A DNA stretch of 64,000 nt, taken from assembly GCF_042453785.1 (NCBI RefSeq), contig NC_091665.1:27638501-27702500 (forward strand). The letters run 5' to 3'. Positions 1 to 64,000 of the stretch are shown one piece after another. The position numbers and the translations under genes were made by a program. The notes beneath the pieces were generated by a model. The model was not told where the DNA came from and did not search any database. It saw nothing but the letters and a program-made list of their open reading frames with translations. Position 1 is the first letter of the stretch, and each line of letters begins with the position of its first letter. This stretch comes from Malus domestica. Its lineage: Eukaryota > Streptophyta > Magnoliopsida > Rosales > Rosaceae.

Positions 1-430
1 AATTTTAATATGTTTAATGTTATTTATTATTTTATTAATATTAGGTTTTATTATCAAATTGGATTATTATTCATTAATATTAGGTTTTCTTTATTATCAA
101 ATTGGATTATTATTCATTAAATTGGATTATTATCACATTTGATTATTATTAAATTGGATTATTATCAAATTAGATTATTATTCATCACTATGTTTTATAT
201 TAGGATTATTTTTTTATCAAATTGGATTATTATTCATTAATATTATATTTTATTATTCCATATTATTTTTATAATTATTCAAATTTTAAAATCATTTCTT
301 TACTTCGTATTTAATTCTTCTGTAGAATAACTTTATTATTTAGGTTCTCTTATATAACCGTCATCACTACTATATTTTTTGGCCAAAAAATAATTGTCTA
401 ATTTTCATGAAAAATAAATATAGGGACGTT
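1..430. repeat. AT-rich direct repeats upstream of the hAT relic
   Basis: This stretch is very AT-rich. A short phrase resembling 'aaattggattattattcatt' recurs about six times between positions 55 and 240, with 'attaatattaggtttt' interspersed. No coding potential is visible. It may be the subterminal region of the hAT element that follows, since hAT elements often carry AT-rich subterminal repeats, but no terminal inverted repeat is seen because the window may start inside the element. Confidence 0.5.
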
Positions 431-434
431 TAAG

Positions 435-3400
435 ATGTCCAGTGGAGTTACTAAACGTGATCCAGCTTGGGAACATGGAGACCCAATAGACGGAAACAAA
501 CATGGCACAATTTGCAAATATTGTGGTCGGGTAATGAAGAGTGCCGGAATGACACGACTTAAGTACCATCTTAGTAGATTAGATCCAGCAAAAAATGTGC
601 AACGATGCGATAATGTCCCCCCCAGAAGTGAAGGCATTCATCAGCACATTATTAAAAAATAAAAAAACAGCAGAAGGAAAAGATAACATGTGGAATGGAA
701 AATATTCGAGCTGGGTTACGAGGAGAAGTCTATGGCCAAGTGGTTGACAGTGATGATGATGACGATGAGGACGAATGTGATGATGACATGGGACCTGAAG
801 AACGATGCAATTTGAAACAAGCATTACGTGCCTCCAAACAGTCAGCATGGGAAAGAGAACACCTTTATAAAATTCCTAATAGAGCACAATGTTCTGGGAC
901 AAGTGGTGGTGCACAAATGAGACGATGAGGCAGTCTTAGAGAATCACAACCAACACCACCAATAGCCCCAAGTTTATATAAGTCATCCAAAGCACGTCAA
1001 AAGAGTGTCTGGAGTTATTTCACTGGAGGTAATGTGAAGGAGGGAATGGGGCGTCTAATTAGCAAGTTCTTTATCTATGAAAATGTCCCTGCTGAGAAAG
1101 CATCATCACATCATTTAAAAAATATGGTAGTGGGATGTCAACAGGCTGGTGTTGGAGTACAACCTCCTACTCCCTATGAGATAAGAAACAAATATTTGGA
1201 TATGGAGTATAAAGACATTGGCGAATATGTTAACAAGTTGAGGTCAAAGTGGGAAACTAATGGTTGCACAATCATGTGTGACGGATGGACCGGTCCGATC
1301 AGATTGTCTATCATAAACTTCATGGTATACTCCAAAGGAAAGACAATTTTTTTTAAGTCTGTTGATGCTTCAGACCATATAAAGAACTACAAGTATATTT
1401 ACAAATTATTGAGGGATGTAATCATGGAGGTGGGAGAGCATAATGTTGTCCAAGTCGTGATCGACAACGGTTTTGCATTTGTCAAAGCTGGAAAAAAGTT
1501 AATGAAGCATCATAATATGTTTTGGACATCATGTGCAGTACATTGTATTGATCTCATGTTTGAGGCAATGGGGAAGAGAGAGAATGTTGCTACTGTGGTA
1601 AAAAGAGCTAGAACGATCACAAATTATATTTACAATCACGGTTGGTTGTTAGCAAAGATGCGTGAATTTTGCAAAGGAGAAATTATTCGTCCAGCTACCA
1701 CTCGATTCGCCACCAACTATATTGCATTAGACAACCTACTTAAGAAGAAAGCAGGGTTGAAGCAACTATTCACTAGCGACGATTGGGCCAACCACAATTT
1801 CAGCCGCTCAAATGCAGGTCGTATGGTGGAAAGTATAGTGCTTGATCATGCTTTTTGGACTCAATCAGAACATGTGTGCCAAGTGTTTGAACCTCTTTAC
1901 AAAGTTTTACGGATCGTTGACACAGAAGTGTATCCTACTATGGGGGCAATATATGAGTTGATGCGTGTAGTGAAGGATGGATTGGAAAGAAAATATGGTG
2001 CAAGGTGGGTCATAAAGATAATTGAAGACCGATGGTATAAAACATTATACCACGATTTGCATGCAGCAGATATAAATTATGTCATAATTTGCAATTCATT
2101 TCTTTAGTTGCATAAGTATTAATTCTCTTATTAGAGTATGTGTTTCTTTGAACAGCATATTATTTGAATCCTCGATACCAATATAGACCTGGTGTTGGAG
2201 ATGAGGGTACCCTTATACATGTTGTACATAATGTATACTCTAAATTAGACCCTGCATCACCAGCAGTTGGCCAATTTGGAAATGAGGTACACAATTACTT
2301 AAATTATAATAATTACTTAAATTATAATAATTACTTTGTGGATTAAACTAACACGATTTATTGAATTCAGCTAACATGGTTTAAAGATGCAAGAAGAACT
2401 TTTGGAGAACCAACATCAGTTGTTGCTCGAACAAAAATGTCTCCTAGTGAGTGTAAACATATTTCACGATAAGTTTATAATAGAATTTGTTGGAGTTATT
2501 AGGCTTATCAACATTGTTTTTCATTGTAGCTAAATGGTGGATCATGTATGGGACCGATGCACCAACTGTGAGAAAGTTAGCAATCAAAGTATTATCACAA
2601 ACAACTTCCTCATCTGCTTGTGAAAGAAATTGGAGCACATTTGCACTCATACACACAAAGCAAAGAAATAGGTTGGCTCATAGTAGGTTGGAAAAATTAG
2701 TTTATTGCTACTACAACATGAAGCTTCAAATTCGAGATAAGAAAGCAGAAATAGATCATGTCGACCGTGGTGGCCCACTAGATGTGTTTGATATTGTTGC
2801 TGAAGATGATGATACAGAGGGTAACCAACTTTATCAATGGATTAGACCTCTTCATTTAGATGATGTTGAAGGCAACCCAGCTCCCAGAGTTGCTGAAAAA
2901 GCACGTAATGAAAGGATAAATGTAGAAAGAGTATTAGCGGAGGAGGTGGGATCTAGTAGCGCTGACTATTTGGAAGAACTTTTGCGCCCAAGACCAAGAA
3001 ACACTGGAATTCCACCTTCTTCCAATCCTACACAACCACAACATCCTGCTGATACTAATGATAGCTCTAGTACAAGATCAGGAGGAGACTCACCTACCAC
3101 CGGAGGTGAGAATGATGAAGGATATAGTGGAGCTGGAGGTAGTGGTGGTGGATATGGAAACTATGTTGAACCACCTCCCGGATTTATAAGCCCCTTCACT
3201 GGTGAGGCAAACTTCACGCATGCAACACAGGATGAGGACCATGGCAGTAGGCGGGCAGGACCAGGAATTGGTGCCATAGGGAATGACTATACTCGTAGAG
3301 AAAGAGGCAGGGGGATTTTGTCAAGTCAAGAAGATGACTCGTTATCCATAACTTTGGACTCTGTTAGATTGGGAAGTAGTAACTATGGTTATACTCATAA

Positions 3401-3674
3401 CCAACCATTTCCCTACCCTTCATATCCGATTCATGTTGGGATGGAATCGAGTGACTTATGGAAACAATCCGAGACTCAATCTTCAAATGATTTTGCTTAT
3501 GGACAAGGTCAACCAATCTCGGATCCACATGGGTGGCATGTTAACAATCACATACAAAACTATTTTGGGGATTTATCATTTGATAATTACTCTTCACAAT
3601 ACACTTACTCTACACATAGAGATGATGAAGATAGTGAAAAATTTGAACCTCATAGGAACTCTATGTGGTACTAA
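435..3674 (+). pseudogene. Decayed hAT-superfamily transposase (BED finger, DUF659, hAT dimerisation domain)
   Basis: hAT transposases cut and paste their own element. The order here is canonical. A BED zinc finger lies at 450-600 (CKYC, then H and C ligands). A DUF659 core lies at about 1034-2090, containing CDGWT and a VIDN block that would hold catalytic acidic residues. The C-terminal hAT dimerisation domain (SSACERNWS, then RNRLAH) lies at about 2600-2720, followed by an acidic and Gly-rich tail. The gene is broken. The reading frame shifts near 620 between the BED finger and the next segment. A TGA at 926-928 separates two blocks of the same frame. The first intron donor, near 2076, reads AT where GT is expected: cagcag is followed by atataaatt, and the acceptor lies just before 2157. 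Later introns at about 2287-2370 and 2451-2529 still have good GT/AG ends. It is therefore probably inactive. The long disordered tail is unusual but occurs in this plant hAT group. Confidence 0.85.
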
Positions 3675-4774
3675 GTCACTCATATCTTACCATACAATGT
3701 ATAAAGTGTAAATTATTGTACTAATTCATTATATATAAATTATTATGGTGTGTTTAAACTTCTTTCATTAATTACTACATATTTTCTACACTCACAATGT
3801 TTGCCAGCTCGCTATATAATCAACTTGATAATGTTAAATCCATCATGCAATGCATTTCCTTCCAATTTTTTGTGATAAACTAATAGATAATTGACTAAAT
3901 AAACATCCTGCAAAGTTTCAATAAAAATTTCCAAGTTTTTCTTACAATTTCCGTGGTTTCAATATTATTTTTATCGATATCGATATTATCCCGATATTTC
4001 TGTGTTTTCGGACTACCGATATTTCCGATATTATCGATATTTAATACCTTGATATTTGCTAAGCTATCGCACAAACCCTAAGACATAGGTCTCTAATTCC
4101 AACTAGGAAACTAAATAATAATAAAATAGCTTAGAAAATAAAGTCATAATTAAACTAAGAGAATCTGCCGGGTAACTATACAGCCACGTTTTAGTCTCAG
4201 ATATCCTCCAAATCTAGCCCATGATAGCTTGTTTTGAAGATCAAGACCTTCTGAACACATCTCCAGAAGGCCACGAATCAATCCGAGGTCATCTTAGGCT
4301 CCAAAAACGTAATTCAAGCCCCAAACGTCACTATCCAGCACTGTGCATAGCTCCTTTATTTTATTGCCAGAAAATAACCGCTTGATAGAAAAATCTGATA
4401 TTTTGATACAATCAAGCCAAGTGACTTATAAATGTCCTCCAACTGGAATTACTCCAAAATTCATCAATTTGACCATGTTTTGCTCCAGAGGAAATTGAAA
4501 GTACTATATTAGAAATACAATTCAAAGTATCAAAATTCTTCTAAAATATTAACCAAAATATACTAAGAATAGGGTTTAATATATAATATAAAATTCACTT
4601 ATCAAGCTTCATCTGAAAATACTAAGACTAACCCTAAGAGATCTCTGGATTTTTAATAACTATTTACGAAAATCCAAACTTTGTAACTAAGTAACCAAAA
4701 ACTCCAAATTTAACATAAATACAAATAATTTCCCGAAAATTCAAAATACGACAAATTGAATAATGAAATCCTGT
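3675..4774. other. Intergenic, no gene seen
   Basis: AT-rich sequence without a supportable open reading frame. At 3970-4055 there is a cluster of short palindromic ATCGATA/CGATATT motifs, probably the 3' border or subterminal repeat zone of the hAT element. I see nothing else interpretable. Confidence 0.5.
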
Positions 4775-4974
4775 TTTGGGATTTCACACGGTCCCACTCT
4801 TGCCACTTCATCAGTATGAGGGAAGACTCTTTGACTGGGGACTAAATCACCGTTGGATGAAGGAGACCCTTCGACACATGATACACCACCTTTCCCAAGT
4901 GATCAGCTCCCTAATAACTTACTCTCTAGTGGTTGGTGCACTACTAAGACCACCAGATTAGTGTGCCCTGCTGA

Positions 4975-5120
4975 GGCCACAAAACCAAGTTGCTCTATAG
5001 ACAACCACCTCCCCAAGTGCCCTACAGACGACCAGCTCACCAGGTGCTCTACAGACGACTACCTCCAGGTGTTCTACAGACGACCACCTCCCCAAGTGCT
5101 CTATAGACGATCACCTTTTT
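4975..5120. repeat. Minisatellite, about 27-30-bp unit
   Basis: The phrase 'tgctctacagacgaccacct' and close variants recurs five to six times in tandem. The surrounding open frames are a by-product of the repeat and show no recognisable domain. Confidence 0.7.
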
Positions 5121-8100
5121 AGAGCGCTCTACATGTAGACTACCATTAAATGAAGACTATTTGACCAAGGCTAGATATTTGTTAGTCTATATATTTATTG
5201 GGTGGGTTCGAAAAAACCACATCACATTTTCTTTGAGACCACACACTTGACCTTTCTTAGGAAGGTATGGTTTGCCTATATATTGAAAAAGAAAGCATGG
5301 GGAAGGGGGGAAGGATATGGAAGAGGTCTACGGGCCTTTGGCATCTCCATGCCAACCAAAGAGCTTTGAGCCATTTTCTGTAATATTTAACTTCACACAA
5401 ATATATATACACACATATACTCCAATGGATGTAGCCATGTTTATGGGTAAACCTTTCACACTATATATCCTTGTGTTGATCCTACTTTACCTCACATTAA
5501 ATCTCTCATGCATCCTCTAAGTTAGCCTTACTAGTGATGAAAGTAGCCCACGCCCATCCAGGGTTGACCTTCCAATTTTGTGCGTTAACAATATCATACT
5601 TAATGTCTTTTAGAAACTTTAACACAATTGTTGTTCCCTAGGGCCTTATGATTTAGAGTCATCTATTGTAAGGACATGGCCGTAGTACTTTGAGAGATAA
5701 GCGCTGATCAACTATAAGCATCGTAGTAAGGCTTAAATTGTCTTGAGGAGAAAGAACCAAGTTATTGTCTCGACCTAATTTTCAATTTTTTTTCTAATTC
5801 AATTTCATGTGCATTAGATTATGTTTTGATTATGAGTATGCATTAAATTGTGGATTTAATTGCATGAATCATTTAGTGTCTTTCTATGTGATTAATATAG
5901 CAATTAAGCCTTCCAACAATTTCAACAATCTAACCCTCCGCCTTTTAGGTCTTTTCTTAAGGATCATATTTACCAAAAATCATCTAAATTTGAAATCATT
6001 TGATCCATTAGATTAAATGGTAGTCACATTAGTGTTTCTTTAAAAAAATGTACTTGTCTTCACTACAATTGAATATGTTAATAGTTTTGGATTTTTGTCT
6101 AGTTTTTTTTTTAAATAATGATATATAAATGATGTACTAAGATATATATGATTTAGATCCTTAAAAAATGTTATAGAATGACCATGGCAAGATGCCCGTA
6201 AAATGGGCTTATTTGGCATATTTGTTATTTGCAGAACCTCTCAAAGGGGACATTATTGCCTCTCTCCCCCCACACACAAACACATGGGAATAGTAAAGGA
6301 ACCACAACGTTCCACTAGTAGTAATACTTTTCTTTTCCTTACTTTCGATCCCTATCTTTACCGTTTTATCTTTCTCCTTTAATGGGTATCCTAAAAAGGT
6401 CGAGCATGCAAATGTTTGAAGAACAAAGGTTATAGTAGTACGGCTATGAAAACCCTAAAACGCACAATGCAGGTACCAAAAGTAAAGAGCTTAAGAGGGT
6501 GCGCACTTCACATGATGAGGGGCCATTTCCCTTGATCACCTGACGTCTCTCTGAATTGGGGTCATTAAAAATTTATCATGTTAAAAATAAAATTATGAAT
6601 AGTTAATATAGGATGTTAATTAAAGTATTAAAAATAGTATCTACATGCAAAAGACAACAGAAAGAAAAAACACGAAAGAAGGAGAACAATTCCTAACAAA
6701 ATCTGTTTTTTTTAAATCTTGGGATTTTTTGTTTAGGAAGATCTCTCACTTATTCGTAATAGTGACATTTTAAGCATTTTAAACGTTGAACCCCAATTAC
6801 CTTAATTAACTAAAGAAGAAGCTTCTCTCTTGTTTCATTCTTCTTCTTTTACTTTCTTTTCCTTAACTTGCTTTTTTAACCTTTTGGTAGTATAAAATAG
6901 GGGAAATTAGAGTTCATTATTTAAGCACTGAAGTAAAAATTATGTATACCGATCTCAAAAATAAAAATAGTACCACTGGAGAATAGATTCTCTCCGAATT
7001 TGAACCATCCAGATCCTGCGGATCTCTTTATTACCATCACTCACCTCCCCCTCCCCCTTCCACACCAATTCCCACTATACATAATTCCCCGACCTTCAAC
7101 CCCTCCCATTTTCTTCTACTTCTTTCTTTCTATACGGTTCTACTTCGTCGATCGCCGCTGGAAAAGAAGGCAATGATGTTGAGGAGAAAGAGAAAGGGTG
7201 AGAAAGTTTAAGGGAAAGACTGATTTTAAGCGCACAATTTTACGTGAACAGTTAAGATTATTTGGTCTGCAGGATTCGGATGGTTCTGATCCGAAAAGGA
7301 TCTTTCCGTACGGTTGAAGCCTGGGTGACCTCGATAATATCTCTATTAAAATATTACTCAACACGTGTACATAGCAATGTGGGTAATTAAGGTACATTTA
7401 GGGTATTAACCAAGTTACTAATGATTCCTTTCTTCTTCTTCTTCTTTTTTTGTACATAGCAATGTGGGCAATTAAGGTACCCTTAAGAAGATGTTGATGC
7501 AAAATCTCTTTAAGGTCATCAATTAGATGCTCATATGATGCCCACGATCGACTTCACTTGTTCAGTTGGAATTTTATGTCATTAACTACTGATGAATCCG
7601 ATTCTAAGATTATAAAAGTAAAGCCAACATCCCAATATCAGAAGCACAACCCATGATGAACACGAACTGCCATAATCTTATTAAGTTAGTATGATTGTGA
7701 TGCTGCATATGAATGCGCAGAACAATTATACACTAAACTTATTATACTGATCTTTCATTACTAATTGAGCTCAAATGTTACATGTGGGATCAAATATAAA
7801 TGTAACATTCTTCCTTTTCGGTGCATCATCGGAAAGTTAAAACCTATATATAAGTAATAAGTGTTAAGTCGAGTAGAAGTTATAAATATTTATTTGTCAA
7901 TGTAACAAATTTAAATCTACAGGTAGATCCCACTCCAACAAAAAAATATGTCATTCCTTAATGCACATACTCAAACGCTAAAACTCAAATTTCAGTGTTA
8001 ATATTTGAGTAAATGAATTAGAGGATAAATCAATAAATCTCCAACCTAGCACCATCCTTTTAGACCAAATTTAGGAAAGTAGGTATATAAATATAGATTC

Positions 8101-10780
8101 TACATTGGATATGGGCTACCTGGTACAGATTTTACATTGGCAATGGGCTACCTGGTGTGGAATTTCTTATTGTTATGAGTAAATAAATTTTGAAGTGAGC
8201 ACAAACATGATACAAATGAAAACTGGCACGTCAATTGATATATTACAAGTTAATGGGTTTGAACTACTACGTTTTTAATTCAAACTCTCTCTTCTCGTTT
8301 TAATTTAAGCTAGAGTAGTAGTATCGTTGTAAAAAAAAAAAGTTAGCAAAATAAGTGAGTGTTTCTAGTACTTCGACAAAAAAAAATGAAAAAAACAGTG
8401 AGTGTTTCTAGTACTGTCTCTACATGGACTTATACTTGCTAGGTTGATGCTTGATACATCACCTTCAGATAACGGAGAACCAAGCAAATGATTGCCTCTA
8501 AATGCACATACCTGGAAAAACCCTAACATTATTTATGGAGAGGATTTGCAGGGTCAGATTGGTAGGCTCCTACAAATCATGTGAACTACACAAATAAAGC
8601 AAAAACCATATCATAAAAGCACTTTATAATTTACTTCTTTAATTCGATCTTAATATGGCATAATTTTCCACTATACCAAATATTTCCTCTTCAACAGTAA
8701 ACTCCATATCAGGAAATAAAATAAATATTCGTTTTAACATCTTTTTCAAACAATAAATAATCTACACTAAATTCATCTAAATTATAGAGGAGAGAGTTTG
8801 GACTCGAAAATACAGTGGGTTAAAGAGAAAGATCCCAATCTACCCAGATCAATTTGCCATTTGCATCCGTTTTAACGTCACTTTTATTGTTTAACATGAT
8901 ATATTGTAGCTAACTATCATTTAGTCTATTGACACTTAATCTCTACCACGCCAAATTTAGTTTAAATTTATTCGATCTAGTTAGTTTAAATTTATTCGAT
9001 CTAGCTAGTTTAAATTTAATCTCTACCATGCAATAGAATATTAACATGATTCAGTAATTTTAATCAATTTACAATGACCAAGTTAATAACGGTTGAGCCA
9101 ACCCAAAGTCTAATTGAATTAGTTTAACAATGACCCCAGTTAGTGCTGTATGCTCTCCATTTAAAAACATTTGATGTCGGCTTCAGCTCAAGAACACAGG
9201 CAGTGAAACACCAGCACAACAACCTTAATTAAAAAAATCATCACCTTAATAATCACTTAATCACATAGGAATATAATAATATAGGTCTTCTAGATTTTTT
9301 ATTTTTTTATTACCTTTTTAAGAACGTTAGGCCAAGAATGCAAGACAGGAAGAAGGGCATAAAATATAAACAAATATTAAACAAAAGGTATATTCGTGCA
9401 GAGATCCATAAATATCTATTAATTAAATTGCAAAAGCAATCAGCATTTGGGTTCCAAGATGTAACCTTCCAATTTCCATTGTTTAGCAAACGTGCAGTCT
9501 CCCATTGGTTCCCCAAATTTGGTAGTTACAATGTCAAAAATTGACCACCCGAAATATGTCTATAGTATTATTGAATTGCATGAAATAATGCAGTATTTTC
9601 TGTGCGTCGGTGCTACACAGTCCATGTTCCTTACACTTCACACTAGTGGTTTGCTTTTTTTGTATGCATTCCGTGCGCGCAGGGTGCCACTATATGCAAT
9701 CTGTATATTCTTGTTCCTATTATGCCACATGTAACATGCCACATGACCTTTGGGTTGCTCTTTATGCATGTTCTTTTTCATGCTTACATAATTCAGATTC
9801 AATTTTCTTAAACATCACTAGCAAAAAGGATCCAAGTTCATTAAGTATGTAGATCTTAAAATTTTAGCTGCGGATTAGAGATATGAGAATGAGTGTTTAA
9901 TTTAAGTTTTCGACTCTAGGGACTTGTTAATTGCTTTGCGGATTGGAGACATGAGAAAAGGGTTAGAAATATATGAGTTATATGCTATATAGGCAAGTTG
10001 GTGGTCTCATTATGTTTAAGTCTGGTTGTTATGAAGTCGAACTGATAGATTTAATACCAGAATATTAGAAGCAAACTAGTTGAGTTTGTGGATCCACTAT
10101 TAAATGATGATTTGAGATCACAAGTCAATTTGAGTTGTGATGTCATTCTCCACACAGTTCAGATAAAAGCACATCGTTCTTCCTAGCCATGATTAATTGT
10201 TTTGAGAAGTTTCATCTCTCATATATTTTGCAACATTTGATGCATTGATTTATATGGATCTTCTTACTCTTCCAGCTCTATCAGAGTCTGTTTTTGCTCG
10301 CAAGTACCATTTTCTTGAGGTCATATTCTTTGATCCGATTATAACTTTTGGTCTCTTTTATGAATGAAATATGTCATTTTTTTAATAAAATATAAATAAT
10401 AAAAAGACAAATCACTTTTGAGAATACACTTATTAGTTACTACTCGTTTATACCCAAAGTTTGACTCTCACCCTATTCATTCTTAAATAAAAAAAAATCT
10501 ATCAATGCACTTTATAATCTTTCTTTTTACTTGAGTATCCACTAAATTTGGCTTTCGCTTAAAGTTGATATCAATTTATATAAGATTAAAAAAATATATT
10601 GTTTCTTGATTTGGGTAAATTCTATTCGTTTGCTTTAGGTCAAGCTATTGATGGAGTTGTGGTAAGAGGCCCAGTGCAATATTCCACAGTCGTTGTCATT
10701 GTGTTGGTGCATGCATGCCTGCCTCCATGGTTTGCAAAAATTAATTAAAAAAATATTTAGATATCTTTTTAAAAAATAAT
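5121..10780. other. Long intergenic tract with small repeats only
   Basis: I see no gene here. Minor structure includes a 30-bp direct repeat starting tgtacatagcaatgtggg at 7369-7398 and 7452-7481. There is a roughly 35-bp tandem duplication around 'gggctacctggt' at 8092-8163. There are three copies of a roughly 25-bp unit, gtttaaatttattcgatcta, at 8949-9020. A weak inverted repeat (gaaccatcc...atcctgc) spans about 6980-7330 and could be an old MITE. The short open frames in this tract have no family resemblance that I can name. Confidence 0.45.
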
Positions 10781-10783
10781 AAT

Positions 10784-11860
10784 AATAAATTATATAAAAC
10801 AACCTCAACTATTGGGTAATTAACAATTTCATACCTCGTCTTTAAAAAGTTTCAATGTCATACCTTATCATCGAATTTGTTGCAATGTTATACCTTCCGT
10901 TAGTTGTCTGTCAATTCCTCTGTTAAATGCTGATGTGGCTGGAGACGGAGCCCACTTTCTATTAAAAATTAATAAATATTATTAAAAATTAAAATTAAAA
11001 TTATTTAATATTGTTTAATATTAAAATATAATTAATTAAAAAAAGTTATTAAAAAAAAAAACCCAGTTCGTCTTCCCCCACAAGAGCCCAACCTGCAACC
11101 CCCAAAAAAAAAAACCCATCTTCATCTTCCTCGACCCCCCTTTCCCTGCAACCCACCCCTTTCTTCCCCCTCATGTCTTCCCCAAACCCACCGCGCACCC
11201 ATCCTCCACCTCTTCCTCCGCACCCACTCTCGCACCCATTACCTGCAACCCAGAAAAAAAATAACCCATCTTCATCTTCCCCGACCCCCTTTCCCTGCAA
11301 CCTAGATCTTGTCTTCCCCAAACCCACTGCGCACCCATAACTGGGCACAGAGAAAATAGGGGGAATAGGTGTGGATTTAAGAAGTGGGGTGTGTAGAGGA
11401 GGGAAAAGGGAGGGTGCGAGGGTGGGTGCAGAGTAGGAGGTGAAGGATGGGTGCGCCGTGGGTTTGGAGAAGACGAGAGGGAGAAAAAAAGGGTGGGTTG
11501 CAGGGAAGGTGGGTCGGGGAAGATGAAGATGTTTTTTTTTCATGGGTTGCAAGTTGGGCTTGGGTGGGAGGGGGAGACGAACTGGGTTTTTTTTTTTTTA
11601 TAATAACTTTTCTTTAATTAATTATTATTTTAATATTTAAAAAATATTGAATGATTTTTTTTTAGTTTTTAATAACTTTTAATAGAAAGTGGACCCCATC
11701 TCAAGCCACGTCAGCATTTAACAGAGGAATTGACAGACAACTGACGGAATATATGACATTGCAACAAATTCGAAGATAAGGTATGACATTAAAACTTTTT
11801 AAAGACGAGGTATAAAACTATTAATGACCTAATAATTAAGATAATTGAATGTAATTTACC
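10784..11860. mobile_element. Long-TIR fold-back element (Mutator-like, non-autonomous)
   Basis: The two ends are imperfect inverted repeats of roughly 170-200 bp. The left arm (about 10784-10970) contains catacctcgtctttaaaaag and gtctgtcaattcctctgtta. The same phrases occur in reverse complement in the right arm (about 11672-11860). The inverted symmetry continues inward: ccagttcgtcttccccc near 11063 is mirrored by gggggagacgaactgg near 11570, so almost the whole 1.08-kb element could fold into one hairpin. The C-rich/G-rich core is low complexity and encodes no transposase. Very long TIRs without a gene suggest a non-autonomous MULE or fold-back element. No clean target duplication could be fixed because both ends lie in A/T runs. 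Confidence 0.75.
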
Positions 11861-12346
11861 CAAAAAAAAATTACTTTGGTATCTTCCTAATCGTACTGCA
11901 CATAATATATAGGACAATGGCATGCATGAAGCGTTTTTCTGCAACATATTTAAATAAAAAAAAAAAGGAGAATAGAAGAAAAATATACAGCCATACGATT
12001 ATATTATATGGTTCTTCGTATAAATTTTTATGAGATTTTGTCTTATAGTTAATTGTGTATGCATCACCAACGTCACTATGCCTCTTCAATTTTCTCAAAT
12101 AGTCAAAGATAAAACTTTCGACAAAAAAATAGTCAAGATAAATTAGGGTGTTTTGCCACATTATTAATAGTTTATTGTGAGACTAAATATATCATTCTTC
12201 TTTAATGTTGATAATATTGTTTGTTAAAAAAAATGTTTTGGGCTATAAATATCCAAAAGCACTCTAATTTCTTTAACCAAAGTAGGGTTTGATATCAATA
12301 TGTATAATTTAGTGTGATTGAATGACGAAATTCTCATAGTTGTATT

Positions 12347-13665
12347 CAGTGGCGAAGCCAGGAATTGTCGAGAGAAGGGGCGAAATTTAAAAGAGAAAGG
12401 TTCCAAACTAAATGTAGACAACCAAATTCTTTTATATAGTAGACAACATTAAATTCGCTCATATATTTATCAAGACAAATAAGTTACAATTGTTGCCAAC
12501 AAGGCTTTATGCCGTAAATTTGCTACTCATTGATAGCTTTAAGTGAAGGGGGCATTGCAGTGATGCCCATCTCTTTGATCATAATACTATATGGCCTCAT
12601 TTGGTCTAGAGGACTGAATTTACATGTTTGTCCATTCAAATCCAATCCTAGAATCTAAACGAAGCCTATATTTGATACAAGCAACTCTAGTGTGATATGC
12701 CAAATGTGAAAACAATGAACCTTATTAACTTTTTCTTTCAAGATAAAAAACTGCAACTTTAACCAATAATTGATGCGTCAACCCCCTTCAAGCATCAAAT
12801 TTTAACAAAATTTGAACCCTTTCGAATAATGGCATCTAAAATTTGCCTAAAAATCTACAATTTTGAGGACCAATCTAAATCCCACAGTGAAATTAGCGGC
12901 AAAAACGAAGGATTTGGTGAAAAGCTAGTCTAAATCAAAGATCAAATTGCAATAAAAATCATGTATAAATATGCATCAAGATTCAATTCTTTAAATTTCA
13001 AGCAGGAACAAACATATCCACTTATTCATCAATAATCAATTATTCATATCAATAATTAATATGTATACTACGCTGTAATTCATATAAAGAATGTCAATTA
13101 AGCAAATGGTTATGATAAAGGGAAGTGTTATTGGCACTCCAAAAATCTTATTCTACACTCCTCACAAGTGTATTTTTTTTCCCTAATATAGAAAGTTTAG
13201 AGTGTAGAATGAGATTTTTAGAGTGCTAATAACAATTCCCATGTTAAATTATGAATTAATAATTTAAATTAAAATAAGGCAGAAGACACAGTAGTGGGGT
13301 GGGAAGTAGGGAAGTGAATGTGTGAGAGTTAATGGGGATAAGTGGTCCCCCTTCTATGTGTTTTTTTTGATATTTTTAATGCCCAAAACAACGCTGTTAG
13401 GCGTATATTATTTTTGTTTTTCCAAGGCAAAGGACGTGTCTTCTTCATGGGATTGCTTATAACAAAACACAGCCACTGCATAGATATGTAGCCTGCAGCA
13501 GCCATGGCTTCACCTTGCAGGTTTTCCGACGACACCAGAGGACTGAACCAACGCTTCTAGGCTTGATTTCTAGTGAGTGGAGAAGCTGAACTAAAGCTCT
13601 AGTCTTGTTTTCTGATGAGGGGAGTGGCGGCAGCCACTCCTAGCCCTCACGTGGCTTCGCCACTG
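12347..13665. mobile_element. Non-autonomous hAT element with 8-bp TSD
   Basis: The ends read CAGTGGCGAAGCC at the left and GGCTTCGCCACTG at the right, a perfect 13-bp terminal inverted repeat. It is flanked by GTTGTATT (12339-12346) and GTTGTAAT (13666-13673), an 8-bp target-site duplication with one mismatch. An 8-bp duplication with CAG-type ends fits the hAT superfamily. At 1,319 bp with no transposase, it must rely on a helper in trans. A second small MITE is nested inside it. Confidence 0.85.
13124..13241. mobile_element. Small MITE nested in the hAT element
   Basis: The left half (ttattggcactccaaaaatc, then ttattctacactcc) is mirrored by the right half (gagtgtagaatgag, then ttttagagtgctaataaca), giving a stem of about 35-40 bp with a short AT loop. 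A related inverted repeat occurs at about 39255-39385. This suggests a dispersed small MITE family. Confidence 0.65.
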
Positions 13666-13673
13666 GTTGTAAT

Positions 13674-14960
13674 GAGTCTATTAACATATTATTCAAGGTT
13701 ATGAAAAGTTTCAACGGATGTCGATGGGACCGTATTCTATGCATAAGCCACATTGGTCAATATCGAAGTATTTGACACATGATAGTACAAGGTTCGCGAC
13801 GTGCATTGACCCGCAATAAAGGAACCTAGAGTTTAGGTTTTTTGTTTTTGTTTTTGTTTATTTTTAACAAATGAGATTATTTATACTAAAGGAAATGATA
13901 GGTTAAAGTTACACAGTGAGCTAGAAATAATATGGTTCAAATTCATCTTTGGCGAGAATTGAATTTAAGATCTCTCATTTACAAGTGAAAAGAAATACTA
14001 CTAAACCGTAATACAAAATGGTATTAGAGTCTAGATTTGAACCTTCCCAAAACTTCCTATATTTATTCTGATTTTAATATCTGAAGTAGGATATAATATA
14101 ATTAGGCACCATTTTTAATACATACTATACTAGCATGAGTTTATGTTGAGTGAGTTAAGTTTCACAATAGCATAATCATAATAATTTTGTTTGAATTTGT
14201 TTTTAACGAAAATTGAATATATCACATCTCTCTTACAAGTGATGAAAAATATCACTATACCATATTAAATGGCAATTAAGCAACCATAATATTTAAGAAG
14301 ATTCCGTCTTTTCAGTGAGAACCTAAATCTTGAGATATTCTTCGAATAAAACTCATGAGAACACCCAATCTAATTCCCTATATAAGATAAACTCCACAAT
14401 CATTCAAGATACAAAAAAAATTCAGACCTTAAAAACATTTTTATAAGATACAAAATAATTTATTTAATACAATACTTACATGTATTTTGTACAATCATCA
14501 TCTATGGATCAGATTAATTTATGTGAATATATAATAATTGTATCAGATACATGTAAGTATTGTAGTCAAATCTAATTTTTTTAAACACTTTTACTTTTGA
14601 CTAAATCACTAACTTAAGCTTCGAAGAATAATCCCGACATAAATTTGATCATTTGAGTGTTCTTGTTCATGGTTAGACTAAGAGACCTGCCTAATCCTAA
14701 TTAACAAAATTTTTGAGAGATGTCATATCCCTTGTAACAAATTCATAAATTAAGGTATGATATTGTAATATTTAAAATATAAGGTAAAAAATTATGGTGC
14801 GACTTATAATTAAAGTAGTTTGTATAATTTACCTTTAAATTTAACCAAAAGAAAACAAGACCAAAGAGTTGGCACAAACACTAAAGAGTCCGAGTAAACA
14901 TAGTGAGGTGGAAATAGAAGTAGCAAACACCTCCCTACAACACAGTCCGACTCCACGCAA
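13674..14960. other. Intergenic region upstream of the formin gene
   Basis: No gene is seen. The tract at about 13880-14030 and again at about 14185-14285 carries the phrases 'gagaattgaatttaagatctctc' and 'acaagtgaaaagaaatactac', which also occur in reverse at 20940-21085. These are copies of a dispersed short repeat. A direct repeat around 'acatgtaagtattgta' lies at about 14475 and 14550. The proximal formin promoter lies in the last part of this interval. Confidence 0.5.
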
Positions 14961-15040
14961 GCAATGAAAAGAATCTTAGCTGGATGCAGCTGCCCTCACT
15001 TGCCACTGCCACCTTCACCAACGGACTATTTCTCCCATTT

Positions 15041-15178
15041 CTATAACCCTTTTCACTCTCAAGATTCAATCTTTTCACTCTTCCTCTCTCTCTCCTCACT
15101 TCCTCTCTCTAGACCGACAAATTTCACTCACAAAAACACTGGGGACTCTGCAGCAACTCAATCTCCAAGGTCATCACA
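15041..15178 (+). promoter_or_regulatory. Putative formin core promoter and CT-rich leader
   Basis: A weak TATA-like CTATAA lies at 15041-15046, followed by a CT-rich tract (ctcttcctctctctctcc) typical of plant 5' leaders. Starting transcription here would skip the out-of-frame ATG at 14964, which otherwise opens a long overlapping frame. The start at 15179 is preferred because it yields a signal peptide and class I formin architecture. The promoter call is an inference from composition. Confidence 0.35.
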
Positions 15179-18100
15179 ATGGCCAACTTCTTCATCTTCC
15201 TCCTGCTCTTCTTATCCTCTCCACTCACCGCATCTCCAAGGCCAAACCATAGAGTCCTCCACCAGCCATTTCTGCCGCAGGAATCTTCTTCGCCTCCATC
15301 TCCCTCACCTCCTTCCCCACCTCCGAACCCAACTCCCCCAGTTTCCAGTTCCAACTCTCCCCCTCCCAATTCCCCTTTTTTCCCATCCTTACCCTCCCCT
15401 CCGCCTACCCCTCCCTCCCCAACCACTGCCTTCGCCTCCTTCCCCGCCAACATCTCCTCCCTCATTGCCCCCCAGCCCACCAAAAACTCCAGCGCCCACA
15501 AGCACCTCGCCCTCACTATCGCCGCCGTGCTCTCCGCCGTCGTGGTCGTTGCCGTCGCCGCATTCTTCCTCTACCGTCGCAAACACCACAACAGCCGCAA
15601 CTTCCCGGACAACGAGGACGAAAAGTCGTATGTTAGATCCGAGCACAGCAGCAGGCTATTTCAGGTGCCCAATCTCAGCCACTCCTTCAGTGGTACACAC
15701 AAGGTCCGAACCGGCTCTGCCAACAGCTCCGAGTTCCTCTACCTGGGCACAGTGGTCAACTCGCGCAGACTCGAGGAACGAGTTGACCCGCGCGGGAGCG
15801 TTGGTCGTAGGGCCGAAAAAGAAACTCGGAAAGTCGACTCGCCGGACCTCCAGCCGCTTCCGCCGCTTGTTCGGCAAACCTCGAGGCTGAGCTGTTGGGA
15901 GAATGCCGAACCGGTTCTGACCCATGACCGAGATGACGAGGAAGAGGAAGAGGAAGAAGAGTTCTACTCTCCCAGAGGGTCTTCGGGCGATCGCGACAGC
16001 TCCAATGGAAACGGATCCGGGTCCAGGAGAGTATTCGCGGCGGTTGCGGACGGCGTATTTGATGAAAGAGGCAGCGAAACGACGTCGTGTTCGTGCTCGT
16101 CTTCCGAGTTGGGTTCACCGTCTCGGTCACACTCAATCAGTCTCTCGCCTCCGGTGAGTTTAAGTCCCAACAGAAGATCAGAAGAGCCCAAACCGCCGCA
16201 ACCCTCAGCCATGCATTACACGGCGCCGTTTGCTGATGTCAATGTACGGTCGCCGTCGTTGACTCCAATGTCTTCGCCGGAGAGAGTTGTTGATGATTTC
16301 CCATCTGCATCGGACCGAAACGGAGGGTCTCCGTCGATGTCCTCGATATCTTCGTCACCGGAGAGAGGATTGGAGAAGACCCCTGATGTACCGGCGAAAG
16401 TTTCGGTCGTTCCGGATCAAAGTTCGCCGATTTCTTCACCGGAGAGAGATTTCGGAAGCAACCAACATGCATCATCGAAAGTTTCGGTGGTTTCTGATCA
16501 AAGTTCGCCGATTTCCTCACTGGAATTAAATTTCAGAAACAAACCAGATGCGTTACCGAAAATTTCGGCCTTTTCAGATCGGAACGATCAATCCCCTTCA
16601 CCATCTTTACATTGTTCATTGTCACCAGAAAGAGAATCGAACGGTTCTGATTCAAGAGCCAAGTCCTTTTCACCTTCTATGTCACCACTGAGAGGTTTGG
16701 AGAAGAGCTCAGCTGCCTCACCAAGAATTTCAAATGCTTCGGATCGAGCATTTATTCATTTGGATCCTAAAATGCAGTCTCTTTCATCATCTTCATCGTC
16801 TTCGTTGTCGAATTCACCGGAGAGAGAGTTTAGTGGTGGTTTAAAGCAGCCTCTGACTTCAACCGAGAAAGAGTTTAGTGGTGGTTTAAAGCAGCCTCTG
16901 ACTTCAACCGAGAGAGAGTTTAGTGGTGGTTTAAAGCAGCCTCTTTCGGTTCCTCAGCCGCCGCCAATGCCTCCTTCACTGAGACTCTGGGAGAAACCAA
17001 GTCCTAGAACACCAGCTGGGCAAGTGTTCTCTAGGCCTCCAGCTCTCATACCTCCTTCAAGACCTTTTGTGCTTCAAAACCCGGGAAAGGTCTCTGTTTC
17101 GCCGGTGAAGTTGACGCCAAGTTCAACACCATTGGAGCCGATTGAGGAGACTCCGAAACCAAAGTTGAAGCCATTGCATTGGGATAAAGTTAGAGCAAGC
17201 TCCGATCGCGAAATGGTGTGGGATCAGTTTAGATCGAGCTCTTTCAAGTAAGATAGTACTTGCATTTACTTGCTTTTCTTGTTATGGTAGACTTATAATT
17301 TATGTAGTAAGTTGGTTGCTTATACTGTGTTGCACTACTAAATTTGTGGAATCATCGGACGGTGGTTACAGATTGAATGAAGAAATGATAGAGACATTGT
17401 TTGTTGTAAAAACACCAAACCCGAATCCAAGGGAAACGACCCCACGTGCAGTTCTTCCCTCACCAAATCAAGAGAATAGAGTACTTGATCCAAAAAAGTC
17501 GCAGAATATTGCAATCTCACTAAGGGCTCTCAATGTGACCATAGAGGAAGTTTGTGAAGCTTTATTAGAAGGTAAAAACCATTTTTTCTTCAAAGTTGTC
17601 TTCCCTTTTCCTGAATGCTGAGAAAATTATCATATCAACGTTGATGGTAATATTGTTTATGCTTTTGGTTATATCTTGAGCACGCCGTTTAGTTAACATT
17701 GAGAATTTAAAATTCGGTTGGCCTGGGATATATTTGAATTCTCGTGATAAGTGGCATTTCATAAGTTCATAATAACTGTGATTCTTCTTAGATGATTTTT
17801 TATTGTAGCTGAAATGGTTTGTGATAACTTTTATGTGATAGTTGTGAATTCATGGTGTCCTTTGGTACTGGTAATGAATGCAGGAAACTCGGACGCTCTT
17901 GGAACTGAGTTACTTGAAAGTCTAATGAAGATGGCTCCCACCAAAGAAGAAGAACGGAAGCTGAAGGAATACAAAGACAACTCACCAGTTAACCTTGGTC
18001 CTGCTGAGAGATTTCTGAAAGAGCTGCTTGACGTTCCTTTTGCATTTAAAAGGATTGATGCAATGCTTTACATGACTAATTTTGAGTCTGAGATCGAGTA

Positions 18101-19199
18101 CCTTAAAAAGTCGTTTGAAACTTTGGAGGTAAATCACACCATTTCTTTCCCCTCTTAACATGTGATGCTAGATTCCGTTTTGTTTTCTTATGCTAAGATG
18201 GTAACATTAAGTAAACATTTCCATCAAGACGTGAATATACCGAGGCACACAAAAACATTAATACGTTAATTGAAAGTGTTCGTCAACTTAACATGGGTAT
18301 TTCTATCCATGTGGAGATGATAGTTTTTCCATCAGGCATTTTCTCATTGGAATTTCCTTACTTAGGCTGCCTGTGAAGAATTGAGAAACAGCAGGATGTT
18401 CTTGAAGCTTCTGGAAGCTGTTCTGAAGACTGGAAACCGGATGAATGTTGGGACAAACCGTGGTGATGCCCAAGCCTTCAAACTGGACACACTCCTCAAG
18501 CTGGTTGACGTCAAGGGGGCAGATGGGAAAACCACACTCTTGCATTTTGTCGTACAAGAAATCATAAGGACGGAAGGTGCTCGTCTCAACGGTGGCAATC
18601 AAACTTCAAACCCAACCTTGAGTGATGATGTCAAGTGCAGGAGGCTTGGCCTGCAAGTTGTTTCAGCTCTCAGTACAGACCTCAGTAACGTGAAGAAAGC
18701 TGCTGTCATGGATTCTGATGTGCTGAGCAGTGATGTTTCCAAGCTTTCTAAAGGAATTAGCAACATCGCGGAGGTTGTGCAATTAAATGAGACGATGGTG
18801 TCAGATGACAGCAGCCGGAAATTCTCAGAGTCGATGAACATGTTCATGAAATTGGCCGAAGAGGAGATTATAAGACTTCAAGCTCAAGAAAGTGTTGCAT
18901 TGTCCCTGGTGAAGGAGATTACAGAGTACTTCCACGGGAACTCCGCTAGGGAAGAAGCTCACCCGTTTAGAATCTTCATGGTGGTCAGAGACTTTCTTAC
19001 AGTTCTTGATCGAGTATGTAAGGAAGTTGGTTCAATAAATGAGCGAACCCAAGTTATTACCGCCCACAAATTTCCAGTTCCAGTAAATCCAATGCTACCA
19101 CAAGTAGTTCCAGTAAATCCAATGCTGCCACAACTACTTCCTGGAATTCATGGGTTGAGGCGGTACAGTTCATCCGATGATGAGAGCGCGTCTCCATAG
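15179..19199 (+). CDS. FH1: Class I formin, FH1-like (membrane-anchored actin nucleator)
   Basis: Formins nucleate and elongate actin filaments, and plant class I formins do so from the plasma membrane. Four exons, 15179-17247, 17372-17571, 17884-18128 and 18366-19199, have GT/AG introns and join in frame to 1,115 residues. In order they encode a signal peptide (about 1-19) and a Pro/Ser-rich extensin-like ectodomain (about 35-105), which could sit in the cell wall. A transmembrane helix follows (about 109-132, [18 protein letters not shown]), then RRK. Next come a long Ser-rich cytosolic linker, a short FH1 (PQPPPMPPS), and the FH2 domain from about residue 655 ([18 protein letters not shown], with [13 protein letters not shown] in the core). 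The whole order and many short blocks match Arabidopsis FH1, for example SSEFLYLGT and [12 protein letters not shown]. The linker carries three in-frame copies of a 15-residue unit ([15 protein letters not shown]) at 16830-16950. The polyproline FH1 is much shorter than in most formins. Confidence 0.95.
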
Positions 19200-20391
19200 T
19201 TTCTGCAGCTCATTTCAGGATGGCGTTTTGGTTCGATTTTGGAAAAACCGGTGTTAAGTAGGCGGTTTGAACAGCTTGTATGCCAGGTTTATATACATAG
19301 CTCCAGGTTCCACCCCACCAAAAATTTGTACTTGTAAAAAATCATGTAAGCGATTTTGCGTTCTGTAGATTATATAATTACAGAGGAGGAGATTTTATCT
19401 GGGAAGAATAAGTTGTAATTCGGATTAGATAGTTTCTGGGAAGATCGATCACACAACTGCTCAATGGAAGCAGAACTCTTGAGAGTACATGGTTTATGCA
19501 ACTGTTCTGCATTGTATCAAGGCGCTAATTTGTTCTCCATATCTCGTTTATCCCCAATTATTCTTTGTAATTTAATCATAGCAACGGTAGTGTTTGATAT
19601 TTTTTGATTTTTTTTTTTATCTTTATTTACTTTTTCTTTTTGTCACATGGCACTTTCACAAGGAGTGGAATCCCATGCATTTGGCACGTACGTACGTGAG
19701 GCTAAATGATACTCAAATATAGACGACTCGTTTCTGGCCTGACATGTGCCATAAAAGTTTCTCCTGGATATCGGTTTTGCATTTGTCGCGTCATCAATTA
19801 ACAACCAAATTTTCGGATTATGTGGCTTGAATATAAAAAGGGGAAAACTAATGAAAAGAGCTTGAAAACTTTGAGTTTTAATGATAAGGACAAAATAAAG
19901 GGTAAAATGAATAGTACCAGGATTGACTTTTTAATGTAAAAATGTGGTTTTTCGTTAAAGTAAACAGTACCAAGTGCTTTTCGTTAAAGTTCCCTATAAA
20001 AAAAACACAACTTTAAAGATACTATTGCAACGTTTTAAAGATAAAGGTAATAAAATGACGGGGTAAAAACTTAAAAGGAGTAAAATGTACTTTGCCCGAA
20101 TTACTTGTTGAAACATGAGGTCCACTCCTCTTTGGTAAAAGAATCCATGAAGAGAGAGGTCGTTTTCAATTAAGGGGAACACGACATGATTTCGCATGCT
20201 GCTTACTGCAAATTTGAAAAAATGAAGGAAAGTGACCGTTGGGGTCCTGCCTCTGCCTCTGCCCCTGCCACTGCCTCTGCCACAGTTGAAATTTCTAACC
20301 CTTTTCATGTGAAGACATCAATATGGACCCTAGTTTTTACCTTTTTATTTTATGGTATATCCTCATCTTTTACTTTAACCACCCAAAGTAA
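19200..20391. other. Formin 3' region and intergenic sequence
   Basis: The formin 3' UTR probably lies within about 19200-19600, where AT-rich stretches such as ttgtaatttaatcat could serve as polyadenylation signals. Beyond it, a dispersed repeat occupies 19845-19997. A short (GCCTCT/GCCCCT)n-like tract sits at 20248-20282. No further gene is supported. Confidence 0.5.
19845..19997 (+). repeat. Dispersed short repeat, copy 1
   Basis: The phrases aaaactaatgaaaagagctt, gataaggacaaaataaaggg and tggtttttcgttaaag define a roughly 150-bp repeat. The same block lies in reverse orientation at 24727-24890. I recall this family as very common in apple-type genomes, which supports the host inference. 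It has no coding capacity. Confidence 0.65.
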
Positions 20392-20767
20392 GGCCCCGTT
20401 TGGAATTGAGGTGATTTTAAAAAAAACCACTGTGAAAAAAAGCTGAGGATCATTTTTGTGTTTGGTAAACTGAAAAAAAAGGGCTTATTTTGGAAGCTGC
20501 TGTGAGAATAAGCTGAAAATCAAAGGAAAAGCTGAAGTTGCTATTTGCTGCTTTGAAAAAAAGCCAGTTTTTTCAAAGCACACGGAGCTACAGTGCTCAT
20601 TTAATGAAAAGACACACTATCATCCTGCTTTTTTTTCCAAAAGCACTTTCACAAAAAAGTTTACCAAACACTCTACTGGCTTTATTTCACAGCCGCTTAT
20701 TCTCACAGCACAGCCGCTTATTCTCACAGCAGTTTTTTTTCAAAGCACAACAATACCAAACCAGCCC
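20392..20767. mobile_element. Tourist-like MITE (PIF/Harbinger) with TAA target duplication
   Basis: The left end GGCCCCGTTTGGAATTG and the right end, which reverse-complements to GGGCTGGTTTGGTATTG, form imperfect terminal inverted repeats. TAA flanks the element on each side (20389-20391 and 20768-20770). Three-base TAA/TTA duplications are typical of PIF/Harbinger elements. The 376-bp body holds internal repeats of 'agccgcttattctcacagc' and no transposase. Confidence 0.75.
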
Positions 20768-20935
20768 TAAATAAAAGGACAGCAACAAGGATAAATTCCT
20801 TTTTTATTTTTATTTTTGGAAATTCAATTTCTAATTTCTTTGTAAGAAAAAGGGTGAATTTTGTGGGGGGTAGAAGAGACAGAAGAACATGTCAGCCTAG
20901 TAAAATTAGCGTGTTCGAATATTAACTTTTTCTTG

Positions 20936-21085
20936 ACATTTAGTATGACGGTCTAGTGGTATTCTTCTTCACTGGTAAGTGAAAGATCTTAGATTCGATT
21001 TTCGTTAAAGACGAATTTGAACCACATTATTACTAGCTGATTGTGAAGGTAAGCCTACTGCTCTTCCCATATTGTAGATAATATT
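20936..21085 (+). repeat. Dispersed short repeat
   Basis: The phrases tagtggtattcttcttcact, gtgaaagatcttagattcga and gacgaatttgaaccacatta match, in reverse, the repeat copies at about 13880-14030 and 14185-14285. It is probably a MITE or SINE-like family. It has no coding capacity. Confidence 0.5.
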
Positions 21086-21581
21086 GATTGTTAAAAAAAA
21101 AATAACTTTTTCTTTTAGTCAAAGCAATATTTTTAATATCGATTATTAAAAAAAAAAATTAAGGATGGGGTTGTAAATAAAAAAAAACAAGGATGGGGAT
21201 TGGAACCCTAGATGCAAGGCAACGGACATATTGCCCTAACTAACCGTGTCCTTATCCCACAAGCTCTAAACGGTAATTCTTTCACATGCACAATATGGAT
21301 CTGCACCATTGATTTTGCTTCACAAATCAGAGATGAAAAGTAAATATGGGGTCTTGAATAGTTGAATGACAATTTGACATGACATTTTATCTAAGGGGAT
21401 GCAATCCACACATTATCTTGTCGGAATATCAAAGGACAAGAATTAACAAAATGTAAGAAATAAAAAACGGTGTGTGAATAACACTCCCCTTTATAATGGG
21501 CACAACATATATGTAACTCTGAGATAAATAGCACCCCCTTCTGTTTAAAATACATATCAACTGTCTCGCAACTATTTGTGT

Positions 21582-24500
21582 CTATTTGCTGACGACTCTA
21601 TTTGTTGAAAGCAAGGCTTGAGCATCCATGCGTTCTACTATATGGCGTGCTTCTTCCTCTGTTGCTGGAACCACATTCAGTAACCTAAATCCATCTTTTG
21701 TGGCCTTTGCCTCAGGGCGTACGGTGAAAGTGAAATAAAATGTATTTGAAACCTGTTTCAAACACGAGCAAAGCAATGTGTAACTGGAACCGTAGCGAAT
21801 AAACCATCATAAAAACGAAAATTCCTTAACCGAAATGGGTAACTGAAACAGGAGTAACGTCAACTTTTAATGGCATTCATTTAAAGCTAAAACTTAAGCT
21901 TTCTTATTCTTTGAACGTGCAGTTAAGGGAACATACCTCACTAGACCTGAGCTCAGGCCTGGTAACGTGGGCAACAACTTCGATGTTAATTACAGGCCGA
22001 TCAGGATTATGAACTTCTGTGTAAAGCACACATGATTTGAAACGCAGGAAATCTCCAACATCCACCTGCTCATTAAAACATACATGCTTCAAACATATAT
22101 CTAGCACAGAAATGGATGAATAGAAAACCAGCTTACTCTTCCATCTCCTCAAAGTCACAATCGGGGTCCATCCAGATGCAAAATAAACAGAATAAAGATA
22201 ATTTGGATAAAATAAAGAACAAAAAGAGAACCGGAAAATGTGTATAAATTTCGATTGAAAGAGAAAATACTGATGATATGGATGATTTGAACAATTGAAA
22301 AGAAGGAAGCCAATGGGGTACTCACAGGTTTCAAGAAGTCAACATGATCGACTTCCAGAAAGCAAGGCACCAGGCCCGCAAAGGCATAAGCGGTGGAGAA
22401 AGCCAATTCAAATGCTCGGTGCATCAAAAACCCTCCAAAGATTCGACCATGCATGTTTCTCTGTTGTGGTTGGCAGATCAAAGAGTTTTCCAAGCTGGTA
22501 TCCCTCAGAAGAATGCTATCTCTGTCTGCCAAGGCAGGCATATCACAGAAGATCCTTCCCTCAGCCAACAGAGTTTCAAGTCTATTTACTTCTCCATTCT
22601 CAAGCTCCCTTCTGTCTCCTCCTCCTCTTGTTCTTTTCCTCAGATTATTTCTGGCGTCTGCTTCGTTGAAAAGCAATATTTCTCTTTCAGTTTCTGGTGA
22701 TATCCGATTAACTGCAGCAGCTTTCCCAGTCTTAGAATCACGTGCCACAAACATGAAGTTTGCTGAAAGAGCTACCGAGTCTGCATTGTCAGATCCATCT
22801 GCCAAAAAAGTTTTCTTATGAAAGTCTGATCGGTCAGAACATTAAGCACATCCCTTCACAAAAAGAGCATAAATTTAAAAGATCACACCATTACTGAGCA
22901 GACAGATGATATAATAGTCAATTTGTAGTTGACAGGATGACAAATTGGATCGTTGTTCTTATAACAGCCCATTTGTGGGCTTGTGAGTTTTGTTTCCAGA
23001 TATCGAGATTACGTTAAACAGAGGCAAACTGATTATTGTTCATTAAAAAAATTAGAAGGAGACACCAGTGTCCATAAGCAAATTCTATTTCTAACATTGA
23101 AAATGCAATTGCAAACTTTTAATAGAAGTTAAGCCTTCTGAGCAAAATGCTGGAAAGGATATAGAAAGTTCTAGTTGAACTTTCAAAGGTTATCAGATTT
23201 CAAAAACAAAGTTACGTCAAATTCACAAGTACCTTGTGTTGACTGAATAACTTCTAGTTGAATCTCAATAGATGACCGCCCCACCCATATGACAGCACCA
23301 ACTATTTTCAGATCGACATCAACACTAATCGACTTCTTCAGGACAATCTTGTCCACCGATGCGGTGACCAGCAAGAGTGGCCTTGTTGTGCCATCATCGT
23401 CACAGCAGTGCTGATCCATATAAAGGTTTAAAATTAAACAACATGAAGAGTACAAGCAAGAAATTCACTTGGAACAAACGTAATTTAACATGAAATAAAC
23501 TAGCAACTTATCTCGTCAATCACAAGTATCTTCAGAAGACAAATTCAATCACATTATTCAACTAGACTGAAACAACTGAGAATACATTTTGAAATGAACA
23601 TAACTTGAATGGCTCTTTGCATTATATCAATATTTAGAGTCAAACAGACATCGCTGCACATGATCATCACCAGGCTTCCACAGCCCCCCCCCCCCCCCCC
23701 CTTTGCATCGTACATAATAAAACAGTACCAAAGTAATTCAAAGCTTGCGACCGTCCAAATTTTACGGCACTCACCTTTCTGTTTAACTAGCAATACAAAG
23801 AAGAGAAACTGTCTCTTGGTCAAATAAGACACCGTTCCCATGACTTACAAAACTGTTCGCACTAGAAACTAAACCAATCAACGCCTCAAACAAAATGCAT
23901 TCCAGATTATGGCAGCTCCTTAGAATAATCCAAAGTTTGAAAAGAATATAAACACTCCAAACCAGAAAGTTGTAGCAATGTATAGTTCAAAAGCTCGGGA
24001 TTTACGAATTGAAAGTGCAATTCAGCCTAATTCATCACAAAATTCTTACATAAACAATCATAAACCCAGTTCAAGTGATCAAACTTCAAGCAGAACCCAC
24101 AAATCCAGTTATAATAATAAACACTAAAAAAATTCTACCTTTACAGTAATGGTTCCAGCTAAAGCATCAAGGTCTTCAAGCAATTTCCCAATTCTGACCT
24201 CATTCCAAGGATCCCTGTACTGCTCCCGCAATATATAATCCGTCGAAAAATTGTACAGAATCTTCGTCCTGCTCTGGGACGGCGTTTTGTTCAGCAACTC
24301 GCTCTGCGGCGGCGCGTCCTTGCGCGGGTCCAGAAAGAACCTCTCGAAGATCTTCGACCTGGCTTCCCACAGCGCATTTGTCACCGGCGACTGGTACATT
24401 CCCGGCCAGAGGCTAATAGGCTTCCGGGTCGAACCGTTGGGCCCATCTTGGGCCGGAGGCGGGTTATCGAAAGGGGAAGAGAGAGTGGCGACGACGGGAA

Positions 24501-24600
24501 TGGGAGCGGGTGAATTGGGAGTTGCAGGAGAGGAATTCAAGTCCATGGAATTTGGGGGTTTTGGGATTCTGGAAATTTGATTGATTGAACTTCGAATCAT
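21582..24600 (-). CDS. ACOT9: Acyl-CoA thioesterase, ACOT9 type (double hotdog), probably mitochondrial
   Basis: ACOT9-type enzymes hydrolyse acyl-CoA esters to free acid and CoA, adjusting acyl-CoA pools in organelles. Five exons on the minus strand, 24600-24139, 23410-23233, 22798-22326, 22065-21937 and 21752-21582, have GT/AG introns and join in frame to 470 residues. The first hotdog domain spans the end of exon 1 through exon 2 and into exon 3 (LEDLDALAGTITVK, LLLVTASVDKI, then DSVALSANFMFVARD). The second spans exons 3-5 (GRIFGGFLMHRAFELA, VDVGDFLRFKSCVLYT, FYFTFTV). The HGRIFGG loop is the usual acyl-CoA/active-site helix entry. Starting at 24600 gives an N-terminus rich in Arg, Ser and Ile without acidic residues (MIRSSINQISRIPK), which looks like a mitochondrial presequence. 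The alternative ATG at 24546 would remove it. Intron 1 contains an 18-C homopolymer at 23684-23701. Confidence 0.92.
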
Positions 24601-24726
24601 GTAAAGCTGGGGAACGACAAGACTCTCATGGAATGAGTCTTTGCATTGAGTTGGAGAAAAGTATTTTAACACATATTTTATTGGGTTGGTGAGACATGTG
24701 ATTAGGCATGAGTTCTTACATTTATA

Positions 24727-24890
24727 AAACAGAAATTTTAACGAAAAGTTCATGGTAATGCTCATTTTAACGAAAAATCATATTTTTACATAAAAAATCA
24801 AACATGTTACTATTCATTTTATTTTTTATTTTGTCCTTATAATTAAAACTCAAAATTTCAAACATTTTTCATTAGTTTTCCTTTTATAAA
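24727..24890 (-). repeat. Dispersed short repeat, copy 2 (inverted)
   Basis: This is a reverse-orientation copy of the repeat at 19845-19997: ttttgtccttataattaaaa, then aaacatttttcattagtttt. It lies just upstream of the thioesterase gene, so the two copies bracket that gene in opposite orientations. Confidence 0.6.
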
Positions 24891-24899
24891 ACAGGTTAG

Positions 24900-26010
24900 C
24901 ACATTTGATATCTCTTTATACCCATATTTACTACCTAAACTACCCTTACAAACCCAATTCAATTTATAATTTATCTTAAACCCATTTAAAAAATAAAAAG
25001 CTAAAATCAAAGCATTTTCTACACATTATCTCATTCCAACAGTTGCTTTTTGATGGAGTCTTCATCAACCTCTACAGCGTTGTTTTAAAAAAATCTCATG
25101 ATATTTTGCGTGACGATGTATGTTGCATATGAACTTAAGTTTTTATGGTTTGATGATATAAAAACTTATAAGTTATAACCTATAAGCATATATTGCTAGA
25201 TGAATCATGTCTTATCGAACAAATTGAAGGAAGTAGAGGAAATTAAAAGATGTACACGCACACTTATGAATGAGAAGGCTACTTCCCTTGCCTACAAAAT
25301 AATACTAAACACCAGAAAGAGGACAATCGGTTGTCTTGTAAATGAAGCAAAGCTGACCAAAGGCCAAAAAGAACAAAAGAATAGGGGAACTTGCATAGGC
25401 AGCAGAGTCATAACGTTATATATGACATCTAAAACAATAAATTAATTCTTGCATAAATCCATTCATACTTAGTTGAAGGATTCAAAACTTTAAGATTAAC
25501 GTCCATCTATAAAAAAAAGTTTACTTTTTCTCAATGGGAGAATCTTAGCGTTTTTGTCAAAACATAATGTATAAGAAAAATTACGTAATAATTAGAGCTT
25601 GATTATTAGGGGTGGATTTATTGATAAATCTTATTTTTCTTGTTAATTTTATTTTGTACTTGATGATAATTATGCAATAAGGTAATAAAGAAATTTCACA
25701 TTTAAAATTTAAGTTGGGTGTAGAAAGAAGTTAGATAGGTTCAAATAAAAATTTTCATCTATTTTTAACGAAAATCGAACCTAAATAATTTAGAGGAGTT
25801 AAAAAAGAGAAAGCAAACGTGATGATCTTACATTCTAATTTTTCTATTTGCACTTATTCTCATTGCGTATTTGTTACTCTTCTTTTAATTCAATCGAACA
25901 TAAAAGGAGCGAGAAAATTGTTAGTCTTCTTTAAATTCGAGGAATATGTTTCCATTTCAACTACTTTTTAAACTTTTGCACTGTTTTAAAATGCTAGACA
26001 AAAACCAGCT
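24900..26010. other. Intergenic, no gene seen
   Basis: AT-rich sequence. The open frame at 25200-25445 (81 residues, basic) has no recognisable domain and no supporting splice context, so it is not called. Nothing else is interpretable. Confidence 0.45.
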
Positions 26011-26018
26011 TATTTTAT

Positions 26019-26240
26019 AGGAGGAGGATTGTCTGCCCTCCTAGTTTCAATGCTCTTCCATGCCCTCCTGTTTTGTGTGGTCACGGTTAAACCACATCAT
26101 TATTTTATATTATTTTTTTATAAATATAATAAGACAAAAATAAATAGTAATATAAAATATTAACGTGGCTTAACCGTGACCACACAATCAGAAGGGCATG
26201 GAAGGGCACAGAAACTAGGAGGGCAGACAATCCTCCTCCT
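26019..26240. mobile_element. 222-bp MITE with long perfect TIR and 7-bp direct flank
   Basis: The left end AGGAGGAGGATTGTCTGCCC is exactly mirrored by the right end, GGGCAGACAATCCTCCTCCT. The inverted symmetry continues with tagtttc, catgccctcc and gtgtggtcacggttaa. ATTTTAT lies immediately outside both ends (26012-26018 and 26241-26247). The near-perfect hairpin indicates recent activity. The 7-bp match may be part of a longer MULE-type 8-9-bp duplication. Confidence 0.85.
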
Positions 26241-26249
26241 ATTTTATAA

Positions 26250-27125
26250 GCAGAATCTCTGTTATACAATAGCACTGAATGGACAAAGATTTGAGATATT
26301 ATATATGCTGTTGACAAAAAAAAAAAAAAAAAAAAAAAGAACAGAAGCTATTGGAAATTGGCAAAAGTACTAACTATTTGCCTGCTCCACAACAAATTTT
26401 ATGATCTAAACAGTTCAAATTTTAGGTTATTATAACTACATTATTCATGCAAAATTTCATTCGAATCACAAATCATTTTGCCATTCAATTATTATGGTAA
26501 ACATTTCATTGTTTATCAACAACTTTGTCACCGTCTATTTGTCATGTCACAATTAGATAACTAAATAACTTATGTTTTCAATGAATTTTTGCAAATATGA
26601 TCTTTTAATAATAATCTAGAAAATGATTGGCTCAAATTTTAAGAAATATTGTTTAGCGAGTCTAAATGAGTGGTTAGTTTCGTATTAAAATACTAAATAG
26701 TTAGCACTTGAGCATTCTTGTACATATTGATGCAATGATTTTTACAATGAGTGAAGAAATAAATTGATATCAAATTTTTCATCCACGATATTTGAACATA
26801 AACATTGAGTATATATGAATAAATACATTTTAAGCACATGAGCTATAAGCTCCTTGCAAGTCAATTTAACCTACTAAAAATATCTTTAACCAATAGATTA
26901 CTAAGGTGATCACTGGTTTTGAATGTATATGTGTTTCTTTTTTTTTCTTTTTTCTTTTTTTTTTGAAATGGTACAATATTCATTGATTAAGGGAAATAGC
27001 GTGCATAATTGGCCTTATTAAAAAATTTGTTAGAAATTTCAACCCGATTCAAGAAAAAAAGAGCGTCATGCACAAACAACATAAGTGAACCTATCCTCAA
27101 GGAAATATAATTATAAAACAGCCAC
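26250..27125. other. Intergenic, no gene seen
   Basis: AT-rich sequence with an A homopolymer of more than 20 bases at about 26317-26338 and a T-rich tract at about 26938-26964. No coding or RNA gene is supported. Confidence 0.45.
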
Positions 27126-27129
27126 ATTA

Positions 27130-27258
27130 ACTAGAAATATCCTCTAGTAAGATGTCAATGATGATGTCCGGCCGGCGGTTCCTCGAACCATGACACTTCA
27201 TATTGTATTCCAATTTCGGTCCGAGTAAGCGCATATGAGCTGCATTATTAGCCTCTAA
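27130..27258 (-). pseudogene. 3' part of a split RNase H-like (RVT_3) relic
   Basis: Read on the minus strand, this encodes EANNAAHMRLLGPKLEY and then an Ile/Asp-rich end (PDIIIDILLEDIS). 'NxAAH' is the usual end of plant RVT_3 domains, where a catalytic-region His follows the last helix. It continues the frame that breaks off at 38658, 11.4 kb away. The PIF/Harbinger element with its nested Helitron sits exactly between the two parts. RVT_3 fragments in plants mostly derive from LINE-type retroelements or domesticated copies. Confidence 0.6.
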
Positions 27259-27639
27259 GGCCATCTCTAACCGGGGGTTGGCCAGAGGGCTCGTTTTAGC
27301 CCTCTGGCCCTCCAAGATTCTCCAAGATATTAATATTTTAATGAACAGTACAGGGCCATATTTGCCTCTGTTTCCAACCGAGGGCCAGAGGGCCAGAAGG
27401 CTCGTTTTAGCCCTATCACAAAAAACCATCTCCAACCAAGGGCCAAAGGGCCATAGGGCCAAACCTAATTTATTATTTAAAAACTACAACTAAAATGTTG
27501 TTTAAGTTTCATGTTGTATAATTTTTATGTTGGTTAATTTTATTTAATGTTGTTTCATATTGTTTAATGTTGTTTCATGTTACTTAATTTAATTTAGTTT
27601 CATGTTACTTAATTTAATTTAATGTTGTATAATGGCTTA

Positions 27640-27960
27640 GGAAGTTATAGGAAAAAAATAGAATTTAAAAAAAATATGAAACAAATTTTGTCAAATAGAA
27701 GTTATAGGAAAAAAAATGGAATTTAAAAAAAAATATGAAACAAATTTTGTGAAATAGAAGTTATAGGAAAAAAAATGGAATTTAAAAAACAATATGAAGT
27801 AAATTTTGTGAAATAGAAGTTATAGGAAAAAATATATATGAAACAAATTTTGTGAAATAGAAGTTGTGAAATAGAAGTTATAGGAAAAAAATGGAATTTA
27901 AAAAAAAAACCAAATTTTGTGAAATAGAAGTTATAGGAAAAAATAGAAGTTATATGAAAA
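27640..27960. repeat. Tandem minisatellite, about 57-bp unit
   Basis: A unit containing gaaatagaagttataggaaa followed by 'atggaatttaaaaaa' and 'atatgaaacaaattttgt' repeats about five to six times with small deletions. It lies inside the left arm of the Harbinger-like element. Just before it, 27490-27630 has a looser repeat of 'tgttgtttcatgttacttaa'. Confidence 0.75.
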
Positions 27961-28059
27961 ATTTTGTAAATAAAAAAGAATAATAATAATGTAAAAAAAA
28001 AAAATCAAATCAAATGCAACGGCTAGTAGCCGTTTCATTTGAATTTTTTTTAAAACAAT

Positions 28060-28081
28060 CCTGTCGGTTATAACGGACAGG
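28060..28081. repeat. Palindrome on the left side of the Helitron
   Basis: A near-perfect palindrome centred on 'ggttataac', with arms cctgtc and gacagg. A perfect version lies at 38439-38460 on the other side of the Helitron. Both belong to the interior of the interrupted Harbinger-like element, probably as its subterminal or mirrored internal motif. Confidence 0.7.
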
Positions 28082-28093
28082 AATACACCATTA

Positions 28094-31000
28094 TCTATAT
28101 ATATAAAGTGAGAGCCCCAGTTTGGTGAAACATTCAATAAATCCAATATTGCCCTTTGCTTCCTTCACAATTAAAAACCACAAAAGTTTTGAAAATGAGG
28201 ACAAATTCGTAAAAACACCATAATTGGGTAGAAAACAAAATCTAAAAAGTATTGGAAAAGAAAACAGAAAATTGAAAAAAAGAAGAAAAACAAGCATGTA
28301 GTCTCGGAGCCTCTCAAACTGCTAAGCAGTAGTGGGCAGTTTTCTCCCCCAAAGATTTCCACGATCTGAGTTTGGTGGGAAGGTTCAACACTAACCACCT
28401 GCATACCACCAATATTTAGAGATGAGTAATCGGAAGGAGGCTAATTTTGGTTTTCAGGAGTTCGCTGTGTGGTTTCAGTTCATTCTAAACGAAAAAGGAT
28501 CGACAAACTCAGTGACAGAAATTAGTAAAAGATTTGAGCTTTCGGAACAATTATATGTGCAAAAATCGAAAACTTTCATCGGGTTAGTGATTCATGTTTT
28601 CAGTTTTCGTTCTCTTCAACTTTTGTAAATTCGATAAAAGTTATTTGTTCATCCAATTGGGTTTTTAGGAAATGTTCAATCTCTTTGTTTTTAAAGGATA
28701 TGATTTCGGCTGCAGTTTAGGTTCTTGGATTGATTCCACATTTCAAATCCACTTCTGACCTACTAACCTTGATGGAGGGGAGGGGCAGAGGATGAAGAAA
28801 ATTTCGGGCAAAGAGCTTTGACTTCCTGATTCACTGCGGCAACAACATACCACCATCCTCCTTTCGTTCCCATGTCACCAGAAGCAACAAGAAGATATAA
28901 AACAAAATTGGTGTTTTGAAATTCTGATTAATTTTGCTCAAGTAATGAATAATTTTGATTACTGTTTTTAGTCATTCACATGTTCTTTTTTTTGTTGTCT
29001 TCCATTTTTCGTAAATCCGATTACAGTTTTTAAAACATCAATTCATGTTACTAACAAAAAATTTCATGGCTTTCTATGGTTGTACAGACTGATTGGTTGC
29101 TGACCCATTAAGGTACCTTAATAATTCGCCCCTGTTCTTTGAACAGGTTTGTTTGTCTTGATCTGACATTGAACATATGTCAAATTATACATGCCATGCA
29201 ATTTTAATTGATTGCAAGCAAGCTTATTTGCTTTCTCTGATGTACTTTAAATTTCTCTCTTGGCTTCGTTTGCAATCTTTTTTGGATTAATTCTTCATAT
29301 TCTCCCAATTTTGTATATGTTGGACAAAGAAATTGTTCTCTTATTTCTATCATATGTTTTAACTGTTATTATTTCAAAGTATGTCATTCCTGGCAGATTC
29401 TAACAGATTTTGCTATTCTCAAGCGTCAAAAGAAAGAAATTGAGGAGCTTTGAGCCAAATTGAGTTTAATTATAAATATAGATCGCCTACGTAAAATAAA
29501 GGAATTTAAATATTCTGCATGTTTTAGGAATCTCATTCAGAAAAGTTGGGCAGAGGACATCTTTATTGGTGTTTTATTTAATACATTTTGAATCTTATCC
29601 TGCAGCCTGTCATTTTTCTTCATGGGGTTCTGGAGGAGTAACTTCACCAAGTTTTCAAAGTAATCAAAGATTCTTCAATCCCGAGTTGTACCGATCATTC
29701 TGTTTGATCAGGTTGCAGTATGTTCACCCTTTATGATAAGTTATTATATAAAGCTCAATTTGTTTATGTTTTGGTAATTTTGTAGTAGAAATGCCAGAAA
29801 TCGATAATGTACTTAGTTCCGTTCCGTTTCCGGGAATTAGTTTCGATAGTTTGAATGTGTAAGTCGAGTGAATTAAGGTTGTTGTAATCTATTTGTGAGT
29901 TTAAGTGATTCCCCTCATTTGGTTTTCATTTTAGTTCGGCTTTATAGTAAATGCAATTCCAGTTCCTAAAGCTCAAAGAGAAGGTCGACAAATGTACGTT
30001 TACAGCTATATGTCGTGTTCCTTTTGAGTATGTGATTGGGCTTTTGTCTTTCTTCCATTTGAATCATCAGTTTTCCTTTCAATTTTCACGGAATTTTTTT
30101 TTTGACATGTAATGGAAGTTTGTAGGGTTTATGCGATTTATAGTGATGTAAATAAAGTTGTTGCGAAGAAGACCTCCCTTACTCTCTGAAACCGTAAACG
30201 GAACGAAACGGTAATTCTCCGCGCCTTGTCCTTTTCCATTGAAGAGTTTCAAATTACTTTCCTATTTTTTTTTCTCATTGAATTGTCTTTCAAGTGTAAT
30301 TATTTAAATGGGATTGACACATATACTGGAAATATGAAATTGGAAAATTTCAACAATGGGATTGTGTGGCACAATAGCCAGTAGACAAAAGGGAATAGAT
30401 TGAATTAGTTGGACTCATTTTTTACTGCCTTATTGCAGAGATTATCACTTCCCTCCCCAACTTTTTACTGATCTATGTCCACTTCGTCCTACTTATTTAA
30501 ATGCCTTAATCTCTTGAATGCTTCTTCTTTGCTTTTTTGTCCATTTTCAGTTTTTAAATTGTATTCTTTGTTCCTTATATATTGACATTTTGTATTTTGC
30601 TTGCTTAAGTCATTACGATTCTCATACGACTGGGATCATGAATATTATAGATGGACCCAATGGATCTTCCTTCAGCGATTAAAGAGGGGATTGGCGTATC
30701 AGGTATGCATAAGATATTGGCGGTGGTAGTTTCTATCATTTCCACCAGTGCACAGATCTAATACTCTACTTTGTTACATTCAGGCTGAAGTGCCAGTTAA
30801 TTGGTGCCCGCTTTTGGTACTGTATTGGCAAATGAAGAAGTGATAAGATGGTTTCAGTGACCGTGGGGATCAGAAAGGTATATATTGGTTTGGTGCATTT
30901 TCATTTTACCATCTAAGATTATAAAAAAAAAAAAAAAAAACTTATTGGCTTAATTCCAATTTTCTGATGGTTTTATAATTTTACTATGTCAATTTGTAGT

Positions 31001-32595
31001 GTCATTATTTATTACCAAGCAACCACTGTAGAGATTATAACTTCTCTCCCCAACTTTTTACTGATCTTTGTCCACTTCATCCAATTATTTAAATGCCTTA
31101 AATCTCTTCAATGCTTCTTCTTTGCTTTTTCGCCCATTTTCGGGTTTTAACACATTTTGTGATTGTGCAACAGGTATTGGATTGATTTTGGCAAGTGTAA
31201 TTTTTTGTTAACATTGATTAGATTCGGACCTTTGTGTCAATTGAAGTCATTGCTGCTCGGTTAGCTGAGGTATGATTGCTAGCTTTTTCTCTTTAGTGCA
31301 ATACAAAATGTTTTGAGTTGTTATATGGACTTAAGATTTAGTAAGTACTTGCCGAAAGTCATGGGATTTTGAAATATCGATGTCTTGCTTGCTTATAAGC
31401 TTACAAATTTATTTTTAGCTTAAACATCTAAGAACCAAGGTAGTCCTTTTTCACTGCCTCACTGCGTACAATGTGTTCATGATTTACACAATAGAATCCT
31501 CAACTCCATGATTACCTGTTTTCTTTCATATATGTTTTTCTTTTACTAATTTATGTTTTAACATTTTGTTCTCTTTCAAATTTCGTAAATCTGAGTTTTT
31601 GAAAACACATACAATTCATGTTACCAACAAAACCTTTGATGCTTTTACACACTCATTGGTTGCAGACCCATTTGTCGAGGCACGAACAAAAAGGAAGGGG
31701 GGGAACTGTATTATTGTCATAGCTTTTATGTTGGCAGTGAGCCTTGAAGAAAAGGAAGGGTGATAACAGTGGAAGAGGTGGCTTTTTGCTTTTGGCCTTT
31801 TGTTTTCTTCATTTTGCTGAATGTTGAGACTTGAGAAAAGAACTTCTAATGTTGAAACCTAATTCAATGTGAAAACGTACCTAATCATGTTAGCATATAA
31901 ATTTGATTGTTATTTTGTTCAATTTACACCTTCACGTTTCTAAATGAATATAAATTTACATTTTGCCTTCGCAGTCGAAATCGATGGTCAAAAAGCTACC
32001 CATTATTGAACTCTATCCGATATTTCATCTATTCCCACTCCCTTATAATCCTAAAAAATATTAAATGAAATATGTTCCAACCAAATGCTTGACTTTTAAA
32101 TACTTGACAATTATATCATGTCCATATATAAATTAGAGGCATTCACATTAAGCTAACTCGACAAGAAACACATCTCTGGTGCAATAGGGAATGTTGACAT
32201 TAAACAATAATATGATAGGGTTTAGGGTTATTACAAAAAGTTTAAAATTCTACTCATCCAGTTGACATAAAAATTAAAACGATATAAACTACGCTAATTT
32301 ATAATATTTTTTTTTAAAAAAAAAACCCTTAAGGCTAAATTATATCCAAGGCCTAACACCAACCAACAAGTGTATAAAGGCCCGTCATTTTCTTGCATTG
32401 ATACTTATTACACTTCAAAAATATTTTGTGATTATTTTATTTTGTTCTTTTGTATTATAGTGTTATGTACATAAAGCTTTTGTTTTCATCTGTTCGTAGG
32501 CATCTGTATACACCTTTTCGTATTTGTGGAATGTCACAAAATTTGTATTCTATTTAGGTTCATTATGTTTATTAATTTTTTAGATAAATTTTTCC
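28094..32595. other. Helitron left half: cargo region
   Basis: No intact gene is present. It holds leucyl-tRNA synthetase exon fragments (30.6-30.9 kb). It also has a roughly 120-bp direct repeat at about 30436-30555 and 31028-31150 (ccccaactttttactgatct, then aatgcttcttctttgctttt). A second, weaker repeat of about 130 bp lies at about 28985-29110 and 31545-31690 (attcatgtta, then attggttgc, gacccat). Short exon-like pieces that I cannot assign include 28422-28628 and a piece near 29400-29455 reading ILTDFAILKRQKKEIEEL. Confidence 0.6.
30612..30890 (+). pseudogene. Captured fragment of an organellar-type leucyl-tRNA synthetase gene
   Basis: Leucyl-tRNA synthetase charges tRNA-Leu. Two consecutive exons and their intron are recognisable. 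The first piece (about 30612-30699) reads [18 protein letters not shown] and then [11 protein letters not shown], followed by a GT donor. The second piece (from 30784, after cattcag) reads AEVPVNWCP and then, after a frameshift, GTVLANEEV and later DGFSDRG. These are hallmark blocks of bacterial/organellar LeuRS between the HIGH region and the editing domain. The copy is a short internal fragment with at least one frameshift, so it cannot make an enzyme. Retention of the intron shows capture at DNA level, as expected for a Helitron. It lies on the same strand as the Rep-helicase gene. Confidence 0.85.
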
Positions 32596-35500
32596 ATGGA
32601 GTGTGCTCAAAGTCGTACAAGACAGTGGCGTCAATCATTGAGTCCTGAAGAACATCAAAGATATCTAGCTCGACGACGTCTAATAGCACAAGAAAAAAGA
32701 CAACAAATTCCAACTCCAAGTGATGATCATACTACGACATCTCCCAGTAACATACAGCAAGAAATTCCTGGTATTTATTTCATATTCTTTTTTCTTAAAC
32801 TCATAATTAAAAAAATTTTAAAAATCTAATTTCTATTTTTTTTAAACTATGCAACAAGTAGGTCCCAGTAATATACAAGAACGAGTTCATTTGGCTAACT
32901 ATGATGTTGAGGTCAACCCCAGTAATATACAACAACAAATTCCAGGTATTTATTTAAATTTCTTTATTTGTATTTGTTTCACACTTTAAAAATTAGGTAA
33001 TTTTTAGAACACTATTTTGTGCATTGAAATCTCATTTTATTCTTTTGTTCGTACTCTCATATTGATCTCAATGTTGTAATTATTTTTATTGGTAGTCTTA
33101 CAAAATATTAGACCACAACTAAATATATTAAATATTAAACATTAAATTTTTACCTAATCATATTATAATGTGGTGTATTTATTAGAACAAATTGAGCATG
33201 AAAGCGCGAGTTCAAGGGTTCTGTCAGATATCACAAATCGTGATGACCAAACTTTTGCTACAATGCGTATTCATATAGGATCATTGACACATTCGAATAG
33301 GTCACAAATATATGATGGGATGCTCTCAACTCTTCCCCATAATGGTGAGCTTAGTATATAATTCTATCTATATATAGAAGATATATTATTAGTTACAAAG
33401 GAAATTCTTATACTGAGTGTTGGATATTCATGTACAAATATCAGAAGAAGAACATGCAACTAGAACCAATCGTCATGTGCGGCAAAGTAGAGGAAGAGGA
33501 AACCACAATTGTGCTAGAAATTATAATGAGAATCGAGGTATCCTAGGTTGCCGCTTACCTGCTCCAACCACATGTCCGTACTGCTACGCACAATTGTTTA
33601 CTCGAGAAACTTTGAATATGTGTTGCTTGAAAGGAAGAGTTGCTTTACCCCCAATACAATCTCCACCAGAAATGGTTGCTCTTTTCTCTGACCAAACAAA
33701 TGAGGGTAGACACTTCAGGCAAAATATTCGAGCTTACAATCACGCATTTGCATTCACTTCAATGGGAGTACACGTGGATGAAAGAATAAATATTAGTGGC
33801 CGTGAGATTTACACATTTCATGCTCAAGGTGCATTATATCATAAGATTGGTGGACTTTTACCACATGAAGGAAACAGACCGCGATTTTTACAAGCCTATA
33901 TATATGACACTGAGCATGAAGTTGAAAACCGAATGTGTGAAAGTGAAGTTTTAGATAGACGTGTGGTTGAAAAGATACAACAGATGTTGAACAACCATAA
34001 TCCTTTTGTTCATACATTGCGAAGCCTCGGACAACGCCAAGATTTGCCGAATTGCAAGTTGATCCTAAAAGAGCAACCAATAGATCGGCGTCAGTATAGT
34101 CTACCATCAGCATCACAAGTTGCAGCAATTATAATAGATGGAGATGATGCCACCATTGCAAATGGAAGGGATATCGTGGTCGAGACAATTAGTGGAAGAC
34201 TTTCTCACGTCCGAGACTATGTCGGATTTTATGATCCGTTACAGTATCCACTATTGCTACCTTACGGTACATATGGTTGGGATGTTAATAGTCGTGATGA
34301 TGGTGGAAGAGCAATAACATGTTGCGACTATTATGCTTATATGTTACAGGTTTGTACCAATAACATAATTTACTTCCCAATATATATAAATGAATGATGA
34401 TTCCCATATTAAAAGCAATATATGAAATTTGCTTCTGCAGATACGCCATAATGGATCATCACTTTTGCTTCGAGGTGGGCGTCTCTTGCAACAATATGCT
34501 GTAGATAACTACATTAAAATTGAATCACAAAAACTTCGATGGCTGCGTTCTAATCAAGCCACAGTTAGAGCAGATCTCTATAAAGGACTTCAAGACTCTT
34601 TAAATGCAGGTCAACACAATGCAGGTATATATATCATTTCAGTTATCGTTATTTAAAAATATAACTTTGTTCAAAATCTGTACAATATATATAGTTAGTT
34701 GAAAATAAAAAATTAACAGGTAGCATTGGGCGTAGAATTATTTTACCATCATCATTTGTTGGAAGCCCACGTGACATGTACCAACGATATCAAGATGCAA
34801 TGACTCTGGTTCAAAGATTCGGAAAGCCAGATCTTTTTATTACCATGACATGTAACCCAAGTTGGGAAGAAATCAAAAGTGAATTACTCGCTGGACAAAC
34901 TCCACAAGATCGTCCTGACTTACTCACTAGAGTATTTCGTGCAAAACTTGAGCAACTAAAAGAAGACATCATTGAAAAGGGGGTACTGGGCAGTGTTGTT
35001 GCGTACGCATACGTTATTGAGTTTCAGAAACGTGGTCTTCCACATGTGCATATGCTGGTGGTGTTAGATGAAAATGATAAGATCAATAACCCAGATGAGT
35101 ATGACCGAATTGTTAGAGTTGAAATACCAAACAAAGACGTAGAGCCTCAACTTTACAATGTAATGTTAAAGCATATGATTCATGGCCCATGCGGGATTCA
35201 TAATCCTCAATCTCCATGTATGAAAAATGGGAGCTGTAAGAGAAAGTATCCCAAACCATTTGCACCAGTCACTGTTCAAGGAAATGATTCGTATCCAATT
35301 TATCAAAGGCGAGGAAATCGATTGCCCGTTTCTCTTGATCGACAAGGAAACATAATGGTTGATAATAGTTGGGTCATTCCATATAATCCATGGTTGCTGT
35401 TAAGGTATGATTGTCACATCAATGTTGAAATTTGTGCAAGCATAAAAAGTGTCAAGTACTTATATAAGTATGTTTACAAAGGCCCAGATAGAGTGACAGT

Positions 35501-37784
35501 CGAAGTGCAATCAGACCTTGAATACGATGAAATAAAGCAGTTTCAGGATGCAAGATGGGTTTGCGCACCAGAGGCATTATGGAAGATATTCAAGTTCATT
35601 ATTAATCGAATTTACCCATCTGTTGAGCGATTGCAAATACATCTTCCTAATATGCACCAAGTTCAGTTTCGTGCCGACGAGAGCATAATAAATATTCTAC
35701 ATGATGAGAGTACAAGAAAGACAATGTTAACTGAATTTTTTACACTTAATCATGTGGATGCAGAAGCGCGACGATACTTATACATGGAAATCCCATCACA
35801 TTACAGATGGATTCAAGCTCAAAGAAAGTGGTCTAAAAGAATGAATCGTAACAAGGTTATTGGGCGAATATATGCAGTTTCACCTGCTGAAGGTGAAAAA
35901 TTTTACCTTCGAATTCTTCTTAATCATGTTAGAGGACCAACATCCTTCACAAACTTGAGAACGATTAATGGGGTTTTGCATCCAACATTTAAACAGGCAG
36001 CAGAACAACGAGGTTTATTAGAAAGAGATGAGAGTATTCGACAATGTTTGCTAGAGGCCTCCACAATTCAAATGTCATCGGCTTTACGAAGATTATTCGT
36101 CACCATATTGGTATATTGTGCACCAATTGGTGTTCGAGGGTTATGGGATGAGTTCTATCCATTCATGATAGAAGATTATGTTACCATGACTAACATGACT
36201 CCCACACTTGCTACCAACAGACTCTTGCATGAGTTGAACATACTTTTGGTTCAATTTAATAAGAGTATAAACGAGTTTGATTTCCCCCAAATGACAAGAG
36301 GAAATGAATCAAGTTCAGGAATGACAAGATGTATTGAAGATGAGATATCCATAGGTATTCCACAACAAGATCTTGATGCAATTGAACGCTTAAATGATGA
36401 CCAAAGAAATGCGTTTAACATAATAATGGGTGCAGTTCAACGATCAGAGAATGCAACTTTTTTTGTGGATGGTCCCGGTGGAACTGGAAAAACTTACTTA
36501 TATCGCGCATTGTTAGTAAGCTTGAGAAGGTTGGGGCACATAGTATTAGCAACAGCATCATCTGGAATAGCAGCTACGATATTTCCTGGTGGGAGGACAG
36601 CACATTCTAAATTCAAGATACCACTTAGTCTCGATGCATCATCGATGTGTTCGATTGGTAAGCAATCTGATTTAGCAAAGCTAATACAAAAGGCAAAGGC
36701 AATTATCTGGGATGAAGCAACAATGACGCATCGTCATGCATTTGAAGCACTCGATCGAACATTCAGAGACCTAACGGATATTGACTTACCATTTGGGGGA
36801 AAAATAATGATATTTGGGGGAGATTTTCGACAAGTTCTTCCTGTTATCCGGAAAGGAACCAAGTCCGAACTAATCCAAGCAAGTGTTGTTAAGGCATCAT
36901 TTTGGTCAGAGGTAAACATTTTAAAACTCAAACAAAACATGAGATCCATAAATGATCGTGAATTTTCAGAATTTTTACTTCGTGTTGGTGATGGGAATGA
37001 AGATGTTATTATGGATGATATGGTAAAACTACCTGAATGCATGGTGATACCATGGGAGAGTGAGCATTCCATTAATCAATTAATTGCCAAAATCTTCCCT
37101 AACTTAGAGGATCATATGAATGATGCAACCTACATGGTGGAAATGGCAGTGGTAACTCCTACAAATGAAGTCATTGATATGTTAAATGAAAAGATAATCA
37201 ATATGTTTCCAGGTTTAGAAGAGACAATGTATTCATTTGATTCAGTTGAGGATGATGAAAGGAATTTGTATCAGCCAGAGTTCTTGAATTCAATCTCACT
37301 TGGTGGTTTGCCTCTGCACAAGTTAACTCTAAAAAGAGGTGCTCCAATCATGCTTTTAAGGAATATTGATCCAAAATTGGGATTGTGTAATGGTACAAGA
37401 TTATTGTGTCGTGGTTCTTACCGAAATCTTATTGATGCTGAAATTCTAACTGGACAATTTGCCGGATCCAGAGTTTTTTTACCAAGAATCCCTCTTAAAA
37501 GTACTGATACTGCTGGGCTTCCATTTGAACTTACAAGAAAGCAGTTTCCAGTGAAACTAAGTTTCTCTATCACTATAAACAAATCTCAAGGTCAGACAAT
37601 ACCACATGTAGGCGTTTACCTTCCAGATCACGTCTTCAGTCATGGACAATTATATGTGGCTTTATCGAGGGGGGTCTCAAAGTCAACCACAACTGTGTTA
37701 GTAAAAAATGGCTTCATAGTCGGCCAACAAGGTGTATTTACACGGAATGTAGTATACAAAGAAGTCTTGCTTCATTCCAGCTAA
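32596..37784 (+). CDS. Helitron Rep-helicase transposase (RepHel)
   Basis: This enzyme nicks, unwinds and transfers one strand of the Helitron during rolling-circle transposition. Six exons, 32596-32770, 32862-32945, 33186-33344, 33445-34349, 34441-34624 and 34720-37784, have GT/AG introns and join in frame to 1,523 residues without a stop. A Cys-rich finger-like block (CPYC, then MCC) lies in exon 4. The Rep nuclease has the HUH motif as HVH (about residues 611-613) and the paired tyrosines in KYLYKYVYKG (about Tyr749 and Tyr753). The C-terminal PIF1-type SF1B helicase shows Walker A GPGGTGKT (about 1087), DEAT (about 1167), FGGDFRQVLP, and the final HGQLYVALSR (about 1477). Exons 1 and 2 both end in a PSNIQQ-IPG repeat, suggesting an internal duplication. 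All named catalytic motifs are present. It is the only gene of the element. The start ATG is the first in frame, but upstream exons cannot be excluded. Confidence 0.95.
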
Positions 37785-38410
37785 TTATGGTGATTCCTAA
37801 TAGGTAACAACTTTATTAACGATAATCTTTCAATATGCATTTCTCACTTATCTTTTAACTCTTTTTATTTGATTTTTAATTTTCTCACTATTGTTTGTAG
37901 ATTGGCAATGAAAATTTGAAGTGTCAATCAGGAACGAATGGATGGAAATTGCAGCATTGATGTCAATTTTCTTTTCAAAAGAAACAATGACATTTAGACT
38001 TTATGGGTATTGTGAAAAATGTACATATTGTGATGTCGGTTTTATATTTTGACATTTAAGTTGTTTTGTATTTTGCTACGAGTACTTAATGTTTTCATCT
38101 ACTTTTTTTTTATTCACATCTACTTACTATTGTTTATGAACACAAGGTAGGAACTTGCTTCCAGATGATGTTGTTTGACAATTGCATGAATAACATTTAA
38201 ATCATTACTGTAGGCAAAGTGAAAACAAAAAATATGACAATTTTTTAAGACGTGCATGATAAAGATAAAGTTCCTCTTTGCTCAATACATCTAAAATATA
38301 TCTTGACAATCACAATGAAAAAGACTAACACAATACACCTTTAGGGGCGCGTAGCGCCCGTGATGCAAAAATGCCTCTCGCACGCACGTTAGTGCGTGCG
38401 GAGAGACTAG
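37785..38410 (+). terminator. Helitron 3' terminal region with two hairpins
   Basis: After the RepHel stop, an AT-rich tail leads to two GC-rich stem-loops. One has a 6-bp stem GGGCGC/GCGCCC (38345-38350 with 38354-38359). The other has an 8-bp stem GCACGCAC/GTGCGTGC (38380-38399) and a four-base loop. The second is the usual Helitron rolling-circle termination hairpin, 11 bases before the CTAG end. The first hairpin is additional and may be a family-specific feature. Confidence 0.8.
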
Positions 38411-38438
38411 TTTAGTATATTAAATAATAGTATGTATT

Positions 38439-38460
38439 CCTGTCGGTTATAACCGACAGG
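38439..38460. repeat. Perfect palindrome on the right side of the Helitron
   Basis: A perfect palindrome with arms cctgtcggtta and its complement. Its near-identical partner is at 28060-28081. It lies in the right arm of the interrupted Harbinger-like element. Confidence 0.7.
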
Positions 38461-38655
38461 AATAACAAAACATTAAAAAAAAAAATAGCCAGCTCGAGGC
38501 TGGCTGGCTGGCCAAAGCAGCCAGCCCTCCAGCCCTCTCTGATCCCGTGGGGCCCTCCCAGATTCCAGAGCCCTCTGGCCAAGCCCTCGGTTGGAGACGG
38601 TTTTAGGGCTATTTTCGGCCCTCTGACTCTTTGGACCCTTCGGTTAGAAATGGCC

Positions 38656-39550
38656 TAACAAGTTCGACTTTGGCTGAGTGAAAGCAAGGAGGAAAGTACA
38701 CACATCATTAATGATAGGTCCCAACAATGAACAATCTTCCTCACACCGCTGCACAGCAGCACGCGTGATGCTCGAATCTCCTTCGAAAATAACATCGACT
38801 TCACTTGGGTAGAGTTCCTGGACAAACACTACTGCCTTCCTTGCCGCTAGAAGCTCAGCTTGCAGCGGCGATGCAACGTTTTCAAGCGGTTCAGAGACTC
38901 CAGCCGCAAAAGAGTTCCCTAACTACCCAGGACAGTCTCTGACATTTTAGGGGTCCTGTGCAAAATTTATAAAATGACCATTCCTTAAAATATTTTAAAA
39001 AAGTAGAACAATATATTGATGCTAAAAAACAATCAGTTAAATCAAAACAAACTTTACCACTCACTTATTGCAAGTTTATAAATATCATTAATTATAAGTA
39101 AAAAAGAGTTACGAACATAACCTTCACTAAATAAGCAAAAGAAGTTCAATCTTAAACAACCAAACATGAAAAAAAACTTCAAAACTCTAATTTTAAAGTT
39201 TCACTTGAATATAACATATTATTATATAATAAAATTGAAAAAAAAATATCGTTTTTAGAGTGTTATTATTAACACTAAAAATATCTCATTATACTCCAAA
39301 TTTTTATATTTAGAAGGGAAAAAAATTACTCTTATAAAGAGTGCACAATGAGATTTTAAAGTGCTGACAAAAATAATATTTTAAATATAGAACATTATTA
39401 CATAATATTATATGGTAAAAATTTTGGGGGCCCTTCAAATTTGTGGCATGTGCTACTGCACCTCCTCCTTTCCTCGACCGCTCCTCCCATGCCCCGTCAA
39501 AGTTACACTTGATCCAGCCCCCAAAAAAATTAAATTGCGTGTGTTCCCCC
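38656..39550 (-). pseudogene. 5' and middle parts of the RNase H-like (RVT_3) relic, interrupted by an AT-rich insert
   Basis: The minus strand reads GWIKCNFDGAW, then GGGAVA (about 39440-39530), the first RNase H strand with its catalytic Asp. After an AT-rich insert of about 500 bp (about 38940-39440) the domain resumes. It continues with VRDCPG, a TAG stop, GNSFAAG, SPLQAELLAARKA, and IFEGDSSI (about 38660-38935), which supplies the second and third acidic positions. It then runs into the TAA duplication of the Harbinger-like element and continues at 27258. RVT_3 domains are RNase H folds that cleave RNA in RNA-DNA hybrids. This copy is dead. It sits immediately downstream of the truncated NB gene in the same orientation, and so probably marks the point where that gene lost its LRRs. 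Confidence 0.7.
38940..39440. mobile_element. AT-rich insert splitting the RNase H-like relic, with a nested MITE
   Basis: The two halves of the RVT_3 domain lie on either side of this 0.5-kb AT-rich block, which begins near ggggtcctgtgcaaaattt and ends near attttgggggcccttcaaat. The exact ends and target duplication are not clear. Within it, about 39255-39385 forms an inverted repeat (gagtgttattattaacac, then tctcattatactcc, mirrored by gtgcacaatgagat, then aaagtgctgac) related to the MITE at 13124-13241. Confidence 0.5.
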
Positions 39551-39576
39551 AAATCCTTATTTTAAAGGCCAACTCT

Positions 39577-40704
39577 TCAATACCATCCCTTTGAAGCTAC
39601 TATTGATAAGCCTACCTTGTGCACTATATCATGCATTTTTACGCACCCTTCCTTGTCACTCTCTAACAACAAAAAACTACTCTTGAGTATCTCAATCAAT
39701 GTTTCTACACACTTTCCTGCTTCCCTCTTGGAATCGATGTCTTTAAACAGCTGAAGTCCAACCCCAAATTTCACTAAATCATGAACCAGTATATCACTGC
39801 TTTCCGGATATATGCAGCAGAACAGAAACAATGATTTCGCTTCCTCGCTCCCTAAACATTCGTAGCTCAACTCTATTTTCCGATACGCTTCTTGTACCAT
39901 CCCTGGAATATTTTCGGGGCAAGGCTTTCTTAGTTGTCTCAGTGCATCCTCCCACGTTTGCTTGCTTTTATGCTGCAGTGCCCTTCCAACAGTTGCAATT
40001 GCAATTGGTAAACCGGCACATTCACTCAGAACCTGTTGTGCTACCGGACGTAGCTCAGGAGATTCAATGGAACTGCCTGCCATCTCTCTAAGCAAACTCC
40101 AAGCTTCTTGCTCTGGCAAAATACCAATAGGCAAACTCTTCTTGTTGCCGGACAGATGGAAACTACTTTGAGCTCTCATGCTAACACTAAATTCATTCAG
40201 GAGTCCCAACATAAAGATTATCTTACACTTTCCGTTGGGTGACCCATAAGGGATTCCGATGGCCTCAAGATCAATCATTTCCCGGACATCAAGAAATACT
40301 ACAAGCAACCTCCTAGAGTCTTTGGACATTCGAGCACGCAGCACCTTTGCCCGTTCAAACAAATTCCCATTTCCCAACTTCACTTGTAGATTATCTGCAA
40401 TCTCATCTTGTATTCGTCTCAAGTTGGGATCAAGGGATACAACAGTCATGACAACTTCTTCAAATAGACCTTGCTGCTTGACTCTCTCCATGAACTCTTT
40501 CGTCGTTACTGTATCTCCTGTTTTGATTTCCCCACAATTAATGCTAATCAAGTTGATATTTTCAACCTGCAGAGCCCTCAAGATCTCCCTTGTACATGGT
40601 AGTTTGTATTCCAAGCGCTCCGAAAGCTTCATGGGTGGTGGTTCAGTAAAGTTGGATCTTCCCGAGGAGCTAGCCCCGTCACGAGCCATAACAGATTTGA
40701 TCAT
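39577..40704 (-). pseudogene. Truncated NB-ARC resistance gene paralogue (no CC, no LRR, hybrid NB domain)
   Basis: NB-ARC proteins are immune receptors that switch between ADP and ATP. This 375-residue frame starts at a linker also found in the neighbouring CNL (Ser/Gly-rich, then a EILRALQ block). It enters a degenerate NB half without a P-loop (INCGEIKTGDTVTTKEF where GMGGxGKTT is expected) and with a weak kinase-2 site (RLLVVFLDVREM). It then jumps into the normal second half: ILPEQEAWSLL, CAGLPIA, an SYECLGSEEAKSLF block, and VKMHDIV in place of the MHD motif. It ends just after the MHD at an RNase H-like relic. There is no coiled coil and no LRR. The P-loop is missing, so nucleotide binding is unlikely. 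It could be expressed as a small decoy or regulator, but the truncation fits a pseudogene. Identity to the CNL at 41640-46762 marks it as a tandem duplicate that lost the piece between the two NB copies. Confidence 0.8.
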
Positions 40705-41639
40705 AGAATGACAGAAACAATGAATGAAAATAAGCAGCTAATAAAGAACAAGAGGAATCGGAAACTGTGAATAGAGAAATGCATGGTCTTGAAGCAGACT
40801 TTACTCACAAAAATCAACTTAGCTTTGTCAGCAAAAGGAATAGGAAACTGTGAATGGTCAAGTCTAAACAAACATTAATTTGAAAAGTAATTAGCCGCAG
40901 CAAACATTTTAGAAGCAGTCAAAAATAGCAGCAAAAATTTTAAAAAAAAAAAAATATTCCAAACCCAAAGGAAAGAATTAACTAGTAATTAGGCTAGAAT
41001 CTCGTCTAGGGTTTGAAATGATATGGAGGCCAAAAAATAAGATGACAGAAAAATTTGACTTAACTAATATATGCGTCATTTTTTTTGTATTATGAAAATG
41101 CCCTTCATATGTCTCGTACTTTTCACGCCAGCCATTAACGTTTAACAAAACGAAAGGTATAAATTGAAACAATTTTAAAACCTTAAGGTTGAAGAGACGA
41201 CTGACCAAACCAAAGATATAAATTGATGCAATTCTGAAATCTCGATGTAAAATAATAAAATTAAAATCATGCGACCTATTTGAAAACCATTATAAAATCA
41301 AAAGGTGCAAAATGCCTTAGCACAAACCTTATCATCTTAATATTTATTTTTCTATAGCTAGTGGTTTGTAGCTTAATATCCTAGAAAATTGTCGGCTATA
41401 TATGTATGGATGTCCCAAAATACATGTACCAGAAGAACTTATAAGAATTATAAGGTAAAAAAACTCTAAATGTGTGACCAGATGTACCAAATCTCATAAG
41501 TTCGATAGCTTCAGAAATCCATATTTGCATGCGTGACCATATCCCTTCTAAGGATGGTAAACCTCCTTAGAAGGCAAAACTCAACATATAACTTCGAAGT
41601 TGTTTACTGGACAATAGAAACGCAAAATACTTATGAAGA
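40705..41639. other. Spacer between the two NB genes
   Basis: AT-rich sequence. No gene is seen. It should hold the 5' flank of the truncated NB gene (right-hand part is 40705 upward) and the 3' UTR of the full CNL gene (just below 41640). Confidence 0.45.
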
Positions 41640-44600
41640 TTAAGTTTCTTTCCGACTGTCGTTCAGCTCCTTCTGAAGATTTTCACTTGCCCCGCTGATA
41701 CTTAACTTCACTTCCCTTGGTGTGCTAAGGGAACCTAAACATAAATTCTCCATTCGAGGGCATTCTTCAACGGTTAACTCTTCCAGTGATGGCCAATCTA
41801 AATTACATTTGCCTTGAGAAAAAATTATGAGATTTGGTAGAGCGCGAAGTTCCAAATAACTTAGCTGAGGGAGCAAGCTGTTATCCTCTGATTCTTCATC
41901 CGCTAGCGGTTTTGCAACTACCACTTCCATCTTCTTGCACTCAATTATGGATAGACCTTTGAGCTTCACCATACCCCTAGCAATGGAAGGAGAGAGTAGA
42001 AGCTCCAAACTGATACAATCAGAAATGTGTAATGATGTTAACTGAAAGCCTTGAATTTGATTGGAACCCCTGATTTGCGTCATTTGAGTTTGGGAAATTG
42101 AAGATGTTTTGCCAGACTGAGGAAGTGTTGCAGTGGGTTCTTCATTGGCATTTGACCCTGTGGACTCAAAAATCTCTTCCAGGGAATTGCAACCCTTCAC
42201 AATTAACTTGTCTAGTTTATGCAATCTATTCTGCACCTCAACTGTTACCAGAAGAACTAAGTTGCTACAACCGGACACATGCAGGTCTCGGAGTTCATTG
42301 AAAGAGTAGGGTAGAAGCTCCCTGCTCCATAACTGTCTGAAATTTTGCATATCACGAATTTCTAGCGTCTCCAGAACTGGAAAACCAACCTGAAAATGCA
42401 TCGAACTTTGTTAGTACCAACAATGATGAAAAGTTAAAACTTGCCAGCATAGATTTAGAGTGATGTGCAAACCTCTTCATTAAAAATATGGTTTGGAACA
42501 CCATAAATTGATCCCATGGCTTCAGATGATGGAACAAACGTCTCCATGGTAAGGCAGCCAATCACCAAAGTTGTCAATGATGGCCAGTGAATAGCGCATG
42601 GAGCACGGCAAAATGTTCTGAGGGAGGGTAAATTATCAAGATGGAGAGATTTTACTTGAGGGAAAACAATTATCTTTGTTGCCTCTTCATCTCCATGGCC
42701 TCGTTCATTTTCGGCAAGAATGTCTCGCATCGCAGCACAATCACTTATATACATAGATTCTAGTTTCACGAGATTTTCAGCAACGAACCGTGGGAACACA
42801 TATCTCAAATTTCCACACTGCATAACTTGGAGCATTCTTAAATTTTGAAACGCCATGATGTTTTGAGGTGGATTCCACATGTATTTCAACAAGGGTAGCT
42901 TACTCAACTCCATTATTTCCAAGTCAGAGAACAGTGCAGGAAATTGCTTTGGATTCTGTTTCATTTCTAGATCTTCAAAGTCGAAAACTGTTTCCAGTGA
43001 CCTACATTCCCTTACTTCAAGTTGTTCCAGACTTTGTAAGTCCTGCACCCAACTGAACGAGAAAATACCAGTTAGCTTAGCACATTCCTTCACCGTCACA
43101 AATCGCAGCTGCCAAAAGGGACTAACCTGTTGAATTAAAGAGATTGTCAGCTGAGCTATCCTGATTTTTTTACAAGTTTTGACACAGAGTTTAGCAGCTG
43201 GGGTAACATATTACAATCTTAAGGAAAGGGAAAATACCTTGGTGTCAAATAAATGTTGTTTTGTGGCATAAGCAATGCTACTTTCTGGAGCCAAACTATC
43301 TGGGGAAAGACTCATGATTTTTGGTAGGTATTCCAACTTCAACGTGATCAATCCAGGAAAGTTGATCTGACATGTTGTTTTGCTGATCCCAACGAACCCT
43401 GGTAGTCTTTCAAGATTCAAGCGTAGCAAATTGGGGTGATTGATCTCGTTGACTTCTTCCTCATTTTCCGATCCTTCAGAGGCAACAATCTGTTTTGAGG
43501 TCTGATCTTTTAAGGCAACAATCTCTTCCAAATAGTTGCAATTCTGTATGTCTAGCTCTTCGAGTTGCTTCAGATGGCTAGCTACTGATAATAAGAAGAG
43601 ATATTTTAGAAGGTAACATCTACTCACCTTAACACATCTCAGATTTCCTAGACATTGACCAAATTGACTTGGTATCTTCCATAAATGTGTTAATTTAGGT
43701 AGAGATGATAAAGATAACTCTCTAAGTCCGTTAAATGACCCCATTGGAAGCTCGCCATGAAAAACCGCCTTGAGCTCCTTTAGTTCATTGATCTTCAGAG
43801 TATGCAGGACAGGGAAAACGCTTACGTATCCTATGTCAAAGACATGTTGCAGATCTTCAGATTGGCAGAGCTTTAGAGATTTCAAGTTTAAACAACAGCT
43901 TCTTCTCAGGTCATTAAGAGTTCTGCTCATATACTTCATGTCTAACTCTAGAACGTTAGTTTTCTCTAGCAATATAGTTATTCTACTCTCCGCAGGAGAT
44001 TCTGCTGCATAGCTAAGTCTCAAGTAGTTCTCACAGGGATTCACATCCCAACAACTATTGTTCCACCATCCTATTGAGATCTTAAATCTTTCAAGCTGAT
44101 CAAACTGCACCCCTGTTGACTTTACAAGTGGATTCAGAGCAATTTCTAAAGTAGTCAATTGGGACAAGGAACTTAGCTCTGGAGCAAAATGACAAGTGAT
44201 GCCCCTGATTTTTGAACCTTGATTTCGATCCTTATGTCTGTTCCCTTCATCTAGTTGTGCTTGGGTTTGTTCCTCAACCTCCCATTGCTGGAAGCTATTC
44301 CACAGGTACAGTTCTTCTAGATGAGCTAAACTCGATATGACACCCATTGGAATTTTCATAACTCTGCATCCTGTCAAATCTAGCAACCTTAGATTTGACA
44401 AGTTTTTAATTTCATCAGGAAATTGATCGAAGTTGGATCCACAAAAGCTGAGTACCATGAGTGTCCTTAGCTCTCCAATTACGGATCTAGCTTCCACACT
44501 GAGATTGCAATTCTCTAGACGCAGCGTTTGAAGGTTTCTCAACAGTGGAATCGATGGTAGTATTGGCAGTGGAAATCTGCTTCTGATGGCTAAAACCTTG

Positions 44601-46762
44601 ATGCCTTCACTTGTTCTCAGAATAGTGGCAGGTGGTTCCAATGGACATTTATCAGTGCATGAAACTAATAAAAGCTCGTTATGCATACGAGTTTTATTGG
44701 TTATAATGAGTGTACTAGAAGAGTATTTGCCAGGCCAATCCTTCAATTCCACCTTGTGTCTGGTCACAAATCCTTCTTTACCATCAGTAGCTATTGATAA
44801 GGCTACATCCCGCACCACATCATGCATTTTGACACACCCTTCCTTGTTACTGTCTAACAACAAAAAACAACTTTTGAGTATGTCAACCAACGTTTCTACA
44901 CGGTTTCTTCCTTGTACCAGTGAATCAATACCTTTAAACAACCCAAGCCCGAAACCATATCTAACCAAATCTTCAACCGGTATATTGCTGCATTCTGGAT
45001 ACAGACAACACAGGAAAAAACATGATTTGGCTTCCTCGCTTTCTAGACATTCATAACTTAGCTCTATTTTCCGGTAAACTTCATGTATCATTCCCGGAAT
45101 GTTTTCTGGGCAAGCGTTTCTTAGTTGTGTGAGTGCATCATCCCACATCTTCTTGCTTTTATGTCTTAGCGCTCTTCCCACCGTCGAAATTGCAATTGGC
45201 AAACCAGCACATTCTCTTAAAACCTGTTGCGCTACAGGACGTAGCTCAGGAGACTCAATGGATCTGCCTGCCATGTCCTTAAACAAAGTCCATGCATCTT
45301 GTTCTGGCAACACACTGATCGGAAAATTCCTTTTGGTTTCTATGTCATTGAATATATCTTGATTTCGTGATGACACCAAGATTTTGCAGCAAGATGGAAT
45401 TCCTACTTCCTCCATATCTATCTGTGTCCAAACGTTATCTAATATTACAAGGACCCTCTTATTACCCGATAATCTTTCTTTTAACTTGTTTGCTCTTCCA
45501 GCTAAACTTTGCCCTGTGAGCTTCAGACCTAGAAAATCTGCGATTTCCTGTTGAATATGACTTAAGTCAGGAGTTTGGGCAAAAACTGCCATCGCAACCT
45601 CATCGAATAGATTCAATGCTTTTGCTCTCTTCCCAACTTCTTTCACCAAAGTTGTCTTGCCAATACCTCCCATTCCACATATCACAACCGGATTGATTTG
45701 ATCATCGGTTAGAGCATTCATTACATCTCTAATGGTTAAATTTCTTGATTCAAAATGTATATTGCCCTTTACGGATGTAGATGCCAATAACAATTTGAAA
45801 TTTCTTTTAGTTCTCACCTCACTGAAGACATTTGAGTGTTTGGCTACCAATATGATCTTGCATCTTTCCTTGCTATCACCACCAAGGATTCCAACTGCCA
45901 CCAAATCAAGTAATTCCCAAACATCAGCCAAAATCACGAGTAGCCTCTTCGAGTCCATGGACATGATTCTAGAATTTAGCTTCTCTGCTCGCTCAAGTAA
46001 ACTTTGATCTTCCAAAGTCAGCCCCAGCACATCTGCTATTACACCTTGTATCCTTTTCAGGTCAGGATTCTGGGACACAAGTGCCACCGCAACCTCTTCA
46101 TATAAATCTTGCTCTTTGACTCTGCGGATGAACTCTTTCGTTGTTACAGCATCTTCCCGTTCAATTATTCCAGCAATACCAATCATATCGATATTGTCAT
46201 CTTGCAGAGCTTTCAGGATCTCCTCTGAATAGGGTAATCTATGCTGAGGACCCTCAAAAAGTTCCATTGCTGCTGCTGGAGGGGCAGGGTCAGATGTTCC
46301 TGAGGAGCTGCCCCCTTCATGTATTGCCGAAAACCCTATCTCCGGGGGAGGAGCAGGATACGAAACCCTCGTGAAACTCCCATCTCTAAGAAGGTTGTCA
46401 ACCACCAAACTCATCTTCTTAGCCTTCTCACCCAAGTAACGCCGCGACTTCAACTTCGAAAACCAACCATTAAAACACCTTGGCTTCTCAACTCTTTCGT
46501 TTCCAAAACAAGTCTCCATTTCTTGTATAGTCTTGTTTACATTGCACAGCCAGGTCTCAACTTCAGGAGCGATTGTCTCCAAATTCCGGGCTGCTGCCTC
46601 CACGGCGAGTTTCACCCCGTCTCTTTTGCCAACCAGCCTCTCAGTTTGATCGGTGAGATGCTCTACATTACTCTTGTAATGGATCAAATAACTTAACTTT
46701 CGCCAAACCGGAGTCACAGTGAACTGAGCCAGTTTGGTAACAGCTGAAATGCAAATATCCAT
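41640..46762 (-). CDS. CC-NB-LRR immune receptor (At4g27190/RPS2-like group) with duplicated NB half
   Basis: This is an intracellular pathogen receptor. Three exons on the minus strand, 46762-43238, 43126-42473 and 42389-41640, have GT/AG introns and join in frame to 1,642 residues. The start at 46762 (MDICISAVTKLAQF) is the usual N-terminus of this CNL group. An upstream in-frame ATG at 46816 would add 18 basic residues. The CC domain spans residues 1 to about 130. A degenerate NB half spans about 175-335, with no P-loop (GIAGIIEREDAVTTKEF), a kinase-2-like RLLVILADVW, and CKIILVAKHS. The working NB-ARC follows at about 344-660, with P-loop GMGGIGKTT (363-371), kinase-2 VLVILDNVW, RNBS-B CKILVSSRN, CAGLPIA (518-524) and MHD (about 646-648). 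Many irregular LRRs follow to the end. All nucleotide-binding motifs of the second NB-ARC look intact, so the protein is probably functional. Two NB halves in one CNL are unusual. The tandem neighbour 39577-40704 is a truncated relative. Confidence 0.92.
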
Positions 46763-46859
46763 CTTTTTGTATTTTCTTTTTCTTCCTCTTCCGGTGACTA
46801 TGATCAGAAATCGCAAAACAAAGCAATAACAAAGGCAAAGAAAGAAAGAACTTTTTCAC

Positions 46860-47525
46860 TTACAGATTAACGAAAACGAAGTAATACCAAAGACAAAGAA
46901 AGAAAGGACCCCTTCACATAGAGATTCACACGATGAAAGCAACCATGGCAATACCAAAGACAAAAAAAAAATATTTAAAACAAGGGCGGCTATTTAATAG
47001 CAAGAGTAATGTTAGGTTGACAATCTATTTAAATTATAGTCTGTAAATCGGTTGTTGATGATTAACCATTTGATTTCTTCCTAAAATTTTATTATTTTAA
47101 GGCAAATGGTTATATAATTAAATTTATAAAAAAAACAAGTTGATTAACAAACTTCAATTCATGTGTTGATGCCTCACATTTGCTATGAAAATTTAGGTTG
47201 ACTTTTCAATCTTGTCCAAGTAACGAATGAGGCAAGTGGTTCTGTAATTTTTAAAAAGGCTAATTACATTTATACTCTTTAAATTTGGATTTAAATTTGA
47301 AATGATTTTCACAATGGAAGAAGTTTTAATTTCTCATATTGTATCCCGAGGTATTGGAATTATATCAATTTGTGCCTTCGATCATTGATTGTAAGATTTC
47401 ATTAAATTGATGAGATGGTGATTTTGAGACTCTTATATGAGTTAATTGTAAGCCACATTTACACTAAATTGACCGGAACAAAACTCGACAATTTAATGGA
47501 GGATTAGACATTCAAAGAGCCAAAA
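46860..47525. other. Intergenic, CNL promoter side
   Basis: No gene is seen. A partial direct duplication of 'acaaagaaagaaag' with 'aataccaaagacaaa' lies at 46850-46970, just upstream of the CNL start. The rest is AT-rich. Confidence 0.45.
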
Positions 47526-47528
47526 AGT

Positions 47529-48010
47529 GTAAACTAATACAACAACAACTAAGCCTTATCCCATTAAGTAGGGTCGGCTTTATCAATCCTAAATGGTCAC
47601 TGTACTCAGTTTTGCGCCAAGTCTTCCATTAGATCCAAGTATTCCATCTTTTCTTAAAGACTTTTTCCAAGTATTCCTAGGTCTTCCCCTACCCCTATTT
47701 CCCTGAGCCTCTGTTTCATAGTCGCATCTTCTAACCGAAACATATGCAGATCTTTTATTCACCTGTTTAAACCATCTTAATCGATTTTTTCTCATCTTAT
47801 CTTCAATTGTGGCCATTCGAACTTTACCTTGGATATCCTCTTCTTAATCCTATCATTGCTCGTGTGCCCACTTATCTAACAAAACATTCTCATCTCTACT
47901 ACACTCATTTTTGCACGTGTTGCTTTTTGACCACCCCACATTGTGTGTCATAAATCATTGTTGACCTTATCGTCGTCCTATAAAATTTTCCCTTGAGCTT
48001 TAGTTATGAC
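47529..48010 (-). pseudogene. 3' end of an RTE-type LINE (reverse transcriptase tail)
   Basis: Read on the minus strand, broken frames give KGKFYRTTIR (about 47980), then IKNEDIQGKV, IEDKMRKNRLRWF, VRRCDYE and GRGRPRNTWKK. These are the conserved blocks at the C-terminal end of plant RTE/LINE reverse transcriptases. The 3' end carries the family's typical tail, ending in TTGTTGTTG (minus strand, near 47540). Several stops and frameshifts and the 5' truncation show a dead copy. Confidence 0.75.
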
Positions 48011-48014
48011 GATC

Positions 48015-48440
48015 ACACAAAATTATCTTATGTTGTCGATCGAAAACTCTGCATGTGTAATTTTATCTTACGATGCTAGTCCCAAGCTCGGATAAAGGTG
48101 GAGAGGGAGGACGTCAGGTAGTCGACAGCTGACACTCCACTTTTCACGTCGAATACCTATGAAAAGGTGTAAATTATACAATTTTAAAACCTCAAAATGT
48201 AATGTGAAAAAACTAGCTAGAACCTCAGGGCTTATTTGGAAAGCTACTTCAAATTTGGATGATATAAAATGTAGTTAGCCTTAAAAAAGAAAGTTGATTT
48301 AACAAACTTCAATTAATAAACAATCAATAGAACTTATGCTCATGTGTTTGATGCCTCACTTTTGCATATGGAAATCCCCTAAATTAAGGAAGACTTTCGA
48401 TTTTAACCACATCATTAACGAAGAAAGACTTATTAATTAT
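48015..48440. other. Intergenic, no gene seen
   Basis: AT-rich remnant without recognisable structure. It may include degraded retroelement sequence. Confidence 0.35.
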
Positions 48441-48449
48441 GGGCTAAAT

Positions 48450-49660
48450 CACACTTAGATGGATAAGGTGTTGAGTTTCTATCCATGCATCTCGGATTCG
48501 AAACTTCCTCATTTCCTAAATTATTATAATAGCTAAGATAGGCCTAAAAATTATTTCGGAAGATAATCACCAAATTCCTTTTCATAGACAATTTCAATAA
48601 AAACTTTATCTCAGTTATTTTATTCTGGCTACATCTAACCTCGTTAGACTGCCTACGTACCCCACGAAGGGATCAAGCCATTCATAGTTCACAAATTCAA
48701 CCTTTAACTCATTTTCGAAAATCATTCAAGTGACTAACAATCACTAACTAGTTTCAAACAAGTGAATCACACCAATTTCATATCAAATATGGATTTAAAA
48801 TAACAAAATTAGCTTAAAAATACAAAGGCGGACCACTGCCACATGCCGCCGCCGCTGGCGGTTTCCTGCAAATGGAACCCAGTTTTTCGACGAACTTCAA
48901 AGTTTACCAAATTTTACAGGCAAGTAGATTTCAGTGAGAGGAACAACTTTTATACCTAGGCTGAAGTCCAATTCGGCCGGGAAACACTTGAAATTAGCCT
49001 CGATCCGTGTAGAACCCTAGAATTTGGTGGTTTCAATTCGACACCAAAACGAACTCTAACACCTCATCCAATGCATGGGCTTTGTTGATGAGGTTGAGGG
49101 AAGTGTATTGATGGTGATGGTTGCCTGAGTTAGCTTCAGATTTGGTGAATTTCCACCCAAACCCGTCACACCCACCGTGGGGTTCCTCGTGAAATCAAAC
49201 CTTATTTCGTCTGTTTTGGGGTGAAAATGGGAGAGGGATCGATTGAGGTTTACATAAGGATTAATATAGCACCGGCCATGTCATCTACGGTGGCCGAAAT
49301 CGGGAGTTACAGCCGGGTCGGGTCGGCGGGTTGAAAGGGACCCGGTTCGGCCGGTTCCTCCCTTTCTTTCTTTTTTTTCTTTTTTTCCTTCTTCTCTCCC
49401 CTTTTCCCCCGATTAGGCTGCAACCCTCCTTTCTCTCATTTTCTTTCTTTCCTCTCCCATCACAATATGACACGTGGCACCCATACAACTACTCAAGCAA
49501 ATCAGGAGCCTTCCAGATTCAGGGCAAATAACCATTTTGCCCCTACCTTTGTTCGTTTCTAATTTATTTGTTTTAACTCCATTTCACGAATGGTTTTCGG
49601 CTATGTGCTCGTGGGATCGAGCTTTATCCAAATATGACAAGACAATTTGGATCGAGCTCT
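48450..49660 (+). repeat. Diverged, inverted copy of the LTR family found at 52293-56505
   Basis: Several blocks match the reverse complement of the 55.1-56.3-kb region. At 48630 there is catctaacctcgttagactg (compare about 56070). At 48960 there is ctgaagtccaattcggccgg (compare 55735-55755). Near 48915-48950 there is a muted match around 'accaaattttac' and 'gaggaacaacttt'. Near 49465-49600 the blocks 'cacgtggca' and 'atttcacgaatggtt' match about 55090-55220. This strand therefore corresponds to the minus strand of the large LTR. It is incomplete and degraded, with a T/C-rich tract at 49365-49455. Confidence 0.65.
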
Positions 49661-49664
49661 ATTC

Positions 49665-52277
49665 AAAACCTCATTTCTCTCCTTTTCTTTCTTTCCTCTC
49701 CCATCACAATATTTATTGTTTTTAAAAATTAACTCCATTTCACTTTGTTAAAACTTAAAAGTGGGACTCTTTAGCTCAAACCTATTTTCACATGTACATA
49801 AATAGTGTTGCATATTGTAGGTATTTAGACTTTTTTGCATGTTTTATATAGTTTTAAAACCCACAATATCGTGCTCGCACCATTGCTAGTTAATTCTAAA
49901 CTATAGCAAAGAAAGAATGAAGAATATCGACAGAAAAAAGAAGAAGAATATCAATTAGACTTGAAAACAAAAGGGAATTCCATGAAAAGTAATGATATAT
50001 GTTAACCAATAATCCAGGTTAGAAAGTGCAGCACCAATGAATCGTGTAGGAGAGTTAATTTAGATCATAGTAGTGAAGACGGTAACCGTGAAAGAGAAGG
50101 GGGAAGGAAGGAGGAGTCCTTAAACCAGACGAGTCATAAAACCTAGAGGAGTAGTGAAACCCAGTTTAACGTTGCTAGGTTTTAGGTTTTTCTTCTAATT
50201 CTTGTTTTTTAATTGAATAAAAATTATGATTAATTTAAATGATGTGGATGTCTATATTAAATGCCACCTACGGAGGCGGTATTCAATTGTGGTACAAATA
50301 TATGGTATTCAAATGTGGTACAAATACATGATGTGGATGTCCACATCAAATGCCACCTAAGAATAGCATTATCAATCACTAGCATGTTATCACAAGCATA
50401 AATTTAAGTATTTATTTATATATTTTTCATTAACAAATTATCTAAAAATAAATTGTAAATCAACCATAAACCACCCACTAACGTGGAGGTTTTTGGTTTT
50501 TGTTATTTTTTTTTTCTACATAGGTTGGTTCAGTTGGTAAGGGCTCTGCCTTGTGACTCGTCAATTGTTTTCTGTTGGTAGGTGATCTATAAAAACCAAC
50601 AAGTGCCAAACCCACACCAAACAAAATAAGAACTGTCGTCATAACAACTCCATCCAGTACCAAGCACCCCATCTTCCTCAGTTCTACCTAAATGTGACCA
50701 ACTACTCTAGTGTTTTGCCAACAAGGAAACCATTTGAAACCTTGGGATTTAAGAGAAGTGGCTATCATGTTAATAGCAAACTCAAGAGTTCGAGCCAAGC
50801 AAGCAAAAAAGGCAAAGTCACCTACCCCAACAAGCAGTATCTCTTGGGAGCTGTTATAATGCTCAATCCACCTCTTCATTTTTGCTTAGTTGCAGATTTC
50901 TAGTCAACAAGGTCGATGTTGGTTGAAAGAAGAAGGACTCGCAAGTGATTGATCTAAAAACCCATGAGAGCACACACCATTCGAGAGAAGTGTAGATTCT
51001 AAATGTGCTTAAACCACAAGACAAGTGAACACAACGCGTCTTCCAAGGTCTAGATAGATCGAGGATGATATTCTCAAAAAATATTTAGGTAATGAACTTA
51101 TACATATCCTTGGAAAGAACTACTAGAGTACGATATGATGCCTATGAATTGTAGCAAAATAATAAGGGGTGACTATTCGTTTCTGCGTGAAGATAGTGAT
51201 CGGTGATGCAATCCGCTGACCATCTGCACTACAACCTTCATCAATCTCTTACTAAAAGACGGCTCAAGCCTCACATCCACATGGAACTTTTCCTAGTAAG
51301 TTTGGTAAGCTTGTGAAAAGATTATTTCTAATGTTCCTGTCTGAATCAATATGAACTAGGCGCACATTTTCGCCGAATCGATCGATCGTGAATTCCTCAC
51401 TGATTGAGCGAGAAACCATGTCGAGAAGGCTAAAAGAACACTCGAGAATTTAAGGGACAAAACAAGTCCATCAAAATTAAAGTACAAGACCAAGGATACT
51501 TCGCATTTCACGACACCTTGTGAGGATTTCCAATTTCCAACGATCGCAACCTTTTTGGAAATTGATGAGGATAGCGTCTTCTACTGAAGAGTCTCCCAAG
51601 AAAAGTATTTAATCTAAACGAAGTCGACGTTCGAAGAATTTGGTGTGAAGTTGACAGTCGATGGTTAGGGGACGTGACACCGTCTATGGAATAAGTGAGA
51701 AGGTTATCGATAGAACAATTACTGGGAATTGTTCTAAGGATCCACATGAATTTTCTCAGCGGGAACGAGTCTGAGATCATTGATTCAATCCCACCAATTA
51801 CCATTTACTAAACTTCTCAACGTATAATGCTTACTCGCCTTTTACAACACGCACTTCAAAAGTTTCGAGTAATTTCCAAAATGATATAACTCTACCCGTC
51901 ATTCTTAAGGAACGCATGTCGCAAAGTAACATCACCATTTCAGATCCCCTGTTGGTCTTAACCAACTCGTACCACTAAGATTTTTTCGTTTCCCAACATT
52001 CCGACGTAGATCTGACTCTGTTCGCAATTCCCATGGAATGCATGTTGTAGAGTATCGATCTGATGTTGAAAGTTGTTCAACAAACGTCACCGATGAGGCA
52101 CAATCCCAACATGAATTTTCTTTTTTCTTCAATACGATGTGACTATTCATGCAGTATGAAGGTTGCATAACTGTGCCGAAAGACAACGAATCCGAAAATT
52201 GTGACCTCCAAATGATGTCATGACCGACACACTGCTAGAGTAAGAGAATATCCTAAGTATGCTCTGAACAAAACTAG
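49665..52277. other. Gene-poor tract, probably degraded retroelement interior
   Basis: No gag, protease, reverse transcriptase or integrase domain is recognisable. Because the primer-binding site at 52278-52289 faces left, the sequence immediately left of it (about 50900-52277) should be the internal region of the minus-strand LTR element. The short open frames there have no family resemblance that I can name. A direct repeat (ggtattcaa, then gtggtacaaata, with 'gatgtggatgtc' and 'aaatgccaccta') lies at 50240-50352. Confidence 0.4.
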
Positions 52278-52289
52278 GCTCTGATACCA
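52278..52289 (-). other. Retrotransposon primer-binding site (initiator tRNA-Met)
   Basis: On the minus strand this reads TGGTATCAGAGC, the standard plant LTR-retrotransposon site complementary to the 3' end of initiator tRNA-Met. It lies 3 bases from the LTR end at 52293, which fixes the LTR boundary and the minus orientation. Confidence 0.85.
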
Positions 52290-53285
52290 ATCTGACACGC
52301 CCCGATCCTAATGTTCGGGGGACATCAAGATGGCCACGTGCAGGCCGACACCCCGAAGGTGACGCAAGCCATTTATGAATGCAAATGCTAAGAACATGTG
52401 AAACATGCACCTAAATTGTAGCAAGATAATAAGATGTGACAATTCATAGTGTGATGAGGGTACTATCACCATAATAATATTCAACTGCTAATAATGAATA
52501 TAATGATAATGCATGACATGTTCAGAGCATACAACTCATACAAATTACAAGTGGAAGTTAAGGTAAAGAAGTGTTATTACAATAGATGTCAAAGCAGAGA
52601 GAATATAGCACGATGTCATTGGTAGGGGAATGCCTCGTAAGTCAGATTGTAATTCTCGTTCCTATGTCCTAAAGGGGCGCAAAACAAATATGAGTGGACC
52701 AAGTTGATATACATAATAGTAAAATAGTTATTCAACATACTAACCCCCAAAGTTTTATGGAAATTCAACAGTACAATATGTAATAGGTTTTCTAAAAACC
52801 CTAACATGTCATAAAACTTTATGAAACATATAACGTATATAGTGTGCTAACTAGTGGTATCAATATCAGTATCATACGGTCAAAACCACCAACCTACGCC
52901 CGGCAGAAGCCACCAACCTACACCCGACTGAAGCCAATATAAATATCATCGCCCGCAAGCAGAATAGTGACCACTAGATACGCACAAAACATTGAATATA
53001 ATCTTTCCAAACATAGGTACATGTATCTCAAAAACATCTTCATAGTATAAAGTCATCCATCATCTATAAACATGTTCTAAATAGTATATCGTCATCCATC
53101 AGGTATCTTACAAAGAACATGGGTTCGATAGAAAATATGGTATTCCAAAATATTCTAAGTAAGCATAATAATCTTATAAGGTAAATCCAATTTACTCATA
53201 AAACATGCTCATTAAATCATGTTTTTCATGTATGCATTTTACTATTAAAATATGCATTTTAGAAAGGGTCCACTCACAGATACTC

Positions 53286-53944
53286 TATAAGATCCTACAT
53301 CGCCCAAGGGTGTGGATCCTCTAAGCCTTATATGTATATTCCCATCTCTATCTAGCATGAGGCCTTTTAGGAGCTCACTGACTTCAGGTTCCATAGGAAA
53401 TCTAAAGTTAAGTGAGTTCACACGAGAGCATTCCCAAGATGGGTGACCTACTAGGAAGTTCTTGTGTGAGTTCCCAGAAACAAAGCCGTGACGGCGTGGT
53501 AGGGGCCCAAAACGAATAATATAATGCTACTATGGTGGAGTCGAGCTGGGATGTGGTGGGCGCCCGGGCCGGGATGTGACAATTTGGTATCAGAGCCAAT
53601 CCCTGGCTGGAAGTGTGCCGATGAGGACGTCGGGCCCCTAAGGGGGATGGATTGTAAGATCCCATATCGCCCAAAGGTGTGGATCCTCTAAGCCTCATAT
53701 GTATATTCCCATCTCTACCTAGCACGAGGCCTTTTGGGAGCTCACTGGCTTCGGATTCCATAGGAACTCCGAAGTTAAGCGAGTTCGCGCGAGAGCATTC
53801 CCAAGATTGGTGACCCACTAGAAGTTCTCGTGTGAGTTCCCAGAAACAAAACTGTGAGGGCATGGTCAGGGCCCAAAGCGTACAATATCATGGTACGGTC
53901 GAGTCAAGCTCAGGATGTGGTGGGGGCCGGGCTGGGATGTGATA
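53286..53944 (+). mobile_element. Cassandra TRIM retrotransposon with 5S-rRNA-like LTRs
   Basis: Cassandra elements are tiny non-coding LTR retrotransposons whose LTRs carry a 5S-rRNA-derived pol III promoter. Here LTR1 is 53286-53581 and LTR2 is 53653-53944. Between them are a primer site TGGTATCAGAGC (53585-53596), a roughly 50-bp spacer and a purine tract (aagggggatgga) just before LTR2. TACTC flanks both sides (53281-53285 and 53945-53949), a perfect 5-bp target duplication. Each LTR carries the 5S-like core: ggaactccgaagttaagcga, then gcgagagcattcccaagat and ggtgacccact in LTR2. There is no gene, so it depends on other elements for its enzymes. It inserted into the large LTR. Confidence 0.93.
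53754..53842 (+). other. 5S-rRNA-like promoter block in the Cassandra 3' LTR
   Basis: This block aligns by eye with the 3' two-thirds of plant 5S rRNA. The phrase aactccgaagttaagcg covers the A-box region, and the block ending ggtgaccc and gaagttctcgtgtgag covers the C-box region. LTR1 has the equivalent at about 53385-53475 but has more changes (aaatctaaagttaagtgag), so the 3' copy looks closer to 5S. It is not a functional 5S gene because it lacks the 5S ends and sits in an LTR. Confidence 0.85.
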
Positions 53945-56505
53945 TACTCCGCCGCCGAAGATCTATGCAAACTAGCGAAGACGGAATCGCCATAATGTAT
54001 GCACCTAAGCACATAAAGAGTACAATTAATAAAACTACACTCAAATGATTGAATTTGGAAAAATGAACGTAAAAAACAGGTCCAAGACGTCGAAATTAGC
54101 CTAGTAGGGGTCCCAAACGAAAACCCAAAAAGTCAACAAAAGTCAACGTTGACCGTTGACTAGTCAAAGTCAAAGTCAACGTTGACAGTTGACCGGGTCA
54201 AATTCAAAGGCCGGTCAACGGGCCTGGGTTTGGTTCGGGTTGGGCTTAGGGTTTGTGGGCCGGATCCATGGCTTAAAGGCCTAGGGTTCAAATAGGGTTA
54301 AAGGGTTAAGGGCTTTGGTCTATTAGGCTTGGAAGCCCGGCCGAAATGCCCATTGGATTTTTAGGAATTATATAAAATAAATGAAAAGGTTTGGGTTTGG
54401 GTCTGACGGGCCTAAGGCCAAAGTGTTAAACGGCCCAAGGGCCTCCAATTAAAAAGGTTTAGGGTTTGGGTCACAAATGGGTTGGGCTCGAGGGTTTAAA
54501 GGGCCAAAGGCCCAATGTTTGGTCACGGACCGAAGGGCCTGGGTTTGATATCTGGCCAAGGAAGAAGGCCGAAGCCTTCCATGCTCCAGTCAACGACGAT
54601 CTACTTCCCTAAGGTCCGATCTAGGTGTTAAAACAAAGGTAGAAGTGAGAGGAATATAACGTTACCTGAGACTCGACGTGGAACAACCGAAGGTGGTTAG
54701 GTTTTGCTCGACAATCACTGGGCTCACCGGAGTTTGGGTTTTGGGTGCCCTCTAGGTGCTTCAAAGTTCCACAAAGACAAAAGGAGAGAAAGTAGATGCC
54801 GATGATGGTGGTGGTACTGTCGTCGGTGAGTGTGGGGGTCTCGGGTGTGCATGAGTGGTGTGGGTTCGATCGGGGAGAAAGTGAGAGGGAGATGAGAGTG
54901 AGTGAAAGGGGTAGAGAGCTGAGAGAGAGATATCGAAGGATAGAAAAAGAAAAGAAGAGATTGTAAAATTGATCGATAAGTGAAAAAAATGGAAATGGAC
55001 TTAGTGGGTTTAACGTAATTATACGAGGACGTATTTTATACTTATATATATTAAAAATTTTCTTGTTAAATTTGGATAGAGCACAGCCCTACGAGCGCAT
55101 AGGCTCCAACTGTTCGTGAAACAGAGTTATTAGCGTCTAAAGTCGGGGACAATTTTGTAAATTTAACCCCCTTTAGAAAGCTCCAGATTTTCTAGAGCAC
55201 TAAGATTATGCCACGTGTGTGGCCGAGATGAGAAGAAAAGAAAAGAAAGGAAGGAAATGGATGGCTGTGATGGAAAGGAAATGGCATAAAAGGGAGGGAC
55301 ACGGACGAATCAGGAGGGAAAAAAAGGAGGGAAATGAGGGAGAAAGAGGGAAGAGAACCGGATCCATTTTGCGGCTGGATCAACCCGTATCCTTGACCCG
55401 GTCCTATCTTCCCTGTCCGATATTAGTTGGAGGTGATTTCGGTGTCTATGGAAAGCTCTTGACGAGCCCAACATCCCTGCGGTGTTAGATTCTTAAATTT
55501 CTTATCCAATTTTACGAATCGAAGCTATAAACCCACAGTTGTACATGCATATTTCCCCTTTTTTCGATGAATTCTGAAACGATCTCCTTCAATTACCACC
55601 ACCTTTGGACTCCCCTTGAGGTTTGGAATAAAGCCCATGCATTAGTTGGGGCGTCGAAAGGGTTTTGGAGTCAAATCAAGAACACCTAAATTCAAGGATT
55701 TCCGACGGTTTAAGGGCTATTTGAAGTGTTTCCCGGTTGAATTGGACTTCAGCCCACGTATGAAAGTTGTTCCTCTCATTGAATTTTACTTGGCTGTAAA
55801 ATTTGGTAATTTTGGAGTTAGTCGGAAAATTGGGTTTCCGTTCGCCGAAAACCGCACCTGCGGTGGCACGTGACCAGTGGAACGATGCTGCCATTTTTTG
55901 TAAATTTTGATATTTTAAATACGAATTTGTTATCCAATTGATGTGTTTGTTTGTTAATTTGTTAAACCCAATGTTTGTTATATCGGTTACTTAAGTAGTT
56001 TCGGAAGTGGATTGAAAATGAAATGTGAACTACGAAAGGTTTGATCCTGTATCAAGGGTATGTAGGTAGTCTAACAAGGGTTAGATGCAGCCTTAAATGT
56101 TTGAGTTTAATCATTTGTTGAGATTTTGTTTGAAGGAAAGAAACTTTGGTGAATTATTTGGAATTTAAATCTTATGTTTTTGGTAAGTAAATTATGGGCT
56201 ATATTTTATGAAAGATTTTGTGAAAGATTAAGGAATTGAAATAAAGAATTGTGATAAATTGATAATTAATTAAGTAAGAGTTTAATTTGGGCCTACCACC
56301 GAAATCATTTTCCGAAATAAAATTTTCAAGTCGAGGCATTACTTTCAGTGCTTGCCACGTGGCAAGCTGTGAGAGGATGAGAGGTTTGAGGGAATCCAAA
56401 AAGTGGATCCGGATTGGGTGATGGACAGGGGACCAAAATGAAACTTTCAATAATTCTTTAGGAAAAAAGTAAAATTACGAAATACTTTTGGGGAGGGGTT
56501 TTACA

Positions 56506-56868
56506 AAGCTACCTTCTGTCCCTTGTCACTGGGCCTAGCAAACGGATTGTGTATGTTGTCCTTGTGTCATTTTCGTGTAACACTTGTTATCTTAACGGGT
56601 CGTGTTGTGTCACACCTGTTATGAGCCGTTAAGAAAGAAAAAAAAATTCTTAAATTTGCACATACCACACATTGCCACATAAATATTACTTCAAAACATT
56701 GAAACACATTTGTCATTTAAGTACTACATCTACACTCGAAAATAAGAGTCAAATAAACAAACATCCATACACTACTAGTCTATTACAAAATATTAAATGC
56801 ACAAAGATATGCAAAATGAAAGAGTTTTTGTTTTCAAGGTCGAGAAGCCTTTCTCAAAAGTTTAAACA
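56506..56868. other. Intergenic between LTR and tandem array
   Basis: No gene is seen. Contains 'cgtgttgtgtcacacctgttatgagccgtt' type phrases, which look like the edge of a degraded repeat. Confidence 0.4.
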
Positions 56869-56869
56869 T

Positions 56870-59045
56870 TGACAATGGAACTCAAAGCTTGCATGTTATT
56901 CCTTTTACAAAATCCTCAATTTTCATCGATCATCATGACATAAGATTTTGTGGTATCCACTAGTGTAAATATTTTAAATTGAAGATTGAATTCATTCATT
57001 GTATTCATATAAGGTCAAGGAGTGTAGCTGTAAAAAATCATCAAAAGCGGAGTTAAAATAACTGTTAAATAGTGATTTTTCGTTGATAACCGTCAAAACG
57101 TTTTGTCCCGTTACTTGATCTCTAAATGTTTGTTTTTTGCAATTTTTGGCGTATGCGATCTTGAAGCATATATAAACAAGTTTGACGGTTGGATCATTGA
57201 AATTAGTTTCGTAGAATGCATATCCCATCAAAACGATAAATTCACTAACACTTAGAATTTATTTATACTTTCATTAAGTATAACATAAGATTTTGTGGTA
57301 TCCACTAGTGTAAATATTTTAAATTGAAGATCAAATTCATTCATTGTATTCATATAGGGCAATGAGTGTAGCTGTAAAAAATCATCAAAATCGGAGTGAA
57401 AATAACCGTTAAATCGTGATTTTTCGTTGATAACCGTTGACAAGTTTTGTCCCGTTACTTGATCTCTGAATGTTTGTTTTTTACAATTTTTGGCATATGC
57501 AATCTCAAAGTATATACAAAGATGTTTAACGGTTGGATCGTTGAAACTAGTTTCGTAGAATACGTATCCCATCAAAACAATATATTCACTAACACTTAAG
57601 AGTTTATTCATACTTTCATTAAGTATAACATAAGATTTTGTGATATCCACTAGTTCAAACATTGACAATGGAACTCAAAGCTTGCATGTTTTTCCTTTTA
57701 CAAAATCCTCAATTTTCACCGATCATCATGACATAAGATTTTGTGGTATCCACTAGTGAAAATATTTTAAATTGAAGATCGAATTATTCATTGTATTCAT
57801 ATAAGGTCAAGGAGTGTAGTTGTAAAAAATCATCAAAATCAGAGTTAAAATAACCGTTAAATCGTGATTTTTCGTTGATAATCGTCAAAGTTTTGTCCCG
57901 TTACTTGATCTCTGAATGTTTGATTTTTGCGATTTTTGGCGTATCCAATCTTGAAGCATATACAAACAAGTTTGACGGTTAGACGTTGAAACGAGTTTCG
58001 TAGAATGCGTATCCCATCAAAACAATAGATTCACTAACACTTAAGAGTTTATTCATACTTTCATTAAGTATAACATAAGATTTTGTGATATCCACTAGTT
58101 TAAACATTGACAATGGAACTCAAAGCTTGCATGTTATTCCTTTTACAAAATCCTCAATTTTCATCGATCATCATGATATAAGATTTTGTGGTATCCACTA
58201 GTGTAAATTTTAAATTGAAAATCAAATTCATTCATTGTATTCATATAGGGTCAAGGAGTGTAGCTGTAAAAAATCATCAAAATCAGAGTTAAAATAACCG
58301 TTAAATCATGATTTTTCGTTGATAACCGTCAAAAAGTTTTGCCCCGTTACTTAATCTCTAAATGTTTGTTTTTTGCGATTTTTAGAATATGCGATCTTGA
58401 AGCATATACAAACAAGTTTGACGGTTGGATCGTTGAAACTAGTTTCGTAGAATGCGTATCACATCAAAACAATAGATTCACTAATACTTACGAGTTTATT
58501 TATACTTTCATTCCACTAGTGTAAATATTTTAAATTGAAGATTGAGTTCATTCAATGTATTCATAAAGGGTCAAGGAGTATAGCTGTAAAAAATCATCAA
58601 AATCGGAGTTAAAGTAACTGTTAAATCGTGATTTTTCATTGATAACCGTCGAAAAGTTTTTGTTCCGTTACTTGATCTCTGAATGTTTGTTTTTTTACAA
58701 TTTTTGGCATATGCAATCTCGAAGTATATACAAAGATGTTTGACAGTTGGATCATTGAAACTAGTTTTGTAGAATGCGTATCTCATCAAAACAATAGATT
58801 CATTAACACTAAAAAATTTATTCATACTTTCATTAAGTATAACATACCACTAGTGTAAATATTTTAAATTGAAGATCGAGTTCATTCATTGTATTCATAT
58901 AGGATCAAGGAGTGTAGCTGTAATTCATTGTATTCATATATGGTCAAGGAGTGTAGCTGTAAAAATTCATCAAAATCAGAGTTAAAATAACTGTTAAATC
59001 ATGATTTTTCGTTGATAACCGTCGAAAAGTTTTGTCCCGTTACTT
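56870..59045. repeat. Tandem array of about 320-450-bp units
   Basis: The phrase 'ccactagtgtaaat' starts successive units near 56957, 57302, 57747, 58195, 58513 and 58848. Each unit then contains tcattgtattcatat, ggagtgtagctgtaaaaaat, tgatttttcgttgataaccg, cccgttacttgatctctg and gtttcgtagaatgcgtatcc in the same order. The longer units carry an extra block of about 105 bp (acattgacaatggaactcaa, then gcttgcatg) at about 57655 and 58105, which also opens the array at 56868. Short open frames in the array are repeats of each other and are not genes. About six units are present, with the last ones truncated. Confidence 0.9.
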
Positions 59046-59048
59046 GAT

Positions 59049-59179
59049 CCCAACTTGGTAATTACCACCTACACAATCCGTCAGATGTGATGTTTTATCA
59101 CAAAAGATATAGGTGTTAATTAGTAAGAGTTAGAATATTTAAACTACTACTTATCTTTTACTGCGACCGATGTGGGATT
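59049..59179 (+). repeat. Left arm of a 130-bp inverted repeat flanking an LRR fragment
   Basis: Matches the reverse complement of 59681-59812, including 'cccaacttggtaatta', 'acaatccgtca', 'cttatcttttactgcgaccg' and 'atgtgggat'. The arms bracket a roughly 500-bp piece that holds the reversed LRR segment. Confidence 0.8.
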
Positions 59180-59258
59180 CAACACTCAACACTGTCTGCA
59201 TTGACGTGTAGCCATGTGCTTCGAGATTAAAGAGCATGCATGGTAGCTCTGGTAAAGA

Positions 59259-59625
59259 TTAAAGGCTCTTGCAGTTGTTTAAGCACAGGCGATACAGGTG
59301 AGTAGCTTGTTTGACGCTTGCAGGGATGCTCTCAATCATTGTTCCACATAGATCTAAGTCTTGTAATGAGATTAAGCAAACAAGGCGATCTGGGATTTCA
59401 AAAATACCGGAGTTACTGATGTTTAGTTCTTGCAAAGAGTGGAACCCCACTGAGAAGGGAGGCAGTTGTTTAAGTTTCAAACAGCCATCAAACCTGAGAG
59501 TTTCAAGAGAATTTAAATTGTAGATGCTGTTAGGGACAGACTCAAGGTTATTGCACCCATATAGTGCTAATTCTTGAGCCCCAGTTAGATTTTTAATCCC
59601 ACATCGACATGCATGTGAGGGGATA
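59259..59625 (-). pseudogene. TNL leucine-rich-repeat fragment in reverse orientation
   Basis: The minus strand encodes four to five TNL-type LRRs: LTGAQELALYGCNNLESVP, LNSLETLRFDGCLKLKQLP, HSLQELNISNSGIFEIP, LISLQDLDLCGTMIESIP and HLYRLCLNNCKSL. The CxxL..LP pattern is typical of TIR-NB-LRR receptors, which sense pathogen effectors. There is no TIR or NB domain nearby. It runs opposite to the TNL C-terminal fragment at 59850-60773 and lies between two inverted repeats. The simplest explanation is inversion of one exon of the same gene, or capture by a TIR element. Confidence 0.8.
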
Positions 59626-59680
59626 ATATCGGTGTTGTTGGAACAGCCATTAATTGAGTCCCATGTGAGGGGACGTGTTG

Positions 59681-59812
59681 GATCCCACATCGGTCGTAGT
59701 AAAAGATAAGTAATGGTTTAAATATCCTAAGTTTACTTTAACTAATACCGAAGCCTTTTGTGATAAAAACTCACACATGACGGATTGTACATGTGGTAAT
59801 TACTAAGTTGGG
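59681..59812 (-). repeat. Right arm of the 130-bp inverted repeat
   Basis: Reverse complement of 59049-59179, about 75-80 percent identical by eye. The arms share 'cccacatcggtcg', 'agtaaaagataagta', 'cttttgtgataaaa' and 'gacggattgt'. Confidence 0.8.
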
Positions 59813-59849
59813 GACAATATCGGTGTTGTTGGAAGTGGGCCGTATGATC

Positions 59850-60773
59850 CGTCTCTCTGATAATTTTACATCAAGTTCAAGGGCTGCAGTACTCAAAGAC
59901 TGATAACTAGGCAAACTTTCCAAAGCATTACGAGGTACATATATTTTCCAATTGCCTAGCATTGGGTTACACTGCAAGAAGCACCATCATGGCCGACGCA
60001 CTGCTTAAAATTATGCAAATGGCAATTGCGTCACCAAAATTTGGAGGAGAAATGACAGAAGCAGCAGAAGCAGAACTTGAAAATGAAGACGGATAATTGT
60101 TACCTGCATCCATGGTACAGGAAAGTCTGGAAGAAGGATCTTCATTTCTCAATGTATGTCCGGGAAATGAAATTCCAACTGGTTCAGCTATCAAAATGAG
60201 GGATCTTGGATGGATATCAAGCTTCCTCCAAACTGGTTTGATGCAGATTTCTTGGGCTTTGCTCTATCTTTTGTTCTTGCATTTGACAACTACACAGTTA
60301 AAGAGGCTTTGGAGTTTGGATGGACACACAATTTCAAAACCAGCAACGGTGAAAGCCTTGAATTCCATGATAATTTGCATGGTCCATTTTTTAGTAGTCG
60401 AACCAACTATGGAGAAGGTAATTTCAATTCAGATCATGTGTTTGTGTGGTATAATCGATTCAACCTTTTACAGGGATCAAAATGCTCATCCACTGCTTTT
60501 TGTCATACTGTCACTGAGGCATCTGTTAAGTTCTACCAAATAGATCCTTCCAACAAACCTGTTAGCTCCTCCGAAATGAAGGTGACAAAGTGTGGGGTAT
60601 GCCTGTTATATGCCAAAGATGCTGAGAAACTTGATGTGAAGTTTAGGGAACTGATTAAGTTGGTAGAAGATAAACAATGTCAAGGATGTTGTGGCGAGTC
60701 TGAAGCAAGTGGAAGCGAAACTTTGACCACGTACAGGAACAAGAAGATGAAAAAAGATCAAATATGTATGTAG
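59850..60773 (+). pseudogene. C-terminal part of a TIR-NB-LRR gene (post-LRR C-JID domain), frameshifted
   Basis: The C-JID is the jelly-roll domain that follows the LRRs of TNL receptors and helps bind ligand effectors. The plus strand shows NCLALGYTARSTIMADALLK (about 59949-60010) and then a TAA near 60095. CPGNEIP follows at about 60158, then, one base out of frame near 60176, NWFSYQNEGS and LPPNWF (60177-60235). The downstream frame continues to 60773 with FLGFALSFVLAF and KVTKCGVCLLYA, the normal C-JID end. One frameshift near 59947 and one near 60176, plus the stop, make it a pseudogene. No TIR or NB-ARC lies upstream in this orientation. The 188-residue open frame from 60210 could still be translated, but there is no evidence that it is. 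Confidence 0.82.
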
Positions 60774-61465
60774 TATTTGACTCTTTATAGACAACAAGAT
60801 ATGCAGTGGATACTCTTGCTTGCTGGTTTTGTATATGAACTCTCCCCTTGTTGGAAGCTGTTTAATGATTTCAACGTCTTTCGAGTGAAAACATAAAAAC
60901 ATGCAGAAACTGAATCAGCAGATAAGGCATATAGTAATCGTATAATATGGTCTCTTTAAGGTTTAACATCGGATCAACCGCCTCATAAAGTGATCGAATA
61001 TTATGATCGCTCTTACACTGCTCATGTGCATATAGTACATAGTTGTTCGTCATAAAACTCAATGTACTTGCAACTTTGAATTGTGTCGTCTAAGTGTGGT
61101 TGTGAGCGCACTGAACACTTTGGCAATGCTTTTGCTCTGTCTTTTCAAGTTTTATGCACTTCTGATCAAGTTAGGCTTAGGCCAAAATAGATAAAAAGCA
61201 GAGAGTTTTCTCCTGAAAATGGTGGAGAGGGCATATATAGCAGAACAAGAACCTTAAACCAATGCAATTATAAAAGTACCTCACGAATTTAAAATTGTAA
61301 CATGACGATTTTACATTTGTATGTCGAAGAAAAGCAGGTCCAAAAGTTAACTAAAGCATAACTCATATATGTAATAATAATGTTCATTACAGTACACAAA
61401 AACAGATAATTACAGAAGGGTACTGGCCATATATTGGTACACTCTCACCTTTTTTTCAGGTCATC
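60774..61465. other. Intergenic, no gene seen
   Basis: AT-rich sequence. The block at about 61085-61145 (agtgtggttgtgagcgcact, then ggcaatgcttttgc) recurs at about 63868-63915 with changes. This marks a duplicated 3' flank in the BIR-like region. Confidence 0.5.
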
Positions 61466-61469
61466 TCGA

Positions 61470-61720
61470 TCATCTCTCGAGCAACAATAAGTTCGCCTTT
61501 ACAGTACCATCGCCATTGTCTGTAGGCATCATCATCCCATCTTCGATTGTGAAGTTAAATTTCTCTCCAATGGCCCTTAGAAGCTGGTATACGTCCAACA
61601 TAGTAGGCCTCTCCTTTGGTCTTCAGGGGCTTTAGAAATGTGGATAGCTCTCTTACCGGTCACCAACTCAAGAATTAACAGTTCCGAAGCTGTGAACATC
61701 TCCCTTTGTTGGGCCTTCTG
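61470..61720 (-). pseudogene. Kinase C-lobe remnant of the BIR1-like receptor
   Basis: On the minus strand, KGDVHSFGT is followed, after a one-base shift, by ILELVTGKRAIH and KAPED (subdomains IX-X). Then, in another frame, ERPTMLDVYQLLRAIGEKF (subdomain XI) leads to a normal end LLLLER and a stop at 61470-61472. This is the final part of a BIR-type pseudokinase domain. The N-lobe and the catalytic centre are missing. It lies downstream of the intact ectodomain frame at 62033-62878 on the same strand, so both are pieces of one broken gene. Confidence 0.8.
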
Positions 61721-62032
61721 TTTTTTCTCGAGCTCTGATCATTGTTGAATTTATTAATATACTTCGATTGTGAAAATTTTCTCTTATAATTTACAAATTT
61801 TAGGGACAAATGAGACCTGGGTAGGGAGGCGAAACTAGTTATCAGGTCAGAGAGACGCCTGGCCCAATTGATCATGTGCGTATCTTCAAGGGGCACAGTT
61901 TTGCTATCATACTGGAAAGAAATATTTTAGCGTGACAGCCACACTTAACGCAGTATTATTAATCCTCATGTTATAATATGAAAAGAAAATAAGTTAACAA
62001 CATTTCATGAAATTAGAATACAGTGTTGCTGG

Positions 62033-62878
62033 CTACCTCAGCTTAAATCCTTGATAAAAGACCCACAAACTGCGCACACTGGGAGCTCTTGGAAGGAAAA
62101 AACAGAAAGACAAAGGAAAAGCAAATCCAAAACCAGCTGCTGCTGTTATCACAACACTGTGCGACTTCAAAACCTTAACTAGACCAATGGACGTCTTCAC
62201 TTGAGAAGACCGGCAAGGCGTCAGCATGCCCCCGCAGAGTCCAGTATTGTTCGTTGTGATAAAAACAGTAGCATTATCAAAGTCTGGGACTTGACCAGAC
62301 AGAAGATTGTTGGCCACGGTAAATCTTGTAAGCCTAGAGAGCTGGCTAAGCTGTGGAGGAATTTTACCCGTAAACTTATTGTTATCAAGCATGAGCACAT
62401 TCATATAGGTACAATTGGAAAGATTTGCTGGGATTGACCCGGAGAAGCTGTTGGATGAGAGATCAAGATAAGTAAGGAACGGAAGGAATCTACCAATATC
62501 AGTAGGAAGAGGTCCGTTAAGCATGTTGCTTGAAAGATCTAGGCCTGTTAAGCTTGTGCAGTTTGCTACACCCTGAGGAAACTGGCCCTTGAGTTCCAAA
62601 TCCGAAAGCTTGATATTTAAAACTTTGCTCTCGTGAGGGTGCCAGCACTCGATTCCCAGAAAGTTACAGATGAAACCTTCGGTCATGTTGTTGAAATCCC
62701 ATGAAGAGTTTAAGTAGCCTAAAGGGTCGTTAAGCGAGTCTTTAATACTTTTTAAGCAATTGATATCGCTCTCGACAGCAAAGCAGATGCTACAACTAAG
62801 CAATAACCAGGACACAACACCAACAAAAATTCCAAGATGTTGTACATGACTGAAGGGCGTATGAATTAAGAAAGCCAT
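62033..62878 (-). CDS. BIR1-like LRR receptor, ectodomain and transmembrane segment only
   Basis: BIR proteins are small LRR receptor-like kinases that bind the co-receptor BAK1 and restrain immune signalling. The 281-residue frame has a signal peptide (about 1-35) and an LRRNT with the paired Cys of this group (INCLKSIKDSL, GFICNFLGIECWHP). About five LRRs follow (LTGLDLSSNMLNGPLP, LTYLDLSSNSFSGSIP and LNNKFTGKIPPQL-like repeats). A CGG...C cap and a hydrophobic segment (VVITAAAGFGFAF) come next. After it the sequence turns into RAPSVRSLWVFYQ and stops at 62033, with no juxtamembrane or kinase region. The intact ectodomain resembles Arabidopsis BIR1 (At5g48380). It could be made as a short membrane or secreted decoy. 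The kinase remnant at 61470-61720 argues for a decaying gene. The start at 62878 is chosen because it gives the signal peptide. Confidence 0.8.
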   Translation of the reverse strand: MAFLIHTPFSHVQHLGIFVGVVSWLLLSCSICFAVESDINCLKSIKDSLNDPLGYLNSSWDFNNMTEGFICNFLGIECWHPHESKVLNIKLSDLELKGQFPQGVANCTSLTGLDLSSNMLNGPLPTDIGRFLPFLTYLDLSSNSFSGSIPANLSNCTYMNVLMLDNNKFTGKIPPQLSQLSRLTRFTVANNLLSGQVPDFDNATVFITTNNTGLCGGMLTPCRSSQVKTSIGLVKVLKSHSVVITAAAGFGFAFPLSFCFFLPRAPSVRSLWVFYQGFKLR

Positions 62879-62889
62879 GCATGCATCAA

Positions 62890-63910
62890 AATATAGCCTA
62901 AAGATTTTGTTATGTGATCAACGAAGCTGATGATCAGAGCGAAACAAAAGATAGTACTGAAGCTTCAGAAAGTATCTATCTTTTTATAACACTTACTAGA
63001 TAAAAGAACCCAGGGAAGGGGTTGTTGAAATTTCAATCGAAGAGAAATTCACTTGGAAAAAAGAAAAAGTTCAACACGCTTTAGTCCTAGTCTTTGTACT
63101 GAGAGATATACAAAAGACTCTAATGGCCAACACGTAAATTAAATGCAAGAGTTCTTTATACGTTCGTTTGGTGTCATTGTTTTCTTCTGGTAAAAAAATC
63201 CGACTGGTTTCCTGGCAAGTGAGGAAAGGAGAAGAAATCTAACACAAACCATGGAGCTAGTGGTTTCGAAAATATGGGTGTGTTTGTATGGAATAAGTTT
63301 GATAGGGTGATGGAGGCAGGAGAAGATCATCAGGTCATTTTAAGGGCCATTCATCTTGTCACGCTGAGAGGAGATTCTTACATGTCACTAGAAGTATATC
63401 CCCATCACCTACCTAAGTTATCATGCACGTCATGTAATGAGTGAGAAAATTTAATCGGGAATATGTGCTCGGTTACAACCAAGTTTTTCTCCAAGATTAA
63501 GGACGACTTGGACTGCATAGCTATAGACTCTTCAAAGTGCTTGACTGCCCTCGATCTAGTCTTTCCTTTATTTTATAGCAAAATCAAAGGAAATTCAAGA
63601 AATAGAAACAAACGAGTGAGCATTTGAGGAAAAAGGGTATACATAAATCAATTTTATTTGATTTAACAAAACTAGTCACTGGCAAGCGCTCAAAAATCTG
63701 ATAACTTGTAATCTCATGTATTCAAGTACGACTGGACAAAGACTTTCTAGTTGGTGTACTTATCAGTATGTTGTGTCAAAAGAATTAATAGTCTCATTAG
63801 CATTACTCTTATCATACAATAGTCATCATACGACTCAATGCCCTCGACCCGATTTGAGTTGTGTCAAGTGTGGTTGTGTGCACAGTGAACAATTTGGCTA
63901 TGCTTTTGCG

Positions 63911-63959
<49 letters not shown>

Positions 63960-64000
63960 TTTCATTTAATTGGGTCAAAACAGCCCAAAAGCAAAGTTTT
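62890..64000. other. Intergenic upstream of the BIR-like gene
   Basis: No gene is seen. The segment 63840-63915 resembles the 3' flank at 61080-61145, so another copy of the BIR-like unit may begin just beyond the window. A CT microsatellite of about 20 repeats lies at 63914-63954. Confidence 0.5.
63914..63954. repeat. (CT)n microsatellite
   Basis: About 20 uninterrupted CT dinucleotides. Confidence 0.95.

Follow-up and report, generated by a model that had tools for sequence, protein, structure and literature searches.

The window analysed here, a stretch of 64,000 nucleotides, contains a Helitron that carries a six-exon RepHel gene and interrupts a Harbinger-like element. The Helitron and its terminal features are listed below.

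28094–38410, forward strand: Helitron, 10,317 bp (TC start, CTAG end, A/T flanks, 3' hairpin, RepHel gene)
28094–28123, forward strand: left terminal sequence, the first 30 bases (direct reading)
38344–38360, forward strand: another GC-rich palindrome, GGGGCGCGTAGCGCCCG, lying upstream of the hairpin (direct reading)
38375–38405, forward strand: 3' terminal hairpin with the core GCACGCAC-GTTA-GTGCGTGC at 38380–38399 (fold energy)
38381–38410, forward strand: right terminal sequence, the last 30 bases, including CTAG at 38407–38410 (direct reading)

Direct reading places the 5' TC at 28094–28095, just after an A at 28093. The 3' CTAG matches the canonical plant CTRR end and is followed by a T at 38411. 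The site between this A and T is the canonical plant Helitron target, and inspection of the borders by eye revealed no repeat that would represent a target-site duplication. The last 40 bases fold with an energy of -23.6 kcal/mol (RNA parameters), compared with a mean of -10.2 kcal/mol (s.d. 2.7, lowest -21.4) for mononucleotide shuffles (n=1000). The initial annotation had described a full-length Helitron with readable termini, an A^T site and a 3' hairpin. The TC, CTAG, flanks and fold bear this out, and the interval 28094–38410 is a full-length Helitron.

The sequences on either side belong to a single interrupted element with terminal inverted repeats (TIRs). Neither this element nor the host-gene sequence in the 5' region of the Helitron had been recorded in the initial annotation.

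27259–28093, no strand assigned: left part of the Harbinger-like TIR element that the Helitron interrupts, with the TSD TAA at 27256–27258 (tips, inverted similarity)
38411–38655, no strand assigned: right part of the same element, with the TSD TAA at 38656–38658 (palindromic arms)

The tips of the Harbinger-like element match at 16 of 19 positions by eye, with TAA on both sides, and the inner inverted similarity of the two halves scores 66, compared with at most 30 in 500 shuffles. Palindromic arms at 28059–28087 and 38433–38461 are 97% complementary, and removal of 28094–38410 joins them as an almost perfect foldback about 86 nucleotides long. We considered the restored palindrome as proof of the exact junction and rejected it, the junction at these positions ranking 41st of 625 when the borders were shifted. 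Because borders shifted by a few bases fold equally well or better, the foldback supports the interval but not the exact base.

The 4.5 kb ahead of the RepHel gene contain decayed host-gene sequence, and the following features were found in this region.

29606–29711, forward strand: possible proline iminopeptidase fragment with a broken frame and a GT splice donor at its end (PDB match)
30434–31150, forward strand: internal direct repeat of 124 nt, with copies at 30434–30557 and 31027–31150 that are 84% identical
30613–30810, forward strand: decayed, putatively captured leucyl-tRNA synthetase (LeuRS) fragment, with exon pieces at 30613–30702 and 30784–30810 and the intron between them kept (PDB match)

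Joined, the two exon pieces encode 39 amino acids with matches to LeuRS chains, of which 3ziu is the best at E 2.5e-9; unjoined, the fragment again finds LeuRS, weakly. When the three whole forward frames of the 5' region were compared with PDB by phmmer, two gave no match and the third gave eight chains, seven of them LeuRS or aminoacyl-tRNA synthetases (best E 0.01). A putative methyltransferase (3ll7, E 0.029) in the third frame was taken as a chance match. A search of a large protein set with the LeuRS fragment returned four candidates, all sharing one set of four Pfam domains; no plant-named protein is among these four, and the one that is named is a bacterial leucine--tRNA ligase. For 29606–29711, all three listed chains are proline iminopeptidases or prolyl aminopeptidases (best 5yhp, E 0.021), which is no more than suggestive of capture from a proline iminopeptidase gene. 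No Pfam family, RPA or other, matched 28094–32595 in six frames at E values up to 1. An RPA-like gene is common in plant Helitrons and is not demanded by their definition. A short stretch at about 29400–29450 has at most a possible resemblance to a kinesin coiled coil, for which we make no claim.

It is very unlikely that the sequence from 28094 to about 32500 is another insertion or host DNA, with the true 5' end closer to the gene. Such an arrangement would fit the host-gene sequence and internal repeats of this region, and many maize Helitrons are described as having several terminal sequences (PMC3288121). However, excision of the entire interval restores the foldback, as expected from one splitting insertion.

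The RepHel gene is predicted to consist of six exons, listed here with the catalytic motifs.

32596–32770, forward strand: exon 1 (in-phase model; 23 identities over 40 residues aligned with Rosa homologue P0002)
32859–32945, forward strand: exon 2, in which the exon 1 motif PSNIQ recurs (weak homology, 5 of 10 identical)
33186–33344, forward strand: exon 3 (weak homology, 15 of 53 identical)
33445–34349, forward strand: exon 4, with a zinc-finger-like Cys motif at about 33573–33626, by eye (strong homology)
34441–34624, forward strand: exon 5 (strong homology)
34720–37784, forward strand: exon 6 through the stop codon, encoding the Rep (HUH) domain and the PIF1-type helicase domains (Pfam, PDB 7lcc)
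35043–35051, forward strand: HUH motif, H612-V-H614 (alignment with Helraiser)
35457–35471, forward strand: paired Tyr, Y750 and Y754 (aligned with Helraiser Y727/Y731)
36471–36494, forward strand: Walker A, GPGGTGKT, K1094 (alignment with Helraiser)
36711–36716, forward strand: Walker B, D1168-E1169 (motif in translation)
37668–37670, forward strand: motif VI arginine, R1487 (motif; aligned with PIF1 chain 7otj)

This model is based on splice consensus and reading frame. All five introns have a GT donor and an AG acceptor, and the joined exons comprise 4,575 nucleotides, or 1,524 residues and a stop, with no internal stops. The six in-phase exons of the initial annotation therefore stand, while its count of 1,523 residues becomes 1,524, a trivial difference. 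Exon 6 matches PF14214 (Helitron_like_N), PF05970 (PIF1) and PF21530 (Pif1_2B_dom) well over the cut-offs; the reading frame of exon 4, searched alone against Pfam, matched no family. The protein thus has the HUH nuclease and SF1 (PIF1-like) helicase of a canonical plant RepHel.

Exon 6 also gives a near full-length match (E 1.1e-266) to Helraiser, the reconstructed bat element (PDB 7lcc). H612/H614 pair with Helraiser H593/H595, Y750/Y754 with Y727/Y731, and K1094 with position 1068. Five of the six sites at which mutation inactivates Helraiser (mutated residues as given in PMC4778049) align here; the remaining one, the arginine of motif VI, is recognised from its motif. The Helraiser alignment was examined as far as the segment before motif VI, and the alignments that cover R1487 are those with PIF1 chains, 7otj among them. 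The HUH motif, paired Tyr, Walker A, Walker B and final helicase motif, all claimed previously, are thus present in the 1,524-residue translation. These observations support a complete, structurally autonomous Helitron.

RepHel clusters with seven Malus baccata proteins (FastTree support 1.000), and its relatives indicate an origin in the apple tribe (Maleae), probably in Malus; the assignment to Malus depends on which relatives the database contains. Over the shared part, RepHel proteins from Pyrus communis (P0001) and Malus baccata (P0004, P0005) are 94–96% identical to it. However, they are 1,160–1,248 residues long, with nothing aligned to exons 1–3. Pyrus x bretschneideri P0030 is 65% identical and also from Maleae, yet it represents a separate lineage. 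The element belongs to a large known family, of which it is an ordinary representative; among the matches listed for literature on Malus, apple and Pyrus, no title names an autonomous Maleae Helitron. The earlier suggestion of a recently active element is plausible from these sequences, because identity across the shared part is 93–96% for 14 of the 17 close relatives from Malus and Pyrus.

Among 267 columns at least 95% conserved in 120 relatives, the present RepHel differs in four (V637, M652, F1025 and M1312), and at three of these it has a residue that none of the 120 shares. All 113 relatives with a residue at position 652 have V, where this protein has M. Position 1312 is M here and R in 107 of 110 relatives and in Helraiser; M1312 is also found in one Malus baccata protein, P0019. 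Over 1,236 compared columns there are 16 private substitutions, in a comparison with the 17 close relatives and 103 outside proteins (P0030 counted in the 103) that uses automatically predicted proteins, all 17 close ones being shorter than the present RepHel. Seven of the 16 lie in the 350 strongly conserved columns, where an even spread predicts 4.5; one of these seven sits at a column whose rounded value is 0.90. On the basis of these 16 changes, conserved columns appear to be hit at roughly the frequency that an even spread predicts, as in a copy drifting unselected.

With 16 missense changes, about 1.0–1.1 stops would be expected absent selection. The observation of none is unremarkable because only about one is expected, and the open frame therefore says little on function. 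The description of this copy as lacking an evident defect holds as far as stops, frameshifts and catalytic motifs are concerned. It does not hold for the four near-invariant columns or for the private changes, which do not avoid conserved columns.

We see roughly even chances that the copy is inactive, having been transposed in trans or before the substitutions arose, with one or more changes, for example at 652, 1312 or 1369, having already weakened RepHel. Both the near-uniform states of 652 and 1312 among relatives and the unremarkable lack of stops agree with such a loss. However, no changes affect known catalytic residues, and M1312 is shared with P0019 and therefore may be tolerated. It is rather doubtful that the element is a currently competent master driving Helitron movement in its host. 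Its 1,524 codons without stop or frameshift, its catalytic motifs and its two ends would suit that role, and in wheat the autonomous driver Feng8 alone was without nonsense or frameshift mutations among the five transcribed copies reported as inspected (PMC13286980). The altered near-invariant columns, three with residues seen in no relative, and the failure of private changes to avoid conserved columns argue against it.

We consider it highly likely that the locus holds a full-length, structurally autonomous Helitron of Maleae, probably of Malus, that carries host-gene sequence and whose RepHel appears to be drifting without detectable selection. By analogy with Helraiser and wheat Feng8, RepHel would nick the 5' TC using its HUH/Tyr site, the helicase would carry out unwinding, and termination would take place at CTAG, past the 3' hairpin. 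A circular intermediate would then insert between A and T. The Helitron probably captured host-gene sequence including an intron, as the LeuRS sequence suggests, and RepHel may have gained its amino-acid changes, with no selection detectable, since its divergence from the sampled copies. As a full-length natural copy from the apple tribe, the element is a reasonable test candidate, although a less certain one than first implied given its private changes at conserved sites; in a copy with few substitutions an open frame proves little. It is improbable that a competent Maleae Helitron carrying intron-bearing host-gene sequence was inserted close to the tip of a long foldback in the Harbinger-like element. 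If this were true, extruded, partly single-stranded palindromes would be hinted at as favoured targets, and capture would be open to study in a master copy.

Helraiser is an animal element rebuilt as an active one, whereas the present element is a natural copy with private changes. Autonomous-looking Helitrons with gene fragments have been published in maize (PMC3288121). As described there, the putative autonomous ZmhelA1 resembles the present element in having Rep and helicase without frameshift, a length of more than 10 kb and host-gene fragments beside RepHel. However, ZmhelA1 is predicted to contain eight gene fragments and has a putative remnant of RPA, whereas the present element has one fragment that is supported and another that is possible, and yielded no RPA domain. 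Feng8 activity is documented by genetics, eccDNA and new insertions (PMC13286980), whereas the present element is described here from its sequence. According to the same account, Feng8 shares the AT site preference and a RepHel gene of several exons whose product has HUH, two Tyr and a helicase, and the Feng8 family member Xuan1 has the same TC start, CTAG end and 3' hairpin. Feng8 RepHel is encoded by seven exons and has 1,676 residues, compared with the six exons and 1,524 residues predicted here.

We confirmed the full-length Helitron proposed in the initial annotation, which has both termini, A/T flanks, a 3' hairpin, an in-phase six-exon Rep-helicase (RepHel) gene and a match to the reconstructed bat Helitron Helraiser. 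The element begins with TCTATATATATAAAG and ends with GGAGAGACTAG, between an A at 28093 and a T at 38411. The hairpin in its final 40 bases has an energy of -23.6 kcal/mol with RNA parameters, which is below the minimum (-21.4) from 1000 mononucleotide shuffles. Features of the element are as follows.

28094-38410: Helitron, 10,317 bp
29606-29711: proline iminopeptidase-like piece, splice donor at its end
30613-30702 and 30784-30810: leucyl-tRNA synthetase-like exon pieces with a GT/AG-bordered intron between them
38344-38360: second GC-rich palindrome

The six RepHel exons have GT/AG borders and join in phase, as originally described, although to 1,524 residues rather than 1,523. The overall length is supported by two Rosa chinensis proteins of 1,534 and 1,529 residues, which are 68% identical to RepHel and cover 100% of the query. 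How well the exons agree with one Rosa protein (P0002) varies, and the main basis for exons 2 and 3 is their splice sites and reading frame. Exon 2 may have arisen by local duplication, as a 25-nt repeat at 32743, 32864 and 32918 suggests.

Identity of RepHel exons to P0002 (identical of aligned residues)
Exon 1: 23 of 40
Exon 2: 5 of 10
Exon 3: 15 of 53
Exon 4: 212 of 298
Exon 5: 38 of 61
Exon 6: 762 of 1,018

Exon 6 contains the Pfam domains Helitron_like_N (E 2.4e-47), PIF1 (E 8.5e-74) and Pif1_2B_dom (E 3.8e-19), while the exon 4 frame searched alone against Pfam matched no family. An alignment with Helraiser (PDB 7lcc; E 1.1e-266) spans almost all of exon 6 and bears out the HUH, paired Tyr and Walker A residues: H612/H614 lie opposite H593/H595, Y750/Y754 opposite Y727/Y731, and K1094 opposite position 1068. 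R1487 was recognized by motif VI and aligned with PIF1 chains, the Helraiser alignment having been viewed only up to that motif. Helraiser mutants at the HUH, Tyr and Walker A residues and at motif VI R1457 are reported to lose transposition (PMC4778049).

A protein search scored 7,954 candidates, of which 3,718 had E <= 0.001, and the best 120 of these were used. Among them, Pyrus and Malus baccata proteins have the highest identity. Our close Maleae set comprises 17 Malus and Pyrus proteins with 84.6-96.3% identity to the window RepHel (at least 92% in 15 of 17); an eighteenth Maleae protein, P0030 from Pyrus x bretschneideri, has just 64.8% and forms a separate lineage. FastTree analysis of 24 sequences places the window copy with the seven Malus baccata proteins (support 1.000) and separates it from the Pyrus copies. 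These relationships point to a host in the apple tribe, most probably Malus.

The window RepHel agrees with the 120 relatives at 263 of the 267 alignment columns that hold at least 60 residues and are at least 95% conserved. The four departures are V637 (A in 112/115 relatives), M652 (V in 113/113), F1025 (L in 110/114) and M1312 (R in 107/110, with M also in P0019 of Malus baccata). We also counted private changes against the 17 Maleae proteins and 103 others. There are 16 across 1,236 columns, and seven of these, one borderline (0.90 after rounding), fall at the 350 columns where conservation among those 103 reaches at least 90%; an even spread predicts 4.5 there. The identical count was run on nine of the 17 other Maleae copies.

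Private changes at conserved columns, of all private changes
P0001 (Pyrus communis): 1 of 4
P0005 (Malus baccata): 1 of 14
P0009: 7 of 20
P0010: 1 of 2
P0012: 33 of 137
P0015: 0 of 2
P0016: 0 of 0
P0017: 5 of 12
P0019: 7 of 33

By these counts P0005 looks to be under constraint and several of the other copies do not, and some counts may be inflated by gene-prediction errors. A codon calculation predicts 0.99-1.11 stop codons alongside 16 missense changes, so the lack of stops in RepHel is not evidence for selection. The initial annotation saw no evident defect. The copy is indeed readable, but the four altered conserved columns and the seven of 16 private changes leave its functional integrity unproven and somewhat doubtful. 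The element is real and correctly described, with the more optimistic side of that interpretation weakened.

The left end lies 4.5 kb from RepHel, and a Pfam search of this 5' region in all frames gave no match at E <= 1, including to an RPA-type domain. PF08646, which we take to be such a domain, occurs within the same protein in two of the 120 best-listed relatives (P0036 and P0044). The two leucyl-tRNA synthetase-like pieces join to 39 residues (top chain 3ziu, E 2.5e-9), and the frame is broken further downstream. Fifteen of the 18 chains listed are named leucyl-tRNA synthetase or leucine--tRNA ligase; the others are 2v0c aminoacyl-tRNA synthetase, valyl-tRNA synthetase (E 0.24) and lysyl oxidase (E 5.9). 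Because the intron is kept, we infer that genomic DNA rather than cDNA was taken up. The match at 29606-29711 (best E 0.021, 3 of 3 chains) is only suggestive of a proline iminopeptidase gene piece. Direct repeats at 30434/31027 and 29039/31612 hint at stepwise assembly of the region.

The element is of an already known kind, and ordinary within it. Maize ZmhelA1 is described as carrying Rep and helicase without frameshift plus eight predicted gene fragments (PMC3288121), and wheat Feng8 as an autonomous Helitron with experimental support (PMC13286980), with seven exons in contrast to the six here. Many plant Helitrons carry RPA according to PMC4683698, whose account of features common to all Helitrons does not include it.

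The sequences flanking the Helitron (27259-28093 and 38411-38655) look like two pieces of one PIF/Harbinger-like non-autonomous element. By eye, 16 of 19 tip positions match, and TAA flanks both sides, from which we presume the Harbinger assignment; the inner inverted similarity scores 66 versus at most 30 in 500 shuffles. AT-rich, tandem-like repeats with irregular spacing occupy 27636-28001 within it. Arms at 28059-28087 and 38433-38461 are 97% complementary, and the joined flanks form a near-perfect foldback of about 86 nt (-52.1 kcal/mol) with the Helitron inserted in the apical stem. The exact junction ranks 41st of 625 border combinations, and shifted borders fold equally well or better, so the foldback does not fix the exact insertion base. 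This position raises the question of whether foldbacks are preferred Helitron targets.

A separate compact foldback element at 26008-26251, with nested inverted repeats of 66 nt (88% complementary) and 46 nt (87%), is probably a MITE. Elsewhere in the window, frames resemble the following by eye.

929-3674, plus strand: interrupted hAT transposase, two long frames
15113-19199, plus strand: formin gene
39577-46855, minus strand: CC-NBS-LRR resistance genes, long frames, including one of 1,214 codons, with 76% identity between 39600-39899 and 44791-45090
59259-60773, both strands: TIR-NBS-LRR gene remnants
62033-62917, minus strand: LRR part of a receptor-like kinase/protein
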